From contig NZ_FXTH01000001.1 of the NCBI RefSeq assembly GCF_900182555.1, positions 372,001 through 436,000 of the forward strand: a DNA stretch of 64,000 nt. The letters are read 5' to 3'. The notes below the pieces were generated by a model. That model worked only from the letters and a program-made list of their open reading frames with translations, ran no database searches and had not been told where the DNA came from. The DNA comes from Fodinibius sediminis (GTDB lineage Bacteria > Bacteroidota > Rhodothermia > Balneolales > Balneolaceae). Every line of letters starts with the position of its first letter. Position 1 is the stretch's first letter. This document shows positions 1-64,000 of this stretch, one piece after another. Made by a program: the position numbers and the translations under genes.

Positions 1-188
1 CTTTGACGCGACCGAGCAGAACTTTTTTATCTTTCACCGTTGATCCATTATTTAACCTTACCATTGTTCAGTACGACAGCATCCCAGTAGAGACTTCCAA
101 AGCTTGAAATGCGACCCAATTTATCACTAATATCATCCCTGTTCAAAGGAAATTAACAAATCCATTTCTTATCACTATTTTAGCCCCT
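1..188. other. left edge, no complete gene
   Basis: No complete gene is visible. On the + strand a frame open from the window edge ends with TGA at 41-43 and could be the last 13 codons of an upstream gene. On the - strand an ATG at 64-62 opens a frame to the edge. Neither can be assigned. The rest is the leader of the marC-like gene. Confidence 0.3.
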
Positions 189-863
189 ATGGTTGAAGAT
201 ATATTAACGCAGAGCAATTTCTTTTCCACCTATATATCGGGTTCCACGACGCTGTTGATAGCTGCGTTCACTTCCATCATATCCGTGGCCAATCCGCTGG
301 CGGCGATGCCTGTATTCATATCGCTTACGGAACAGAGTACTGATCCCGAGCGCACCGGCATCGCCCAGAAAGCTTCTTTTTATATGTTCATTATCCTGGT
401 TCTTTTCCTGTTGGCGGGGACCTACATCATGAGCTTTTTTGGCATCAGCCTTCCGGGCATTCGCATTGCCGGTGGACTGATTATTCTGCGTGCCGCCTAT
501 GCGATGCTGAACCCGGAACAGACTGATCGAAAAATATCAAAAGAGGCCCAGGAAGCAGCCAAAACCAAAGAAGACATCTCCTTCAGCCCCATGGCAATGC
601 CCATGCTTTCCGGTCCCGGGAGCATTGCTGTAGTCATAGGACTGGCATCCCAGTCGCAAGGTCCGGTGGATCTTATCATTATCACCATAGCGATTGTGCT
701 CGTTGCTCTTATCTCCTACGGCGTACTGCGGCTGGCCCCCTTTTCAGCAAAATACATAGGGCCAACGGGCATGAATGCCATTACCCGGATGATGGGCTTT
801 ATCGCCATGGCCATTGGCGTGCAGTTTATATTAAATGGAATATCCAGTTTTTTTGGCGTCTGA
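189..863 (+). CDS. MarC family integral membrane protein
   Basis: 224 residues, the normal size of the MarC/UPF0056 family of six-helix inner-membrane proteins, whose transport substrate is not established. Hydrophobic segments are visible at about residues 20-42, 65-85, 88-108, 138-155, 160-182 and 200-222. The family-typical stretches with SVANPLAAMPVF near residue 33 and PMLSGPGSIAVV near residue 138 are present. The charged, Lys/Glu-rich stretch at about 110-130 is the expected central cytoplasmic loop. It stands alone on the + strand, convergent with coaX (38 nt between the stops). Family assignment is firm; function is not known. Confidence 0.9.
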   Translation: MVEDILTQSNFFSTYISGSTTLLIAAFTSIISVANPLAAMPVFISLTEQSTDPERTGIAQKASFYMFIILVLFLLAGTYIMSFFGISLPGIRIAGGLIILRAAYAMLNPEQTDRKISKEAQEAAKTKEDISFSPMAMPMLSGPGSIAVVIGLASQSQGPVDLIIITIAIVLVALISYGVLRLAPFSAKYIGPTGMNAITRMMGFIAMAIGVQFILNGISSFFGV

Positions 864-901
864 GAAGAACAACTGTCAGCCAAACGACTCAGCCCGGGCC
901 T

Positions 902-1672
902 TTATTGGTTTTGCCGATTGGCAATCAGCCGCAGCCCATCGAGGGTCAGCATGGGATCAATCACATCAAAATAATCGGTATGAGGTCCGATCTTCTCTGA
1001 CAGTCCACCCGTGGCTATAACCTTGATGGATTCGGAGTTCAGCTGCTTTTTCATTCGGTCTATCAGTCCTTCTATCATACAGAGATGCCCCAGAACCAGT
1101 CCCGACTGCATGGACTCGCGAGTATTCCGGCCAATAACCCGGGACGGGGGTTCGAGTGGAATCTGGGAAAGCTGGGCAGCTCTTCCCACCAGGGCATCAA
1201 TGGTCACTTTTAGACCGGCACAGATAGCTCCCCCGATAAGCTCTCCCGGTTTTCGTACGGCCATCACGGTTGTCGCCGTTCCAAAATCTACAACGATGCA
1301 ATCATCCCCGAACATCTTGTAGGCTCCCGCCGCACCCGCGATAAGGTCCGCCCCGACCGTCTGCTGGCTCTTCCGTGCAATGGTAATGCCCGTCTCTGTG
1401 GCCCCGTTTAGCACGAGCGGGGTCAAATGAGGCTGATGGTCAAAAACAACGCTGATCGTCTGCGTCAGCTGGGGCACTACGCTGCAAATAATAACGCTGC
1501 GCAGCTGTTCGTAGGCCAGGCCGGCCTCGGAAAACAGGTTTTGGAAGAGCACCCGGTACTCGTCGGCCGTCTTATCCGCATCCGTCTGTATGCGCCACTG
1601 ATGGGTCCACCCTTCCTGCTGTGAGACGCCAATAACAATATTACTGTTCCCAATATCCAATGCTAACAGCAT
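902..1672 (-). CDS. coaX: type III pantothenate kinase
   Basis: 256 residues. CoaX phosphorylates pantothenate, the first step of coenzyme A synthesis, in the cytoplasm. The ASKHA-fold phosphate motifs are visible: DIGNSNIVIG at the N-terminus, VVDFGTATTV near residue 128 and GGAICAGL near residue 147. Length is usual for the family, and the ATG start puts the first motif at residue 6 as expected. It is transcribed toward marC and stands alone; no biotin ligase or repressor gene follows it, unlike in several other phyla. No anomaly seen. Confidence 0.95.
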   Translation of the reverse strand: MLLALDIGNSNIVIGVSQQEGWTHQWRIQTDADKTADEYRVLFQNLFSEAGLAYEQLRSVIICSVVPQLTQTISVVFDHQPHLTPLVLNGATETGITIARKSQQTVGADLIAGAAGAYKMFGDDCIVVDFGTATTVMAVRKPGELIGGAICAGLKVTIDALVGRAAQLSQIPLEPPSRVIGRNTRESMQSGLVLGHLCMIEGLIDRMKKQLNSESIKVIATGGLSEKIGPHTDYFDVIDPMLTLDGLRLIANRQNQ

Positions 1673-1877
1673 GGCATTGCTCCATCTATGTTAAGATTGA
1701 CCTGTCGTTCGATGAACCCGTCAACCTGGCTTATCAAGCCCGGGCATCCATTCGCAGTTCATGCAAATCCTAAAATAGCAGGCCTTGACCCTACTTCAAA
1801 ATTTGAATAAAACGTTCGATTCCGATACCATCCTATTGATCGATGCGTGTTAATCAACAACTGTAATCATTCAAGCC

Positions 1878-2348
1878 ATGGAGCCAGTAGATCAACAACT
1901 GTTACGTTTGTATTCCTATGATTTTTGGGCCAACAACCAGATATGGACCTCCCTCCGTACCGATCCCGACTTCCCGGGCTGTGATGAAGCGATAAACTAT
2001 TACAGTCATATAGCCGGGACCCAGGAAGTCTGGCATGCGCGTATACAGGGTCGGTCAACGGAGGGGCTGGAGGTATGGCCGAACAAAGAATTAGCCCAGG
2101 CCCACAAAACGCTCAAAACCTACTCTCCCAAATGGGCCCGGCTCATTAAAGCCAACAATTCGGCCCTTGACCGCCCCATCTCCTATCACAATTCGCAGGG
2201 CGAACCCTTTGATACGAGACTTTCAGACATCCTGCATCACATCGTCATTCATGGCCAGCATCACCGCGCCCAGATCGCCCGTCTGCTGCGGAAGGCCGGT
2301 CTGTCCCCTCCCCCCACCGATTTCATCTTTTTTTGTCGTGCTAATTAG
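1878..2348 (+). CDS. DinB-family protein
   Basis: 156 residues, a four-helix-bundle protein of the DinB/YfiT-like superfamily (putative metal-dependent thiol transferases or hydrolases). The histidines expected to hold the metal are seen: HIAGTQEVWHARI near residues 44-56 and the C-terminal helix HHIVIHGQHHRAQIARLLR near residues 120-138. The frame starts YDFWANNQIW, the common opening of the family. The actual substrate cannot be inferred. It is followed by the AGCS-type transporter, which seems to have its own promoter element just behind this stop codon. Confidence 0.85.
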   Translation: MEPVDQQLLRLYSYDFWANNQIWTSLRTDPDFPGCDEAINYYSHIAGTQEVWHARIQGRSTEGLEVWPNKELAQAHKTLKTYSPKWARLIKANNSALDRPISYHNSQGEPFDTRLSDILHHIVIHGQHHRAQIARLLRKAGLSPPPTDFIFFCRAN

Positions 2349-2356
2349 TATATTTG
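2349..2356 (+). promoter_or_regulatory. candidate -7 element before the symporter gene
   Basis: TATATTTG is an exact match to the TAnnTTTG -7 element of Bacteroidota-type housekeeping promoters. It lies directly behind the stop of the dinB-like gene and about 40 nt before the symporter start. No well-spaced -33 TTG is seen (nearest TTG is only 13 nt upstream), so this is a partial match. Confidence 0.4.
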
Positions 2357-2435
2357 CACTTTAATTTTCATAAAATTCACCTGAGGTTTCATTCTGGAAT
2401 TTATTGAACAGCTCCTGGCATCGTTTTCAAGCTTT

Positions 2436-3773
2436 ATGTGGGGCATCCCCCTTGTTCTGCTACTTTGCGGCGGGGGGCTCTTCTTCATGATCTACTCCGG
2501 CTTTGCCCCTTTCCGCTATTTCGGTCATGCACTCAATATCCTCCAGGGCAAATATGATGATCCGGACGATCCCGGCGACATCAACCACTTCCAGGCCCTG
2601 TCGAGCGCCCTTGCCGCTACCGTAGGCCTTGGAAACATCAGCGGCGTGGCCGTTGCCATTGCCATGGGCGGTCCCGGTGCCGTCTTCTGGATGTGGGTGA
2701 GCGCCTTTATCGGTATTGCAACCAAGTTTTTCACCTGTACCCTGTCCATCATGTACCGGGGAAAGGATTCCGAAGGCAATATCCAGGGCGGAACGATGTA
2801 CATGATCCGCGAAGGGCTGGGCAAAAAATGGAAGCCCCTGGCCGGTCTTTTTGCCCTGGCCGGCCTCTTCGGCCCCCTGCCTATTTTCCAGGCCAATCAG
2901 CTGACCCAGGCCCTGCGAGACATCGTCTATATTCCCAATGGATGGGTTTCTGAACAGGCCCACTTCATGGGCGACCTGTATACCGGCATTGTCATCCTTC
3001 TGATCGTCTCCCTCGTTATCTTCGGGGGCATAAAACGCATTGGCCGGGTGGCCTCACGAATGGTTCCGGCGATGGTTGTGCTCTACGTGACCCTGGTGCT
3101 TATTATCCTCGGCGTGCATTACCAGGAACTTCCCACCTATCTGTACCTGATTGTAACCGATGCCTTTACCGCACAAGCTGCTCTCGGAGGCGCAGTGGGA
3201 CAAATTATCATTACCGGCTTTAAACGTGCCGCCTTCTCAAACGAAGCGGGCATCGGTACCGCCACTCTTGCCCACGGCGCTGCCAAAACCAAGGAACCCA
3301 TCCGCGAAGGGCTCGTAGCCATGCTCGGCCCCGTTATTGATACCCTGCTTGTCTGTACCATGACGGCCCTCGCAATCCTGGTGACCGGGGTATGGAGAAC
3401 CGGCGACGAGAACGGCATTGCCCTGACGGCCTCCGCATTTGGAGAAGCGCTTGGCCCCGTGGGTCCCTACCTGCTGGTGCTCTGCGTGGCGGTTTTCGCT
3501 TTCAGCTCCCTTTTCACCTATTCCTACTACGGAACCAAATGCTTTGGCTTTTTGGCAGGGGCGGAGCGGCAGGGCTGGTACAACTACTTTTATGTATCTT
3601 CCATCATCTTCGGGGCCGTGACCTCCATCTCGGCCGTCATCAACCTCATCGACGGGATGTATGCCGTCATGGCCATCCCCACGATGACTGCAACGCTCCT
3701 GATGGCACCCCGGGTCAAAAGAGCAGCCAAAGATTACTTTTCGCGTATCGATTCGTTTGAAGTCTATGATTAG
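2436..3773 (+). CDS. sodium:alanine symporter family (AGCS) transporter
   Basis: At least 445 residues. AGCS proteins import alanine or glycine with sodium across the inner membrane. Visible features are the family signature around GLGNISGVAVAIAMGGPGAVFW (about residues 64-87), the AAFSNEAGIGTATLAHGAAKT segment near residue 265, and about ten hydrophobic helices. The first ATG, at 2436, begins in the middle of the usual first amphipathic segment. Upstream, in frame back to a stop at 2382, LEFIEQLLASFSSF precedes it, the kind of N-terminus homologs carry. GAGG at 2383-2386 would serve a CTG start at 2394 or an ATT start at 2391. The true protein is therefore probably 14-15 residues longer. Confidence 0.92.
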   Translation: MWGIPLVLLLCGGGLFFMIYSGFAPFRYFGHALNILQGKYDDPDDPGDINHFQALSSALAATVGLGNISGVAVAIAMGGPGAVFWMWVSAFIGIATKFFTCTLSIMYRGKDSEGNIQGGTMYMIREGLGKKWKPLAGLFALAGLFGPLPIFQANQLTQALRDIVYIPNGWVSEQAHFMGDLYTGIVILLIVSLVIFGGIKRIGRVASRMVPAMVVLYVTLVLIILGVHYQELPTYLYLIVTDAFTAQAALGGAVGQIIITGFKRAAFSNEAGIGTATLAHGAAKTKEPIREGLVAMLGPVIDTLLVCTMTALAILVTGVWRTGDENGIALTASAFGEALGPVGPYLLVLCVAVFAFSSLFTYSYYGTKCFGFLAGAERQGWYNYFYVSSIIFGAVTSISAVINLIDGMYAVMAIPTMTATLLMAPRVKRAAKDYFSRIDSFEVYD

Positions 3774-3776
3774 CAG

Positions 3777-4796
3777 ATGAACACGCCGCGTATCTCCGTC
3801 ATTCTCCCGGCATATAATGCTGAGGACACCCTCAGTGAGGCCATAAGAAGCATTCTGCATCAAACGGAAAGAGAAATTGAGCTCGTCGTTATCAATGACG
3901 GCTCAACCGATGCCTCCCCGGATATTATCGAGCAATGGCGCTCCAGGGATAAACGCATAGTGGCCCTGGATCAGCCGCACCGTGGTATCGTGGCCGCCCT
4001 CAACCACGGGCTGCAGCATGCATGCGGGCAATATATCGCCCGCATGGACACCGATGACCGCTCTCTGCCAGAGCGGCTGTGCCGGCAGGCTGACTTCCTG
4101 GATGCCCATCCCTCTATCGGACTTGCCGCCTGCCTGGTCAGCTACAAAGGTACCAATTCAAAACACAGGGGCTACGCCCGGTACGTAACATGGACCAACA
4201 CCCTTACCACCCATCAGCAGATCCAGCAGAACCGGTTCATCGAATCCCCACTGGCCCATCCCTCCGTCTGTTTCCGCCGTAAACTGATTGAAAAACACGG
4301 GGTCTATCGCTGCGGTCCTTTCCCGGAAGATTATGAACTCTGGCTGCGCTGGCTCTCGCGGGGAGTAACCATGGCGAAAGTGCCGGAATACCTGCTGGAG
4401 TGGCGCGACCGGCCCGACCGTCTTTCCAGGACACACCAACGTTATTCCATGGACGCCTTCTACCGCATCAAGGCGCAATACCTGGCCCCCTGGCTCGAAG
4501 AACACAACCCCCATCATCCCGAGCTTATGATCTGGGGCGCCGGCAAGACGAGCCGCAAGCGTGCGGAATACCTCGTCCGTCGTGGCATCCACATTACCCA
4601 CTATATCGATGTGGACCCCAATAAAATTGGCAACGTCATCCAGGGTCGCCCGGTCATAGGACATACCGATCTTCCATCGCCGGAGTCTGCTTTCATCGTC
4701 TCCTATGTGGGACTTCGCGGGGTTAACCAGCAGATACGCAACCATTTGCAGCAACATGGCTACCGGTGGGGATCAAGCTTTATTTTTGCCGCCTGA
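3777..4796 (+). CDS. family 2 glycosyltransferase with C-terminal Rossmann-like domain
   Basis: 339 residues. The N-terminal 230 residues are a GT-A glycosyltransferase family 2 domain: ISVILPAYNAEDTL at residue 6, VINDGSTD near 39, and the metal-binding ARMDTDDRSLPERL near 86 (DxD motif). A second domain from about residue 244 opens with ELMIWGAGKTSRKRAEYL, like the nucleotide-binding turn of a Rossmann fold, followed by a beta strand ending in DVDP. This resembles the N-terminal domain of PglD-like sugar-modifying enzymes, though the match is only by eye. It starts 3 nt behind the symporter stop, so the two are probably cotranscribed. Donor and acceptor sugars are unknown. Confidence 0.88.
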   Translation: MNTPRISVILPAYNAEDTLSEAIRSILHQTEREIELVVINDGSTDASPDIIEQWRSRDKRIVALDQPHRGIVAALNHGLQHACGQYIARMDTDDRSLPERLCRQADFLDAHPSIGLAACLVSYKGTNSKHRGYARYVTWTNTLTTHQQIQQNRFIESPLAHPSVCFRRKLIEKHGVYRCGPFPEDYELWLRWLSRGVTMAKVPEYLLEWRDRPDRLSRTHQRYSMDAFYRIKAQYLAPWLEEHNPHHPELMIWGAGKTSRKRAEYLVRRGIHITHYIDVDPNKIGNVIQGRPVIGHTDLPSPESAFIVSYVGLRGVNQQIRNHLQQHGYRWGSSFIFAA

Positions 4797-5013
4797 CCAC
4801 ATCGCGCACAGTATTTCCCAATCTTCATCAAACCTTTATATTCCCCCAGATCCCGTCTGTTTACCTAATTCAAAGATTAAATAACGGTATCGGTATCAAT
4901 TAATCGATATTTTGCTTTCCGGTTACTTATTAAGGCCTTTGTCCCTATCTGCCTAAAGCTTTCTGTTTCAACAAAATAATTGCTTAAGCGCAACCTCCCG
5001 ATTGTAAGGTTCG

Positions 5014-5021
5014 TATCTTTG
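5014..5021 (+). promoter_or_regulatory. candidate -7 element of the ankyrin gene
   Basis: TATCTTTG matches TAnnTTTG and lies 65 nt before the ATG at 5087, after a 290-nt gene-free stretch. No correctly spaced TTG is seen at -33, so support is partial. Confidence 0.4.
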
Positions 5022-5086
5022 AATACACTAATTGAGAGCACTTTTATGCTCCTGAATAAGACAAAACCAACCTTCTACTATTAGCT

Positions 5087-5566
5087 ATGAAAACCATCAA
5101 AGGATTAATCTTGATCATCAGCCTAACTCTTTTAGCAGTTTCTGGTGTTAAGGCTAATTCTAACACTGATACGATTAAAGAAGACATCTTTACTGCTATC
5201 CGCAGTATCGACTATACCAGCATCAACGTATTGCTCTCCGAGGGCATGGATGTAAATGTCACGAACAAACAGGGTGATTCTCCGCTGATTGTAGCATCCC
5301 GGATAGGCAATCTCCGCATACTGGACATCATCCTGTCTCACAATCCCAATATCGATGCACGCAACAAGGAAGGAAAGACGGCACTGATGATAGCAGCCGA
5401 AACCGGCCAGCTCCATGTGGTTGAAAAGCTGATCGAGCACGATGCTGATCCATCGCTGAAAGATAATAATGGCAAAACAGCGCTGAACCTGGCAGCAACC
5501 TATGGTCACAAGCATGTCAGACGTTTCATTAAAGACGGGCAGCAGGAGCCTGCTCTTGCAAAGTAA
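5087..5566 (+). CDS. exported ankyrin-repeat protein
   Basis: 159 residues. Residues 1-23 form a Sec signal peptide: two lysines, a hydrophobic core, and a likely cleavage after the VKA at about 21-23. The rest is about four ankyrin repeats of 33 residues, with the usual GDSPLIVASRIGNLRILDIIL, GKTALMIAAETGQLHVVEKLI and GKTALNLAATYGHKHVRRFI blocks (each written here as its core). Ankyrin proteins bind partner proteins; the partner is unknown. Single gene with its own -7-like element and a strong terminator behind it. Confidence 0.88.
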   Translation: MKTIKGLILIISLTLLAVSGVKANSNTDTIKEDIFTAIRSIDYTSINVLLSEGMDVNVTNKQGDSPLIVASRIGNLRILDIILSHNPNIDARNKEGKTALMIAAETGQLHVVEKLIEHDADPSLKDNNGKTALNLAATYGHKHVRRFIKDGQQEPALAK

Positions 5567-5593
5567 CACCTGAGCACATATCATTATTTTTGA

Positions 5594-5622
5594 CCCCGGT
5601 GGTGATTCGCCGGGGTTTTTTT
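5594..5622 (+). terminator. intrinsic terminator after the ankyrin gene
   Basis: CCCCGG at 5594-5599 pairs with CCGGGG at 5610-5615, with a 10-nt loop and seven T behind it. It ends the ankyrin transcript before ruvC. Confidence 0.85.
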
Positions 5623-5686
5623 ATGCCCAATGTGGAATGGTCGCCCGAATCTCTTATATTTTGATAAACTGCTTGAATCAATCATT

Positions 5687-6268
5687 ATGGGCGACATTTT
5701 TTTAGGTATCGACCCCGGATCGCGAACCACCGGTTATGCCATCCTGACCCGAAAGAAAGGAAAATTGGTTGCCATGCGCTGCGACACGATCAATATGGCG
5801 CATATGGACGATCATGCCGACCGGCTGCAGTACATCTTTGAGAATATATCCAAGATCATCGCATCCTTTAAACCCACAAACTGCGCCGTTGAAACACCGG
5901 TCTATGGCGTGGATCCCCTGGCCATGCTGAAACTGGGCCGGGCCCAGGCCGCTGCCATGCTGGCCATCACTAACAACGGCATCCCGGTCACCGAATATTA
6001 TCCCAAACAGGTTAAGAAGTCGATTACCGGCAACGGCAACGCCAGCAAGGAGCAGGTTGCCTTTATGCTCCGGAAGACGGTCGCCCTGCCGGACGAGAAA
6101 CTCTCAAAGGATGCCACGGATGCGCTGGCGGTCGCCTGGTGTCACCTGATGAAACAAAACAGCATTCAAAACCGGGTGCCGCGTTCTACCAGGAAGACCC
6201 ACCAGAATAACAGCTCCTCAAGCTGGGAAAATTTTGTCGCCAACAACCCGGATCGCATCTCGGACTGA
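5687..6268 (+). CDS. ruvC: Holliday junction resolvase RuvC
   Basis: 193 residues from ATG 5687. The frame extends back to 5630 but those 19 residues are not RuvC-like, and homologs start a few residues before the GIDPGSRTTGYAIL motif, as here. RuvC cuts four-way DNA junctions during recombination with RuvAB. The acidic catalytic residues are visible: Asp in GIDPG, Glu in AVETPVYG, and the Asp pair in SKDATDALAVAWCH near the C-terminus. The C-terminal 35 residues are basic and polar and probably disordered. ruvA follows 78 nt downstream; ruvB is not in this window. Confidence 0.95.
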   Translation: MGDIFLGIDPGSRTTGYAILTRKKGKLVAMRCDTINMAHMDDHADRLQYIFENISKIIASFKPTNCAVETPVYGVDPLAMLKLGRAQAAAMLAITNNGIPVTEYYPKQVKKSITGNGNASKEQVAFMLRKTVALPDEKLSKDATDALAVAWCHLMKQNSIQNRVPRSTRKTHQNNSSSSWENFVANNPDRISD

Positions 6269-6346
6269 AGCCGGAACCCGGCAGTCTCATGATAGACCAG
6301 ACGAAATCATTGTAACTTATAAACGACGAAAGGCCGCTAAACAGCC

Positions 6347-6946
6347 ATGATTGCTTATTTGAAAGGTATTGTCCATTCCAAATCCGAAAACCAGCTTATT
6401 CTCAACGTACACGATGTCGGTTACCGGCTGGAGATCTCCAGCCAGACGCTGGAACAGCTTCCTGCGCCGGGTAAAGAGGTCGAACTGCTGGTCCACCACC
6501 ACATCACTGACAACGACCAGCGCCTGTTTGGGTTCCAGGGCCAGAATGAAAAAGACCTTTTTGAGCTGCTCATCACTGTTAAAGGCGTAGGCCCCAAACT
6601 CGGGCTTACCATCCTGTCGGGCTTGCCGGCCCAGGAGATCACCGGTGCCATCGTACAGCAGGACAAGGGCACCCTCTCGCAGATTACGGGCATAGGAAAA
6701 AAAACGGCCGAACGCATGATCCTGGAACTGAAAGACAAGGTGTCGGAAATGGTGGATGCCACCTATACGTCTTCCTCCGGGTCTGTCTCAGGAAGCCTCA
6801 AGGAAGAAGCCGTCTCGGCCCTGCAGTCGCTGGGCTTTAAAAAGCGTGACTCTGAAAAGGCAGTGACCATGGCCGCCAGCAACGGTCAAAACGCCGAAAA
6901 TGTACAGGATCTTGTCAAGATGGCCCTGGCTCAGCTCAATACATAA
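6347..6946 (+). CDS. ruvA: Holliday junction branch migration protein RuvA
   Basis: 199 residues, the usual length. RuvA binds four-way junctions as a tetramer and loads RuvB. Visible domains: N-terminal OB fold (MIAYLKGIV..., HDVGYRLEIS), two helix-hairpin-helix motifs (VKGVGPKLGLTILSGL near residue 78, ITGIGKKTAERMILEL near 112) and a C-terminal three-helix domain (EEAVSALQSLGFKKRDSEKA) that contacts RuvB. It lies right after ruvC in the same direction, a common pairing. Confidence 0.96.
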   Translation: MIAYLKGIVHSKSENQLILNVHDVGYRLEISSQTLEQLPAPGKEVELLVHHHITDNDQRLFGFQGQNEKDLFELLITVKGVGPKLGLTILSGLPAQEITGAIVQQDKGTLSQITGIGKKTAERMILELKDKVSEMVDATYTSSSGSVSGSLKEEAVSALQSLGFKKRDSEKAVTMAASNGQNAENVQDLVKMALAQLNT

Positions 6947-7055
6947 CAATTATTTAACAGCCGCCGGGTTTAATTTGAGACGGGCTCTTCGTAGTATTAC
7001 CTGATTAAAGAATGATCACAATTCCTTATGTTAACCCAATATTGCAACAAACCCA

Positions 7056-7742
7056 TTGCCCGTGGCTGATAAAAAAACCATTTTAGTTGTCGACGACGAA
7101 CAGGACCTTCTCGACCTGATTGAATACAACCTCAACAAGGAGGGCTTTGATGTGCTGAAGGCTGAAGACGGTGTTCAGGGCATCGAGATGGCCCGTGAAC
7201 ATCATCCCGACCTGATGCTGCTGGATATCATGATGCCCCAGATGGACGGCCTCGAGGTCGTAGAGCGTATACGCAAGGATGAAAAGCTGAAACGTATCCC
7301 CATCATCTTCCTCACCGCCCGCAGCGATGAAAAAACGGAGGTTGAGGGACTCGACAAAGGCGGCGACGATTACATTACCAAGCCCATCAGTACCACCAAG
7401 CTCCTCTCGCGCATCAAGGCCGTGCTGCGCCGCGTCGAAGAAACCGAAGAGATGAGCGATCAGATAAAGGTGCATGATATCGTCATCGACAAAGACCGCT
7501 ACATTGTGACCCAGGGCGAAGAGGAATTTCACCTGCCCCGCAAAGAATTTGAACTGCTTTACTTTCTGGCCAGCCGAAAAGGCAAGGTCATGGATCGACA
7601 GACCCTGCTGAATCACGTCTGGGGCGACAATATCTACGTCGTCGATCGTACGGTGGATGTCCACGTACGCAAAATCCGGGAGAAGCTGGGCGACGAATAT
7701 ATCGAAACCGTCAAAGGAGTCGGCTACCGCTTCAAAGAATGA
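7056..7742 (+). CDS. OmpR/PhoB-family response regulator
   Basis: 228 residues counted from TTG 7056; a GTG at 7062 is an equally good start, and neither has a clear ribosome binding site. Receiver domain: acidic pair in VVDDEQ, phosphoacceptor Asp in LMLLDIMMPQMDG (about residue 56), Thr in FLTAR, Lys in YITKPIS. DNA-binding winged helix: LPRKEFELLYFLASRKG and RTVDVHVRKIREKLG, ending GYRFKE. The kinase gene overlaps its stop by ATGA, so they are translationally coupled. It resembles PhoB most, so phosphate control is plausible but not shown. Confidence 0.92.
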   Translation: MPVADKKTILVVDDEQDLLDLIEYNLNKEGFDVLKAEDGVQGIEMAREHHPDLMLLDIMMPQMDGLEVVERIRKDEKLKRIPIIFLTARSDEKTEVEGLDKGGDDYITKPISTTKLLSRIKAVLRRVEETEEMSDQIKVHDIVIDKDRYIVTQGEEEFHLPRKEFELLYFLASRKGKVMDRQTLLNHVWGDNIYVVDRTVDVHVRKIREKLGDEYIETVKGVGYRFKE

Positions 7743-8833
7743 AAAAGTCACCCTTCACAAAGTCCTCCCGCCTTTCCTTCCGGATTGGCCTTTATTCGGC
7801 TCTTGCAGTTGGCGGCACCAGCTTTGTATCGGCAATGTTCCTTTTCCAGAGTACGCCGACCCGTGCCCTCGCCTATGCCCTTCTTTTGACGGGCCTGGTC
7901 TTTGGCATCGTGTATTACCTCTCTCACCGCATCCTGTTTGCACGCATGCAGACCCTCAACCGCATCAACCGGAACATCGCCCGCAAGCGATTCGAGGAAT
8001 ACGAGAGCCTTTCGACCGGGAAAAACGACGAGCTCGACTACCTGATCAAGCAGTCCATCCGGGCCAGCAAAACGGTGGAGCGCGAAATACAGCGGCTCAA
8101 CCGCATCGAAAATTACCGCAAGGAATTCATTGGTGACATCTCCCACGAGCTTAAAACCCCGATCTTTGCCATCCAAGGCTTCATTGAAACCCTGCTCAAC
8201 GGCGCCATTGATGATGAAGAGGTAAACCGAAAGTTCCTTGAAAAGGCCATGCGGAATGTCAACCGCCTTATCTTCCTTACCAAGGACCTGATGGAAATCT
8301 CCAAGCTCGAAACCGGGGAGTTGAAGTCGGAAGTGCAGGATGTCTATCTCCGCGATGTAACCGTGGATGTCGTGGAAAACCTGCAATACAAAGCCAGAAA
8401 GGAGCATGTTCGTCTGTCGGTTGATACCATTGACCCGAATATACAGGTCCGGGCCGACCGGAATCAGATCAAGCAAGTCCTTACCAACCTCATTGAAAAT
8501 GCCATCAAATACAACGTGCCGGAAGGATCGGTTAATGTTGGTACGAAACCTTTTCCCGGAAAACCGGGTAAGATACTAGTATACGTCAAGGATTCCGGCA
8601 TTGGCATCGACCAGCAATATATCGAGCGGGTGACCGAGCGGTTTTTCCGCGTGGACAAATCCCGCTCGCGCGAAAAGGGCGGCACCGGACTCGGACTGGC
8701 CATTGTAAAGCACATTATGGAAGCCCACGGGGAAGAATTTTTTATCGAGAGCACCCCCAATGTGGGATCAATCTTCAGCTTCACTTTAAGCAAGGTCAAC
8801 CGAACGCCTGTTGAGACAGATATGACGGACTAG
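7739..8833 (+). CDS. PhoR-like sensor histidine kinase
   Basis: 364 residues. Two membrane helices at about residues 16-36 and 43-62 with almost no periplasmic loop, then a short linker without a recognisable PAS domain. HisKA domain with the phosphorylated His in GDISHELKTPIFAIQGF (near residue 140). HATPase domain: N box NLIENAIKYN, G1 box DSGIGID, G2 box GGTGLGLAIVKHIM. It overlaps the regulator by 4 nt and is its obvious partner. With so short a loop, the signal is more likely sensed in the membrane or via a partner (such as the Pst/PhoU system in PhoR relatives) than by a periplasmic domain. Confidence 0.92.
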   Translation: MKKSPFTKSSRLSFRIGLYSALAVGGTSFVSAMFLFQSTPTRALAYALLLTGLVFGIVYYLSHRILFARMQTLNRINRNIARKRFEEYESLSTGKNDELDYLIKQSIRASKTVEREIQRLNRIENYRKEFIGDISHELKTPIFAIQGFIETLLNGAIDDEEVNRKFLEKAMRNVNRLIFLTKDLMEISKLETGELKSEVQDVYLRDVTVDVVENLQYKARKEHVRLSVDTIDPNIQVRADRNQIKQVLTNLIENAIKYNVPEGSVNVGTKPFPGKPGKILVYVKDSGIGIDQQYIERVTERFFRVDKSRSREKGGTGLGLAIVKHIMEAHGEEFFIESTPNVGSIFSFTLSKVNRTPVETDMTD

Positions 8834-8843
8834 GTTACTTTTA

Positions 8844-9104
8844 ATGACGATCATGGATCATACCGAAACCACAGCCCTATTTCTTATCACCGGTCTCATT
8901 ACCGCCTGCGGAACGCATGAAGCCATGCCCATCCTGCACCGGGCCCAGACCAAGGTCGTCAACAAACAATACCTGGAGGCCATCGTTGCCGCTGAAAAAA
9001 TTGTGGAACACTACCCCGGCACCCCCTTTGCCGATTCTGCCCGCGAGCTCATCCACATCATCAACAAACATCACCTGGACGGCGAATACCCGGTCCCGCG
9101 CTAA
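8844..9104 (+). CDS. small TPR-like lipoprotein
   Basis: 86 residues. The first 22 residues end in a lipobox-like LITAC followed by GTHE, so the mature protein would be a lipid-anchored 64-residue chain. That chain holds one TPR-like helical hairpin: Q..YLEAIVAAEKIVEHYPGTPFADSA, a pattern seen in BamD/YbgF-type proteins. It begins 10 nt after the kinase stop and is probably in the same transcript. Function unknown. The N-terminus (MTIMDHTETT) lacks basic residues, which is unusual for a signal peptide and lowers confidence in export. Confidence 0.6.
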   Translation: MTIMDHTETTALFLITGLITACGTHEAMPILHRAQTKVVNKQYLEAIVAAEKIVEHYPGTPFADSARELIHIINKHHLDGEYPVPR

Positions 9105-9195
9105 CCATATAGGCTGTTTTAAACTCTGGAATGTAACTCTTTATTTTCGCTATTTTCCCAATAATAAATTCATCAATCTCAAACCCACTTGACTT

Positions 9196-10281
9196 ATGCT
9201 ACACGCTGTTATCATGGCCGGCGGATCCGGTACACGCTTTTGGCCGCGAAGCACCCGGAAACACCCCAAACAATTTCTCAATCTCTTCGGCGACAAAACC
9301 ATGCTCCAGACGACGGTCGACCGTATCGAAAAGCTGGTGCCCGCCGATCGCATCTGGGTCATTACCAACGACCGATACGTAGCACTGGTACAGGAACAGC
9401 TGCCTGACGTCCCGGCCCAGAACATCGTCGGAGAAGCAGTTGCCCGGAACACTGCTCCCTGCGTGGCCCTGGCCGCCGCCCTCATCAACGAGCAGGACCC
9501 GGAGGCCACCATGGCCGTACTCCCTGCCGACCACCTGATCAGCGAACCCGAGAATTTCCTTTCGGTTCTTGATACCGCCGATGCCAAGGCCCGCGCCGGT
9601 GACAACCTTATCACCATCGGCATTCAGCCCGACCGCCCGGAAACGGGTTATGGATATATCGAATTTGAGACAGCATCTGCCGAGCACTACGAGGGGGGCG
9701 AAGTAAGAAAGGTCCGTCAATTCCGGGAAAAGCCCGACCGGCAGACGGCCCAGCAGTTCATTGACTCCGGTAATTTCCTCTGGAACAGCGGGATGTTCGT
9801 CTGGAAAGCCTCAACCATTCTGCAGGAATTCAAGCGACATCTGCCGGAGGTGCAGGAGCAGGTAGAAAAGCTGCGTCCCTCCATCGGCAGCACGGAACAG
9901 AAACAGGCAATCGATGTCTTCTACCACGGCTGTCCCTCCATCTCCATAGACTACGGCATCATGGAACGCTCGGAGGACGTCTTTGTGGTTCCCGGTTCAT
10001 TCGGATGGAACGACGTGGGCAGTTGGAAAGCTGTATACGAGCTACGCGACAAGGATCAAAATGGGAATGTGATCCAGACCGACACGGCGAGCCTGGCAAA
10101 TGCATCAAATAATCTCATCCAAAGTGAGAGCGGGAAGATGATTGCCCTGGTGGGGGTGGACAACCTTGCCGTCGTGGAAACCGATGACGCCATCCTGGTA
10201 TGCAACCTGGACGAAGCCCAGGGCGTCAAGCAGATCGTGAACAAACTCCGTGAAAGCGAAGAGACCCAAAAGTTCCTCTAG
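9196..10281 (+). CDS. mannose-1-phosphate guanylyltransferase
   Basis: 361 residues. It makes GDP-mannose from mannose-1-phosphate and GTP for surface polysaccharide. Nucleotidyltransferase motifs: MAGGSGTRFWPRST at residue 7, LPADHLI near 112, the FREKP motif, and the SIDYGIMERS and GWNDVGSW segments near 255 and 275. There is no C-terminal cupin (phosphomannose isomerase) domain, so it is the short, monofunctional type. Convergent with the PhnP-like gene; no clear terminator between them. Confidence 0.93.
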   Translation: MLHAVIMAGGSGTRFWPRSTRKHPKQFLNLFGDKTMLQTTVDRIEKLVPADRIWVITNDRYVALVQEQLPDVPAQNIVGEAVARNTAPCVALAAALINEQDPEATMAVLPADHLISEPENFLSVLDTADAKARAGDNLITIGIQPDRPETGYGYIEFETASAEHYEGGEVRKVRQFREKPDRQTAQQFIDSGNFLWNSGMFVWKASTILQEFKRHLPEVQEQVEKLRPSIGSTEQKQAIDVFYHGCPSISIDYGIMERSEDVFVVPGSFGWNDVGSWKAVYELRDKDQNGNVIQTDTASLANASNNLIQSESGKMIALVGVDNLAVVETDDAILVCNLDEAQGVKQIVNKLRESEETQKFL

Positions 10282-10332
10282 CCGCAAGGACGGGCAGACG
10301 ACAGTGGACCGGCGGATGCCGGGGAGTCGGTA

Positions 10333-11091
10333 TTAGACCTCTATCGTGAGCTGATCATAGGCCAGGCGGATGCCTTCGGGCAGCCGTTTGTTGCTTTCTG
10401 CATGATCGACATAGCCATTCATATGCACCAGGTAGGTTTGCGGGACCTCGAGTTCACGGGCCACCTCCACGGCCTGGGGAATGGTCATATGGGTGGGGTG
10501 GTCGGGCTCCCATCGCAAGCCGTCGAGTACCAGCACTTTTGATCCCCGGATTTGCTGCTTCGTCGCATCCGGGATCTCCTTCACATCACTGAAGTAGGAG
10601 AAATCGTTGATTCGAAAGCCCAGAACCTCAACCTTTCCGTGGGCCGCGGGCAGGGGGGTCACCCTGATATCCCGGAAGGAAAGCGGCTCGTGCATCTCAA
10701 TCAGTTCGATGGAGGTGGCTCCCGGGTACCGGTCGGGACCAAACATATAGTCAAACCGCCTCCGTATCGATTCAAGTCCCCCGGGGGTGGAATAGACGGG
10801 CATGCACCGGTTCTGCTTAAAACAAAAGGGGCGCAGATCATCCAGACCCGAAATATGATCCATATGCTCATGCGTAATCAGGACCAGGTCAATATGGCTC
10901 AACCCTGCGCGCAGCGTCTGAAGACGAAATTCCGGACCCGTATCGATGACCACAGACGTTTCTTCGGTCTGTACCCACGCCGAGCAGCGCCAGCGGATGT
11001 TACGGGGATCGTCGCTGAGGTGCTCTTTCCCAAACCCACCGGCCACCGGAACGCCCATCGAGGTGCCTGTGCCTAAAAATGTTACCTGCAT
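10333..11091 (-). CDS. MBL-fold hydrolase, PhnP/RNase Z-like
   Basis: 252 residues from ATG 11091; one TTG codon upstream is also open. Metallo-beta-lactamase fold: FLGTGTSMGVPV at the N-terminus (as in PhnP and RNase Z relatives), metal-binding HEHMDH in LITHEHMDHISGLDDLRPF near residue 78, and further metal ligands in PLPAAHG, VLDGLR and VHMNG. PhnP-like enzymes act as phosphodiesterases on cyclic ribose phosphates, but no phn genes are present, so the substrate is open. Its ATG overlaps the upstream gene's TGA by one base (TGATG), so translation is coupled. Confidence 0.85.
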   Translation of the reverse strand: MQVTFLGTGTSMGVPVAGGFGKEHLSDDPRNIRWRCSAWVQTEETSVVIDTGPEFRLQTLRAGLSHIDLVLITHEHMDHISGLDDLRPFCFKQNRCMPVYSTPGGLESIRRRFDYMFGPDRYPGATSIELIEMHEPLSFRDIRVTPLPAAHGKVEVLGFRINDFSYFSDVKEIPDATKQQIRGSKVLVLDGLRWEPDHPTHMTIPQAVEVARELEVPQTYLVHMNGYVDHAESNKRLPEGIRLAYDQLTIEV

Positions 11092-11396
11092 CAATCCAGA
11101 TCTATGTCTAACTCTTCTATTTCACTGTCTTTAAACCGCTCAAACCGGTCCCACAATTCTTCCAGGTGCTTGCGTACGGCAGGTTTGATATAAATATCCC
11201 GAAGGGGTTTGTCCTGCAGTACCCGGGCCAGCAGCCCTACCTGCTGTTGCTCGGGCTTCTTTTTATTTAGCACAACCAGCTTTTCGCCCTCCATCACGCA
11301 GGAATCACCGCGGAAAGTACCCTTCTCCTTGCGAATAGTATAGCCTGCCTGCTCTACCAGCTGTTCCAGTTCTATGAGTAGTTGTTCGGTCTTCAT
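11091..11396 (-). CDS. small conserved-looking protein, unknown function
   Basis: 101 residues, highly charged, no cysteines, no membrane segment. I do not recognise a domain. The N-terminal 30 residues look helical (MKTEQLLIELEQLVEQAGY); the middle reads as beta strands (TFRGDSCVMEGEKLVVLNKK). It is coupled to the MBL hydrolase by the TGATG overlap and starts 10 nt after the outer-membrane gene would end, so the three - strand genes may form one transcript. Confidence 0.7.
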   Translation of the reverse strand: MKTEQLLIELEQLVEQAGYTIRKEKGTFRGDSCVMEGEKLVVLNKKKPEQQQVGLLARVLQDKPLRDIYIKPAVRKHLEELWDRFERFKDSEIEELDIDLD

Positions 11397-11405
11397 ATTA
11401 AGAGA

Positions 11406-12170
11406 TTAAAATGTAACGCCCAACTGGATACTATGGCCCTGTATCCGGTAATCGTATTTCTGTTCCTCCACCCGATAGTCGCGCAGATCATACTTGTATC
11501 CCGCGCTGAGCCCAATGGAATTCCACAGACGGTCGAAGAATATTTTACTCTCGAGGGCTATGCTCCCCAGGGATCCACCAAAAAGTCCACCGGAGGCAAA
11601 GGTGAACCCATAGCTTGGCACCGCGCCGGCCTGGATGCGGAAGTCTGTTGCAGGCCGTGCATTGACCTGCAGTCCCGCACCGGCGGTAAGGCTTCCAAAC
11701 CGAAAGCGATCGAGATTAAATGCCGTCTCATCTGTCGTGATGTTGGTAAGCCGTGAAGATATGCGGACGGGAATCTTCAGCAGTACCTTCCGGCTCCGGT
11801 AAAGCTGCAGCCCGAAATTGAGATTTCCTCCTATATCAAAATAGGCCACTCTGTCACTCCCGGTAAGCTTGCCCCCCACTCCCATATAGAGGTTCAGTGA
11901 ACGGCTGCTGTAGCCCAGGCGTATCAGGGGATCATCATAATTGAACTGCCCGGCTCCCTCCGCCTGCAGATTGCCCTGATAACTAACCGAGGTGGGCTCG
12001 AAGCCGACATACAGTTCCGTACCCGGTTGACGGAATTGTGGGCGTTCTTCCTCAACAGAAAACATCTGTGCTCTCAGCGTGGCGGGCGATGTCCACAAGA
12101 AAAGGATGATGAGCCCTGTCACAGCCGATAATCGGTGTAAATAATTCTGCTTCGAGGAATGATTAATCAT
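11406..12170 (-). CDS. predicted outer-membrane beta-barrel protein
   Basis: 254 residues from ATG 12170; the frame is open to 12194, but the later start gives a normal signal peptide (MINHSSKQNYLHRL then a hydrophobic core, cleavage near LRAQ). The mature part alternates polar and aromatic/hydrophobic residues with frequent G, Y and R, and ends in a barrel-like strand SIQLGVTF with a C-terminal Phe, the sorting signal of outer-membrane barrels. About ten strands can be counted. Function unknown. Confidence 0.75.
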   Translation of the reverse strand: MINHSSKQNYLHRLSAVTGLIILFLWTSPATLRAQMFSVEEERPQFRQPGTELYVGFEPTSVSYQGNLQAEGAGQFNYDDPLIRLGYSSRSLNLYMGVGGKLTGSDRVAYFDIGGNLNFGLQLYRSRKVLLKIPVRISSRLTNITTDETAFNLDRFRFGSLTAGAGLQVNARPATDFRIQAGAVPSYGFTFASGGLFGGSLGSIALESKIFFDRLWNSIGLSAGYKYDLRDYRVEEQKYDYRIQGHSIQLGVTF

Positions 12171-12222
12171 AAATTCACATTTTAACGTTATCATTAAGCA
12201 CTAAAATAATGGATTACAACCT

Positions 12223-12774
12223 ATGAAAACACTCGGATTACTGATAATATTTTCTCTGATGAGCTTATCTACTGCAGAAGCGCCGGCCGATTCGGTACAC
12301 GACTTCAGCCTTTCCTCTATTGACGGGGAAGAGACTGCGCTCAGCCAATACGAAGGAAAAGTGCTTTTGATTGTCAATACAGCCTCCGAATGTGGCTTCA
12401 CCCCCCAGTATGAAGGCCTGCAGGCCCTGTATGAAAAATACAGCGATGAAGGGCTGGTCGTTCTCGGTTTTCCCGCGAACAATTTCGGGGGACAGGAACC
12501 GGGAACGGATGAGGAGATTAAACGGTTTTGTAAAGTGAACTACGAAGTAACATTCCCGATGTTTTCCAAAATATCTGTCAAGGGTGATGATCAGCATCCC
12601 CTCTTCAGCTATCTCACATCGGCCGAAAACCCCGATTTCAGGGGAGAAATCAAATGGAATTTTGAAAAATTCCTCATTGATAAAGAAGGCAAGCTGTCAC
12701 GGCGTTTCCGCAGTGACGTCAAGCCACAAAGTAATGAAATTTTAAAGGCAATAGATTCGGCTTTGGAGAGTTAA
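12223..12774 (+). CDS. glutathione peroxidase family thiol peroxidase
   Basis: 183 residues. Thioredoxin-fold peroxidase that reduces hydroperoxides. Catalytic Cys in NTASECGFTPQYEGL near residue 58 is encoded by TGT, so it is not a selenoprotein. The Gln (in FPANNFGGQEPG) and Trp/Asn (in KWNFEKFLIDKEG) of the catalytic site are present. Residues 1-20 look like a signal peptide (MKTLGLLIIFSLMSLSTAEA), so it probably acts in the periplasm. Divergent from the outer-membrane gene, followed by a strong terminator. Confidence 0.92.
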   Translation: MKTLGLLIIFSLMSLSTAEAPADSVHDFSLSSIDGEETALSQYEGKVLLIVNTASECGFTPQYEGLQALYEKYSDEGLVVLGFPANNFGGQEPGTDEEIKRFCKVNYEVTFPMFSKISVKGDDQHPLFSYLTSAENPDFRGEIKWNFEKFLIDKEGKLSRRFRSDVKPQSNEILKAIDSALES

Positions 12775-12812
12775 TATACTGTATCCCTAATACATCCCAT
12801 CACCATCCCGAC

Positions 12813-12850
12813 GGAGGGCCGTAACTGATACTTACGGTCCTCCTCTTTTT
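12813..12850. terminator. intrinsic terminator between gpx and apaG
   Basis: A 12-bp stem (12813-12824 with 12832-12843, one G-U pair) with a T run at 12845-12852. It lies between the convergent peroxidase and apaG stops and mainly serves the + strand. Confidence 0.85.
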
Positions 12851-12855
12851 TTGCC

Positions 12856-13248
12856 TCAGTTTAACCGGTGCGAGACCAGCAGGAACTCCGGGATCCGCAC
12901 CCGCAATGTTTTGCCCTCGCTCGCCTGCATTGTATAAAATCCTTTCATGCTGCCGCGGTATGCTTTTAATACGCAAAAACTGTTATAGGCGTGCTCCTTG
13001 CCCGGTTCTATCACCGGCTTTTGACCAATCACCCCTTCCCCGTCCACCTCGTGGCGTTTCCCGGAGGCATCCCTGATCTCCCAGTGGCGCTTCAGCAGCT
13101 GGACCGGGTGGTCGCCCAGGTTTTTGATCGTAATAAAATAGGCGAACACATGCTTGCCCGCGGCGGGACTGGATTCTTCCTCCAGGTAAACCGGCTGAAC
13201 TTCCACGCTCACATCGTGCGATACTTCAACAAATGTTGGCTGATACAT
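12856..13248 (-). CDS. apaG: ApaG (Co2+/Mg2+ efflux-type protein)
   Basis: 130 residues, a single fibronectin-III-like ApaG domain. Typical blocks: HVFAYFITIKNLGDHPVQLLKRHWEI, the EVDGEGVIGQKPVIEPGK loop and YNSFCVLKAYRGSMKGFYTM (each longer than the core shown by its key residues W, GEGV, P, G and M). Its biochemical role is not settled; it is linked to cation resistance and diadenosine tetraphosphate. Single gene, transcribed away from tRNA-Asp. Confidence 0.93.
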   Translation of the reverse strand: MYQPTFVEVSHDVSVEVQPVYLEEESSPAAGKHVFAYFITIKNLGDHPVQLLKRHWEIRDASGKRHEVDGEGVIGQKPVIEPGKEHAYNSFCVLKAYRGSMKGFYTMQASEGKTLRVRIPEFLLVSHRLN

Positions 13249-13325
13249 ATAACGGGGCTTTTATTTTTAAGCATGGTAACTAAATTCTCACCGTGAATCA
13301 AAAGTTTTAATAAATTGCAATTATC

Positions 13326-13357
13326 GCTTGACATAAGCCGGGAAAGGTCGTTATATT
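13326..13357 (+). promoter_or_regulatory. tRNA-Asp promoter
   Basis: TTGACA at 13326-13331 and TATATTTG at 13350-13357, with 18 nt between them, match the TTG...TAnnTTTG pattern of Bacteroidota-type promoters. The tRNA begins 69 nt further on. Confidence 0.75.
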
Positions 13358-13425
13358 TGGAGCTCTCATTCGGCTTGGGAACAACTTCACGTTCTATCGT
13401 GAACCGACAGCCACAAGCCCAACAC

Positions 13426-13499
13426 GGTCCGGTAGTTCAGCTGGTTAGAACGCCTGCCTGTCACGCAGGAGGTCGCGAGTTCGAATCTCGTCCGGATCG
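13426..13499 (+). tRNA. tRNA-Asp (GTC)
   Basis: 74 nt without encoded CCA. Acceptor stem 13426-13432 with 13492-13498 (one G-U pair), D arm with GTTC-AGCTGGTTA-GAAC, anticodon loop CTGTCAC (anticodon GTC) closed by CCTGC/GCAGG, T arm GCGAG-TTCGAAT-CTCGT, discriminator G. From the anticodon loop on, its sequence is shared with the copy at 48140, so the 3' half was supplied by the integrated element. Confidence 0.97.
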
Positions 13500-13500
13500 C
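13458..13500 (+). repeat. attL: left attachment core of IE1 (43 bp)
   Basis: The 43 bases from the anticodon loop to one base past the tRNA end recur without a mismatch at 48140-48182. This is the classic duplication left by a tyrosine integrase that uses a tRNA 3' half as target. Confidence 0.95.
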
Positions 13501-13508
13501 TCTCAACC

Positions 13509-13543
13509 AAGCCTCTGACTCACAACGAGTTAGGGGCTTTTTT
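13509..13543 (+). terminator. tRNA-Asp terminator (element-borne)
   Basis: A 13-bp stem (13509-13521 with 13527-13539, two G-U pairs), 5-nt loop, T run. A near copy follows the right attachment core at 48191, so each integrated unit appears to bring its own terminator for the tRNA. Confidence 0.85.
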
Positions 13544-13581
13544 GTTTTGGAGAAATACCCTTCTAATAAAGTTTAGTTTTT

Positions 13582-13605
13582 TTCTGGTACTAGAATGGTA
13601 CTAGG
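13582..13605. repeat. candidate integrase arm sites, left end of IE1
   Basis: Two copies of GGTACTAG with an 11-bp period (13586-13593, 13597-13604) inside a 24-bp block repeated exactly at 47973-47996, just upstream of the integrase gene. One helical turn between the half-sites fits paired binding of an integrase N-terminal domain. No binding data; inference from position and spacing. Confidence 0.7.
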
Positions 13606-14065
13606 CATAAATTCGCTCTATACTTAACCGGTGCTCAAACTTTGTTGCTAAAAGCTACTGCAGGAATCTCTATCCTCCGTGCGGAAATAAATAAAAGTAA
13701 ATCATTACGGATTAGATTAGGAGATTGGAGATTTAAATCCTCTTAGGCATACTTCCTACTAACTCTTTTGAATAGCTAATAGTCTTAAGTTTTTTAAAGG
13801 CATTTTACTTTTAATTTCTCTATCGATTCTCACCGATTTGCGTTACATAAGATCTTGTAGTGCTACTTAAAGGATTAGAAAAAAGTCCTCCAGATGTTTA
13901 GTCCTCCCCCATTGGGACATTTCAATCCCATCACATTATTGCACATTATTACTTGGTATATCCTGCAAAATGTTAGGTGTCTTAAATAGCTAGTTCATTT
14001 GATTTTGAATCATCGCATCTTATATCGAAGTTCTTTTTGAAAATGTAATACAGCCAAATTATATC
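13606..14065. other. gene-free left end of IE1
   Basis: 460 bases without a supported gene. Apart from the arm sites just before it I see no RNA gene, repeat or clear promoter. It must hold the promoter of the operon that starts at 14066. Confidence 0.5.
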
Positions 14066-16102
14066 ATGGGGAATCTGCCTCAACATCATTCATCGCATAA
14101 GCAGGAAGCTAAAAGCCTAGGAAAACTCAGGGAAATATTACCAAATGACCTTTTTATACTTAGGAGTGAAGATGGAGGAGATTATGGGGTAGACCGAATT
14201 TTAGAAGTAGTTAATGATGGTAATGTCACAAATATACGTGCTCATGTTCAAGTAAAAAGTCAAAAGAAGAAAACTAAGAGCGAAAACATTCGATTCCCCG
14301 TACCGATAAATACTATTAATTATCTTCTTAATACTATACACTCCCTGTTTATTGTGTATTCAGTTGATGAAGATGCTTTTTATTGGGAGTGGACACGTCA
14401 AATTGCATTATCAGCGAACGGAAAACAAATAGACCTGGAAAGTACTAACCAAAAAACCTTTAGCTATACTTTTCAGAATACACTTGATGCAAGTGCCTTT
14501 GAGGATATCCACAAAAAGTTGATTTCTGATAATCAACTTTTGAAAGATATTGAAGTTGATTGCCGTCCTCTTGAAAAATCTTTAATTGAATCCCTTCAGA
14601 GCACTGTAACATATCGTGAGCTGATACTTCTATACTTACAAGGAAAATATGAAGTGGTCATAGGATTTGTGAGGGATAATTCATTAGATAATCCGGAAAT
14701 AAACTCTCTGGTATCATGGTGTTACTATCAGATTCACAATTATCAACAAGCACTTAGATTTATTGTCAAAGCGCTTAAAAAAAAGCCTTCAGATTCTCAA
14801 TTGTTAAAAATGAAAGCGGCTATTTTGTGTGATAAAGGTCGTAGAGAGCAAAACAAGGAAATGGTTGAAGATGCAAAAGCTATTATGCTTAATATAAGTC
14901 GCGATACATGGGGATGGGATGATTATTACAACTTTGGAAATATGCTTGCTGGTTTAGAAGACTATTCTGAGGCATTGGAATATTATAAGAAAGCACTGGA
15001 AAGTAATCCCAAAGATCCCAGGATTTTGAAAAATTTAAGCGAATGCTATTACTACCTTAAGGAACATGAAAAAGAGATGGAATGTCTCGACAAGGCCTTA
15101 GAGCTAAATCCGGATTTAATTGAAGCCTTAATCAGCAAAGCTGCTACTTTAGGTAATATTTTCGGTGAATATCATCAAGCGATTAAGTTATTGAATCAAG
15201 CTTTACGCATTTCCGAAAATGGATATTTTGATAACAGTGTTATCTATTATTGGTTAGCTAAATTTCATGAAGATCTAGGTGAGACACAGACTGCCTTAAG
15301 CCTTGTTGGATCAGGGCAACAAATTTATCCGGGTGATAAGTCATTGAAAAGTCTAAGACTATCAATATTGATTAATTCTTGGGATAAAGATGAGCAAATA
15401 AAAAAGCAGGCAATACAACTTTTAAAAGAATTGATTTCGAGATTTCCAAAGGATTTTGGACTTAGAAAAGAATTGCTAAAAATTTATTTCGAAGAAAAAA
15501 ACACAGAGGAGGCAGTGCCATTACTACAAGAATCACTTGAATTTGTGGGGTTCAACTTTTCCGATGAATATGTTTCTAATTTAGAATATGAAAACTTGAG
15601 AATTCTGTTTAATAATGTGGATTCATATATGGTATATCGTGAGAGTAATAATATCGGGAAAGAGTTTTTTAAAAATTTTGATCTCAAAATAAAAACTTTA
15701 CAAAAAATTGAATTTAAATTTGCTATACAATTTGCCAAGTTGGTTGATCAGATAGTTCCAGACCTTTCAGAAAGCAAACTCATTCCGATACTTGAAAAAC
15801 ACCTAAAGGAATTTATCGATCTTAATGAATTTTGCAGTGAACTACTTATCAAAAAGCACAAAACTGATCCAGTAGAAAGACAGTCAGATAAAATGACTCA
15901 ATTAGTTATAGTTCTACCAGAAATATTACTTATTGAATTTTCGAGACAGATGGGTTGGCTATTGGGACAGAATAATTACGACGATAATTCTAAAGATCAG
16001 ATACTTAAAGAATTAAATCATATAGATGAGTGGTTTGATCTTAGTATTGAACCAATTGTAAAAGGGGCTCACAATGTTATTCGTTGGTCATCAAGCAAAT
16101 AA
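14066..16102 (+). CDS. DUF4365 (nuclease-like) protein with TPR repeats
   Basis: 678 residues. Residues 10-165 resemble DUF4365, a PD-(D/E)xK-like domain: EDGGDYGVDRILEV and AHVQVKSQ supply the Asp, Glu and Gln-Val-Lys of the active-site pattern. Residues 190-470 are tetratricopeptide repeats, for example EDYSEALEYYKKALESNPKD and KEMECLDKALELNPDLIEA. The last 200 residues are helical and not recognised. It opens a same-strand series: an MBL protein 79 nt downstream, then a trypsin-STAND protein and two small proteins. Likely role: an effector or regulator of this defence operon (inference). No membrane segment. Confidence 0.75.
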   Translation: MGNLPQHHSSHKQEAKSLGKLREILPNDLFILRSEDGGDYGVDRILEVVNDGNVTNIRAHVQVKSQKKKTKSENIRFPVPINTINYLLNTIHSLFIVYSVDEDAFYWEWTRQIALSANGKQIDLESTNQKTFSYTFQNTLDASAFEDIHKKLISDNQLLKDIEVDCRPLEKSLIESLQSTVTYRELILLYLQGKYEVVIGFVRDNSLDNPEINSLVSWCYYQIHNYQQALRFIVKALKKKPSDSQLLKMKAAILCDKGRREQNKEMVEDAKAIMLNISRDTWGWDDYYNFGNMLAGLEDYSEALEYYKKALESNPKDPRILKNLSECYYYLKEHEKEMECLDKALELNPDLIEALISKAATLGNIFGEYHQAIKLLNQALRISENGYFDNSVIYYWLAKFHEDLGETQTALSLVGSGQQIYPGDKSLKSLRLSILINSWDKDEQIKKQAIQLLKELISRFPKDFGLRKELLKIYFEEKNTEEAVPLLQESLEFVGFNFSDEYVSNLEYENLRILFNNVDSYMVYRESNNIGKEFFKNFDLKIKTLQKIEFKFAIQFAKLVDQIVPDLSESKLIPILEKHLKEFIDLNEFCSELLIKKHKTDPVERQSDKMTQLVIVLPEILLIEFSRQMGWLLGQNNYDDNSKDQILKELNHIDEWFDLSIEPIVKGAHNVIRWSSSK

Positions 16103-16181
16103 AGACAAATAACATAACTATAAGTGTCTATTTACATGAGAAAGTAGATCTGTAACTTAACTCTTACTCATTCAAGAAAGC

Positions 16182-17375
16182 ATGGTTCAAAAAGAACATG
16201 AAGTTGTAGTTGAAGCTTTCCCCTCTAAAAATGGAGATAGTTTCCTTATAAATATTAAGGATAATTATTTTCTCATCGACGCTGGCTATGTTACAACTTA
16301 CCACAATTATATTAAGCCACGTTTGATAAAACTTGATGGAGAGGGAAAAAGATTAAGTAGGGTAATAATAACTCATATTGATACAGATCATATATCAGGA
16401 TCTATAAAGTTTTTAGAAGAAAATAATGAAAATGAAATAATAGGAGTTGATCAAATATGGCACAATAGCTATAGAAATTTATATTCGCATGAAAAGACTA
16501 TCGAGTTAACTAAAAGATCTATTCAACTCCTTGATTCGTTGAAGCAATCAATCGATGTGAACTCAGATAACAAGATGATTAGCGCCAAACAAGGTTCTTC
16601 TTTAGCTGCTTTAATTTTGGAAGGAGAATATAAATGGAATACTGATTTTAAAGATGGGGTCATATCCAGAGGAGCAAAAGATAAACAAATCTCTGATGCG
16701 GTAAATTTTGAAATAATCTCTCCCAATAAAGGAAAGCTTAATGCATTAAAAAAATTTTGGGAAAAGGAACTTTATAAACTGGGCTTTAGAGATAAAATAA
16801 CCAATGACCCCCTTTTTGACGATGCATTTGAATTTCTCCTTTTAAAGGAGAAGGAAAAATATTTACCAAGAGATGAAAAGAAAATATCTAAAAAGATTCT
16901 TTCAATAGATGATTTACTAGAGAAAAAGTTTTATGAGGATAAGTCAGTTACCAATGGGAGTTCTATTGCATTCGTAATTGAAACTGAGCAAAAAAGAGTG
17001 CTTTTTCTTAGTGATGCACATCCAACACTAATATCAAAGGAAATTGAAAAAAGATATCAAGATAAGGAGTTTCCCATTTATTTTGATCTGATAAAAGTTT
17101 CTCATCATGGAAGTTTTTCTAATAATAGTCCAAAATTGTTTCAACTGATTGATTCAAGAAACTTTCTAATCTCTACAGATGGTACGAAACATGGGCATCC
17201 TGATTTAAGTACTTTGGCATGGATAATAAGTCGGAGTTCTGATTTTGAACGATGTATACATTTTAATTACGAAAATGAAGGATCAAAATTTTTAGATAAT
17301 TCGAAATGGAAGTCTCAGTATAATTATACCATTACAGTACCAGAACAAGGATCATCATTAATTATTTCTCTTTAA
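16182..17375 (+). CDS. MBL-fold hydrolase of the defence operon (Avs1A-like)
   Basis: 397 residues. Metallo-beta-lactamase fold of the ComEC/Rec2-like type: GDSFLINI...FLIDAG at the N-terminus, metal site THIDTDHISGS near residue 64, FLSDAHP near 278, KVSHHGSFSNN near 305 and HGHPDLS near 331. About 190 residues are inserted between the first metal site and the second half, more than in plain MBL enzymes. Its TAA is followed at once by the ATG of the STAND gene. I recall MBL-fold genes next to trypsin-STAND genes from AVAST type I anti-phage loci; the pairing here fits, but the match is by architecture only. Confidence 0.82.
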   Translation: MVQKEHEVVVEAFPSKNGDSFLINIKDNYFLIDAGYVTTYHNYIKPRLIKLDGEGKRLSRVIITHIDTDHISGSIKFLEENNENEIIGVDQIWHNSYRNLYSHEKTIELTKRSIQLLDSLKQSIDVNSDNKMISAKQGSSLAALILEGEYKWNTDFKDGVISRGAKDKQISDAVNFEIISPNKGKLNALKKFWEKELYKLGFRDKITNDPLFDDAFEFLLLKEKEKYLPRDEKKISKKILSIDDLLEKKFYEDKSVTNGSSIAFVIETEQKRVLFLSDAHPTLISKEIEKRYQDKEFPIYFDLIKVSHHGSFSNNSPKLFQLIDSRNFLISTDGTKHGHPDLSTLAWIISRSSDFERCIHFNYENEGSKFLDNSKWKSQYNYTITVPEQGSSLIISL

Positions 17376-20300
17376 ATGAAAAAATCTATTGTAAATCCAA
17401 CTCAAGTTGAAAAGGCCACTCTCAGAATAATCTGTGGAAATGAGTATGGCACTGGCTTTCTAATTTCTGATGATACACTTATTACAGCCTCTCATGTAAT
17501 TTTAAATCATATAGAGGATGAGGAGGTCATCAAGGTTGAAGTGTTAGATGAAGGAAATGGTGAGGGTATTCAATTAGAGGGAGATTTAATTGAATATGAT
17601 AGTGAGGCAGATGTTGCGGTAATTAAGCTGGATCAATCATTTAAAAAATTTTTACCACTTAAAATAAGTGAAATAAGATATGAAAGTATATGGAAGGGGT
17701 ATGGTTATCCTTACAACGCAACGGATGGAGGTTGGTTTAAAGGAGCGGTTAAACAACAAAATCAATCAAAGCCTTATGATGTAGAACTGCAATGTAGTAA
17801 TTACGATTTGGACACAGATTATAATGGTCTTTCAGGTGCACCTCTTGTTATTGAAGATAAAGTAGTAGGAATTTTAACTTGGAGTATTGTAGATGGTTTT
17901 GGTGCTATTAGCATATCTAAAATAGAATCTTTTTTAGCCTCTCAAGGAATCAAGTTCGAGCGTGAAAAAAACATTAACGAATTGCCAGATGAGCTAATCG
18001 AAGAACTAGAAGATATCGCTTCCAATGAAAATGTGATTACCCTTCTTCAAGAGAAGCTTAATACAGGTGGACAATACTATTTGTTACATGGGTCACCTGG
18101 ATCAGGTAAAACAATAGTTTCCGCAAGCCTCCCATTACATGAAAAGGATTCAGAAATTGTAGGCAAGTATTTTATTGGTAAACCGAATGATCAGAAACCA
18201 AAGTCACAAGTAATTTCGAAGGAAAGTTTTATTGGATGGCTTGAAGATTTGATAAGCAAAAAACTAACAGGTAAAGCTTATCCTAAACAAACCAAAAATT
18301 TTAATGAGCGAATAGAAGCTTTTTCGAGACTCTTAGATGAGCTTAACCAGTACTACATTGACAGAAACAAAATTGGTTTTATCCTGATAGATGGCTTGGA
18401 TGAAGTTGCTAACGCCAAAAATGTAGACTTAGAAGACTATTTAGGAGTTTTTCCCGAAACACTACCATCAAATATATCTATCCTTTTTTCGGCAACGCGG
18501 GAAGAACTACTGCCTAATTTTATTAAGTCAAGATTACTCGATAAAAATAAGATCCATGTAACTCCTATTCCAATAGAATCAAGGATTAATTATCTAAGAA
18601 AACACCTCGAAAATCAAAATATTGAACTCCCGATAGAAAATATACATGCGATTGCTGAAAAATCTGAGGGACATCCCCTTTATCTGAGATATATACTGGA
18701 GATATTAAAGAAGGAAAAACCATCCAATATTGAAGGCTGGCTAGATGGGCTTCCAAAACTGAATGGAGATATATCTAACTATTATGAAAAAATATGGGAT
18801 AACGATTTAACAAATGATTCCGATAAATTTTGGATAATTCTTACCGTTTCACAATTAAGGCATCCTGTTAAAGCCGAACTATTGATTAAAATGTTGCCGG
18901 AGGAAGCAAAGCAGGCATTTTCTATAAAAAAAGAATCTATCCAGCATTTACTAAGGGATAATTTACAAATCAGCATTTATCATAATTCATTTACTCTTTT
19001 TCTAGAAGCCAAAGCAAGTGAATCTGTTTCTTCTGCTAACGAGAACATTAGCAACTTTTGTGAAGATAATGAGGATCTCGAATATGCTATTTCTAACAAA
19101 GTATTTCATCGTCTTAATAGTAAAAATCCTCAAAAAGCAGTCATTGATTGTAATCAAGAATGGGCTGATAAGTGTGCGTTCATAAACGTAGAACCAGACT
19201 TAGTGCTGAAAGATATAAAGGATACCGAAATTTATAGTATCGAATCTGGCTTAGTAACGGAACTCATTAGGATAAAACTATTACTTCAAAGGACCAGATT
19301 TAGGTATAATAATGTACTTGCTGAAAACGCATTCCATATTGCGGATTTACTTTTAGGTCTCTCTCAACCATCCGATGCATTAAAATATATTCTAAGAGGG
19401 GAACTGTTATTAGTTAGCGATGATGATGCTATTTATTTTTTACAAAAATTTTATGAGTCTGAAGCATTTGAACAAGCTAAAAAACTTCAATCAGCTATTA
19501 GAAAAAAGTATCAGTTTCTCATCGAGAAAGAGGCGAAAGAGAACGGCTTTAAATTCTCAACAATACTACTTCATTTAAAGGCTACAACACTTTTGTTCAA
19601 TCGTGACCCTGAACAGTCTGCAGGTGAGTTCCAAAACAGAATGCAATTATTAAAAAGATTAAAGGATGCAGATGAAAGAAACGTTGAAAGTATAACCCAT
19701 CTTAGAGAATATGCTAGTGCATGGAATATGGGATATATGACTTGGCGTTTTAATAGATACCCAGGCTTGTTGGCAGTCCAAAAACTTTCTAATGTAGATA
19801 TCGATGAAAAATGGACGCGTCATTTTGCGATGATGCCTGCATTTTATGACCAGTTTAAAAGAAATGTTAACTCCTCTGAAGATAGTTCAACTTATTGGGA
19901 GCTTATAAAAGATGTTGAGCATTTAACCGAATATTATGGAGTAGCAGAGAGTGATTTGCCAATAGTAATAGGCACATTAATAGAGGATAGTGATAGAGTT
20001 GATATTGTAACAGAGCTTATTTCTAGAATTGAGCTAAATAACAATCTTTCAATACGAGCTGAAAATGGAGTAGATGTAAATTTACAAGAAATTAATTTTA
20101 CTATAGAAGAATGCAAATATGAAGGTTATCTAAATATTCAGGATTCATTACCTAAAATAGAAAATTTCTCTTCATATAACTGGGAAGCAAATTTAATCTC
20201 GATAATTCAGTTTTTAGGTCAGCTTTTTGGAAAAGCCCACAGGTATAACGCAGAAGGCCAGATAAGTCAACTCAATTCACTAGAAGAGTCAATAGATAAT

Positions 20301-22631
20301 TTAATTGAAAAGTTAGATTTTAGCTTATCTGAAAGAGCACACTGGGATAGAAGTTATGCAATACCTGAGGGAATTCTGCCAATTATTTATGGTCATTTAA
20401 CAGAGTTCATCCTCAAATTTTTTCCTGATAAGACAACTTCTTTTGTCCAAAATGTAATTGAAAGAGGAAAAGGAGGACAATTGGGTCTTTATACGGAAGG
20501 TTATAGACAATGCTTGTATTCAATTACTGAAGAGACCAGCCGATATACACATAAGTATTTAGTTACTACTAAAATTCTAAAAATTCTTGAAACCCATATT
20601 CTGAATGCTGTACAGAATAGGTGGGAAAGAGTTCCCGAATTACTTCGACTTGCAGAATTATATTCAAGGATAGGTAATGATGATAAGGCCGAAGAAATCT
20701 ATTGTAAGATGCTGGATTCTTCAATGGGGCCAACTTGGTATAAAGAAGATCAATTCACCCTAATTAACTCTATTCTATCCCTTGATTTAGCAAATAATAG
20801 TAGTAAAACACATTTTAAACAATTTGCTGGATATTTAGATTATGCCTCAGGTGAATTAACCTTTCAGAGATATGTTAGATATGAAAAAGAGAGCCTAATA
20901 AATAGTTTGGTTAAAGCGGGTCATGTGCCATTGGCGATCCAATACTTCAAATATCAGGTATTACCTGATCCCGTAACCATAATTGAAAATGCTGAATCTT
21001 CGACAGTTGATGCTCTTGATGAAGGACAAGGGTACGTTTTAGGAGCTAGGTCCATAGTTGAAGCAAACGGCATAATTCAGCTGTTAAAAAATATTGAAGC
21101 GGATCCAATAATAGTTTGGTCGATAGTTGAAGCGGTCATCATCAATGATGAAACCTTTCGATATTTACGGTCATTTACTAAGATTCAAAGCCAGTGTTTG
21201 GTTCATAGCTCATTAAGCAATGACGAAAAGGAAATGCTTCATCAGAGACTTGTTAACATCATTACTGATGAAGATATGGTTGACAATCAAGCTAACTATT
21301 TAAAAGAACTGAAAACTTATTTGAGTGAAGATGACCGCAAAATATTACAAGGCAACTTAATAAAGGAGGGAATAGATTTTAATTTTTCCAAGGAAACAGT
21401 AAAAAGCTTTAATCGTGAAGAGTTATCTGAAGAAGAGAGAGAAAAGTATGATGATTTTCGTTTGCCCGGGATGGGTAAAGATTTTCATATTGATCTGAAT
21501 TATTTAGAAGATTGTATAAATGAAGCAAGTATAGAAATAAGTGCAGAAAATTTTACTAAGGCCCGAGCAATATTAAGTAAAGGGCTAAAGCAGCTCCATT
21601 CACATAAATCAGATATTTGGAAAGGTGGAAATCTTGCTAATATATTGGGGAAGGCCTTTGATTTATTACCTCAGACAGGCAATGCCGAAGAAATAACTCA
21701 ATCTTTAAAAGAACCAATATCTAATCACTTTACAAATGACTGGATAGTTGTAGACCAGTTAATTGAAATTCTTAGTCACAATACATCCCATGAAGAAACA
21801 GAGGAGATACTTAATGCGATAAAGGATCATTTTGATATTATGATTCAATGCGATGATGAGGTGATAAAAAAGTATGACTGGATGGAAAAAGAAACCGCCG
21901 CCAGAGATAATATAAATTTTCAGTTAGTTGAATTTTTGATCTGGCTTTTAAATCATCCGCATTCTTCAGTAAAAAAGAGAGTCATAGATTCACTTAAGCT
22001 TTTAGGAACTTATAGACCTGAACAAACAATTCCATTATTGTTTGGTACTGCTTTATCAAACAAACCAGAATTTTCTACAGAATTATCCGCTTTTGTTTTA
22101 AGTAGAATTGCAAATGAAAATCCTGATATTATTTGGCACTATCTTCAAGGTAGGTCAGATATACAGGAAAAGATAGTTAATTTAACTCATTTTACAATCA
22201 AATACTATTTTAAAGAAGTTGTTGTACCTATTAATTCAGAATCAGATGAAGCAAAACAATTTTATAATGAGTTATTAGAGACAATTCCTTCAAACGTCAT
22301 TTTAGAAGGTAGGATAGAACTTGATGAGCCTAATTTATGGCCTGCTGAGCATACCTTAGAAAGATTGAATGAAATACAAATTCTTAATGACTCATTTTAT
22401 GATACCTTACTTAAGAAAATAAAAAAGTACTCAGATCCAATCGAACCTAGCGATCAATTAAAGGTTCGAAGTTATATCAATAGAAGTTTTCATGACCAAG
22501 ATGTCCATTTTGGTTCATATGACTATTTATTGAGATATGCTATTAATGATTCTATAATAGAAAGAGTTAGTCAAAGTGACTACGAAGAGGTAACCGAAAT
22601 TTTAAAACTTCCCTTTACAGATGGAACTTAA
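17376..22631 (+). CDS. trypsin-like protease / NACHT-STAND ATPase (Avs1-like)
   Basis: 1751 residues. N-terminal trypsin-like domain with the full triad: His40 in TASHV, Asp79 in EADVAVIKLD and Ser153 in NGLSGAPLV. STAND ATPase: Walker A GSPGSGKT at 239-246 and Walker B FILIDGLDEVA near 330, followed by the FSATREE sensor strand. From about residue 570 to the end there are long helical repeats (TPR/HEAT-like), the usual ligand-sensing arm. Expected mode: phage protein binding triggers oligomerisation and activates the protease. Starts directly behind the MBL stop. The protease target is unknown; the neighbours (DUF4365-TPR, MBL, the small pair) are candidates. Confidence 0.87.
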   Translation: MKKSIVNPTQVEKATLRIICGNEYGTGFLISDDTLITASHVILNHIEDEEVIKVEVLDEGNGEGIQLEGDLIEYDSEADVAVIKLDQSFKKFLPLKISEIRYESIWKGYGYPYNATDGGWFKGAVKQQNQSKPYDVELQCSNYDLDTDYNGLSGAPLVIEDKVVGILTWSIVDGFGAISISKIESFLASQGIKFEREKNINELPDELIEELEDIASNENVITLLQEKLNTGGQYYLLHGSPGSGKTIVSASLPLHEKDSEIVGKYFIGKPNDQKPKSQVISKESFIGWLEDLISKKLTGKAYPKQTKNFNERIEAFSRLLDELNQYYIDRNKIGFILIDGLDEVANAKNVDLEDYLGVFPETLPSNISILFSATREELLPNFIKSRLLDKNKIHVTPIPIESRINYLRKHLENQNIELPIENIHAIAEKSEGHPLYLRYILEILKKEKPSNIEGWLDGLPKLNGDISNYYEKIWDNDLTNDSDKFWIILTVSQLRHPVKAELLIKMLPEEAKQAFSIKKESIQHLLRDNLQISIYHNSFTLFLEAKASESVSSANENISNFCEDNEDLEYAISNKVFHRLNSKNPQKAVIDCNQEWADKCAFINVEPDLVLKDIKDTEIYSIESGLVTELIRIKLLLQRTRFRYNNVLAENAFHIADLLLGLSQPSDALKYILRGELLLVSDDDAIYFLQKFYESEAFEQAKKLQSAIRKKYQFLIEKEAKENGFKFSTILLHLKATTLLFNRDPEQSAGEFQNRMQLLKRLKDADERNVESITHLREYASAWNMGYMTWRFNRYPGLLAVQKLSNVDIDEKWTRHFAMMPAFYDQFKRNVNSSEDSSTYWELIKDVEHLTEYYGVAESDLPIVIGTLIEDSDRVDIVTELISRIELNNNLSIRAENGVDVNLQEINFTIEECKYEGYLNIQDSLPKIENFSSYNWEANLISIIQFLGQLFGKAHRYNAEGQISQLNSLEESIDNLIEKLDFSLSERAHWDRSYAIPEGILPIIYGHLTEFILKFFPDKTTSFVQNVIERGKGGQLGLYTEGYRQCLYSITEETSRYTHKYLVTTKILKILETHILNAVQNRWERVPELLRLAELYSRIGNDDKAEEIYCKMLDSSMGPTWYKEDQFTLINSILSLDLANNSSKTHFKQFAGYLDYASGELTFQRYVRYEKESLINSLVKAGHVPLAIQYFKYQVLPDPVTIIENAESSTVDALDEGQGYVLGARSIVEANGIIQLLKNIEADPIIVWSIVEAVIINDETFRYLRSFTKIQSQCLVHSSLSNDEKEMLHQRLVNIITDEDMVDNQANYLKELKTYLSEDDRKILQGNLIKEGIDFNFSKETVKSFNREELSEEEREKYDDFRLPGMGKDFHIDLNYLEDCINEASIEISAENFTKARAILSKGLKQLHSHKSDIWKGGNLANILGKAFDLLPQTGNAEEITQSLKEPISNHFTNDWIVVDQLIEILSHNTSHEETEEILNAIKDHFDIMIQCDDEVIKKYDWMEKETAARDNINFQLVEFLIWLLNHPHSSVKKRVIDSLKLLGTYRPEQTIPLLFGTALSNKPEFSTELSAFVLSRIANENPDIIWHYLQGRSDIQEKIVNLTHFTIKYYFKEVVVPINSESDEAKQFYNELLETIPSNVILEGRIELDEPNLWPAEHTLERLNEIQILNDSFYDTLLKKIKKYSDPIEPSDQLKVRSYINRSFHDQDVHFGSYDYLLRYAINDSIIERVSQSDYEEVTEILKLPFTDGT

Positions 22632-22635
22632 ACCT

Positions 22636-22890
22636 ATGAGAAGTATCGCCAAAACACGAAAAGAGTTCGAAAGAAACTTTCATCTTTTGGCAGAACATAT
22701 AAGAAATGGAAGGATGAGATTTATGAGAGGAGTAAGTACTGATGGAATTGGAAGAGTAAGATACCTGCCAAATAGACGAGTTGACTTTTTATCTGTTAAT
22801 GAATCGGCGAGGTTAGCGGCAAATAGCATTGCTGATATGGACAATTTGCCAGAGTTTAAAATCAAGAGAGATTCTGATGATGAAAAATAA
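22636..22890 (+). CDS. small protein A of the Avs1-like operon
   Basis: 84 residues from ATG 22636 (an ATG at 22621 overlapping the STAND stop is also in frame). Basic N-terminal half, acidic end. No known domain. It is a paralog of the next gene: both share KTRxExExN near the start and a core LPNxRVxxxSxxExxRLxxN, with similar spacing. Overlaps the following ORF, so the two are translated together. Could be sensor, inhibitor or protease substrate of the STAND protein; that is speculation. Confidence 0.65.
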   Translation: MRSIAKTRKEFERNFHLLAEHIRNGRMRFMRGVSTDGIGRVRYLPNRRVDFLSVNESARLAANSIADMDNLPEFKIKRDSDDEK

Positions 22891-23164
22891 CTTCGAAATT
22901 GTTCCACCTAAAACAAGAAGTGAAATGGAGCATAACATCGCACTAGTTTTTGAAAATGCATTAAATCAGATTAAAAGTGGAAATGAAACACCTGTTGACT
23001 CATTTACTCATTTCACCTTACCACATATTCAAAAACTTAAATTTCTACCTAATGGTAGGGTTCTTTTAAGCTCCATTGATGAAAGATTAAGGTTGCAGGG
23101 GAATACATTAAATAACCTGAAGTTTATGCCAAAACCTAAGCGAATCGGAGATGAGGATAGTTAA
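22877..23164 (+). CDS. small protein B of the Avs1-like operon
   Basis: 95 residues from ATG 22877 (a second ATG follows at 22880). The longer open frame from 22829 is not supported, because the paralogy with protein A starts after this ATG (KTRSEMEHN against KTRKEFERN). Shares the LPNxRV...S..E..RL..N core with protein A and has about ten extra residues in the middle. Last gene of the operon; a nested palindrome follows 62 nt later. Confidence 0.65.
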   Translation: MMKNNFEIVPPKTRSEMEHNIALVFENALNQIKSGNETPVDSFTHFTLPHIQKLKFLPNGRVLLSSIDERLRLQGNTLNNLKFMPKPKRIGDEDS

Positions 23165-23226
23165 GAGTATTTAACTTTACTGATAGTTCAAAGTTATTAC
23201 ATAAACTGTAGTACATTTGGACGCAC

Positions 23227-23280
23227 TGTTCACTAATTTTACTTGTTCACGGAACGTGAACAATGATAAAAAATGAACAA
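23227..23280. promoter_or_regulatory. nested-palindrome operator, copy 1
   Basis: 54 bp with 49 matches to copy 2 at 24031-24084. Inner palindrome GTTCACGGAACGTGAAC (7-bp arms, 3-nt spacer, 23245-23261). An outer pair TGTTCA (23227-23232) and TGAACA (23274-23279) is centred on exactly the same base (23253). Four half-sites around one dyad suggest binding of a tetramer or two dimers. Confidence 0.7.
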
Positions 23281-23303
23281 CACCCATAGATTTGTATTAG
23301 AAT

Positions 23304-23921
23304 TCAGCTATGTGCTAATGTCTCCGCATACGGTCGAATGACATTTTGAACCCTGCATATCCTGGCAAACTTCTCGATCTCCATAAATGAAGCTTTCTTC
23401 TGTCTTATGCCATCCTTCAGCGCTTCTATGGCGATATCAAGGCCAATTTGATTCCGGAACTTGAAACAATCTGCTATGGTCTTAGCTGGATTGTACACTT
23501 GTACCTCTACCCCATCCACTTCATGGGTTTCTATGCCTTCGGTTAGGCTTGGTCCTGAGAAACGATAAATTTGAAGCGGTGGATAATTGAGCTTCGGATC
23601 CCGGCTGGTCCTAGGAAGAGCAATATAAACGTGGTGTGGGATAGCTGTTGTCAGCTCATGAATATCCAGTGCTGAAATGAGACATATCCTTGCTTTGGGT
23701 ACCTTCTTGACTACAATGGTGAGACTAGGATTGGAAAGCGTCCCTTCATCGGCCAGCTTATAGAGTCCTCGCTCAAGCTTGGTTATATGGCCTTCCACCA
23801 GCATGTAGTAAAGCGTACGGCTGTGTATGCCTGACTCAAGCGCTTCCGAAGTACGTAGCAGAGGCCCATGCTCCCTGAAGAGCTTTATAGCTTCTTCTAT
23901 TTTCTGATCAGAAACATACAT
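23304..23921 (-). CDS. AbiEi-family antitoxin (orphan)
   Basis: 205 residues. Type IV antitoxin/transcription factor fold: N-terminal winged helix with SEALESGIHSRTLYYMLVEGHITKLERGLYKL (key residues S, G, R, Y, G, G, Y), then the AbiEi C-terminal domain with ISALDIHELT and VYNPAKTIADCFKFRNQIG. In AbiE systems this protein represses its operon and opposes the AbiEii nucleotidyltransferase. Here no toxin gene follows on the same strand; its 3' end meets operator copy 1. It may serve the AbiEii-like gene on the other strand or be a leftover. The 54-bp repeats flank it on both sides. Confidence 0.85.
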   Translation of the reverse strand: MYVSDQKIEEAIKLFREHGPLLRTSEALESGIHSRTLYYMLVEGHITKLERGLYKLADEGTLSNPSLTIVVKKVPKARICLISALDIHELTTAIPHHVYIALPRTSRDPKLNYPPLQIYRFSGPSLTEGIETHEVDGVEVQVYNPAKTIADCFKFRNQIGLDIAIEALKDGIRQKKASFMEIEKFARICRVQNVIRPYAETLAHS

Positions 23922-24030
23922 ATGTACAAAATAACATACATTTATTTAAATATGCATATGTTTTTGTCCATATACCCTACTTTTAAACTAATACGCTAAT
24001 CTATAGTCTGGCTATTGGAATAATGCCTCT

Positions 24031-24084
24031 TGTTCACTAATTTAATCTGTTCACGGAACGTGAACAAGAATAAAAAATGAACAA
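24031..24084 (+). promoter_or_regulatory. nested-palindrome operator, copy 2
   Basis: Same structure as copy 1: inner GTTCACG/CGTGAAC at 24049-24065 and outer TGTTCA/TGAACA. It ends one base before the ATG of the AbiEi_2-like gene at 24085, so it probably overlaps the promoter and leader and lets that protein regulate itself. Confidence 0.75.
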
Positions 24085-25080
24085 ATGAAAACTAATATAC
24101 TTCCCATAATACAAGAACATCTTGAAAATCTCACTCCATTCAAGCTAGAAGTGGATGAACAGGGAACGTATATCCAAGATGGACATCAAGTTGATGCAAA
24201 GGTGAAGCTCCATCTTCCAGATGAGACATTAGCGTTTTTTGCAGAAATAAAGAAAGAGGTCCGGGCCCATCAGCTTCCCAGAATTTATGAGTTGGCCAAA
24301 ACCAATACCCCATTTCTGCTGATTGGCGGACAAATTTTCCCAAATATCAAAGAAAAACTTAAGGAAAGGGACATTAATTGGATTGATGGGGCTGGTAACA
24401 TGTACATAAAGAACAAAGATCATTTTCTCTTTGTGGATCACAACGAGACATTTCATATAAAAGAGGAGAAGGATCGGGCATTTACGAAAACCGGACTGAA
24501 AGCAGTCTTCTTGTTTCTTCAGGATGAAACCTGGATTCAAAAAACCTATAGGGAAATTGCTGAAGCTGCGGGTGTAGCTTTGGGAACCATTGGATATGTC
24601 ATCAATGGACTAAAGAAAAGAAAATACCTGGTAAAGAAGGACGAAAAGAACTATCAGTTAGTTCGTAAAGAAGAGTTGATTGATGAATGGATTGCCGCTT
24701 ATGAAACAGAGCTAAAGCCTAAGCTTCACAAAGGTAATTTTGCATTTATTGATGAAAAACAAGCTGCTGACTGGAAAAATATGACCCTTGATGATCAAAC
24801 CGTATGGGGTGGTGAGGCTGCTGCCGAACTGGTTACGGGAATGCTCCGGCCACAGCTCTTAACGCTTTACACAACGCAGACTAAGGGCAACATTATGAAG
24901 AAATTCAGACTAAAGCCTGATCCTAATGGGCTTGTTCACGTTTACGAACCATTCTGGAATATTGAAGACAACCAAGAAACGGCCCCACCCTTGGCTATCT
25001 ACGCAGACTTAATCTTAACCGGAGATGAACGCAATTTTAAAATAGCTGAAAAGATTTATGCCGAATTCTTACAAGATTAA
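24085..25080 (+). CDS. AbiEi_2-type antitoxin/regulator
   Basis: 331 residues, resembling the large AbiEi_2 (DUF2186) antitoxins. The N-terminal 110 residues look like a degenerate nuclease fold (LAFFAEIKKEVRAHQLPRI, LLIGGQIFPNIKEKLKERDINWIDGAGNMY in outline). The middle holds a helix-turn-helix (YREIAEAAGVALGTIGYVINGLKKRKYL, key residues A, G, G). The C-terminal part has FAFIDE...WGGEAAAELVTG and ends ADLILTGDERNFKIAEKIYAEFL in outline. The DNA-binding middle and the operator directly upstream imply autoregulation. The nucleotidyltransferase gene overlaps its end by 23 nt, making an antitoxin-toxin pair. Confidence 0.82.
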   Translation: MKTNILPIIQEHLENLTPFKLEVDEQGTYIQDGHQVDAKVKLHLPDETLAFFAEIKKEVRAHQLPRIYELAKTNTPFLLIGGQIFPNIKEKLKERDINWIDGAGNMYIKNKDHFLFVDHNETFHIKEEKDRAFTKTGLKAVFLFLQDETWIQKTYREIAEAAGVALGTIGYVINGLKKRKYLVKKDEKNYQLVRKEELIDEWIAAYETELKPKLHKGNFAFIDEKQAADWKNMTLDDQTVWGGEAAAELVTGMLRPQLLTLYTTQTKGNIMKKFRLKPDPNGLVHVYEPFWNIEDNQETAPPLAIYADLILTGDERNFKIAEKIYAEFLQD

Positions 25081-25900
25081 GTTATCCAGTTTCAATCAAG
25101 AAGGGCTAAAGGATGTCATTCAAATACTGGAAACTGTTTTCCAAAAGTTTGATGTGGACTTTTATCTCATTGGCGCCTTAGCAAAAGACATGTGGCTATC
25201 GAAGGAGAAAGTCCAATCCAGGGCTACCAAAGATGTCGATTTGGCGGTATTTGTTTCAGAGTCTGATGCCTACGAAAATATCAAATCGACACTTATTAAA
25301 GAGCACAATTTTAAAGAGGTATCAACGAATGCTTTTGCCTTACTGACTCCTTACGGTTATCCCGTTGACCTGCTTCCCTTTGGCTCAGTCGAAATTGATG
25401 AGGCTGTTGAAATAGAGGGAGATGGGCTAACGAAAGTCCATGTGAACGGATTTAAAGAAATTTATCAGCAAGGAATAGCGCCTGTATTAACCGATGAGGG
25501 TATTACGTTCAAAATTGCCTCCCTTGCTTCCATCATTTTATTGAAACTAATTGCTTTTGATGATCGACCGGAGAGACGAACACAGGATATCAAGGACATT
25601 GCTCTTATCTTAGACCATTACTTTCATATTGAAAGTAATGAAATATATAACCATCATAATGATCTATTCGGCAATGAAGATTATGAATTAATTGATATTG
25701 CTGCTATCGTCATTGGCAGGGAAATGCAATCGGTCTTATCTTCTAACAAGCTTCTACAAGATCGAATACTTAACATTCTCTCTTTATCTGAAAGGCATCA
25801 TAAAAAGATTCCAACATTGATGGCTCAGAGTGAAAACTTTACGATTGACCAAGCAACCTTACTTTTAAAAAAGATAGCAGAAGGGATAGGCCAATTGTAA
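25058..25900 (+). CDS. nucleotidyltransferase toxin (AbiEii-like)
   Basis: 280 residues. Polymerase-beta-like nucleotidyltransferase: DFYLIGALAKDMWLS near residue 33 and ATKDVDLAVFV near 57, giving the G...DxD pattern, then a third acidic position around YPVDLLPFG near 107. The rest is helical with DDRPERRTQDIKDIALIL near 168, typical for these proteins. Relatives disable tRNA or other targets by adding nucleotides. Overlaps the antitoxin gene, so coupling is tight. Catalytic residues seem intact. Confidence 0.82.
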   Translation: MPNSYKIKLSSFNQEGLKDVIQILETVFQKFDVDFYLIGALAKDMWLSKEKVQSRATKDVDLAVFVSESDAYENIKSTLIKEHNFKEVSTNAFALLTPYGYPVDLLPFGSVEIDEAVEIEGDGLTKVHVNGFKEIYQQGIAPVLTDEGITFKIASLASIILLKLIAFDDRPERRTQDIKDIALILDHYFHIESNEIYNHHNDLFGNEDYELIDIAAIVIGREMQSVLSSNKLLQDRILNILSLSERHHKKIPTLMAQSENFTIDQATLLLKKIAEGIGQL

Positions 25901-26073
25901 TATGAAATGAAGTAGTCACGATGAAATCTGACAGTAGTTTTTTCATCTATGTTTCTGGTAGTTTGCGATCCGCCTCATTTTTGGTTCAGGATATGGTTGG
26001 AATTGTCCGATGTTTTCAACCATTAGATACAACCGGCTGGTCTTTGGAAATATATAAGTATATAATTTTTACA

Positions 26074-26724
26074 CTAGCTTCTAACTGCTTGTTCTATTTT
26101 CCGGACTACTCCCTGGATATCTTCTCGAATATCTTTGCCTGGGAATCGTATCACTCGATATCCAAATCTCTGAAGTTCACTATCAATATGCCGATCTTTA
26201 CTTACTTTCTCTTCTGATTTATTGTGATAGGTAAACCCATCGGCATAGATACAATATTTTCCATTTTCACTCTCTAAATAAAAATCTGGCCGTGTTAAAC
26301 AATTGTATGGTGAGAAGTTTGATGTTCTCGGATACATCTCCCCATTTCTTTTAGCAATCCAAACTTGCAATTTGGGGTCAAAATCAGCCTTTAACAAAGC
26401 TAAAAATAACTTCCTTTCTAGCGGACTTTCACAAACCATCACACAGCGTTCACATTCTTTCATCCGAAATTGACAAGAAAAACATAATTCTGGATGGTTA
26501 TCTTGAAAAGAAACTATTTCATCAATTTCAGCTTCTGACAAACTATGAGCAAAGTCCATTCCTAATGAACTCTTAATTTCTTCATACGCTTTTTCAGCTT
26601 CAGTTTCGTCAAAAATGGCTTCAATTTCTTGTTTCCCGACTTTTATCGTGTAGAGGTACTGTTCTCTTGAATTGCCTCTTCTTTCTGGTAAAATTATTTT
26701 TTCAACTCTGATACGGTTAGCCAT
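26074..26724 (-). CDS. Vsr/DUF559-type endonuclease with Cys cluster
   Basis: 216 residues. The C-terminal half reads like the Vsr/DUF559 nuclease fold: ESPLERKLFLALLKADFDPKLQVWI, RPDFYL, IYADGFTYHNKSEEKVSKDRHIDSEL and GYRVIRFPGKDI (only key parts given; acidic residues E, D, D/H present). A four-cysteine cluster CFSCQFRMKECERC at about 80-93 is a likely zinc site. The N-terminal 70 residues are not recognised. Function: probably nicking or cutting DNA, as a stand-alone defence or repair nuclease. A + strand ORF over its 3' part is a shadow. Confidence 0.75.
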   Translation of the reverse strand: MANRIRVEKIILPERRGNSREQYLYTIKVGKQEIEAIFDETEAEKAYEEIKSSLGMDFAHSLSEAEIDEIVSFQDNHPELCFSCQFRMKECERCVMVCESPLERKLFLALLKADFDPKLQVWIAKRNGEMYPRTSNFSPYNCLTRPDFYLESENGKYCIYADGFTYHNKSEEKVSKDRHIDSELQRFGYRVIRFPGKDIREDIQGVVRKIEQAVRS

Positions 26725-27113
26725 TTAATAAACGTGTGTATTCAAAATTTTAATTCAAAGAACCTATCTTATACAAAAGATTATGGATAACAGATCATAA
26801 TTACTTTCCTAAAACCCACTGGGAACTAAACCCAGCTGGTTAATACTTTCATTGACATATTCAAAATTCTCGTGGACATATAACACCTGCTTATCCAATA
26901 CTGCTACTATGCCTTGTACAGCCAGTTGTTTAATGGCTTCAGCAGCTCCTCAATCAGGCTTATAAATGCTTTCCTTTGTTCCATTACCAACACAGCGTGA
27001 TGAACTGCACACGGACTGTTGCTAGACATTCAAATGAGGTCTCTAATTTTTTTCAAGGATGCAAGAATTGACGATAAAATACTTAGTTTTTGTTTTTATC
27101 ATCTACCAATAAT
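26725..27113. other. gene-free stretch with a gene remnant
   Basis: 389 bases without an intact gene. It contains the - strand remnant listed at 26809-26946. Otherwise nothing is seen except the promoter region of the nuclease gene. Confidence 0.45.
26809..26946 (-). pseudogene. possible 3' remnant of a gene
   Basis: 45 codons with protein-like composition (ends in NESINQLGLVPSGF) and a stop (TGA, 26947-26949) directly upstream, no start codon and no ribosome binding site. It could be the tail of a gene lost by deletion. I do not recognise the family; chance ORF is possible. Confidence 0.3.
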
Positions 27114-30100
27114 TTACCAGTTTTCTAATTTTGTCTGTATGCCTCCAAATATCTCCTCATTCTCTAATCCATATATTCCATATACATTCAACCTCCCATC
27201 ATACTGGTCTGAGACTCCCCTTGACCCAATCTTTTCTCCAAAAACCTGCCAGAAAATAGTTAAATCATTCTCTTCCAAGAAGTTGATTAGTGGTAATTTT
27301 TTAACTAATAAGCCTGATATGCTATCATTATAAATAGAAGGATCAAAGCAAATAAGTTCGCCTTTACTATTGTTAAATTGACCTTCTTTTGTACCATTAA
27401 CTAGATTCAAACCATTTTTTATAATATAAGTAGGTTTATAAAAAGCTATTGCACCCTCTGTTTTTGAACAATCATACTCTTCTTCCCATAAGAAGTACTC
27501 TGCAGTTGGAGCTACTTCACCATAAACTTCATCAGCTTGATAGTTTCTAACCCTACTCCAATTTTCTCCACGATGAAAGGAAGAATTAAAGTATTTATAC
27601 GCCGCAGACCAATAATATTCTCTGCTAAAAACTTGGAATAGATCCCTGACTTGAGGTAAAACACCTCTAAATTTCCAATCATTGAACCGTGTTAACAACT
27701 CCTCTTGCTTATCCTTATGGATTAGATATGAATTAATATGGTACCACAATTGCTTTTTACTAATTTGTCTTGCTCCGCAATCTCTTAGAGTTTTAGGTTC
27801 TAACCAAATTGGTTTTAAATTAAGCCAAACCCAATCCTGCTCTTTTAAATCGGTAGATTCAATGATACGTTTGGGATCAGGTACGTCATCATCCTTTTCA
27901 ACCCACTCTTTATTAGAGTCTATCCAATTAGAGTAATTTACATCAAACCACCAATTAGAGGAATACTCATCATAATGTTCTTTTTGTGTTTTTTTAATTA
28001 TCAATGTAGGATCAAAATCTCTCACATAAGGATACCAAGGTCCCTGATATTCTGTTAACTCAGGCGAACTTCCTCTATAAAAACCAGAACTATTTTCAGC
28101 AGAAAGTTCAAAATGGTCAGAGACACGTGCTAGGAGTTCATAAAAAATAATCCATTGATATTTCTTGCCAATGCGTTCGTTATGACCAGATCCTCTCCCA
28201 GTACCTTGTCTTTGATCAAAATTATTGAAGAGATCAGGCTTATACCCGAGTTCAAAAATTTGTTGTACAGCGTAGTTACTCAAACCATCATAATCTATAT
28301 TCCAATTTTTAAAAGCAGCCTGAAAAACATAGCGACCGAAATCACCATAGCTTGCTGTGCCTCTACCATATTCTGTAGCCATTGATCTTAGAATTGCTCC
28401 AGACCCCCAATTTTCATTTCCATAGTGACCACTCTCCCCCTTTGGTTGGTATTTTTCATCTATCTCTTCAATAGATGGAAACTCATCGGGCAACGACTCA
28501 CTTTTATAAGGTGGGCGTACTTTATCAATACTAATATTTGGTTCTAAGCCAAGTTGAAGTGCATACTCAACTATTTCTCTTGCATAATCCCTTAATAATA
28601 TATTCGGAAATATAAATTCTGTATCAAATATAGTACTGTATATAAATTCACAAATTTGTACTAGATGTGAAGTGTCATCCGACCTTAAAATACTTCCATA
28701 CGCTACAGCATATAATCTCTCAGTAACATACGGATCATCAACATTTTCAAATGTCGAAAGAATAGGTTCGATTAAATAGGTTCTATTCTGCAGCAAGTTA
28801 ACAAGTGCAGAAGATGCTGCATCTCTTAAATATCTATTAGAGCTTGTTAAAAACCATCCTAAACAAATTGCTCCTAATCTTATTGATTCGTCATCGATAT
28901 GACCTTTGTCATTATTATTCCATGCCCATTCAATCAATCTATTTACAGAATTCGTACGATTATATCGATCATATTTATTTTGAAGCCATGTAGTCCACAA
29001 TGAATCTCGCTGGGCTAATTCATATTGTTCTAAGGCGCGATGCAACCTATCAGCATTAAAAGGAAAATTAGGCTTCATTGCAGTTGCAATCATCTCATTG
29101 ATGAAACGATAAAAAAGACGTTCATTTTTTAAAATTACGTCTTTTAAGTAAGGTTCAGTTCCTTCATTAAAAGAGTCTGTCTTTCTCCATAAAATAGAAT
29201 TAACAAAACCCTCTGCTACCGAATAAAAATGTTTACAGTGAGGAAAAATTTGATATAACTCTTTATTTGTTCTTTCAGGTACTTGAATTGATAAAGCATC
29301 AATTAGATTTTGATTATGCCGTGCTGTCTGCTCATCCTTTAACAACTCTTGTAACTTACCTTCTTGAACTGATTCTTCAAGGTTTTTTAAATCGAGATTT
29401 TCATCCAGAAGTAAAGAAACAGTTAAATGGTCTTGGAACCTCTCATATGCAAAATAAACTACTTCCTGATGGTCTTGCTCCTCATCCCACGCAAGATCTA
29501 CGTTAAAAACACCTTCTGAAATTAATCTTTTTAAGTATGGTTCTTGATTTGCACAATTTCCCTGGAAGACTGAGTTAATTATTTCATTAGCTTCATTATA
29601 CTGGATATAATTTTTCCCCCTATCTACTAACTCTATAATTACTTTTTCAATTGCTTTTTTAACTAATCGTGTCTTAAAATCATAATGCAATTGGTCTGGT
29701 TTCGAAAGTTTGTGGTCAATACTCTCAATGTAATAATTGATTATTGTAGTTATCCCTTCATATCCCGGTGGTATTTCCTTAAGACCACGTTTATTCAAGG
29801 ATTGGCAAAATAGTTTTAGGAATAGCGGATTTTGGAATTCCGGATGTAGTAAAGGAACACTAGGTTGAAGAATTTCATACTCTTCAAAGAATTGCTTAGA
29901 TGCTTCATATTCGATCCCCAAAAAGCCTGTATGTTCTTCTCTGGAAGCAACATTACTATCTATTTCATCTTGGGGGGCTATAAGGTTTTCGTATGAGTTC
30001 CTAATACTTACTACGACTCCTAACCAATCGAAATCATCAAATATTTCTATAAAAGATTTCAGCCGACTTGGCCAAATGAATCTACCTTGCCCTTCATTTA

Positions 30101-31394
30101 ATGCATCGATAAATAATATTATTCTTGAACCAATACTTTCTGCTTTTGCATTTAAAGCATCAAGAAATGTAAACTCATCTAGATGGTTCCTTCGGAGCTG
30201 ATTGTTTAAAATTTGAGTCCAAGGCATCTGCCTCGTAGAAAAATTTTCTCCCAGTATGAAAAGGCTTAGTAACCCTTTTTCTTTTCTCCTCCTAACCACA
30301 TCTGCTAACAAATGCGATTTCCCAACTCCAGCTTTACCTGTAACTATTAGGTTTGGCCTATTTGATAATTCACAAATTGTACTATCTAAGAATTCTTTAA
30401 ATTCATTAAGTGCAATTGAAAACTCGTCAAGTTTGTTTATCTGTCTGCCAAAAGGTCTTCCATAATAACCTATTTCTTCAATGTCTTTACCTTCTTCTTC
30501 ATCTGCTCGGAGCTCAAAAAAGGTATTCGAAATTTCACCACAGGTATCTGAGATTTTATCCAGTTGGGTTTTTAGTGAATCATATGGAATTTTTTCATTA
30601 CCACTCAGATTAATAGACTCAAATAAAATCTGAAATTCGTTAATCCCTTGTTTAAGAGCTTCTTTCAAAGAATCTAGGTTCCCATTTGAACTATCAAAAG
30701 ATAGGCTTCCATATTTATTGCAAAATTCTCGATATTGCTTAATTACTTCTTCCTCAAACTGACTGTTTCGAGAAAGCCCATCGAAAACTTTGCTTATTGG
30801 CAACTTAACATTTAACTCAGGTGTATAGCGACTTCCTAATGAGTCAAAACTTTGTTTATTTTTTTGTTCAAACCACTGGTTTCTAAATTCATCCTCATTA
30901 AACCAAAAATATTTTAATCCTTGGTTTTCAGGTAATGAAATCCTTGTAATTAATTCATGATTACCCCAATACTCAAATTCTACCTCTCCCAACCCATTTT
31001 CTCTTGCATATGCCTTCCACTCCTCAACCTTTTCATCCCACTTATCTAGCATTGATTTTTGTTCTGAAGATTTGCCATCTGGCATATCATAGGGAATAGC
31101 CACATAATACTTTGTCAAATCAGGATGATTATCAATGCATTTTTTTACTGAACCATCGACTTGTTTCCATTCAGATGAAGAAAGAGATTTTGTAAAGTAT
31201 TTTGCCTGCCAACAATAAATTTCTCCATCTTCAAATTTCCAGAAACACTCTTTGCCAGCATCCGGGTTGCCAACCCTCCTAAAGCTTTTCTGATCATTTA
31301 ACTCTTCCCTCCGTGCAAGTTGACATACTAGTTCTTCAAAGCCATCAAATTTATTACCATTTAATGGTCTTATGTTATCCCAATTGATGCCCAT
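27114..31394 (-). CDS. Mrr-like nuclease fused to STAND ATPase (Avs-like)
   Basis: 1426 residues. The N-terminus is a PD-(D/E)xK nuclease of Mrr-like type: FEELVCQLAR at 19-28, GNPDAGKE at 42-49 and CWQAKYF at 61-67 give the Asp, Glu and QxK residues. ATPase: Walker A TGKAGVGKS near 351, Walker B IILFIDALNEG near 425. The remaining 900 residues are helical repeats, the probable sensor. The layout equals nuclease-STAND anti-phage proteins such as Avs4. It starts 47 nt behind the type IIG enzyme on the same strand, so both are likely one transcript. Confidence 0.82.
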   Translation of the reverse strand: MGINWDNIRPLNGNKFDGFEELVCQLARREELNDQKSFRRVGNPDAGKECFWKFEDGEIYCWQAKYFTKSLSSSEWKQVDGSVKKCIDNHPDLTKYYVAIPYDMPDGKSSEQKSMLDKWDEKVEEWKAYARENGLGEVEFEYWGNHELITRISLPENQGLKYFWFNEDEFRNQWFEQKNKQSFDSLGSRYTPELNVKLPISKVFDGLSRNSQFEEEVIKQYREFCNKYGSLSFDSSNGNLDSLKEALKQGINEFQILFESINLSGNEKIPYDSLKTQLDKISDTCGEISNTFFELRADEEEGKDIEEIGYYGRPFGRQINKLDEFSIALNEFKEFLDSTICELSNRPNLIVTGKAGVGKSHLLADVVRRRKEKGLLSLFILGENFSTRQMPWTQILNNQLRRNHLDEFTFLDALNAKAESIGSRIILFIDALNEGQGRFIWPSRLKSFIEIFDDFDWLGVVVSIRNSYENLIAPQDEIDSNVASREEHTGFLGIEYEASKQFFEEYEILQPSVPLLHPEFQNPLFLKLFCQSLNKRGLKEIPPGYEGITTIINYYIESIDHKLSKPDQLHYDFKTRLVKKAIEKVIIELVDRGKNYIQYNEANEIINSVFQGNCANQEPYLKRLISEGVFNVDLAWDEEQDHQEVVYFAYERFQDHLTVSLLLDENLDLKNLEESVQEGKLQELLKDEQTARHNQNLIDALSIQVPERTNKELYQIFPHCKHFYSVAEGFVNSILWRKTDSFNEGTEPYLKDVILKNERLFYRFINEMIATAMKPNFPFNADRLHRALEQYELAQRDSLWTTWLQNKYDRYNRTNSVNRLIEWAWNNNDKGHIDDESIRLGAICLGWFLTSSNRYLRDAASSALVNLLQNRTYLIEPILSTFENVDDPYVTERLYAVAYGSILRSDDTSHLVQICEFIYSTIFDTEFIFPNILLRDYAREIVEYALQLGLEPNISIDKVRPPYKSESLPDEFPSIEEIDEKYQPKGESGHYGNENWGSGAILRSMATEYGRGTASYGDFGRYVFQAAFKNWNIDYDGLSNYAVQQIFELGYKPDLFNNFDQRQGTGRGSGHNERIGKKYQWIIFYELLARVSDHFELSAENSSGFYRGSSPELTEYQGPWYPYVRDFDPTLIIKKTQKEHYDEYSSNWWFDVNYSNWIDSNKEWVEKDDDVPDPKRIIESTDLKEQDWVWLNLKPIWLEPKTLRDCGARQISKKQLWYHINSYLIHKDKQEELLTRFNDWKFRGVLPQVRDLFQVFSREYYWSAAYKYFNSSFHRGENWSRVRNYQADEVYGEVAPTAEYFLWEEEYDCSKTEGAIAFYKPTYIIKNGLNLVNGTKEGQFNNSKGELICFDPSIYNDSISGLLVKKLPLINFLEENDLTIFWQVFGEKIGSRGVSDQYDGRLNVYGIYGLENEEIFGGIQTKLENW

Positions 31395-31441
31395 CGCTAT
31401 TAATCTTATTTTTAACTAGTATTTATTGCTAAACTCTTGCT

Positions 31442-34400
31442 TCAATTATTCATTTGCTCCTCGACTATCCTAACCTCCTCCTCTGTTAAACCATAAAGCT
31501 CATACACAAGCGTGTTTATTTCCTCGTCCAACTCTTTGGTGTCGGCTTCGGGATCTTCTTCTTTGGCGGTGAGAATTTGATTGACGAGGGATTCTAACAC
31601 ACTGTTATCTTCAAAAGAATCAGGTATTGGCATTACTTCTAAATACTGTCTTTTCCATCTATAAAACCCTCCTCTGATTTCAGAACTGATAGTTGAAAAT
31701 AAAAATGTCCACAATTTAGAATTTAGGATTCCAAGTAAAGCCTTAGAATCTGTACCCATTATAAATCCAGTTGTGTCTAAATAGTTATAATTCTTATCAA
31801 TCGTGAAGTGACCTCTTCTTGCAATTTCGGCATACATAATTTTGTTTCGTTCAAACTCTTCGTAATAGTCAACAGCATCCTGAATTTCGTACCATTTGTA
31901 AGAACCAGGTTTTCTCCCATCCCAATTACTTGAAGAAACATTTTTGGGACGAGGTTTCAATTCTTTTTTAAAATTTTCTAAATAGTCTTTAATCGCTGGG
32001 TATTCATCGATTTCTACCCCTCTTCTGGTAAATATTAGATATCTTTTAGCCTCAGGAGATTGATATCTCTTAATATCTTTACCTCTCAAAAATGGTTTAA
32101 TTAACTCATCACTTTTCGAATCCTTCTGCAAGAGTTTTTCTTTTTTCTCTTTATTTATCACAAAGACCTTATTCAAACCAGTTTTAACACCGTAATAAAA
32201 TTCCCCATTAAGATATTTTCCTAAACTTTGACACCTGTTATTTATTCGTTCTACAAGTTCTTGAATTTCTTTGTTGACTAAAGCCCAACTTTCATCATTA
32301 AGTTTTGTTTGATCCACTTCAAAATAATCCTCATTGGTTAAGGCTTCTAAGCTATTGAAGTCTAATGAATTAACTTCAATAGCTTTAAAAGAGTAATTAG
32401 CCGGTTCCTTCTTTAGATGTAGTAAGCATGGATAAGCTGTGGCAGCATCGAAGACAGGTAAGTCTCCAAAATCAACGATGGAATTAATCTGATAATTTTG
32501 GATCCATTCTCGAAGAGGTTTGCCATAATTGGCTCGCATCCATTTATTTGAAACGATATAATGAAAGAAACCTTTCTCTTTCATTATTCCCATACCTCGT
32601 TGAGTGAAATACTGGTATAAGTCTGCGTATCCACTATATACTTCATAGTACTCTTTTAAATATGGTTTAATCTTTTTTAATAATTCTTGTCGTATATACG
32701 GCGGATTCCCAATCACAGCATCAAAACCGTTGAAGTTTCCGTCCTCGTCCAGCACTTCGGGAAACTCAAATCGCCATTCAAAGGCTTGGTCGTAGAAGGT
32801 GGCATTTTCAAGTTCTTCCAGCTCCTCTTCCAGCTTGCCAATTTTCTTTTTGGTCTTCTTGATTTTCTTTTGCTCTTTCTTGCTTTTCTTTTCCCCTTCA
32901 AACAGGTCCAGCTTGGCTTCTTCCTTAATGAGAATTTCGCGCTGTTTCTTTAGCTTCTGACGAACCGGGTCCAGCTCTTTGAGTCCCACCGAAAAGCTTT
33001 CCTTAATGGAACTAATCTGCTCTTTCAGCGCCCGCTTGTCCTCGCGGTTGCCGGTTTCTTTATAACTGCGTACCGCCCGTTTGTATTCCTCAATTGTTAG
33101 GTTATCGTTGTTAGACAAAATCTGGGAAAGGTCGGCATCCAGATCGAAGCGGTTTACTAGTGAATTTCCTTGTTTGATGTTAATATCAATGTTGGGCAGC
33201 ACTTCGAGCTGTTGGAAGTCTGTACTTTCCTTGTAGTAGGCATGCTTAAGCAACTCAATCCACAGCCGCAGCCTGCAGATGTTGACCGAGTTGGGATTGA
33301 TATCTACCCCGAACAGGCAGTTTTCAATGAGGATATTCTTTTCGCGAAACAGGGCTTTCTGCAGTCGCTGGGTGTCGGACCCGACCGTACGTTCAATGGT
33401 TCCATTTTCTTTCCACTCCGAATGCACCCGGTATTCGAAAAAAGGATCTTGTCCCACCGAAATGCTGAGCTCATCATTGTCCACGCTGATTTCAACATCC
33501 CGAATGTGGTGGTTATCCTCATCCACAAAGATCCGAAGATCACTTTTTATGGCTATCAACTCATTCAGGGCAGAAACCAAAAAGTGTCCGGACCCCACTG
33601 CCGGATCACAAATGGTGATGCTGTTAACAACTTCGTTGGCCTTATCGTATGGGATTTCGTGCCGGGAGATCTTGGCAGCTACATCATCAATGTCCTCGCA
33701 GTCCCAGTTCTCGTAGGTTTCATTAAACTTTTGCACCACCGCCCGACGAATAGTCTCCCGACACATGTATTCGGTGATATAGCCGGGGGTAAAGAAGGAT
33801 CCATCTTTATAGCCGTTGATCTTTTCAAAGATGCGTCCCAGTACCGAAGCGTTAATAAGGGTTTTGGCTTCTTTCTGGACCTCGGCCGTACCTTCCGTGT
33901 TAAAGTTATAGGCATCCAGAAAACGCAGCAGGTATTCGAGAGCAGATAGCTTTTCACCTTTGAGGCGCTCCCCGTCCCGGTTGCGAATTTTACTGCGGTT
34001 GTGCACCGGCATTTGTAGACCGTCCTCCAGCTCAGAAATGCGAATCGTATCCTGCTCGATATCAGCCACATCAAACAGAGAGCTATTCAGGTAGGGGATA
34101 TGCCCGAAGTGCTTGTTAATACGCTCGGAGCGATCCTCTGCCTGAACAGCCAAGACCTGGAAAAAGAGTTTATTCAGTCCATCATATTCTTCAATGTCGC
34201 GGTGGCTTAAAAATCGAAAGCGGTCGTCTTCCCGATGGTATTTAAAGAGCTGTGATTCCAGCAACTTCAAAAACAGAATACGGTTAATCCAGGTGATCAG
34301 CAGCTGGATTGCTACATTAAATAGCTGCTCTTCTTCATCGTCACCAAACTCTGACCGGTTGGACAGCCGCGAAATTACGTTCAGACTTTTAAGCTGTGTG

Positions 34401-35287
34401 ATGGTGTTTTCAATCAGTGAAGCATGTTGGCGGTTATCTTCATCCAGCCGGGTTATATAGTGAGTGCCTTTATCCTTGTATTCTTTCAGCCCCATGATAT
34501 AAAGAAGCTCACGGTAAAAGGCCTTGTTGAGCTCATTGCTGTCACTGGCAAAGGGTTGTTTGAGCAGGTGCGTAGGCGTAAATAGCTTAAAGATCGGCAC
34601 CAGTTTCTTTTGTTCGTCACGGCTCAGCTCGTCCTTTTCCAGCAGCTTTCGGTACTTGCTCAGATCTAATTCGGCTGTTGTAATGTTTGCATCCAGCTCT
34701 TCCACAAATTCCGAGAGGTGGTCATAGACAAACTGGGTGCGGGAACTTACTTTTTGTCCCTGCTTCCATTCTTTATACCAGCCGGTTAGTTTCCTGGACT
34801 CGTAAAAATGGCGTTCGAAATCCTGGGCATCGAAGATATACCAATTGTACACATCGGTAATGATGATATGTTTGATATCTTCGTTGCCGTTATCGATGCG
34901 TTCCCGTAGATAGTAGAGGATGGATTCGTGAAAAGCCTTACGGTTCAGTTCATCCCCGGTAATCATCTCCGAGCTGTTGGACGGGCGCTTGGCTTCGATG
35001 ATCACCCCTACATTCGACTTGCGGGTTTTGCCATTATGGATGGCCAGATCCTGCCGCTCTTTGGTGTTGATATAATGGTCTTCTTCAAAATTGGTGTTGC
35101 TGAAGAAGGGTTTGATCAGGTTCTTTAGATGCTCTTCGGATTCGCCTTCATCGACGGCTTCATCAGCCTGGTTTATCAGTTTCAACAAACGCCAGCGAAA
35201 GGTTTCAAATTCTGTTTCTGTAATGGATTCCTGAAGAAAAGCATTGTCAACGACCCGTCGTGGGGAAATTACCTCTATTTGCATCAA
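31442..35287 (-). CDS. type IIG restriction-modification enzyme (Eco57I-like)
   Basis: 1281 residues, all functions in one chain. Nuclease part near residues 80-105: RQDLAI and GVIIEAKRP (D...ExK). Methyltransferase: DPAVGSGHFLVSALNEL near 560 (SAM binding) and GNPPYIRQELL near 859 (NPPY of N6-adenine enzymes). The C-terminal 300 residues are a TaqI/Eco57I-like specificity domain (GVKTGLNKVFVI, FLRGKDIKRY). A Lys/Glu-rich coiled coil spans about 780-840. PglX of BREX has a similar methylase, but no BREX genes are here and the N-terminal nuclease points to type IIG. Confidence 0.85.
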   Translation of the reverse strand: MMQIEVISPRRVVDNAFLQESITETEFETFRWRLLKLINQADEAVDEGESEEHLKNLIKPFFSNTNFEEDHYINTKERQDLAIHNGKTRKSNVGVIIEAKRPSNSSEMITGDELNRKAFHESILYYLRERIDNGNEDIKHIIITDVYNWYIFDAQDFERHFYESRKLTGWYKEWKQGQKVSSRTQFVYDHLSEFVEELDANITTAELDLSKYRKLLEKDELSRDEQKKLVPIFKLFTPTHLLKQPFASDSNELNKAFYRELLYIMGLKEYKDKGTHYITRLDEDNRQHASLIENTITQLKSLNVISRLSNRSEFGDDEEEQLFNVAIQLLITWINRILFLKLLESQLFKYHREDDRFRFLSHRDIEEYDGLNKLFFQVLAVQAEDRSERINKHFGHIPYLNSSLFDVADIEQDTIRISELEDGLQMPVHNRSKIRNRDGERLKGEKLSALEYLLRFLDAYNFNTEGTAEVQKEAKTLINASVLGRIFEKINGYKDGSFFTPGYITEYMCRETIRRAVVQKFNETYENWDCEDIDDVAAKISRHEIPYDKANEVVNSITICDPAVGSGHFLVSALNELIAIKSDLRIFVDEDNHHIRDVEISVDNDELSISVGQDPFFEYRVHSEWKENGTIERTVGSDTQRLQKALFREKNILIENCLFGVDINPNSVNICRLRLWIELLKHAYYKESTDFQQLEVLPNIDINIKQGNSLVNRFDLDADLSQILSNNDNLTIEEYKRAVRSYKETGNREDKRALKEQISSIKESFSVGLKELDPVRQKLKKQREILIKEEAKLDLFEGEKKSKKEQKKIKKTKKKIGKLEEELEELENATFYDQAFEWRFEFPEVLDEDGNFNGFDAVIGNPPYIRQELLKKIKPYLKEYYEVYSGYADLYQYFTQRGMGIMKEKGFFHYIVSNKWMRANYGKPLREWIQNYQINSIVDFGDLPVFDAATAYPCLLHLKKEPANYSFKAIEVNSLDFNSLEALTNEDYFEVDQTKLNDESWALVNKEIQELVERINNRCQSLGKYLNGEFYYGVKTGLNKVFVINKEKKEKLLQKDSKSDELIKPFLRGKDIKRYQSPEAKRYLIFTRRGVEIDEYPAIKDYLENFKKELKPRPKNVSSSNWDGRKPGSYKWYEIQDAVDYYEEFERNKIMYAEIARRGHFTIDKNYNYLDTTGFIMGTDSKALLGILNSKLWTFLFSTISSEIRGGFYRWKRQYLEVMPIPDSFEDNSVLESLVNQILTAKEEDPEADTKELDEEINTLVYELYGLTEEEVRIVEEQMNN

Positions 35288-35577
35288 TCTTAATATCTAA
35301 CCAACTGTTCTATTTTGACCTTATTCTAAGCACTGCTAAGGGAAAGAGCAAAAAACAATCCTTATTTTGATCATTTACTAAGTTTTGATTCTCAAATTTT
35401 GTTTCTAAGCGACGATCTTTTTAGTTAGCTTACTAAAGAGTGAGAATAAATCATGCAAAAAGCCTTGAGCAATTTCATTCTGGTCTGGATGAATGAAATA
35501 ATTAGGAATATGTTAAACCGGAAATTAGATTGTGAAGGGAAGCCGAGTCCTAAAATTGAACCTTTAGCATAGTCGCT

Positions 35578-35853
35578 ATGGAAGACGAAATCGTATCTGG
35601 AAAACCATTGCCCCCAAAGATTACAGCCGTAAAAGCACTCGAGGACTGGAAGCTCAAGCTAACCTTTACTGGTGGGCAGGAACGTATTTTCGATATGAAG
35701 ACCTACCGCTATGGCGTGTTTGCCCGGCTGGAAGAACCCGAATATTTCCAACGGGTACGCATTGTAAAAGGCTCACTTTGCTGGCCACACGGGCAAGACT
35801 TGCACTATGGAATGTTATATCATAATAGTAATCCGCTGTCTTTTCAGGAGTAA
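35578..35853 (+). CDS. DUF2442 protein
   Basis: 91 residues. DUF2442 domain: PPKITAVKALEDWKLKLTFTGG at the start and the block VRIVKGSLCWPHGQDLHYGMLY at the end (key W, P, G, D, Y). Usually found with DUF4160 or other small toxin-antitoxin-like partners. The next small gene begins 16 nt later in the same direction. Biochemical role unknown. Confidence 0.75.
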   Translation: MEDEIVSGKPLPPKITAVKALEDWKLKLTFTGGQERIFDMKTYRYGVFARLEEPEYFQRVRIVKGSLCWPHGQDLHYGMLYHNSNPLSFQE

Positions 35854-35869
35854 CTTTAAAAAAAATCTT

Positions 35870-36226
35870 ATGGACAGCTATATAGATAAACAGGAGTTGA
35901 ATCGCTGGATTAGCGAACTGGAGAATCAAGAACAGCTGAAGGCATTACGTTCAATAATATTCAATGCCCAGGACCCCGAAGGATTGTGGAAAGAATTGTC
36001 AAAGTCAGCCCAACAGAAAATCAGGCCAGACACTAAAGTTCCCAAGACTGAAATCCACATCACCATTAAACGGTTTTGGGAACTTGTTTGGTCGATGAGA
36101 GAAAGCAGCAAACCTTGGAGCTGGGATGACCTATCAGAAGCTGAAAAAGCGGGGATTGATAGAGGTATTGCCGATTTAAAAGCAGGGCGAACAACCCCCA
36201 GTGAAGAAGTATGGAAAAAAAATTGA
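35870..36226 (+). CDS. antitoxin-like protein, probably truncated by frameshift
   Basis: 118 residues from ATG 35870; the open frame from 35807 overlaps DUF2442 and is not needed. The C-terminal part SEAEKAGIDRGIADLKAGRTTPSEEVW is what addiction-module antitoxins of RelE/ParE pairs look like (key residues E, I, G, D, G, E). The frame ends right after a run of eight A (36215-36222). With seven A the frame would run on to 36269 and add IEERFGYKPDYLDKK, a sensible ending. No intact toxin gene follows; a 16-codon ATG frame at 36286-36336 may be debris. Confidence 0.6.
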   Translation: MDSYIDKQELNRWISELENQEQLKALRSIIFNAQDPEGLWKELSKSAQQKIRPDTKVPKTEIHITIKRFWELVWSMRESSKPWSWDDLSEAEKAGIDRGIADLKAGRTTPSEEVWKKN

Positions 36227-36409
36227 AGAGAGATTTGGATATAAACCAGATTATCTCGATAAGAAATAACCCAAAACTATCCAGGCATGGCAGATAAAGA
36301 TTACAACTTTGAGGAATTCCTAACGAGGCCGAAATAATTTCAGTCGAGTAGTTTGACAATTTCTTTGAAAAATAAAACGGAAGAATCAGAAAAAATAAAA
36401 CCGAAGATT

Positions 36410-36565
36410 ATGAGTAATAAGAAAGAGGAGCCAAAAATTGATGCGTTAGCATTAAAACGAAAATTATCGCACCAATTTTCCAAAAAATATAGTACTAAAG
36501 AGGGTTTAATTGATCGTAAAAAGCTTAAGAAAGACCTCAAGAAAATGAAAAAGGATAATATTTAA
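36410..36565 (+). CDS. small Lys-rich protein, unknown
   Basis: 51 residues from ATG 36410 (the frame is open from 36353). Very rich in Lys and Glu, no known domain, no clear ribosome binding site. May be a real small basic protein or chance. Confidence 0.3.
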   Translation: MSNKKEEPKIDALALKRKLSHQFSKKYSTKEGLIDRKKLKKDLKKMKKDNI

Positions 36566-36964
36566 TTACCAATTCTGCCTGATATTTTCTTAGCGATTGA
36601 ACGGGTGGGTTGGTTAGTATCTATTTATACCTTGACTTTCAATTTTTGACTTGTAATCGATTTATAAACATATTCGGGAATGTACGATTTTAAACTAAAA
36701 ACGGCTTTTGAGATCGATAATATGAGCTAATACATAGGATTAAAGGTCTGTATTATTTCTCCCTCTCCGCCCTATCACATCTAGCCTTCCTATTTAGAAA
36801 AAATAATAGTTCCAGACATTAATAGGGTTGACATTATAGGCATCCCGAGGTAAAATTTCGTTGCATTTTAGTGATTCTTTCACTGAAAAGCATAATTTTT
36901 GCTAGTTCCCAAAAACATTTCTATAATATATTTCGGGGTACAATTTTATATCAAAGTTCATCAG
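36566..36964. other. gene-free leader of the surface lipoprotein
   Basis: 399 bases, AT-rich, no supported gene. It holds the promoter-like pair at 36828-36856; nothing else is seen. Confidence 0.5.
36828..36856 (+). promoter_or_regulatory. sigma70-like promoter of the lipoprotein gene
   Basis: TTGACA and TAAAAT separated by exactly 17 nt, 108 nt before the ATG at 36965. This is the proteobacterial-style spacing rather than the TAnnTTTG type, which would fit foreign origin. Match by eye only. Confidence 0.45.
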
Positions 36965-39370
36965 ATGAAAAAGCTACTATTCTTAACACTCCTGTTGAGC
37001 GGGATTGCTATGTTCACAGGTTGCACTTCCACCAATTCAACGACTCAATATAAAATTTCTCTAGAGGCCAAACCCGCTGTAGGTGGTAGTGTGTCACCCG
37101 CTGAGGGACAATACGACGAAGGAACTTCACTGCATATAACAGCAACCCCGGCCGAAGGATGGCGTTTTGTCCGCTGGGAAGGAGGCTACAACGGAACAAG
37201 CAGTTCAGCTACCCTGACTGTGAACAGTGATAAACAAATTGAGGCCGTGTTTACCCAAAAAGAATATCCGCTTACCGTAAATACCGAGGGCGAAGGCACC
37301 GTTGACGAGACCATAATTCAGACCAAGCCCAAAGACTATAAGTATGGTACGATCGTAGAACTAAAGGCAAATCCGGCTGAGGGATGGAGATTTGTAAAAT
37401 GGAGGGGAGATATAACAAACGGAGAAAACCCTATCCAAATCACGATAGATGCCCCAAAAGAGGTTACCGCTACGTTTGAAAAAGCCTTTTATCTGGCTGA
37501 AAATGAAGTAACGATAAAATGCCCCAAGGCTGAGGTAGGAGATTCCGGTACTATTAATGGCATAACATATACCAAAAGAACCAGAGATCAGATTACCCCT
37601 TCCAATGCTTCTAAAACCTGTACGAGTGAGATTAAAAGTATGAGATGGTTCTTTAGTAGTAATGCAAGCTCATTTAATGGCGAAATAGGCAGCTGGGATG
37701 TGAGCTCTGTTACAGATATGGCTTATATGTTTTCAGGTGCTGATGCCTTTAACCAAGATTTAAAGAACTGGGATGTGAGTAGCGTAACTGATATGGAAGG
37801 AATGTTTTACTCAGCGGAGTCTTTTAACCAAGCTATTGCTAATTGGGACGTTAGTAATGTAGAAAATATGAGATATATGTTTGGAGCTGCTGATTCCTTT
37901 AATCATGATTTAAATGGATGGGATGTAAGTGGTGTAATGAACATGAGTTTGATGTTCAGTGCTAAGTCTTTTAATGGAAAGATCGGGGATTGGAACGTCA
38001 CAAGCGTAGCAAATATGGATTCAATGTTTTACAATGCCGATAATTTTAATCAACCTATTGGCAATTGGGATGTCAGTAATGTTAGAAGTATGGCCGGCAT
38101 GTTTTTGGGGACCAGAAACTTTAATCAAGATTTAGATGGTTGGAATGTAAGTAATGTTACAAATATGGAAGTCATGTTTTATGGTGGCAAGTATGGATCC
38201 ACTCCCTTTAATGGTGATATAAGAAGTTGGGATGTGAGTAACGTTGAGGTAATGGAAAAAATGTTTTCCAACGCTACTAAATTCAATCAATATATTGGTG
38301 ATTGGGATATAAGTAGTCTTACAAATATCAATGAAATGTTTGCTGGTGCAGAATCATTTAATCAGGATTTAAACTGGGATGTTAGTAACATTACCAGTAT
38401 GAACGGACTATTCAAGGGAGCGAAATCTTTTGATGCAGATATTAGCAATTGGGATGTCAGCAATGTAAGAAAAATGGAAAAAATGTTTCAAGGAGCTGAA
38501 TCTTTCAATGTAAATATAGGCAACTGGGATGTAAGCAATGTTACAAATATGGAAGCAATGTTTGCTGATGCAGAGTTATTTAATCAAGATCTTGACAGTT
38601 GGGATATTAGTAATGTCAGAAGCATAAATAAAATGTTCTTTGGCGCAAGCTCTTTCAATGGTGATATAAGGGGCTGGGATTTTAATCATGTTACCAGCAT
38701 GTCCGAAATGTTTCGTGGGGCTGAATCGTTCAACGGCGATATAAGAAATTGGGACGTCAGTAATGTAGAAGTCATGGCGGCTATGTTTTATGAAGCACGT
38801 TCTTTCAATCAAGACCTGAGCGCATGGGATGTGAGTAATGTGACCCAAATGGCGGCGATGTTTGGTAGAACATCATCTTTTAATGGTGATATAAGTAATT
38901 GGAACGTTAGTAATGTCAAAAATATGGAATTCATGTTTCAGTCCAGTGTATTTAGCGGAGATATTAGCAACTGGGATGTAAGTTCTGTAACAGATATGAA
39001 TACCATGTTTTTTGGAGCAAGTTTTTTTAACAGTGATATAAGTAATTGGGATGTTAGTAATGTGACAAATATGAAGGATATGTTTTACGGCGCTAGTATG
39101 TTTAATCAAAATTTAAGCAATTGGAATGTAAGTAGTGTTACAAATATGGAAGCAATGTTTGTACATGCTACTGACTTTAACAGCGAAATAGGCAGTTGGA
39201 GTGTAGGTAGTGTTACTAATATGAAACAGATGTTTTATTCAGCAGAGTCATTCAATCAAGATATTAGTAACTGGTGTGTATCAAATATTTCCTCAGAGCC
39301 AAGTAATTTTTCATCCTATAGTCCACTGCAAGATAACTATAAACCAATATGGGGATCTTGTCCTGAATAA
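36965..39370 (+). CDS. BspA/DUF285-repeat surface lipoprotein
   Basis: 801 residues from ATG 36965 (the frame opens with TTG at 36899). Signal peptide with lipobox, Cys at about residue 20. Then two InlB-type B repeats (about residues 29-180), each with GGSVSP/GEGTVD and EGWRFVRW/EGWRFVKW. The rest is 22 repeats of about 25 residues of the form FNxDIxxWDVSNVTNMxxMF (DUF285, leucine-rich-repeat-like). Proteins of this type sit on the outer face of the cell and bind host or environmental ligands, or serve as adhesins. No defence link is known. Isolated + strand gene, its end facing the truncated parA. Confidence 0.87.
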   Translation: MKKLLFLTLLLSGIAMFTGCTSTNSTTQYKISLEAKPAVGGSVSPAEGQYDEGTSLHITATPAEGWRFVRWEGGYNGTSSSATLTVNSDKQIEAVFTQKEYPLTVNTEGEGTVDETIIQTKPKDYKYGTIVELKANPAEGWRFVKWRGDITNGENPIQITIDAPKEVTATFEKAFYLAENEVTIKCPKAEVGDSGTINGITYTKRTRDQITPSNASKTCTSEIKSMRWFFSSNASSFNGEIGSWDVSSVTDMAYMFSGADAFNQDLKNWDVSSVTDMEGMFYSAESFNQAIANWDVSNVENMRYMFGAADSFNHDLNGWDVSGVMNMSLMFSAKSFNGKIGDWNVTSVANMDSMFYNADNFNQPIGNWDVSNVRSMAGMFLGTRNFNQDLDGWNVSNVTNMEVMFYGGKYGSTPFNGDIRSWDVSNVEVMEKMFSNATKFNQYIGDWDISSLTNINEMFAGAESFNQDLNWDVSNITSMNGLFKGAKSFDADISNWDVSNVRKMEKMFQGAESFNVNIGNWDVSNVTNMEAMFADAELFNQDLDSWDISNVRSINKMFFGASSFNGDIRGWDFNHVTSMSEMFRGAESFNGDIRNWDVSNVEVMAAMFYEARSFNQDLSAWDVSNVTQMAAMFGRTSSFNGDISNWNVSNVKNMEFMFQSSVFSGDISNWDVSSVTDMNTMFFGASFFNSDISNWDVSNVTNMKDMFYGASMFNQNLSNWNVSSVTNMEAMFVHATDFNSEIGSWSVGSVTNMKQMFYSAESFNQDISNWCVSNISSEPSNFSSYSPLQDNYKPIWGSCPE
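37669..39290 (+). repeat. 75-bp tandem coding repeats (DUF285 array)
   Basis: 22 imperfect repeat units of about 75 bp encode the WDVSNVTNM motif. The units differ at most third positions, so the array is old, not a recent amplification. Not a CRISPR: no spacers. Confidence 0.85.
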
Positions 39371-39392
39371 ATTATAAATTGAAACAAAATAA

Positions 39393-39578
39393 TCACTTGG
39401 AAAGTAGTTTCTCCTTGACTCGTACTCCACTGAGTTTTTGCTCGGCATTGGCCTGGGGATCCGAGTCGATTAGTAGCACGGATTTCCCCAGCCGCTGCAG
39501 CCCCGCCGCAAGGTTTACGGCAGTGGTCGTCTTGGCTACCCCACCTTTTTGATTAGTAATAGCTATACATCTTTTCAT
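39393..39578 (-). pseudogene. truncated ParA ATPase
   Basis: 61 residues that begin as a normal Par[21 protein letters not shown] (deviant Walker A) and [10 protein letters not shown] (A' motif). After this the sequence diverges and stops, while full ParA proteins have about 250 residues. The lost part lies where the surface lipoprotein now ends, so the insertion of that cargo probably removed it. May still be expressed but cannot act as a partition ATPase. Confidence 0.75.
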
Positions 39579-39646
39579 ATTTGTATTCCCTTTAGTGTTT
39601 GTAATTTATGTAGTTATTGTAGTGCATTTCATACTCGTAGCGCGTG

Positions 39647-41743
39647 TTATCTCGAAAGCCCCTGATCCCGGTCGCGCTCCCGCTCGGCTTGGAGGCCGCC
39701 CCGGATGGCTTCAGTAATTACGTGTTTGGTAAGACTCACGGGGCCTTTACCTGGGTTGCGGAGCATCCGGGCCACGGCAACGCTGTATTTTACGGCCCGG
39801 GCACTCATCGAAAAGACGACCCGGCCGGCTTCGGTCCCGCTGGCGCACCCCAACCACCGGCGGCTGGCTTTCATCAGCTCCAGCCCGGTAACAGTGACTC
39901 CTCCCGGTAGCTGGTGGCGGTGGGCCAGCTGTCCCTGGAGGCTATCAGGCAGCCCGTGGAAGTAGGCCGCCACTTCATCGGGCGAGAGCCCCGACAACAG
40001 CTCCTGGTACTGGTTGCGAATTTGTGTGAGCCTCTTCACAGCTTCCCGAATCGTTGTTCTATTATAGGATTCTTTTAGGGGTCCAAATGCGTCCGGATAC
40101 CGAAGCAACTGGTACAGCTGCTCGGTTTTGTCGGTCCACATGAACCCCCGAAGGGCCTGACGCGCCTGAGACGGGTCCTCATAGGCAATCTCCAGATGGT
40201 GGTCCAGCCGGGTAATCGTCTTTGCCAGGGTTTGGTCAAGCTCCTTGTTATGGCCTATCTTGGGGGCCTGGGGGCTATCAAACGCCTGATGAATACGCTG
40301 GACCGCCCGGTACAGGCCCAGCGCCTCCTGGGACCCGTGGTAGAGCACTCGCCCGGCATCGGCCTCTTGGGTCTGTTCCTCCAGGTGACGGTACAGTTTA
40401 CGGCGTGCTCGTTTTAGGCGTGATGTCCATTTCTTTGCTTCGCCCCTGGCATGCCCCATTTCCTGCTGCCGGGCACCTTTGTCCAGCCCCTCAGTAAAAT
40501 ACTGTTGGTACTGCCCCGCAATACGTTCCATAGCCCGCAGGTCCCGCGTCATTTCGACCAGGGCATGCGGGTCAGTGACGACTCCAAATTGCTCCGGGGT
40601 ATTGATTAGCTGATCTTGACCGTCCCGGATCCACTCATCCATCGGTTTGTCCTTCATAGCGGCAAAAAAAGTCTGTCGGGCCGCATCTCCATTGTCAAAG
40701 GCCTCGGCAAACTTCATGTCGAACAGCCGGTATTCCCTACTGATCTCTTCAGTAAAAGCCTTATCCATTTGCGCCAGGGTTTCGGCCCGCTGCCGGGCTG
40801 CTTGCTGCCGGCTGGTCAGCTGTTGCTCGCGGCGCTCTAGCGCTGCTTCCTGGAGCCCGCTTTTCCAATCCACGGCCAACTGCAGGCTCCCGCGCTCATC
40901 CACGTGCCCTTCCCTGCGGTCCACATATTTTGGCAATGACTCCCCATAGGTTTCTTCGAGTTTCGGTCCGGACAGCTGCCTGGACACGTCACTGGCTTTG
41001 ATCCGGTGGCGTCCGTCGGTAATGAGCATGCCCTTCTTGTTGCGGGCCGTCTCCAGCCACAGCCCTTGCTCTGCTAAGGCCCGGTCAAATTCGGTAAAGG
41101 AATCCGCCCGAAACAACTGACCTTTAATAGCATTCGCCCGCTCCATCACCGAACGCCCGTCAATCTGGGCAGGGTCCAGCCCCAACTCTGCGGCCTGCCC
41201 TTTCACCTTTTGTTGCTGGTGGGTTTCCCACTGCTCCGGGGCCCGCCCGTCCATGTCTTGGCCGAGGTCCGGGTGGTGCTTCCCCGGGACCACCTCCCAG
41301 CCAAACTCCTGCTCGAGTTCCTTCAGCAGCGTTTCACTGCGGGTCTTATATTGCCAGCGGTCCCATGCCGTATGTTTGGTCGGATGCACTCGGTTAATCG
41401 CCAGGTGCAGGTGGTGATACGGTTTGTCCTGGTGGGACGCAATTTGAACCTGATACTCCTCCAATCCCATATGCTCCAGCCAACGGTCGGCCACCTCCAG
41501 CATCTGCTCCCTGGAGGGCGTATCTTCGTGCGCCCACGCGATTGCATAGTGAAACAGCGGCTTATTAATATTATTCTGGGACTTTTCGGAGGTCCATCTC
41601 ATCATCTTCGCAGCCCGCACGGGGTCATCTGTGGGCAGGTTCCGGTACTCTACCCACGCGCATTTCTCCGGCTGCGCGTTATAGGTCAGGCAGGAATAAA
41701 AATGATGTCCTTCACCAGCGAGTGTTCCTATCATCCTGGTCAC
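39647..41743 (-). CDS. relaxase (MOBP-like, MobA/VirD2 type)
   Basis: 698 residues. It nicks oriT and pilots the DNA strand during mobilisation. N-terminal relaxase domain: LTYNAQPEKCAW with a candidate catalytic Tyr at about 20, and the three-His metal motif HQDKPYHHLHLAINRVHP at about 103-120. The C-terminal 450 residues are long charged helices (rich in R, E, Q), without a helicase or primase motif. Starts 4 nt inside mobC (coupled). No coupling protein or type IV secretion gene is in the element. Confidence 0.88.
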   Translation of the reverse strand: MTRMIGTLAGEGHHFYSCLTYNAQPEKCAWVEYRNLPTDDPVRAAKMMRWTSEKSQNNINKPLFHYAIAWAHEDTPSREQMLEVADRWLEHMGLEEYQVQIASHQDKPYHHLHLAINRVHPTKHTAWDRWQYKTRSETLLKELEQEFGWEVVPGKHHPDLGQDMDGRAPEQWETHQQQKVKGQAAELGLDPAQIDGRSVMERANAIKGQLFRADSFTEFDRALAEQGLWLETARNKKGMLITDGRHRIKASDVSRQLSGPKLEETYGESLPKYVDRREGHVDERGSLQLAVDWKSGLQEAALERREQQLTSRQQAARQRAETLAQMDKAFTEEISREYRLFDMKFAEAFDNGDAARQTFFAAMKDKPMDEWIRDGQDQLINTPEQFGVVTDPHALVEMTRDLRAMERIAGQYQQYFTEGLDKGARQQEMGHARGEAKKWTSRLKRARRKLYRHLEEQTQEADAGRVLYHGSQEALGLYRAVQRIHQAFDSPQAPKIGHNKELDQTLAKTITRLDHHLEIAYEDPSQARQALRGFMWTDKTEQLYQLLRYPDAFGPLKESYNRTTIREAVKRLTQIRNQYQELLSGLSPDEVAAYFHGLPDSLQGQLAHRHQLPGGVTVTGLELMKASRRWLGCASGTEAGRVVFSMSARAVKYSVAVARMLRNPGKGPVSLTKHVITEAIRGGLQAERERDRDQGLSR

Positions 41744-42111
41744 CCCAAGGCTTTAAATATGAGGCCAGTGATTCGGTCCATGTCTTCCCGGATCTTGGCT
41801 ATTTCTTCGGTTTGCCGGGGCCCAATCTGGCGGGTTTCATTGACGTGGCGGGTCAGCTGATTTAAGTTGTTTCCAATCTTCGGCAGGTCATGGGTTAGCA
41901 ACCGTTTTAACTGGTTGGCGGTAACCCCCTTGTTCAATTCCAACGGCCGGTCCTGCTGGTACATGGGCTCCGCTTGGGGGAGTTGCCCGAGGGCAACCAT
42001 TCGAATGTAGCGGGTGTAGGAAATGCCTTCCTTTTCGGCCTGGGTTTTCAGCCATTGTCGCTCGGTAGCATCCATAGAAATGGATGGGGTATATCGTTTT
42101 TGATCACTCAT
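41740..42111 (-). CDS. MobC-like relaxosome protein
   Basis: 123 residues. N-terminal ribbon-helix-helix (ISMDATERQWLKTQAEKEG, SYTRYIRMVAL) followed by helices NQLKRLLTHDLPKIGNNLNQL and the usual MobC ending. MobC opens DNA at oriT for the relaxase. Overlaps the relaxase gene by 4 nt. The DNA upstream of it is the expected oriT. Confidence 0.87.
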   Translation of the reverse strand: MSDQKRYTPSISMDATERQWLKTQAEKEGISYTRYIRMVALGQLPQAEPMYQQDRPLELNKGVTANQLKRLLTHDLPKIGNNLNQLTRHVNETRQIGPRQTEEIAKIREDMDRITGLIFKALG

Positions 42112-42434
42112 AATAGATGTAGTATTTGTTTAAATTATAGGGCCAGCTCATGGCCCCATTGGTACCTTTGAGCAGTTGCCGGCAGGCAAGCTGCGAATAG
42201 GCAAGCTTAGGGATGGCCACAGCAGAAATTCGGAGAATTCTGCTATGTGGCATATACCTACCTGCTTGCTATCTGTCTGTTATTATTATTTTGAGGCCTG
42301 CTGTATACTTCACGACCGTACCCTCATCCGTATTGCTCGTACTGCATTTATTGCCCCCTTTGCACTTTCTGCATTTTCCAACGAACCAGCACAACATGCA
42401 GAAAATGCAAGAAATGCAGAGAATGCAGATTGCA
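42112..42434. other. candidate oriT region
   Basis: 323 gene-free bases upstream of mobC. It has a hairpin GGGCCA-gctca-TGGCCC near 42140-42156, two direct GGCAAGCT copies near 42184 and 42200, and a 10-bp hairpin at 42221-42244 (AGCAGAAATTC / GAATTCTGCT, one bulged A). Several ATGCAGA-like repeats follow at 42398-42430. Such a mixture of hairpins and repeats next to mobC is typical for oriT; the nick site cannot be placed by eye. Confidence 0.5.
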
Positions 42435-44834
42435 TTATGGGTCGCCTTTCTTGTACTTCCCGTGAGCAACTTTGATAAATTTGTCATCGTCTTTGGGGAG
42501 CCATTCCTTGACGGTTCGTTCCGGTACGGCCAATTCGCATTCGGCTCCAATTTGTACCGCCTCCCCGGTTGTAAATTCCTCCGGCAAGCTCCTATAAAAT
42601 TCGGTAAATCGACGTCCTCTCGGGTCACTCGCTGGCTCTGATTTTGGCAGGATGTGGTATAACCGTATGGCATGCTCGATAAAGGTTTCCGCTAACGTCA
42701 AGGCAACCGTTACATCAGCATCGCTGGGAGTCAAGCTCTGTTCCAACTTCAGCTGGTCAGGATCATCTTCAAAAACTTGCAGTACCACCAATATGGAAAT
42801 GAGGCGAAGGGCAATTACCCCCGTTCGATTGTTGGAAGCATGCAAATGTCGGGATAAACCAAGGGCTTCTATAAGCTCCATCTTTTTAGAAAAAATGGAG
42901 TCCAGCCTATCCCATTGATGAGACTGTACATTTATGTATAACGGCTTGCTTCTGTTTTTCAGCCGGTTATACATTTCATTTAACTTCCGGCTCGCCTCGG
43001 TAATCGATGCTCTTACCTTCCTGCTTTCCGTAGACGGCCGGTGTGATTCCCACCTTCGGGGCGTATCGAATGTATATAAGGCGTACCGTGAAAAGTGGCC
43101 GTTCTCGGCCGATCTAAACATTCTTTTGAACTGGTCAAAGGTCCCCGTTAAGCAAATGGATAACCGGGGGTTATCGATATAATATTCTTCATCGGTTCGT
43201 ATAATGGAAAGCGGTTCATGCTGAAAGGCTTTTCTTACCGTATCCGTATAGTTGCCCCAGTCTTGTTCTGTGGCATTCAGCAACGTGTCGATCTCTGTTT
43301 CAAAGATAAACCCGTTTCCACCATTGGCCTCCAGCCGGTCCAACATTTTACGGGCGCTTGCATTGGCCGGGATAAAAAGGGAGCGTTTCTTCGGCCGTTC
43401 TATGTTGGCCTTCTCCTCATCAGGCAAGTGGGAATAGTTATCGATTTCCCGGCGGGCTTGTGTTCTAATTTCCTGGTCGGTCATCCGTGCCAGCCCCCGC
43501 CCGTTACTTGCCTCCCCTTTACCCGATCCCGGTTCGGCTATAATTTGGGTAAACAGGTCCGTGCTGTAGTAACAATCCCGATGTTCAGCCAGCACGTTGG
43601 GCATTTGTGAGGCCACGGCCGGCAACGACGACACTAAGAATACATCGCGTCGATGCTGCTCATCTATCAGCAAACATATCTCTTTTAACAATCCCGGCAG
43701 GTTGGTATAAACGGTTTCACTGATAGGGGGAGCAGAGGCAAGATCTAACCTGTCCTCAGCATAGGCTTCGGTGGGAAGTGTTTCCTCACTCCTATCTAAC
43801 TCACGCTGAACGGGGCTGCTATTTGATATGATTTCCCAAAGCAGGTCTCCGGACATGCCCGCTTGCCTGCAATCGGTGACATCCTTGAATTTGCCTCCCG
43901 TTGCCTTACTAATATTGACCAATGCGACGGGCGTTGAAGCCAGCACATTGCTCACGCTCTTGCATAGTTTTTGGGCTATCCGGTGGGCACCCTTGGTATC
44001 ACAATCGATCACAACAATAACACACTTATAGGAATGGGTGGAGACGATTTGTTTTATCCAGTCTTTTTGGGAGGCAGATAGAGTGCCCTGCTCTCCAGTC
44101 ACTAACCCTACGGTGTCCGCCCGGTCGGGATATAGCTGGTGAAGAAGCATGGCTTCCCGCGGGCTTTTAGCGATCATGAGATCCTCGCCTTTGCCCCTAA
44201 CTTTCGTTTTCCCAAAAAAGGAGGCGCCCGGCCTGCTTCCTTTCAAACTACGTATTTGTTTATCCCCTGCTTCTCGCCGGTATAATTGAGCGCCGGAATC
44301 ATAGGGAAATAGTAACCAGTCACGCTTCCATTTGTGGATGATCCCCACTCCGAAGTGCACTAACGTGTCCAGCTTTATACCATCATAGCTGTTGATCGTT
44401 TCAAGCAGGGGGTGATCAGTAGCAGCTGTTAATTTCTCCTGGGCTTTTTTTAATGCGTCCCGATTTTTTGAAGTCCAAAAATTTGTATCCCTGGTAAGCT
44501 GCGCATCTTTTGGGGACTTAGGTGTACTTGACCCATTTGAACCGGTAAAAGAACTTGTTAAAGATACTTCTTTAACAAAGTTAATGGCTTGGGCTGTCTC
44601 CCAATTATGTACATGCTCGACTAGGTTTATCAAATCTCCGCTTTCGTCCGTGCCATGATCCTTCCAAGCACCGGTTTGAAGGTTAAGTCCAAAAGAGGCT
44701 TTCTTTTCCTCTCGAATAGGACTCAAAATTTTTACCCAACCTTCTTTGTTAGGCTTTTTATTAACCGGAATACCTAAGTTCTCTATTACCCTTTCTATAT
44801 CTTGGGGGTTTAGGTTTTCACTAATGGGGCTCAT
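42435..44834 (-). CDS. primase/helicase-type replication protein (DUF3987)
   Basis: 799 residues. Order of parts: a CHC2-like primase fold (residues 30-85: SPIREEKKASFGLNL, GAWKDHGTDESGDLINLVEHV) in which the zinc cysteines are absent; a TOPRIM domain (TVGLVTGEQGTLS..., VIVVIDCDTKG near 270); and DUF3987, a helicase-like ATPase with the P loop AEPGSGKGEAS near 430. Such proteins start replication of integrated elements or plasmids after excision. Alone on its strand segment between the oriT region and alpA. Confidence 0.82.
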   Translation of the reverse strand: MSPISENLNPQDIERVIENLGIPVNKKPNKEGWVKILSPIREEKKASFGLNLQTGAWKDHGTDESGDLINLVEHVHNWETAQAINFVKEVSLTSSFTGSNGSSTPKSPKDAQLTRDTNFWTSKNRDALKKAQEKLTAATDHPLLETINSYDGIKLDTLVHFGVGIIHKWKRDWLLFPYDSGAQLYRREAGDKQIRSLKGSRPGASFFGKTKVRGKGEDLMIAKSPREAMLLHQLYPDRADTVGLVTGEQGTLSASQKDWIKQIVSTHSYKCVIVVIDCDTKGAHRIAQKLCKSVSNVLASTPVALVNISKATGGKFKDVTDCRQAGMSGDLLWEIISNSSPVQRELDRSEETLPTEAYAEDRLDLASAPPISETVYTNLPGLLKEICLLIDEQHRRDVFLVSSLPAVASQMPNVLAEHRDCYYSTDLFTQIIAEPGSGKGEASNGRGLARMTDQEIRTQARREIDNYSHLPDEEKANIERPKKRSLFIPANASARKMLDRLEANGGNGFIFETEIDTLLNATEQDWGNYTDTVRKAFQHEPLSIIRTDEEYYIDNPRLSICLTGTFDQFKRMFRSAENGHFSRYALYTFDTPRRWESHRPSTESRKVRASITEASRKLNEMYNRLKNRSKPLYINVQSHQWDRLDSIFSKKMELIEALGLSRHLHASNNRTGVIALRLISILVVLQVFEDDPDQLKLEQSLTPSDADVTVALTLAETFIEHAIRLYHILPKSEPASDPRGRRFTEFYRSLPEEFTTGEAVQIGAECELAVPERTVKEWLPKDDDKFIKVAHGKYKKGDP

Positions 44835-45135
44835 TTGTTTCTGGTATTTAATCGTTGATAGAGTTATCCATATAGAAACAATGCTGTAGCAACCTTCAGT
44901 TTTGGAAAATTGCTAATAGGAGAGAGATTGGCTACCTTGGAATGTCTTGTAACTCCGTCCAAAGATTTAAAAGACAAGTAGGCAGCCGGATCTCCTAAAG
45001 GTCTGGCTGTTTCTATTTATAAAAATTCATGGATATAATTCAGCCGCTGCTACCTATAAGACCATTGTTAAGTTGCAGTGGTATCCAGACTAAATTATCA
45101 TCTGAAAACCCATGAATCTATTCAGGTTTATGAAG
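44835..45135. other. gene-free stretch before the primase gene
   Basis: 301 bases. It must hold the primase promoter. A 7-bp hairpin with AGCCGGA (44978) and TCTGGCT (about 45003) is visible; no other structure. Confidence 0.4.
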
Positions 45136-45336
45136 TTAAGTAGTAGATTTTCTTCTCCTCTGATCTTCAGTATTACTCTCTATCCAAGCCATGATTTCGC
45201 TTTCTTTAAAACCTACAGCTTGAGAAGAAATTCGAACCTTACTCGGAAAATCAGGCTCTTTCATACGCTCATAGAGCGTACTCAAGCCGATTCCTAACTT
45301 CTTTGCTAATTTTTTGGGTCTAATAAGTTTATCCAT
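45136..45336 (-). CDS. AlpA-like excisionase/regulator
   Basis: 66 residues, a single MerR-like helix-turn-helix: LIRPKKLAKKLGIGLSTLYERMKEPDFPSKVRI in outline, then GFKESEIMAWIE. AlpA proteins activate integrase or bind the attachment region for excision. Stand-alone, between primase and the unknown 388-residue gene. Confidence 0.85.
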   Translation of the reverse strand: MDKLIRPKKLAKKLGIGLSTLYERMKEPDFPSKVRISSQAVGFKESEIMAWIESNTEDQRRRKSTT

Positions 45337-45483
45337 AACTAACGGTTGTTTTTGTTGGGTTTAGTTCGTAACCGTTAGTAACCTAGCGGAAGGAGGGATT
45401 TTTACATATCAGTAGTTACCGATATTATACTGACATTTTACTTACATAGCATTTTATTGAAATAACCCGTGCGAATACTTACT

Positions 45484-46650
45484 TCAATTTATTTCTTTTC
45501 CTAGCGCTTCGTCCAACTTTCTTTGCCAGCCTGGACTACTCTCAGTTCCATTACCTATTACATTATGTCCCGCACTAGCTAACAACTCATGTGATTTATC
45601 TTCCTTCTTAAGCTTGTTTACAGCTTCCTTTCTCCGGCTTTTTACACTTCTCAAACTTTTATCATAGTAATAGGTTTCTAGATAAGCTTTAACATGATGG
45701 AATTTATATTTACTTCTACCATCATCATGGATAACTTTTGCAATATTATGAATAAACTGGTCAACAATTCCAGTTCCGACAGTGGTATTCAATTCATCTT
45801 TTTTATTCTCATAGTCCTCTAGAAAATAATTAAGCCCCACTCGATTCCCAGTGAACTTTAATTTTTTCATTTTTAAAAGGTGTTCTATGAGGTAAATTCT
45901 AAAATAGATTTTTGCTCCATTTAATCGGTGCTCATTAAATACATCATGCGAGTAATTAAAATTGTCATTTGCGGTTGGAGCAACCTTAATTAAGGATTTG
46001 TCAATTAAGTGCATAAAGCCTTTGCCTAATACTGGTCCACCATATAACCAAATCAGTATATTCGAGAATGTTTCTCTTTGATCCTTAATTTCTTCACTAT
46101 TGGGAAATGATTTTGCAGTAACATTATCTAAGATATCAATATAAAACCTCACGTTATGTTGCCTTAAATCTTCTTCTAGGTCTGCATGAATTGCTTTTAA
46201 ATCAGAATATGAATCTTCATTATAAGATACATAAAGTGCATTCATATTATCCCTACCATTATCAAATATATAGTCCTGGAAAGGATATGGATATTGATCA
46301 AAATCATAATCATCCCTGTAGAAAAATTCATTATAACTGTGGGGCAAGTTTTTAATAAACGATTTTTCAGTTAAATATATATCGTAATGTACATAAGGCA
46401 GTATGTCAGGTTTGAGTATATCTTTTTTAATTAGCGTATCTCTTTCATCCTCATTTAAACCTTTCACTTCCGCAAAAACAGAAAGCATAAATTCTTGATC
46501 GAGTAGTAAATCTTCATAAGACTTGACTCTTGATCTCTCCTTATATGGAAGCTCGTTAACTAGGTTTACTAATTTATCTACATAACCAGACACTTTGTCG
46601 TATTGATTTTGACTTAATAGAATCTTTTTCCACTCATCTGGGTTACTCAT
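45484..46650 (-). CDS. unknown 388-residue protein beside the integrase
   Basis: I do not recognise this protein. It is charged, without signal peptide, membrane segment, cysteine cluster or P loop. There is an aromatic-rich stretch DYDFDQYPYPFQDYIFD near residue 113 and a basic stretch KSLRSVKSRRKEAVNKLKKED in outline near 335. It lies 35 nt behind the integrase on the same strand and is AT-rich, so it may be expressed with it. Could be cargo or an element maintenance gene. Confidence 0.7.
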   Translation of the reverse strand: MSNPDEWKKILLSQNQYDKVSGYVDKLVNLVNELPYKERSRVKSYEDLLLDQEFMLSVFAEVKGLNEDERDTLIKKDILKPDILPYVHYDIYLTEKSFIKNLPHSYNEFFYRDDYDFDQYPYPFQDYIFDNGRDNMNALYVSYNEDSYSDLKAIHADLEEDLRQHNVRFYIDILDNVTAKSFPNSEEIKDQRETFSNILIWLYGGPVLGKGFMHLIDKSLIKVAPTANDNFNYSHDVFNEHRLNGAKIYFRIYLIEHLLKMKKLKFTGNRVGLNYFLEDYENKKDELNTTVGTGIVDQFIHNIAKVIHDDGRSKYKFHHVKAYLETYYYDKSLRSVKSRRKEAVNKLKKEDKSHELLASAGHNVIGNGTESSPGWQRKLDEALGKEIN

Positions 46651-46685
46651 ATATTCTATTGGGTAATTATTTGTTTAAATAGTGA

Positions 46686-47957
46686 TTATCCTATTTTACC
46701 GGCTATCTTTTCTTTTTCATCGTCATCAATGATACTCTGAAGCCGGTATGACCATCGATCCAATGCCTGCCGTCTCTCATCCATATATCCATGTCTATCA
46801 TATATCGCTGTTACCAGATCATCTTTGGCCAAACCTTTGTGATTAAGAATCTTGCCTAATACCGTCCGGGTAACTCCCAACTTTGTCATGTACGTCGCAA
46901 CCGTACGTCGCAAGTCGTGAGGTCTAAAATCAGGAACATCACTTTCTTCCTGAATAGTTACCCTTGCCCTGGTAAGCCATTTCATAGGCGCATTATCTTC
47001 TTTTGGTGAACAGAATACATAATCACTGTTACCGGTCGTCGGTCTTAGCTCTTCAATTATCTGTATGGCCATATCTGAAAGAGGAACAAGGTGCTCCTCT
47101 CCATTTTTTGCAAGATCAGCAGGTATCGTCCAAATACCTTCTCGAATATCATCCCACTTCATATGCATAGTTTCAGTTTTCCGTTGCCCTGTGATAAGCA
47201 ACATCTTTAAAACAGAACCTGTGGGCTCGTTCCAATTATCAAAATACTTCCAAAGCTCTTGGATTTCCTTAGGCTTATACCACCGACTCCGTTTTTTTTC
47301 AACATCCCCACCAGCCTTCGTCTTTTTGTACTTCGAAACATTACTAACTGGATTATCTTCGGCAAGACCTCGATTAATAGCAAAACTATAAATTTTTGAA
47401 AGCCTTGCCCTTATACGATTTGCCATCACCGGTGCAGGCTTTTTACCAAAGGCCTTACTGTCTAAAAGATTTATAATCTGGTTACGGCTTATTTCTTTTA
47501 TAGGATACTTGCCAAGTTTAGGAACTAACTCTACATCAATAATCCGGCTGTATTCATCACGGGTCTTTTTCTTTAAGGTGGGCAAGTACTTTTCTTTAAA
47601 CTCTTCGGATATTTCTTTAAACGTTTTTGTGTCTGGAACTTGTTTTCGTTTCTTTTTTTCTGCTTGTGGATCTATTCCCCTGTCAACTTGAAAGGAAAGC
47701 TCTCTAGCTATTTCTCTTGCCTTCGAAACTCCAATATCAGGATAGCTCCCGATCTTATACTTTTTGGCTTTGCCATCGAACCAGTAGTTATAATAAAAGT
47801 ACTTATTACCTGCCTTTGTAAGACGTACCAAAAAACCTTTGACTCCCTTCTTTTTCAGTTGACCATCTTTGATAAAATGTTGATCATAATATTCTACACG
47901 CTTTTCCTGGGGTTTCAAGTTCCGGAGGAATTGTTCGTTTAATCGTTTTTTAGGCAT
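46686..47957 (-). CDS. tyrosine integrase of IE1
   Basis: 423 residues, P4-type integrase. N-terminal DUF4102 arm-binding domain (RLTKAGNKYFYYNYWFDGKAKKYKIG in outline), core-binding SAM-like domain near 105-200, catalytic domain with Arg in ITGQRKTETMHMKW near 253, HxxR in HDLRRTVATYM near 347, His in LNHKG near 368, and the nucleophile Tyr in YDRHGYMDER (about 380-390). Lies 183 nt from the right core, the standard position. The arm-type repeats are just upstream of its start. Confidence 0.95.
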   Translation of the reverse strand: MPKKRLNEQFLRNLKPQEKRVEYYDQHFIKDGQLKKKGVKGFLVRLTKAGNKYFYYNYWFDGKAKKYKIGSYPDIGVSKAREIARELSFQVDRGIDPQAEKKKRKQVPDTKTFKEISEEFKEKYLPTLKKKTRDEYSRIIDVELVPKLGKYPIKEISRNQIINLLDSKAFGKKPAPVMANRIRARLSKIYSFAINRGLAEDNPVSNVSKYKKTKAGGDVEKKRSRWYKPKEIQELWKYFDNWNEPTGSVLKMLLITGQRKTETMHMKWDDIREGIWTIPADLAKNGEEHLVPLSDMAIQIIEELRPTTGNSDYVFCSPKEDNAPMKWLTRARVTIQEESDVPDFRPHDLRRTVATYMTKLGVTRTVLGKILNHKGLAKDDLVTAIYDRHGYMDERRQALDRWSYRLQSIIDDDEKEKIAGKIG

Positions 47958-47972
47958 ATCAGGGTATATTAA

Positions 47973-47996
47973 TTCTGGTACTAGAATGGTACTAGG
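47973..47996. repeat. candidate integrase arm sites, right end of IE1
   Basis: Exact copy of the 24-bp block at 13582-13605, with GGTACTAG at 47977-47984 and 47988-47995 (11-bp period). It lies 15 nt upstream of the integrase start, so integrase binding may also control its own promoter. Confidence 0.7.
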
Positions 47997-48139
47997 TTTA
48001 TTCCCAAACCATCACTACTAGCCTGGATTAATCTGGAATTTAAAATACACCCTAACTCCATGAAATACAATAAATTATCTTAATATTACATAGTAGGTTG
48101 GCAGAGTATAGAAAACTTTGGAATAGCTATATTTTTTGA

Positions 48140-48182
48140 CTGTCACGCAGGAGGTCGCGAGTTCGAATCTCGTCCGGATCGC
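48140..48182 (+). repeat. attR of IE1 / attL of IE2 (43 bp)
   Basis: Perfect copy of the tRNA-Asp 3' half at 13458-13500. It has no 5' half and is not a tRNA gene. Because the sequence after it again has the terminator and paired repeats of an element's left end, it is probably the junction shared by two tandem elements. Confidence 0.93.
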
Positions 48183-48190
48183 AAAACAAT

Positions 48191-48226
48191 AAGCCTCTGA
48201 CTCGCATAGAGTTAGGGGCTTTTTTG
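48191..48226 (+). terminator. terminator-like hairpin after the right core
   Basis: 13-bp stem (48191-48203 with 48209-48221), loop GCATA, T run. The stem arms equal those at 13509; only the loop and the spacer to the core differ. Confidence 0.8.
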
Positions 48227-48267
48227 TTTTGATAAAATAAGTAAATTAATAGGTTTATATCTTCTCT

Positions 48268-48286
48268 GGGACAACATAGGGACAAC
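48268..48286. repeat. candidate integrase arm sites of IE2
   Basis: GGGACAAC twice with an 11-bp period, starting 86 nt after the core, exactly as GGTACTAG does in IE1. The different sequence fits an integrase with different arm specificity. Confidence 0.6.
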
Positions 48287-48349
48287 AAAAGTTTTGAGAC
48301 CCCTTCTTATTTTGGTGCTTTTCCAATGCGAAATGCTGTGCGTTAAAAG

Positions 48350-49264
48350 CTAATTATTCCTTGTTAATACTCCTTCCAATTTTTCTCCCATCTCTTGATG
48401 CTTCCGTTTATCCATCTTTTTAATATTAATAAGTTTCCACCGCACCCCAGGCAACTCTTTTAAGTGAGAAATGGGAATCGAGTCCCATTGGGGATCTGCT
48501 TGCTGAAAAGAAATTAAGAATGCTCTCTCCTTTTCAGTTAGTTCTTCGAGTAATAATTCTGGCAGCTCATCCTGAACCTCTATCAACTTTTCTAAAGGGA
48601 CGAGTTCATTAGTCATACCTTCGAACTCTTTTCTATAAGTTCCTTCAAGTTCTATGGGGTTGGGATTTAATAATTCATGAATGGGCCGCGAATGACTGAT
48701 TAAATAGCCGATAAAAGCTGTCCGAACCTGCTCTGTAATACCTTCATTTTCGAATAGCAATTTCACATCATACAAATCTCTGGGATGCTGGCGATCAAGG
48801 GCTGCACAAATTTTCCCTCCATATAAATCTTCCAGGGAGAGCGTTTGTATAGCGGCAAATAACTCGAATCCATCTTGTATTTTTGGCTTTACCTCCCTTT
48901 CAACAGGATCAAATAGGGTCCCTCGAAGTACGGTATTTACTTCTACTTTAATCTGAGCATCGGTATCTCTTATAATTAGCTTGCTAAGGGTTCCCCCGCT
49001 TTTGTGCGTTGTTATTGTAGATTCCGGCAAATGTACCGAAACTTCTTCCGCAATGGTTCGCACTCCGTTTTTTATCTCCTGCAATGATTCATCCCTACCC
49101 TTAATCGGCAAATAAGCCAGATCAATATCTACTGAAAGTCTTGGGAAATCACGCCAGAAAAAATTGATCGCCGTCCCACCTTTAAGAGCAAAAAAGTCAA
49201 TGTCTGCAATAATTGGCAATACGCTCAACAGCAGTCGAACCTGGTTTCGATATCGTTCGATCAT
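48350..49264 (-). CDS. AbiEii nucleotidyltransferase toxin
   Basis: 304 residues. Nucleotidyltransferase motif FALKGGTAINFF near residue 25 followed by LSVDIDLAYL near 44 (GGT...DxD) and the TLSLEDLYGGKICAALDRQHPRDLYD region (key residues K, D, R, D) near 145. In AbiE systems the protein blocks growth in phage-infected cells. Starts with ATGA overlap on the antitoxin stop. Confidence 0.92.
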   Translation of the reverse strand: MIERYRNQVRLLLSVLPIIADIDFFALKGGTAINFFWRDFPRLSVDIDLAYLPIKGRDESLQEIKNGVRTIAEEVSVHLPESTITTHKSGGTLSKLIIRDTDAQIKVEVNTVLRGTLFDPVEREVKPKIQDGFELFAAIQTLSLEDLYGGKICAALDRQHPRDLYDVKLLFENEGITEQVRTAFIGYLISHSRPIHELLNPNPIELEGTYRKEFEGMTNELVPLEKLIEVQDELPELLLEELTEKERAFLISFQQADPQWDSIPISHLKELPGVRWKLINIKKMDKRKHQEMGEKLEGVLTRNN

Positions 49265-50022
49265 TGATCTTCCCTCAACAGCTTGGGTACTACAATTTTG
49301 TATTTCTTGTTAAGTTTTCCGCCCTTTATGATTTCTCTTTTGCCCTCCCCAAAATTTATGGTGGAGCTATCAAGCCGTTCAAACCAACGATGGTTATGAT
49401 GTTCGGCCAGATACATAAACAGTCGCTTTACGCGTATTGACTCGCAACTCTCCAATAGCTGCTGGAGAGTGTTCGGACGCAGGGAAGATAATCCTTCCAT
49501 GATATAATTGGCTTCATCGAAGCCTTCCTGCTTGGGTACATCATAGAGATATTCCAGTATTGCCCGCTCTGCAGAAGATATAGTGATATCTATCTGATTT
49601 AATGTCTTCGTTGATAGCCCTTGATCATTCTTGAAAAAAAGCGTGGCTGACCGCACCTCCAAGTTGGCCTCCCAATCATATTCTTGAAACCAAGTAGGAA
49701 GTCGTACATCCGGAGTCTTCCATAATATTACCTGTTCACGATCAGCCATTTTGATATAGTGTCCATAACCCTGCAACTCCAATGCTGTTTTACCTCCTAC
49801 GTGCACAGGAAGATCTTGAAGCTTCTGAAGCGCATATAGCCCACCCTGCCACGATATTTCATCGCCTTTTCTTTTGTAGGCTCCTCTGCCTACTCGTTCC
49901 AGCCAACCACTAGTTTCATAGACATTGGCCAGCTGTTTATAAACTCCTTTCTTTTTCAGCCAATCAGAAGTTATAACAGTTCCAGAAGGCCATTCTTGTA
50001 GTATTTGGTTTATTTTTTTCAA
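49261..50022 (-). CDS. AbiEi antitoxin of the AbiE pair
   Basis: 253 residues, N-terminal winged helix (GTVITSDWLKKKGVYKQLANVYETSGWLERVGRGAYKR in outline) and the AbiEi C-terminal domain (VHVGGKTALELQGYGHYI, ISSAERAILEYLYDVP, LRPNTLQQLLESC). Represses the operon and neutralises the AbiEii toxin. Its stop overlaps the toxin start. The 138 bp upstream are AT-rich with several inverted TATTGAC/GTCAATA-like pieces (50029-50043), a possible operator. Confidence 0.88.
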   Translation of the reverse strand: MKKINQILQEWPSGTVITSDWLKKKGVYKQLANVYETSGWLERVGRGAYKRKGDEISWQGGLYALQKLQDLPVHVGGKTALELQGYGHYIKMADREQVILWKTPDVRLPTWFQEYDWEANLEVRSATLFFKNDQGLSTKTLNQIDITISSAERAILEYLYDVPKQEGFDEANYIMEGLSSLRPNTLQQLLESCESIRVKRLFMYLAEHHNHRWFERLDSSTINFGEGKREIIKGGKLNKKYKIVVPKLLREDQ

Positions 50023-50159
50023 AATTGGTCAATAAATTATTGACTTATTTAAAAGATTATAAACTATAGGTTGGTTTAAAAAATACGGAATTAGTCTATA
50101 AAATATGGACTAATTAATACTTTTTTAAACTTGGTCAAGAAAAAAACCAAGCTTTTTTA

Positions 50160-51506
50160 CTAATCCCCAAATTCTTGAGCTGTCTTTTCTAATTCACTAA
50201 TTAACCCATCAATCCATTCTATACTGGAACTCCCATTGTTCTTGGCCCTTCGTAATAAATTTAAGTTACGAGCGGTTGTTTCAAGCTCCCAACTTTCCCT
50301 GACTTCTACCAAACATTTAGGTAAAACTTGTTCAGATTCTTCCTTTTCTTCTGCTATTACATGAAGTTCAAGTAAAGTAGCAAAATCCCAGTAGTCGGGA
50401 TTTCTTGTTTCCAAACGTCTTTTTACTGAGTACTTCACGACAGGTAAAATATCACTCTGTCGGGAGTCCTCTTCCTCTCCAATTTCCATTAATGTAACTG
50501 CATTAACGCCCGGATAAGCATCACGCCAGTCAGTTTCGAACCCTTCCAAATAAGCATCAATTGATTTCTTAAGATACCCTACTGCTTTGGGTTTATTCCC
50601 GTTGTTTTTGGCCTTTTCCCAAAGATCTTTATATACCCTTCCGAGAATTCCATTAGTTTCTGAACTGGGACCATTTTCATCAACAATTTTAAGCAAAACT
50701 TTCTCAGCTTTTTGATGTTGTTCTAAACGGTTTAAGGCAAATCCGAGTTGCTCACGAATTAAAATTGAATTCGCAAGTTCAGGAGCCATTTTTTCGATCA
50801 AATCAACCATTTCTCGCCAGTTTTTAACTGCTCTGTGTGATAACAACAGATCTACCACTATGCCAGGATCTGTATCTTCAATAGATACTTTCTCTTCTAA
50901 TTCTTTTTCTATTTCTGATACAGCCTTTGAACCTTTTTGCCTTGCTCCCTCAAGCTCATCTTTTATTTCCTGCGAATATTCTGCTAAATCCCGAAATGTA
51001 TCTGTTTTCAAATGAGAAACATCGGGTCTCGGCATATCTGAAATCAATTGGAAAAGTGGACTATCCGTATCAGGATCTCGACAATCGAGTAAACGTGCCC
51101 GGATCGATTTTTTTGCTTCTTCAACTTCCTCCGGCAACCCCAATGAATTTAATTCGTAAGGAATACCCCGCAACGGTTTTACATCAAACGGAAGTCGCAT
51201 GCCTTTGGCAAAAGTCAATACTGTACTATGTGGTCTTATTCCATGCCTTACACCTAATTCGTAGAGCACATTTGGATTAGCAGTAGTTAAATCAGCTACC
51301 GCATAATCACAAAGCATTAATCTTTCAAACATAGGCTTATGAATGATGCCTCCGGCCAATTCCTCATCTGCTCGAATCGGTTTTAGATCAGCTTCTTTTA
51401 TAGCTGGTTTAAATACCTTTTCATACACTTCATCAAACTCAATGATACGTCCATTACTTGCTTCTTTTTCTCCAAATGGCATCAATACAAAACAATAAGG
51501 TTTCAT
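50160..51506 (-). CDS. TIR-like/TRAFs-binding domain protein
   Basis: 448 residues. N-terminal 150 residues: CFVLMPFGEK, PIRADEELAGGIIHKPMFERL, DYAVADLTTANPNVLYELGVRHG in outline. This is the bacterial TIR/deoxyribosyltransferase-like fold, with the conserved Glu in YELG as likely catalytic residue. The rest is helical, TPR-like and resembles the MAP3K TRAFs-binding domain (DUF4071) of similar proteins. It follows a ThsB-like TIR gene by 27 nt, so the two are one unit. May act on NAD or nucleotides; inference. Confidence 0.75.
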   Translation of the reverse strand: MKPYCFVLMPFGEKEASNGRIIEFDEVYEKVFKPAIKEADLKPIRADEELAGGIIHKPMFERLMLCDYAVADLTTANPNVLYELGVRHGIRPHSTVLTFAKGMRLPFDVKPLRGIPYELNSLGLPEEVEEAKKSIRARLLDCRDPDTDSPLFQLISDMPRPDVSHLKTDTFRDLAEYSQEIKDELEGARQKGSKAVSEIEKELEEKVSIEDTDPGIVVDLLLSHRAVKNWREMVDLIEKMAPELANSILIREQLGFALNRLEQHQKAEKVLLKIVDENGPSSETNGILGRVYKDLWEKAKNNGNKPKAVGYLKKSIDAYLEGFETDWRDAYPGVNAVTLMEIGEEEDSRQSDILPVVKYSVKRRLETRNPDYWDFATLLELHVIAEEKEESEQVLPKCLVEVRESWELETTARNLNLLRRAKNNGSSSIEWIDGLISELEKTAQEFGD

Positions 51507-51532
51507 AAATGAAGGATTCCTCAGAATTCTAA

Positions 51533-51925
51533 TTATCGTATCGCTAAACCTTGTAAGGCTGATTCACTCCAGCCATGTACTTTTATATTATTTTCAAATA
51601 AAACAGGTGGTATTAAGCCAATAGAGTTTTTAAGCTTAATAGCATATACAGATTTATTGTTTTCTAATGTCATTTCTACCTCTTCCCGTACCCATCTACT
51701 TGAATATGTAAGATTACCGACCAAAACAATAGTACGTGATGTCCCTTTCATTTTCTTCGATATTGCTTGACGTATTACTGAAACGTTATTTGTATCCCAT
51801 CTTTTCAGCAAATCTCTTACTCTAAAATTTAGATTTGAGTAATTTGGATTTACCGCTCTTCCTTTAATTGTTAATACCGTGTTCCGATCTGACTCTGTAA
51901 AACTAAAGAAAACTACATTTGCCAT
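51533..51925 (-). CDS. ThsB-like TIR-domain protein
   Basis: 130 residues from ATG 51925 (the frame opens five codons earlier). TIR-like fold of Thoeris ThsB type (DUF1863): NVVFFSFTESDR at the start, TIVLVGNLTYSSRWVREEVEM near 75 (typical W..E...) and AIKLKNS near 100. In Thoeris this domain makes a cyclic-ADP-ribose-type signal for ThsA. No ThsA (SIR2/SLOG) is here; the TRAFs-binding protein downstream may take its place. Confidence 0.78.
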   Translation of the reverse strand: MANVVFFSFTESDRNTVLTIKGRAVNPNYSNLNFRVRDLLKRWDTNNVSVIRQAISKKMKGTSRTIVLVGNLTYSSRWVREEVEMTLENNKSVYAIKLKNSIGLIPPVLFENNIKVHGWSESALQGLAIR

Positions 51926-52086
51926 AGTTATATACCCCAATGTACATTAAGATTAATTGACTTCACTATAAAAGGTTCAAAAACTATTCCACCCCAAAAT
52001 ATCACCTATTAAGCCCGAACACCCCTTACATAGGCATCAAAATAATTAATCAGGCATCAAAAACTGATACCTTATAAAAACAGCAC

Positions 52087-55000
52087 TTACCCAACCTGCA
52101 CTTCATTTAGCTTCTCTACCTTATCGATAAGCAGCTCAATGATATTTGCTTTATCATTAAATACTCCCTCAATGCCGTCTTCATTGATAAAGCTAAAGGG
52201 AGGCTCATAAAGATCAGCAACCTCCAAATGACCATTTTGAGTATAAAATTCGATCATTTGTTTAATAAACTGAATCTGAGTGGAGCTCAATCGTTTGTCT
52301 TGCAAAAATTCTTCAAACTCTTTCATTACTGCATCTCGACTGAGACCCGTAGAGGAACGTATAAAATTAATAAGCTCCATTCCTTCACCCAATATTTCGT
52401 GAAAATCATCGGTTGACACCTTGGGATCGACCTCCACCAGAAACTCTTCTAATGTCTCAACATCTTTATCTGTTAGTGGTTCGCCATTACGGATTTTTTC
52501 GATGATGAGATGATTTTTATGCTCCTCAATAAATTTTATTAGCTTCCTTTTGTACCTTTTTGGGTCAACTGCAGATTCATTGACAGAATCAATTACAGTT
52601 GGCTCACCAAAATTATCTTCGAAATTTGTATATACTGGCTCTCTTTTTTTCGCATCAATAAGATGCATTAGCTCACGGAGATTCTTTCGAACTTCGTCGA
52701 GCTGCAGTAACTGAGGAGCTTCCCAAAACTCCTCGCTGAGAACCTTTTCTAGCGTCGGCCTTACTTTTTTGACTGCAGGAATATGTCGTTTGGAGTAAAG
52801 ATTTTCCGACAGCGCAATGACATTATTTTTTGTCGCCCTCTCTTGCAGAACACCATCTAAGAGTTCGTGCTGAATGGTCAACATCAATAAGTCGAACCTT
52901 CTGCTCATCTCATCCTCAGTAAGATCGACTGGCACTAACTCTGCCAATTTTCTTACTATCTCCTTTCTCTCATGCGATTCAAGGTGATCCCATACCCCAC
53001 GGTTTTCCAAACGGTGAATTAATTTCAGATGAGGACGAACCTGAACGCTCTGTTTTTCAAGATTGGAAATTTGCTGATGCAACAGGTCAAGAATTGAATT
53101 TCTATAGTTCTGCAGCTCTTCGTCCTGTTTGTATGGATCGTTCTGTAGCTTAGCCGTGAGTAATAGACGCTTTTCAAAATTTCTTGCGCTTAGAGACGCA
53201 CTAGATGAGTTCTCATATCCCTCTGGATTCTCCTCGAAGAACTCAAAATTGCCACAGTAGTCAAAAATCAGAAATTTTTCTTTATGCTGTCCTGGTCCAA
53301 ACAAATCAGGCCGCAATCTGGTACCACGACCGATCATCTGATAAAACTTTGCTTTAGATCGTACGGGTTTAAAAAAGACTAAGTTTACCACATCCGGAGC
53401 ATCGATTCCCGTATCCAACATATCCACTGATATAGCAATAGCTGGCATCTCCCCGGGAGCACAAAATTTATCAATCAGATCCTGCGAATAATCAACCTTA
53501 TTGTCTATAACCTGAGCAAAGTGTCCGGCATAATGCGGATAATTCTCATCAAATATCTTTTGAATGTACGTGGCATGCCGGTGATTCTTAGCAAAAATAA
53601 TTGTATCCCCAACACGATCACCTCCTTCAACCTTTATTCCGCCTTCCATCAACTGTTTTAAAACTTTTTCTACCGTATCACGATTATACAGCCAACTATT
53701 CAGTTTAGCAGGTGGAATATGATCCGGTATGGCACCTGTTTCATCATCAGCCAAAAGGTCATCATATTCTTTCTGTTCTTCGGGCGATAAATCAGAGTAT
53801 TTAACGCCCTCAGTGAGAAATTTTCCCAATACAGATATTTTCTTAGGTGGAACCAAGAAGTTATCATCAACAGCCTGATCTAATCCATAAGCGAATGTAG
53901 GGTTCCCCTGTTCTGTTCTGAACAACTCATAAGTATCGTGATCAACATCACTCTTAGGTGTAGCAGTAAGCCCTAATAAGAGCGAATCAAAGTAATCAAA
54001 TATGGCCTGATATTTATTATATACACTTCGATGAGCTTCATCGATGATAACCAAGTCAAAATATCCAGGATCAAATTTTCTTTCCCCTTCTTCAAGTTGC
54101 TCAATCTGATTAAGCATGGTCGGATATGTACTAAAAACAACCCTGGCCGAGGTATCATTTTTTTCTTCCACCAGATTGACAATAGGTATATCCGGAAGAT
54201 GTTCGGCATAAGCCTTGTAAGCCTGGCGCACCAAAGCATTCCGGTCAGCTAAGAAAAGAACACGTTTAGCCCATTTATACCTAAGTAGTACATCAGTAAT
54301 AGAAATGGATGTTCTGGTTTTGCCCGTTCCCGTAGCCATGGTTAACAACGCGCGCCGATGTCCCTCCTGAAAGCGCTCAGAAACCTTCTGCACCGCCATA
54401 TTCTGATAGTAACGGCCTGAAATATCCTGGTCCACATCCACGAGATGAAGCTTCTCCTTTTCCCTCTTTTGAAAAAATAATTTCTGCAGACTGGATTTGG
54501 TATAGAATCCCAAAGTAGGTCTGGGTGGGTACTGTTTATCATCCCAGACCCATATTTCGTAACCATTGGAAAGAAAAATTATGGGACGCTGCCCAAACTC
54601 TTCTTCAAGACAATCAGCATATAATTTCCCTTGATGTTTCCCCTCTTCATAACTTCGTGTCGTTCGTTTGGCTTCCACCAAGCCCAGTGGCTTACCATTG
54701 TCATCCCATAGTACATAATCGACATATCCCGTCTCAGATGGATTAGGCATACCATCAACTTCGTACTCACGGACATTGGGCATCCCAGGATCCCAACCAG
54801 CTTCCCGAAGCATGACATCAATAAGCAGCTCTCGCGTTTCGGCTTCATTATAATCGTGGTTGTCAGCAAATTTACGGGTCTGTAACCGCATCTGCTTAAT
54901 CTCACGATTACGTTGTTTGAATTCTTCATCTTTCGCTTCAAGTGATTGCTGTAGCTCCCGAAGTTTCTCCGCCTTTTCTTCCATCTGCTCTTCCAGTACT

Positions 55001-55464
55001 TTTAACTCCTCAGAAGAAAGAAGGTTATCAAAATCGACTTCTGGAACCTTATTTGGGTCGAACTTAATCTCAGGTTTTGGTTGTTCATCTGTTGTATAGG
55101 TTCGATATAACCAGAACAGTACATGAAAGGTCTCTTTACAAATTTGAAGAGCCTTATCTTCCGTTACCTGTTTATTATCATGAAGGGCAAGGTTTCCAGC
55201 CTTTCGAATAACATGGATCTTGTTGTAAACCTTGTAATCAACAATCTTCTTAAATGGCATGGCATCGGTAATATTATAGAGACTCGTATCATAAGGAAGG
55301 GATAAATCCTCATCATATTCGTACATCCACAAGACTACCTGCTCTATCAAATACCGAGCTCGACCACACGCCCCTCTTGGGTCAAATCGTACCAATTGCT
55401 CAACCGCCTTTGCATCTTCTACAAATTCGGGCCAATCTGGCTGTAAAAAATCAAAATTTGACAT
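52087..55464 (-). CDS. hsdR: type I restriction subunit HsdR
   Basis: 1125 residues. N-terminal DUF4145 domain (residues 1-125), coiled coil at 150-200, nuclease with VDYVLWDDNGKPLGLVEAKRT (D...ExK) near 250, SF2 helicase with MATGTGKTRTS near 375, IIDEAHRS near 478, TATPKSD near 500 and the QMIGRGTRLRPD motif near 705, C-terminal EcoEI-type domain. It cuts DNA after translocation. Separated from hsdM-hsdS by four other ORFs, yet in the same direction. Confidence 0.93.
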   Translation of the reverse strand: MSNFDFLQPDWPEFVEDAKAVEQLVRFDPRGACGRARYLIEQVVLWMYEYDEDLSLPYDTSLYNITDAMPFKKIVDYKVYNKIHVIRKAGNLALHDNKQVTEDKALQICKETFHVLFWLYRTYTTDEQPKPEIKFDPNKVPEVDFDNLLSSEELKVLEEQMEEKAEKLRELQQSLEAKDEEFKQRNREIKQMRLQTRKFADNHDYNEAETRELLIDVMLREAGWDPGMPNVREYEVDGMPNPSETGYVDYVLWDDNGKPLGLVEAKRTTRSYEEGKHQGKLYADCLEEEFGQRPIIFLSNGYEIWVWDDKQYPPRPTLGFYTKSSLQKLFFQKREKEKLHLVDVDQDISGRYYQNMAVQKVSERFQEGHRRALLTMATGTGKTRTSISITDVLLRYKWAKRVLFLADRNALVRQAYKAYAEHLPDIPIVNLVEEKNDTSARVVFSTYPTMLNQIEQLEEGERKFDPGYFDLVIIDEAHRSVYNKYQAIFDYFDSLLLGLTATPKSDVDHDTYELFRTEQGNPTFAYGLDQAVDDNFLVPPKKISVLGKFLTEGVKYSDLSPEEQKEYDDLLADDETGAIPDHIPPAKLNSWLYNRDTVEKVLKQLMEGGIKVEGGDRVGDTIIFAKNHRHATYIQKIFDENYPHYAGHFAQVIDNKVDYSQDLIDKFCAPGEMPAIAISVDMLDTGIDAPDVVNLVFFKPVRSKAKFYQMIGRGTRLRPDLFGPGQHKEKFLIFDYCGNFEFFEENPEGYENSSSASLSARNFEKRLLLTAKLQNDPYKQDEELQNYRNSILDLLHQQISNLEKQSVQVRPHLKLIHRLENRGVWDHLESHERKEIVRKLAELVPVDLTEDEMSRRFDLLMLTIQHELLDGVLQERATKNNVIALSENLYSKRHIPAVKKVRPTLEKVLSEEFWEAPQLLQLDEVRKNLRELMHLIDAKKREPVYTNFEDNFGEPTVIDSVNESAVDPKRYKRKLIKFIEEHKNHLIIEKIRNGEPLTDKDVETLEEFLVEVDPKVSTDDFHEILGEGMELINFIRSSTGLSRDAVMKEFEEFLQDKRLSSTQIQFIKQMIEFYTQNGHLEVADLYEPPFSFINEDGIEGVFNDKANIIELLIDKVEKLNEVQVG

Positions 55465-55555
55465 GATGCAAATAGATTATTGCCGAGTAAAAAATAACCA
55501 ACGTAATTTTCAATTATAATGTAATAGATTCTTACTTAAATGAATAACTACTTGA

Positions 55556-55912
55556 CTAACCTGTATTTAGTTCATCACTACTAATCATATCCAGAAACTT
55601 ATTCCCGAAATCAGTAGTCAATTTGTTAAGCTTGCCTGGCATATGCCGACCATCTTCAAAACTTTCAAAAGCTACAAATCCCAGTTCATAGAGCTCCTTC
55701 CAGCATTGAGTTATTAGCTTAGCCCGATCTCTATATTCTGGATATATATCGAAGAAAACATCTTTGGATTGCAAAGAATTAAATTCACTCCCTAAATCTA
55801 TACCCTTTTCTCTTACTATGTCTTCTGGAGATTGAAAAGTTTTCAAAAGCAAAATATGAAATGGACTTATCCTTTCAATCACATTTAAAAAATGATCAGC
55901 CCAGTCAAACAT
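55556..55912 (-). CDS. unknown protein, 3' half of a split gene
   Basis: 118 residues. Starts with ATG directly behind the TAA of the upstream ORF and in the same frame. WADHFLNVIERISPFHILLLKTFQSPEDI at the start (key W, F, P, H, L, F) looks like the second half of a soluble protein family in which this follows an N-terminal helical part. Together with the upstream ORF it makes one 237-codon reading frame with a single stop inside. No catalytic motif. Confidence 0.6.
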   Translation of the reverse strand: MFDWADHFLNVIERISPFHILLLKTFQSPEDIVREKGIDLGSEFNSLQSKDVFFDIYPEYRDRAKLITQCWKELYELGFVAFESFEDGRHMPGKLNKLTTDFGNKFLDMISSDELNTG

Positions 55913-56269
55913 TTATTTATCTTTTGAAAGATCGAGAGAGGTATTGATCACAATCCCCTTTAGGGCGTTAATTTTTTCTTCTTGATGATGTTCTTGAGCT
56001 AAATTGGAGGCTTTAATCAAAATTGTATTGAATTCATCACTTCCTGCTAAATCTTCGAGCTTTATTTTATCCTGTTCTTCAAGTCTTAAAAGACGAAGAG
56101 AGATATCTTTTATCCATTCCTCCCTTCTTTGTATATAAAGAGGTTTAGAAATTGCAGTAAAGGTCTTATAAGCTAGATTGCCAAAAGGGACAAGGTTAGA
56201 TACAAGCTCAATGGTTTGATGTCTTGCCTCACTTTGTAACTCTTCTCTTTTGTCTCTACGAGAATTCAT
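55913..56269 (-). CDS. unknown protein, 5' half of a split gene
   Basis: 118 residues. Helical, with a weakly hydrophobic stretch (LVSNLVPFGNLAYKTFTAI, near residues 24-42). Ends in LDLSKDK then TAA-ATG into the next ORF. I cannot assign a domain. Begins 32 nt after the membrane-anchored unknown protein. Confidence 0.6.
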   Translation of the reverse strand: MNSRRDKREELQSEARHQTIELVSNLVPFGNLAYKTFTAISKPLYIQRREEWIKDISLRLLRLEEQDKIKLEDLAGSDEFNTILIKASNLAQEHHQEEKINALKGIVINTSLDLSKDK

Positions 56270-56301
56270 TTCAATAAGTATTAATTAAGCAGTTTATAAA
56301 A

Positions 56302-57783
56302 TCACAGACCAACATAATTAAGTATACTTTCCATGTTAATCGCATTAATAATAGCAACTAGAATCATAACAAAGGTAAAGATCAAGATCCAGAACTGTAG
56401 CGTATTGTTAGATTCTGATAGTTTGAGGTTTACTTTAGTAGTAACTAACCTTGATAATCGATCACTAATCCTATTTACTTGTTTGCTGTTAGATTCAATA
56501 GACTCAGCAGTTCTTTTTAAAACTTTTTTCCTGGCCTCTAAAAAACTGAAATCTTCTCCACGTCTCTCTGCTATCAAGTTGAAATCGTACATATCAAATT
56601 CAAAATCTGGTCTATCAATACTTTGAAGTAATTCTCTGGTAAATGGCGATGAATTCATCTGGAGAGCTGAGATTTCATCATCGATAATCTGAAGTTTCTC
56701 CAATGCATCGGCTGGATTCATTGAATCAACTGCTCCCAGTTTATCTCTTACTTTTTTTAACTTTTGATCATACCCAAAGACTAAATCCGTTAGACTCCAA
56801 AAACTTAAGGTCTTACTTAAGTAGTGAAGCCAACTAGAAATACTATCAATTCTCTTATCACCATACATCTTCAACTTTTCTTCAGACAAAACTTTTTCAA
56901 TGTTACCTCCAATGGTTATAGTTGACCGCTTAGCAAGAAATTTTTCATCAATCGTCATATGTAACTCTTTGAGATCGATACTTTTATACACATCATATTC
57001 TGTTTCAAACCCAACTATATTCAAATATGACTCATAAGAATTGTGTGTGTCCGTTAAAGGATCATCATTTTCTAATAATATCAATTCCACTGTTGGATGA
57101 GCTCTCTCCAAAAAATTGGAATCAAACAATCCCGGAAAGTGTGTTGAAATCCAATTCGTACACTTCGTTCTTAAAAATTCTAATTGGAGGTTGTAAGCTT
57201 CTTCTTTCTGATGAATAGGTGCATGATACCTCGTGCCATGCTTAACCTTTTCAGCATAAGTCTCATAATAATCCCTCAATGGTTTTTCTACGGAATTTCT
57301 CAACTCATCGACAAAATGAAATTGAGTTGCTAGTATTGTTGTGCTGGGGACAAACTGGTGTAAATACGAGGAAGCATACTTTACTCCTTCCGGTAAGGGA
57401 GCGTTAAGAAAAGAAGGTACATTGGGTGAATTATCGGGTTTAATAACACCTATATTATACCAACTACTTCGATATCCTGAAGAACGCATAATATTTAATC
57501 GGTCTAAAATATTGCGGTGATGGCTGCGCTCTAACTGATCGACTAAATCTAATTTTTTTATACCATGGATTAAACCTTCGATATAAGAGGGGGGATACGC
57601 TTCAAAAACCCATAGAGATGGCAAGTAAATTCCTATGTCTTCTGAGGGTGTTGATCTTTTATTTTTTTCAGGGTCCCGTTTTCTGATATTTTCTATATCC
57701 TTCTTTACTATTTCATCAATTTCAGAATCTTCACTTCCCAGATAATTTTCAAGTTTGTCTCTATATTTGGAAAATGGATTCAT
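56302..57783 (-). CDS. unknown protein with C-terminal membrane anchor
   Basis: 493 residues. Charged and helical; a predicted coiled coil around 420-455 and one strong membrane helix at about 462-485 (FWILIFTFVMILVAIINAI), followed by ten residues, so it is tail-anchored. No catalytic motif found. Lies between the TIR gene (143 nt upstream) and the split gene. A tail-anchored partner of a TIR effector or a membrane effector of its own is possible; not shown. Confidence 0.65.
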   Translation of the reverse strand: MNPFSKYRDKLENYLGSEDSEIDEIVKKDIENIRKRDPEKNKRSTPSEDIGIYLPSLWVFEAYPPSYIEGLIHGIKKLDLVDQLERSHHRNILDRLNIMRSSGYRSSWYNIGVIKPDNSPNVPSFLNAPLPEGVKYASSYLHQFVPSTTILATQFHFVDELRNSVEKPLRDYYETYAEKVKHGTRYHAPIHQKEEAYNLQLEFLRTKCTNWISTHFPGLFDSNFLERAHPTVELILLENDDPLTDTHNSYESYLNIVGFETEYDVYKSIDLKELHMTIDEKFLAKRSTITIGGNIEKVLSEEKLKMYGDKRIDSISSWLHYLSKTLSFWSLTDLVFGYDQKLKKVRDKLGAVDSMNPADALEKLQIIDDEISALQMNSSPFTRELLQSIDRPDFEFDMYDFNLIAERRGEDFSFLEARKKVLKRTAESIESNSKQVNRISDRLSRLVTTKVNLKLSESNNTLQFWILIFTFVMILVAIINAINMESILNYVGL

Positions 57784-57926
57784 AAATTTAGTTCTATTAA
57801 TTATTCAAACAGCTCGTGAAAAGATTCTTGAAGCAAAAGAATCAGACTATTAATTAAATTCCTGAACAATCAACTGTCTTTTTTCTTGAATTGAATCTGA
57901 CATAATTCTAATCAGTTATGATTTCT

Positions 57927-58868
57927 TTAAAAAGGTAAATCGTCTTCCCACTCTTCGCTTTCTTTCTCTTCAAAGTCAGCCATAGAGACACTCGGCTTGC
58001 CAAAATCATCCATGAATGTGTTGAAAGCTTTTAGCAAATCCGTATCCTGTAGATTCTTGTTGTCAGTTATTCCTAAATGCAATGCTTCAACCTTCTCCTC
58101 GGGAAAATCATCAATTTTACTGATCGCTTTTATACGATTTAAAGCTGCTTCTGAATTGTTTGACATCAAAAATAAATCAGAAAGCTTATTGATCAATTTG
58201 GATCGTGTTTTATCATGACTACTTAGTATCTGAAAAATTCCTTCTGCAACCTGCCCAATTGTTTTATTATTTGCCTGGAATCCCTGAAACTTCCCAATAA
58301 ATCCATAGGGATCCATGTTTTTTCTAACCGGTATAACCAGTACTCCCCGTCCAATAGCAACACCGATCTCCTGATCAGTCCAATTGCTCTCTTTAAATCC
58401 AGGCATTAGAATAGCACATAATGCATCCATTGAGAAAAGCCCCTTCTCAATTTCTTTTTCCCAGAGCTTAGTTGGTTCAATATCTTCGTGAGCTACAAAT
58501 GAACTGATACCATAGGGCTCAAGAGCTCTTTTCAATTGCGTAACCTTCACTTTAAATGAAGAAAGATGACTTAAAAACAACCTGAAATGCCCTGGTTTCC
58601 AGAATGTCGCTTCATCTTCTTCAACAATCGGAGTTTCAGATAAGGCCTTGTGTTTTATATCTAATTCTGATGCTATTTCCAGGACTATGTCATCATCCAC
58701 GCCAGCCAGTACTTCTTTTACATAAACCCATTTACTATTTTGACTTGGCTCGTGATCTGTCGGTATCCCATACTCTGTGAAATAGGCATCAATATCCATA
58801 AAAGTCATTCTCTCTTGAAGCTCACGACCAATAATACTAATCAGCTCTCTTTTTTCTAACTTATTCAT
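57927..58868 (-). CDS. TIR-domain effector in the type I RM operon
   Basis: 313 residues from ATG 58868 (a TTG two codons before is open). N-terminal 75 residues: a helical domain, EKRELISIIGRELQERMTF and VYVKEVLAGVDDDIVLEIASEL in outline, like the small helical domains in front of other bacterial TIRs. TIR domain about 90-215: FRLFLSHLSSFKVKVTQLKRALEPYGI, AHEDIEPTKLWEKEIEKGL, MPGFKESNWTDQEIGVAIGRG, VIPVRK in outline; the Glu in WTDQEIG is the likely catalytic residue. Overlaps hsdS by 8 nt, so it is part of the RM operon. Probable NAD-degrading effector. Confidence 0.83.
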   Translation of the reverse strand: MNKLEKRELISIIGRELQERMTFMDIDAYFTEYGIPTDHEPSQNSKWVYVKEVLAGVDDDIVLEIASELDIKHKALSETPIVEEDEATFWKPGHFRLFLSHLSSFKVKVTQLKRALEPYGISSFVAHEDIEPTKLWEKEIEKGLFSMDALCAILMPGFKESNWTDQEIGVAIGRGVLVIPVRKNMDPYGFIGKFQGFQANNKTIGQVAEGIFQILSSHDKTRSKLINKLSDLFLMSNNSEAALNRIKAISKIDDFPEEKVEALHLGITDNKNLQDTDLLKAFNTFMDDFGKPSVSMADFEEKESEEWEDDLPF

Positions 58869-60078
58869 AGTCAAAAGCTCTTTGCATCAACGATGAAAAA
58901 AGTTCCTTAGACTTCTCTTCTGACTTTTCAAGAGCTGATCTTTCTTCAATAATTCGCTGCCTAATTGCGCTGAACTTTTTTTGACGCTCCAGACTAGGGA
59001 CAAGTACCTTAATTTTCTTGACCTCCTTCATGCTCACATTAGGCTGCAAAGAGGTTGAGGCATATCTTTCGATCTCTCGCTTGAAATGTTGTGTATAGAT
59101 AAATGATGTAATATAATCTTCCGTAACTTTATCGCTGTCTACACGAATTCTAGCAACCCTTTGATTCAATAGAGCTGGCAAGTCATCTTCATGTACAACC
59201 ACTGCCTTAACTGCATCGAGACTATTAATGATTGGACGCGTTAGTGCCAACAATATGTCTCCCTCTTCCAAAGAGTACCTCTCATGCTCTTCCAAATATG
59301 ATGAAGGTAAATACTGTACTTCTGACCAATCTATATCTATGTAATGGACATTGCCAATTTTAACAACCTTTATACCATCCTCAGCATCATCAATAAAATT
59401 ATCACTTTTGAAGGCATATCCTCCCTGCATATCAACCAAGTCACCAAATTCTACTTCGGTTAAGCCTTTTGGATTAGTCACTGGATCTCCAAACATATCT
59501 AAAAATATGCTCTGGATTAGCCAGTCATAGCGATTTTGCATTTCATCATCGATATCGATAAGCCGTTGAACCTGATCTAGTTGAGTCGCAATTTCGTTTT
59601 GTCTTTTTACTTCCGGAAGTGGGATTTTCGTATTTTTTAAGTACCTATTTAGTTCAAGGTTTCGAATTCCAGTAGTTTTATTTTGGTATAATTCACTTTG
59701 ACCTTTCAAATATGAATGGAGCAACCCATAATGGACATATTTTGGAACCACACTTTTCTTTGGTCTTAAAGCACTAGTAAAATTACTAAAGAGATATTTA
59801 TCCCCATTTTGAATATCAAAAAAAACGACCCTACCTACAGGTTGGTTTTTGCTACCTCCAGACTTTTCAATGATTATGTCACCAGGTTTGAGTTTCTTTT
59901 CCTTAATTTTCTCTTCAGAAATCTTCCGATAAGCAATATCCTCTAAATCGATGCGTCCATCTCCTGAAAAATTGGTATTCCTTATAACTGGAACACCTTC
60001 ACATTCTTCTTCAGGCTCGTCTCCCCATTCACCACTTACAGGATCCTCAATAATTTCTGAAACTTTGACCCTCTTCAT
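58861..60078 (-). CDS. hsdS: type I specificity subunit HsdS
   Basis: 405 residues, two target-recognition domains (about 1-140 and 195-345), each followed by a conserved helix (PLPEVKRQNEIATQLDQVQRLIDI and VPSLERQKKFSAIRQRIIEERS in outline). It dictates the sequence methylated and restricted. ATGA overlap with hsdM and 8-nt overlap with the TIR gene. Confidence 0.92.
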   Translation of the reverse strand: MKRVKVSEIIEDPVSGEWGDEPEEECEGVPVIRNTNFSGDGRIDLEDIAYRKISEEKIKEKKLKPGDIIIEKSGGSKNQPVGRVVFFDIQNGDKYLFSNFTSALRPKKSVVPKYVHYGLLHSYLKGQSELYQNKTTGIRNLELNRYLKNTKIPLPEVKRQNEIATQLDQVQRLIDIDDEMQNRYDWLIQSIFLDMFGDPVTNPKGLTEVEFGDLVDMQGGYAFKSDNFIDDAEDGIKVVKIGNVHYIDIDWSEVQYLPSSYLEEHERYSLEEGDILLALTRPIINSLDAVKAVVVHEDDLPALLNQRVARIRVDSDKVTEDYITSFIYTQHFKREIERYASTSLQPNVSMKEVKKIKVLVPSLERQKKFSAIRQRIIEERSALEKSEEKSKELFSSLMQRAFDYE

Positions 60079-61550
60079 ATCAATTCCTCCAGTTCATCTA
60101 ATATTTTTATTCTCTCCTCTGCCAATTGTCTAAGCCCTACACTCCCATTTGTTCCATTTATAATGTTTTTGGGATTTTCATATTCAACCTTTTCATATTC
60201 CTGTTCTTTATAACGACTAATAGACAAATCGTACTTTTGTTTGACAATTTCTTCTTTGGATACTAAAAAACTTTGATCTGTACGTTTTCGATTTTTTTCT
60301 TTATCAATATTTCTAAATCGATTTAGGATATCGGGGATATCATTTTCATCAGTTTTTTCTCTTTTATCATCTAAGGAAAACCCATCTGCTTTCATATCAT
60401 AAAACCAAACATCATCGGTTCCACCCGATTCAGTTTTCGTAAAGAGAATTACAGCAGTACTTACATTTGCATAAGGTTTAAATACCCCACTTGGCATTGA
60501 AACAATTGCATTTAGTTGTTGTTCATCAACTAAGATTCTACGAATTTTCTTGTGGGCCTTTGATTTTCCAAATAGAACCCCTTCTGGAACTACTACAGCA
60601 GCACGCCCACCTGTTTTGAGTGCTTTTAAAAATAAAGCAAGGAAGAGCAACTCTGTCTTTTTAGTTTTTGTGGTCTGTAGCAAATCAGTAGCGACACTAT
60701 CATAATCGAGAGACCCCTTAAAAGGTGGATTAGCTAATATTAGGTCATACTTTTTTCGCAATTTATCAGTTTCAGTAGATAACGAATCTTTATAATCAAC
60801 CGTCGCCCCCTCAAAACCGTGCATAACCATATTCATATTTCCAATCCGCAACATGCTTCGGTCAAAATCATAGCCGGTAAACATATCCGATTTGAAGTGT
60901 TTGCGCACCTTTTCATTGATCATGTCCTGTGCATGATTCTCTCGGATGTATTCTCCGGCAGCCACTAAGAATCCAGCCGTACCACAGGCAGGATCAGCAA
61001 TCTTATCAAGAGGTTTGGGCTGTGTCAACTCCACCATCATTTTAATGATATGACGAGGGGTTCTAAACTGCCCGTTTTGTCCTGCCGTATTCAGCTTGGA
61101 GAGCATATATTCATAGATATCGCCCTTTGTGTCTCGGTTTTTCATGTCAAGCTGATCAATTAGCTCAACTACACGAGACAAAGTGGAAGCTTTGGGGAAC
61201 ATAAAAATGGCTCCTTCCATATGCTTGCGATAGGTATCCCCGTTTTTGCCACCCAATTCTTTAATAAAAGGGAATACTTCATCCCGAATACGCTCAAACA
61301 TCGCCTTTGGATCGAGCTCTTTAATATTGCGCCAGCGCAAATGTTCTTCATCCGGTCCAAAAGTTGGATTTTTTATGGGTTCCCCCGTACGTTCTGCTTT
61401 CTTCTCTTGGCGAAGCTGTTTGTCATCTAATCCTTTGATAAAAAGTAAATATGTAAGCTGCTCGATAACCGTCAGCGGATTTGAGATCCCCGCCGTCCAC
61501 AGGGTCTCCCAAATTTTGTCAACTTTATTGCGAATTTCTCCTGTAAGCAT
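60075..61550 (-). CDS. hsdM: type I methyltransferase HsdM
   Basis: 491 residues. N-terminal helical HsdM_N domain, SAM site DPACGTAGFLVAAGEY near 185 and catalytic ANPPFKG near 275 (N6-adenine type). Ends ATGA onto hsdS. It starts 20 nt after the SMC-like ATPase, so all probably form one operon. Confidence 0.95.
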   Translation of the reverse strand: MLTGEIRNKVDKIWETLWTAGISNPLTVIEQLTYLLFIKGLDDKQLRQEKKAERTGEPIKNPTFGPDEEHLRWRNIKELDPKAMFERIRDEVFPFIKELGGKNGDTYRKHMEGAIFMFPKASTLSRVVELIDQLDMKNRDTKGDIYEYMLSKLNTAGQNGQFRTPRHIIKMMVELTQPKPLDKIADPACGTAGFLVAAGEYIRENHAQDMINEKVRKHFKSDMFTGYDFDRSMLRIGNMNMVMHGFEGATVDYKDSLSTETDKLRKKYDLILANPPFKGSLDYDSVATDLLQTTKTKKTELLFLALFLKALKTGGRAAVVVPEGVLFGKSKAHKKIRRILVDEQQLNAIVSMPSGVFKPYANVSTAVILFTKTESGGTDDVWFYDMKADGFSLDDKREKTDENDIPDILNRFRNIDKEKNRKRTDQSFLVSKEEIVKQKYDLSISRYKEQEYEKVEYENPKNIINGTNGSVGLRQLAEERIKILDELEELI

Positions 61551-61570
61551 GTAATACCTGGTTTATAGCT

Positions 61571-64000
61571 TTACTCTAGTTCTATTAAATTTTCTACTTC
61601 CAAAACATCCTGGTAATAGGGATGGCAGGTGAATATAAGTACTTGGTGCTCTTCCGCAAACTTCTGCAACGCACTCGCCGCCTGCTTGCGACGGTCCGGA
61701 TCCATATCTACCATAGGATCATCAAGTACTAACAAACTCGATTGGTCATTTAAGAAATATTCGGAAGCCGTTAACTTCCAAGCTAGTGCTGTAAGGTCTT
61801 TGGTCCCGTGTGAAAGTTTTTCAAAAGTCAATGCCGTCTGTTCAGGAGTTAAAAACGCATCGGGCAACTCACCATCCTGCTTAACCTCCTGAAATCTACC
61901 ATCGCTCATCTCACCAAGCCAACCTGTAAATGACTCTACCAAAGGCTGGTAGGTTTCATCTTCCAAACCAGCTAAGATATCAGTTGTTTCCTCCTTAACC
62001 TTAGCAATACTCTCAGCTTTCTGCTTAATCCTTTCAAAATTTGATGTTAGCTCATTGACTACCTCCTCGTACTCATCTGAACTCTCCTGAGGCGCGCCGC
62101 CGTTAAGCTCGGCAAGCTCTTCTCTTAGGTCTCCTCTCTGCTCCTTAAGGTCATCAATTGAACCATCCAGAGAACCCAGATAATTATTAAAGGCCTTAAC
62201 TGAATCGAACTGCTCCGGCAAATCAGGAAGTTCTTCAAGGCGGCCTTCAATTTCTTTTTTGGAACTGGTCAGATCCGCTCTTTCAGAAAACAGATTATCA
62301 ATATCATCATCGTACTCATCCTTCCAAGTGCTGAGGGCTTCACGCATTTTGTCCAGTTCATTCTTCAACTCTCTGCGCTTTTCCTGCAACTGGTCACGCT
62401 CTTCTTGTATAACGCCCAACTCACGTACACCTTCGACATCACCGGCCTCTTCCAGCTTGGTTTTAAGATCTTCATACTCATCATCCCCCAGCTCGTCCTT
62501 AAACTGTCGGGTCGCCTGATTTAGCCTTTTCTTGTAATCTTCATAGAGCTTGTTATCGGAAACAGCATCTTCAAAGTCCTTAACTTCCAGTTTTTCCAAT
62601 TTTCCTTTGAGCTGCTCCTCCTTAGCCTCAAGCTCTTCGATAACGGATTCCAAGTCATCTGTCGAAGACTTAACTGTTAGCTGAAGGGTATCAGTTTTAA
62701 GAGTAACAAACCCTTCCTTTTCTACCTCTAAATCTTCTCCTTTTGAAATTTCCCAGCTAGCTTCCTCCCCATCAATATTACTGACTGTTATTTCAGTATC
62801 TTGAAGGGCCGTAACGGAAAGCTTGAGTTTAGATGCTCTTATTGTGGTACGCAGATCCCGTATTGTACCTTTTAACTCCCTTAGCTCAGCAATATCCTTT
62901 TCGGTAATCTCCTTAGCTTCTTCCAGGTCTTTTCTTGCCTCCTTGATCCGATTTTCTAGCTGGCTGAGTTTCTCTACTCTTTGCTTCAGATTCTCAATCT
63001 TTGATTTTTTTGCAGCCTTTTGTTGCTCTTCGGCTAAATCGTCTAACTGCTCATTCAGTTCTTCAAGTTCTGGAGTCAGGTTCTCGATTTTATCTTCATA
63101 AACAGGCCACTTCTTAGCAATCTCTTTAACCCGACCAAACTTTTCCTCAATGGTCTCAAGCTTACTCTCCAATACTTCTCGCTGTTGCAACTCTTCCTGG
63201 ATCGGTGATAGGTTACTGTATTCTTGCTCTTTTTCACTCAACTCAGCATTTAATTCTTCGAGTTGGCTATTGAGCTCATCCAGCTGCTCTTCATAGGAAA
63301 TGATTTTGTCATAATGCTTCCGAGCGTTTGCCTTTTGATACCAAGCTTCAAGCACTACTCCAACACCCTGTTGCCAGGGGTTTTGAACTCCTCTGTCTCG
63401 GCCACTTGAATCTTTTTGAGGATAGTTTTTATCTCGATCCCATTTACCAAAGTACGTCTTAAATTCTGATTCCACTTTCTCACGGAATTTATCAACTGAC
63501 ATTCCTCCGGCTTCCATCACATTCTGACGCAATACATCACTGAGCTCCTGCTGTACTTCAGAATGCTGATCCATACGCTCCATAATCTCATGCAATCCAG
63601 ACTGACGAGACATCATAACCTCTCTTACCGTTGAAGGACTTGCAGGAATCAGACTTTCAATAATACTTTGTACATTATCTTCGTCATTAACTTCAGTACC
63701 AGCCGGTTTAATTAGTGTAGCCTCCCCATTACGAAGCCCTGGCCTCCACGTCTTTCTGATTTCATAACAAGTATCAGGATCACTTTTATAAATCATAAGC
63801 GTAACCCTGATAACATCTCCACCAATCGGTAAAAATGGATCCATTTTATCATCAAAATCTCGACTCGTTAAATTTGATGATGTCAAAAGCCCATGGTGAA
63901 TCGCATGAAAAATCGTTGACTTTCCAACTTCGTTGGGACCCAATACAAGGTTTAGTCCGTCAGTCAGATTCACTTCTTTCTCTTGAATACCTGCAAATGG
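61571..64000 (-). CDS. SbcC/YhaN-like AAA ATPase (5' end outside window)
   Basis: At least 809 residues, open to the window edge; the frame reads PFAGIQEKEV before the first listed start, so only about ten residues are missing. Walker A LGPNEVGKST, long coiled coils with Glu/Leu heptads at about 220-340 and 420-720, ABC signature LSHGTKDLTAL and Walker B LLVLDDPMVDMD near the C-terminus, then FTCHPYY. Members work with a nuclease (SbcD/YhaO-like) that should lie upstream, out of the window. 20 nt before hsdM on the same strand: likely in the same defence operon. Confidence 0.82.
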   Translation of the reverse strand, partial: PFAGIQEKEVNLTDGLNLVLGPNEVGKSTIFHAIHHGLLTSSNLTSRDFDDKMDPFLPIGGDVIRVTLMIYKSDPDTCYEIRKTWRPGLRNGEATLIKPAGTEVNDEDNVQSIIESLIPASPSTVREVMMSRQSGLHEIMERMDQHSEVQQELSDVLRQNVMEAGGMSVDKFREKVESEFKTYFGKWDRDKNYPQKDSSGRDRGVQNPWQQGVGVVLEAWYQKANARKHYDKIISYEEQLDELNSQLEELNAELSEKEQEYSNLSPIQEELQQREVLESKLETIEEKFGRVKEIAKKWPVYEDKIENLTPELEELNEQLDDLAEEQQKAAKKSKIENLKQRVEKLSQLENRIKEARKDLEEAKEITEKDIAELRELKGTIRDLRTTIRASKLKLSVTALQDTEITVSNIDGEEASWEISKGEDLEVEKEGFVTLKTDTLQLTVKSSTDDLESVIEELEAKEEQLKGKLEKLEVKDFEDAVSDNKLYEDYKKRLNQATRQFKDELGDDEYEDLKTKLEEAGDVEGVRELGVIQEERDQLQEKRRELKNELDKMREALSTWKDEYDDDIDNLFSERADLTSSKKEIEGRLEELPDLPEQFDSVKAFNNYLGSLDGSIDDLKEQRGDLREELAELNGGAPQESSDEYEEVVNELTSNFERIKQKAESIAKVKEETTDILAGLEDETYQPLVESFTGWLGEMSDGRFQEVKQDGELPDAFLTPEQTALTFEKLSHGTKDLTALAWKLTASEYFLNDQSSLLVLDDPMVDMDPDRRKQAASALQKFAEEHQVLIFTCHPYYQDVLEVENLIELE

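Follow-up and report, generated by a model that had tools for sequence, protein, structure and literature searches.

The closest described systems to the locus presented here are the type 1 AVAST (Avs1) anti-phage operons. In a relative, defence is activated by the phage terminase: upon sensing it, Avs1b cleaves a gating loop in Avs1a through its protease activity, which unleashes the nuclease (PMC12799240). The role of Avs1c is unreported in the literature searched, a full-text search for it having found no paper, which makes it the sole type 1 AVAST component in this position. Within the 64,000-nucleotide stretch of Fodinibius sediminis DNA analysed in this work (the window), we identify an avs1a-avs1b-avs1c1-avs1c2 operon that is, on the evidence of its sequence, a divergent type 1 AVAST anti-phage operon, with the following components:

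16182..17375 (+): avs1a, MBL-fold (gated pro-)nuclease of 397 aa (NCBIfam NF041809, 479.9 bits against a cut-off of 420; PADLOC Avs1a, 356 bits)
17376..22631 (+): avs1b, trypsin-like protease, STAND NTPase and helical arm, 1751 aa (PADLOC Avs1b, 906.6 bits)
22636..22890 (+): avs1c copy 1 (NCBIfam NF041811, 92.8 bits against a cut-off of 70; PADLOC Avs1c, E 3e-25)
22880..23164 (+): avs1c copy 2, a diverged paralogue (NCBIfam NF041811, 38.2 bits, E 1e-9; PADLOC Avs1c, E 9e-10)

The window shares with type 1 AVAST its gene order, its three protein families, the protease and STAND motifs and the MBL nuclease encoded upstream, but differs in carrying two avs1c genes and in encoding an Avs1b without the conserved C-terminal domain. 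The PADLOC match covers residues 9-1744 of the window Avs1b, which shares only ~32% identity with L045, its nearest relative, and scores 839 bits against NCBIfam NF041810, under the 1500-bit equivalog cut-off. This cut-off appears to miss further divergent members, since the full-length Avs1b proteins of two other loci (L004 and L006) are named just 'serine protease' by NCBI. All reading frames of the operon are open, and alignment with 19 homologues shows that the H/D/S catalytic triad and both Walker motifs (A and B) of the window Avs1b are intact.

A sequence-only reading had described the last two genes as overlapping small ORFs with common KTR.E.E.N and LPN.RV motifs, and both their positions and these motifs were confirmed. 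Copy 1, directly downstream of avs1b, encodes 84 aa from ATG 22636 (89 aa from an alternative ATG at 22621), and copy 2 encodes 94 aa from ATG 22880 or 95 aa from ATG 22877, giving an overlap of 11-14 nt; a listed TTG start that would extend the second ORF to 111 aa is unlikely. The start motif reads KTRKEFERN in copy 1 and KTRSEMEHN in copy 2, the core reads LPNRRV and LPNGRV, respectively, and S..E..RL..N is common to both, such that each copy carries the TR.E.E and LPN.R...S..E..RL..N signatures of the NF041811 and PADLOC Avs1c families. Copy 1 passes the NF041811 cut-off, whereas copy 2 reaches only 38 of the 70 bits required, so that we regard it as a diverged paralogue rather than an equivalog.

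The same reading had interpreted the pair as the product of tandem duplication and divergence, and this interpretation is borne out by two lines of evidence that together rule out a chance resemblance. Local alignment of the two proteins scores 83 (BLOSUM62 11/1), a value reached by 0 of 2000 shuffles (mean 24.7, SD 4.5, maximum 50), and profile searches with each protein independently recover the same curated family, Avs1c. At the DNA level the similarity of the copies is within chance, and the duplication is therefore either old or fast-diverged. Codon usage in both ORF frames resembles that of avs1a and avs1b (0.12 and 0.19 bits per codon), with wrong-frame scores of at most -0.37 bits per codon. 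On these protein-level comparisons, the two copies are a real, probably old Avs1c duplicate pair.

To place this arrangement in context we assembled 26 distinct Avs1c loci besides the window from plasmids, genome contigs, viral contigs and whole-genome searches (L024 being counted together with L019); these are mostly from Pseudomonadota and Bacillota. A genome scan with a single protein query returned no loci and one with an alignment query returned 15, while a search of E. coli DNA with a Citrobacter avs1b query gave no match. In keeping with the family lying behind other STAND genes, Avs1c follows Avs1b, or its remnants, at the 26 other loci, and a second avs1c is absent from every one of them. 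Each of the 15 whole genomes carrying Avs1c has exactly one, as does each further carrier. Judged by these sequences, a single avs1c is otherwise the rule and its doubling is unique to the window among the loci examined, although tandem copies could be commoner in groups outside this sample. Among 245 genomes of the same class, Avs1c occurs in the window's genome alone, and the same holds for a 395-genome sample of the phylum. Avs1 loci are often decayed, five being broken or remnants (L007, L009, L011, L023 and L052); in three of these (L007:8586-9249, L009:9002-10249 and L023:8715-10258) the 3' end alone is retained, comprising the Avs1b C-terminal domain and an intact avs1c. At a further locus (L039:10626-11507 (+), genome G738) the end of avs1c is overlapped by a 293-aa ORF that has no match in Pfam and is a possible extra operon gene.

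The second distinguishing feature of the window concerns Avs1b itself. A conserved, beta-rich domain with a core of ~110 aa forms the Avs1b C-terminus at each of the 26 other loci, where it is encoded just upstream of avs1c; it is kept even where avs1b is broken (L007, L009, L011 and L023) or truncated at a contig end (L013). The window Avs1b, at 1751 aa, ends just before this domain, compared with 1914-1994 aa for intact homologues. A domain HMM found no match in any frame of the window, and the domain is not encoded elsewhere in the whole genome (G000) in a search that detected positive controls, with sequences outside the query, in three genomes. Displacement of the domain to another frame or genomic site was thus rejected, as was the notion that copy 1 or copy 2 represents the missing domain under another name, the profiles failing to match (hhalign probability 0.2). 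In a phylogeny built from the STAND and arm region, the window Avs1b falls inside a strongly supported set from Bacillota and Fusobacteriota, all of whose members have the C-terminal domain and a single avs1c. Because the window nests among such homologues, both the domain loss and the avs1c duplication are derived; the two coincide in a single case, that of this genome.

A model of the Avs1b C-terminal region is helical and then beta-rich (mean pLDDT 67). Its best PDB match is Avs3 in its terminase-bound form (8dgc), with E 0.009 and a probability of 0.72-0.82, a TM-score of 0.3 and an rmsd of 16-18, and no match between the two was found at the sequence level. Given so weak a match (E 0.009, TM-score 0.3) and no sequence support, a role of the C-terminal domain in sensing is only a lead from modelling; the likeness to Avs3 moreover concerns the domain missing in the window and not Avs1c. 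For Avs1c, a model of copy 1 built from 18 sequences (mean pLDDT 72) has one long helix at the N-terminus, connected through an extended segment to helices at the C-terminus, and matched neither PDB nor viral folds at E <= 0.001. Terminase entries did occur among the weak viral structure matches, at E values of about 3 or worse, and were discounted as noise. This model would be consistent with a protein that acquires its fold on a partner.

How far copy 2 has departed from its family can be read from its conserved positions. It retains 9 of 11 family-invariant residues. Of the 25 positions at which >=80% of the other Avs1c proteins agree, it keeps 16, compared with 11 of the 48 variable positions (Fisher p = 0.0007). 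The nine strongly conserved positions that it has lost, which include the D, F and L of RIDFLS, point to a pattern in which changes cluster in the IDFLS segment while the N-terminal motif and LPNGR core are kept. We consider copy 2 to be probably under selection, because the invariant residues are largely kept and its codon usage is coding-like. The proposal in the sequence-only reading that both copies are maintained by selection thus receives only indirect support, through this residue conservation in copy 2. That reading had further suggested that the two proteins might form a heterodimer or a sensor/decoy pair.

Taking the family identities, the paralogy, the doubling, which is unique in the loci examined, and the missing C-terminal domain as given by sequence, our tentative preference, at somewhat short of an even chance, is for a tandemly duplicated avs1c beside an Avs1b shorn of its C-terminal domain, with copy 2 specialised as a second, non-identical subunit. 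Under this scheme Avs1c would serve Avs1b as a small accessory subunit; copy 1 would retain the standard Avs1c role, and copy 2 would join it in the same Avs1b complex. The specialisation of copy 2 is our best guess as to its function. It may compensate for a surface or for stability lost with the Avs1b C-terminal domain, an attractive possibility drawn from one genome, or it may instead adjust the range of phage proteins recognised. A stronger version, to which we give little credence, is that an NLR-like sensor has shed its C-terminal domain and that the second, specialised copy of its small partner replaces it as a separate, swappable subunit; if true, a recognition or scaffold surface once built into the sensor would have been partly split off into an exchangeable component. 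A natural operon combining two divergent Avs1c proteins with a domain-less sensor offers a ready-made test of the roles of Avs1c and of the C-terminal domain.

The most serious competitor, which we regard as somewhat unlikely, is that copy 2 is redundant or decaying and has no role of its own, the doubling and domain loss reflecting neutral drift, perhaps in an operon that is losing function. Copy 2 may no longer belong to the complex, or may be in decay, given the conserved positions that it has lost and its very long branch (4-5.7 changes per column), and both the restriction of the doubled avs1c to one genome and the frequent decay of Avs1 loci are in line with such a scenario. Free drift, however, would be expected to erase both the 9 of 11 invariant residues and the coding-like codons that copy 2 keeps, and the open frames of the operon, together with its intact protease and ATPase motifs, likewise argue against decay.

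There is a slimmer chance that copy 2 acts as a regulator or decoy, competing with copy 1 or mimicking a phage-targeted surface and thereby setting the activation threshold of the sensor. Retention of the N-terminal motif and LPNGR core alongside a changed IDFLS would fit one binding face being kept and another altered, but could equally mean a changed partner surface, and no such decoy is documented for AVAST in the literature found. Least probable, in our assessment, is that copy 2 was acquired laterally from another Avs1 lineage instead of by local duplication: it matches proteobacterial proteins best (36% to Chimaeribacter) whereas copy 1 groups with Bacillota Avs1c, with weak support, and the copies lack DNA similarity, but so long a branch cannot be placed with confidence and direct sisterhood of the copies is not rejected (AU p = 0.25). 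Searches of plasmids and viral contigs for close relatives of copy 2 returned ordinary Avs1c proteins or no match.

Beyond Avs1, proteins of ~560 aa from four genomes (L030-L033, L035-L038) have an N-terminus recognised by the Avs1c profile, and two of these proteins are also matched by PADLOC DitB. DitB is a component of the Aditi system; a literature search on DitB and Aditi found no paper. It is the N-terminal ~80 aa of these DitB-like proteins that match (hhalign probability 96.8, 59 columns). They differ from Avs1c in being fused, single proteins and in having xPDGEVDL in place of the LPNGR motif, and no Avs1a or Avs1b was seen near them. Two of the four lie beside prophage genes, one between phage tail sheath and tail fibre genes and another adjoining an integrase. 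The presence of an Avs1c-like domain on these proteins suggests a small module that serves in more than one defence protein. Outside recognised defence loci, an Avs1c-like protein of 64 aa was also found standing alone (L046:2625-2819 (+)), adjoining a putative lipoprotein gene. The Avs1c profile also gave a LacI-family match in L034 (E 8e-4), which was taken as chance.

Several further features were noted around the operon. A 678-aa DUF4365 and TPR protein (14066-16102 (+)) is encoded 79 bp upstream of avs1a and possibly belongs to the same defence cluster. A sigma-70-like site matching at 11/12 positions (22530-22558, upstream of copy 1) was set aside, such sites being no commoner than in shuffles. 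After copy 2, at about 23243-23263, lies a perfect 9-bp inverted repeat, TTGTTCACG-GAA-CGTGAACAA, which is operator- or terminator-like. Adjoining the AVAST operon, AbiEi-like regulator genes (one per strand) and an AbiEii-like nucleotidyltransferase (23304-25900) form a putative type IV toxin-antitoxin set, and at 27114-35287 (-) an Eco57I-type methylase protein (DUF7149/DUF7814), followed downstream by an AAA protein of 1426 aa, constitutes a further restriction-like system. A MobA/VirD2-type relaxase at 39647-41743 (-) suggests that this defence cluster is located on or near a mobile element.
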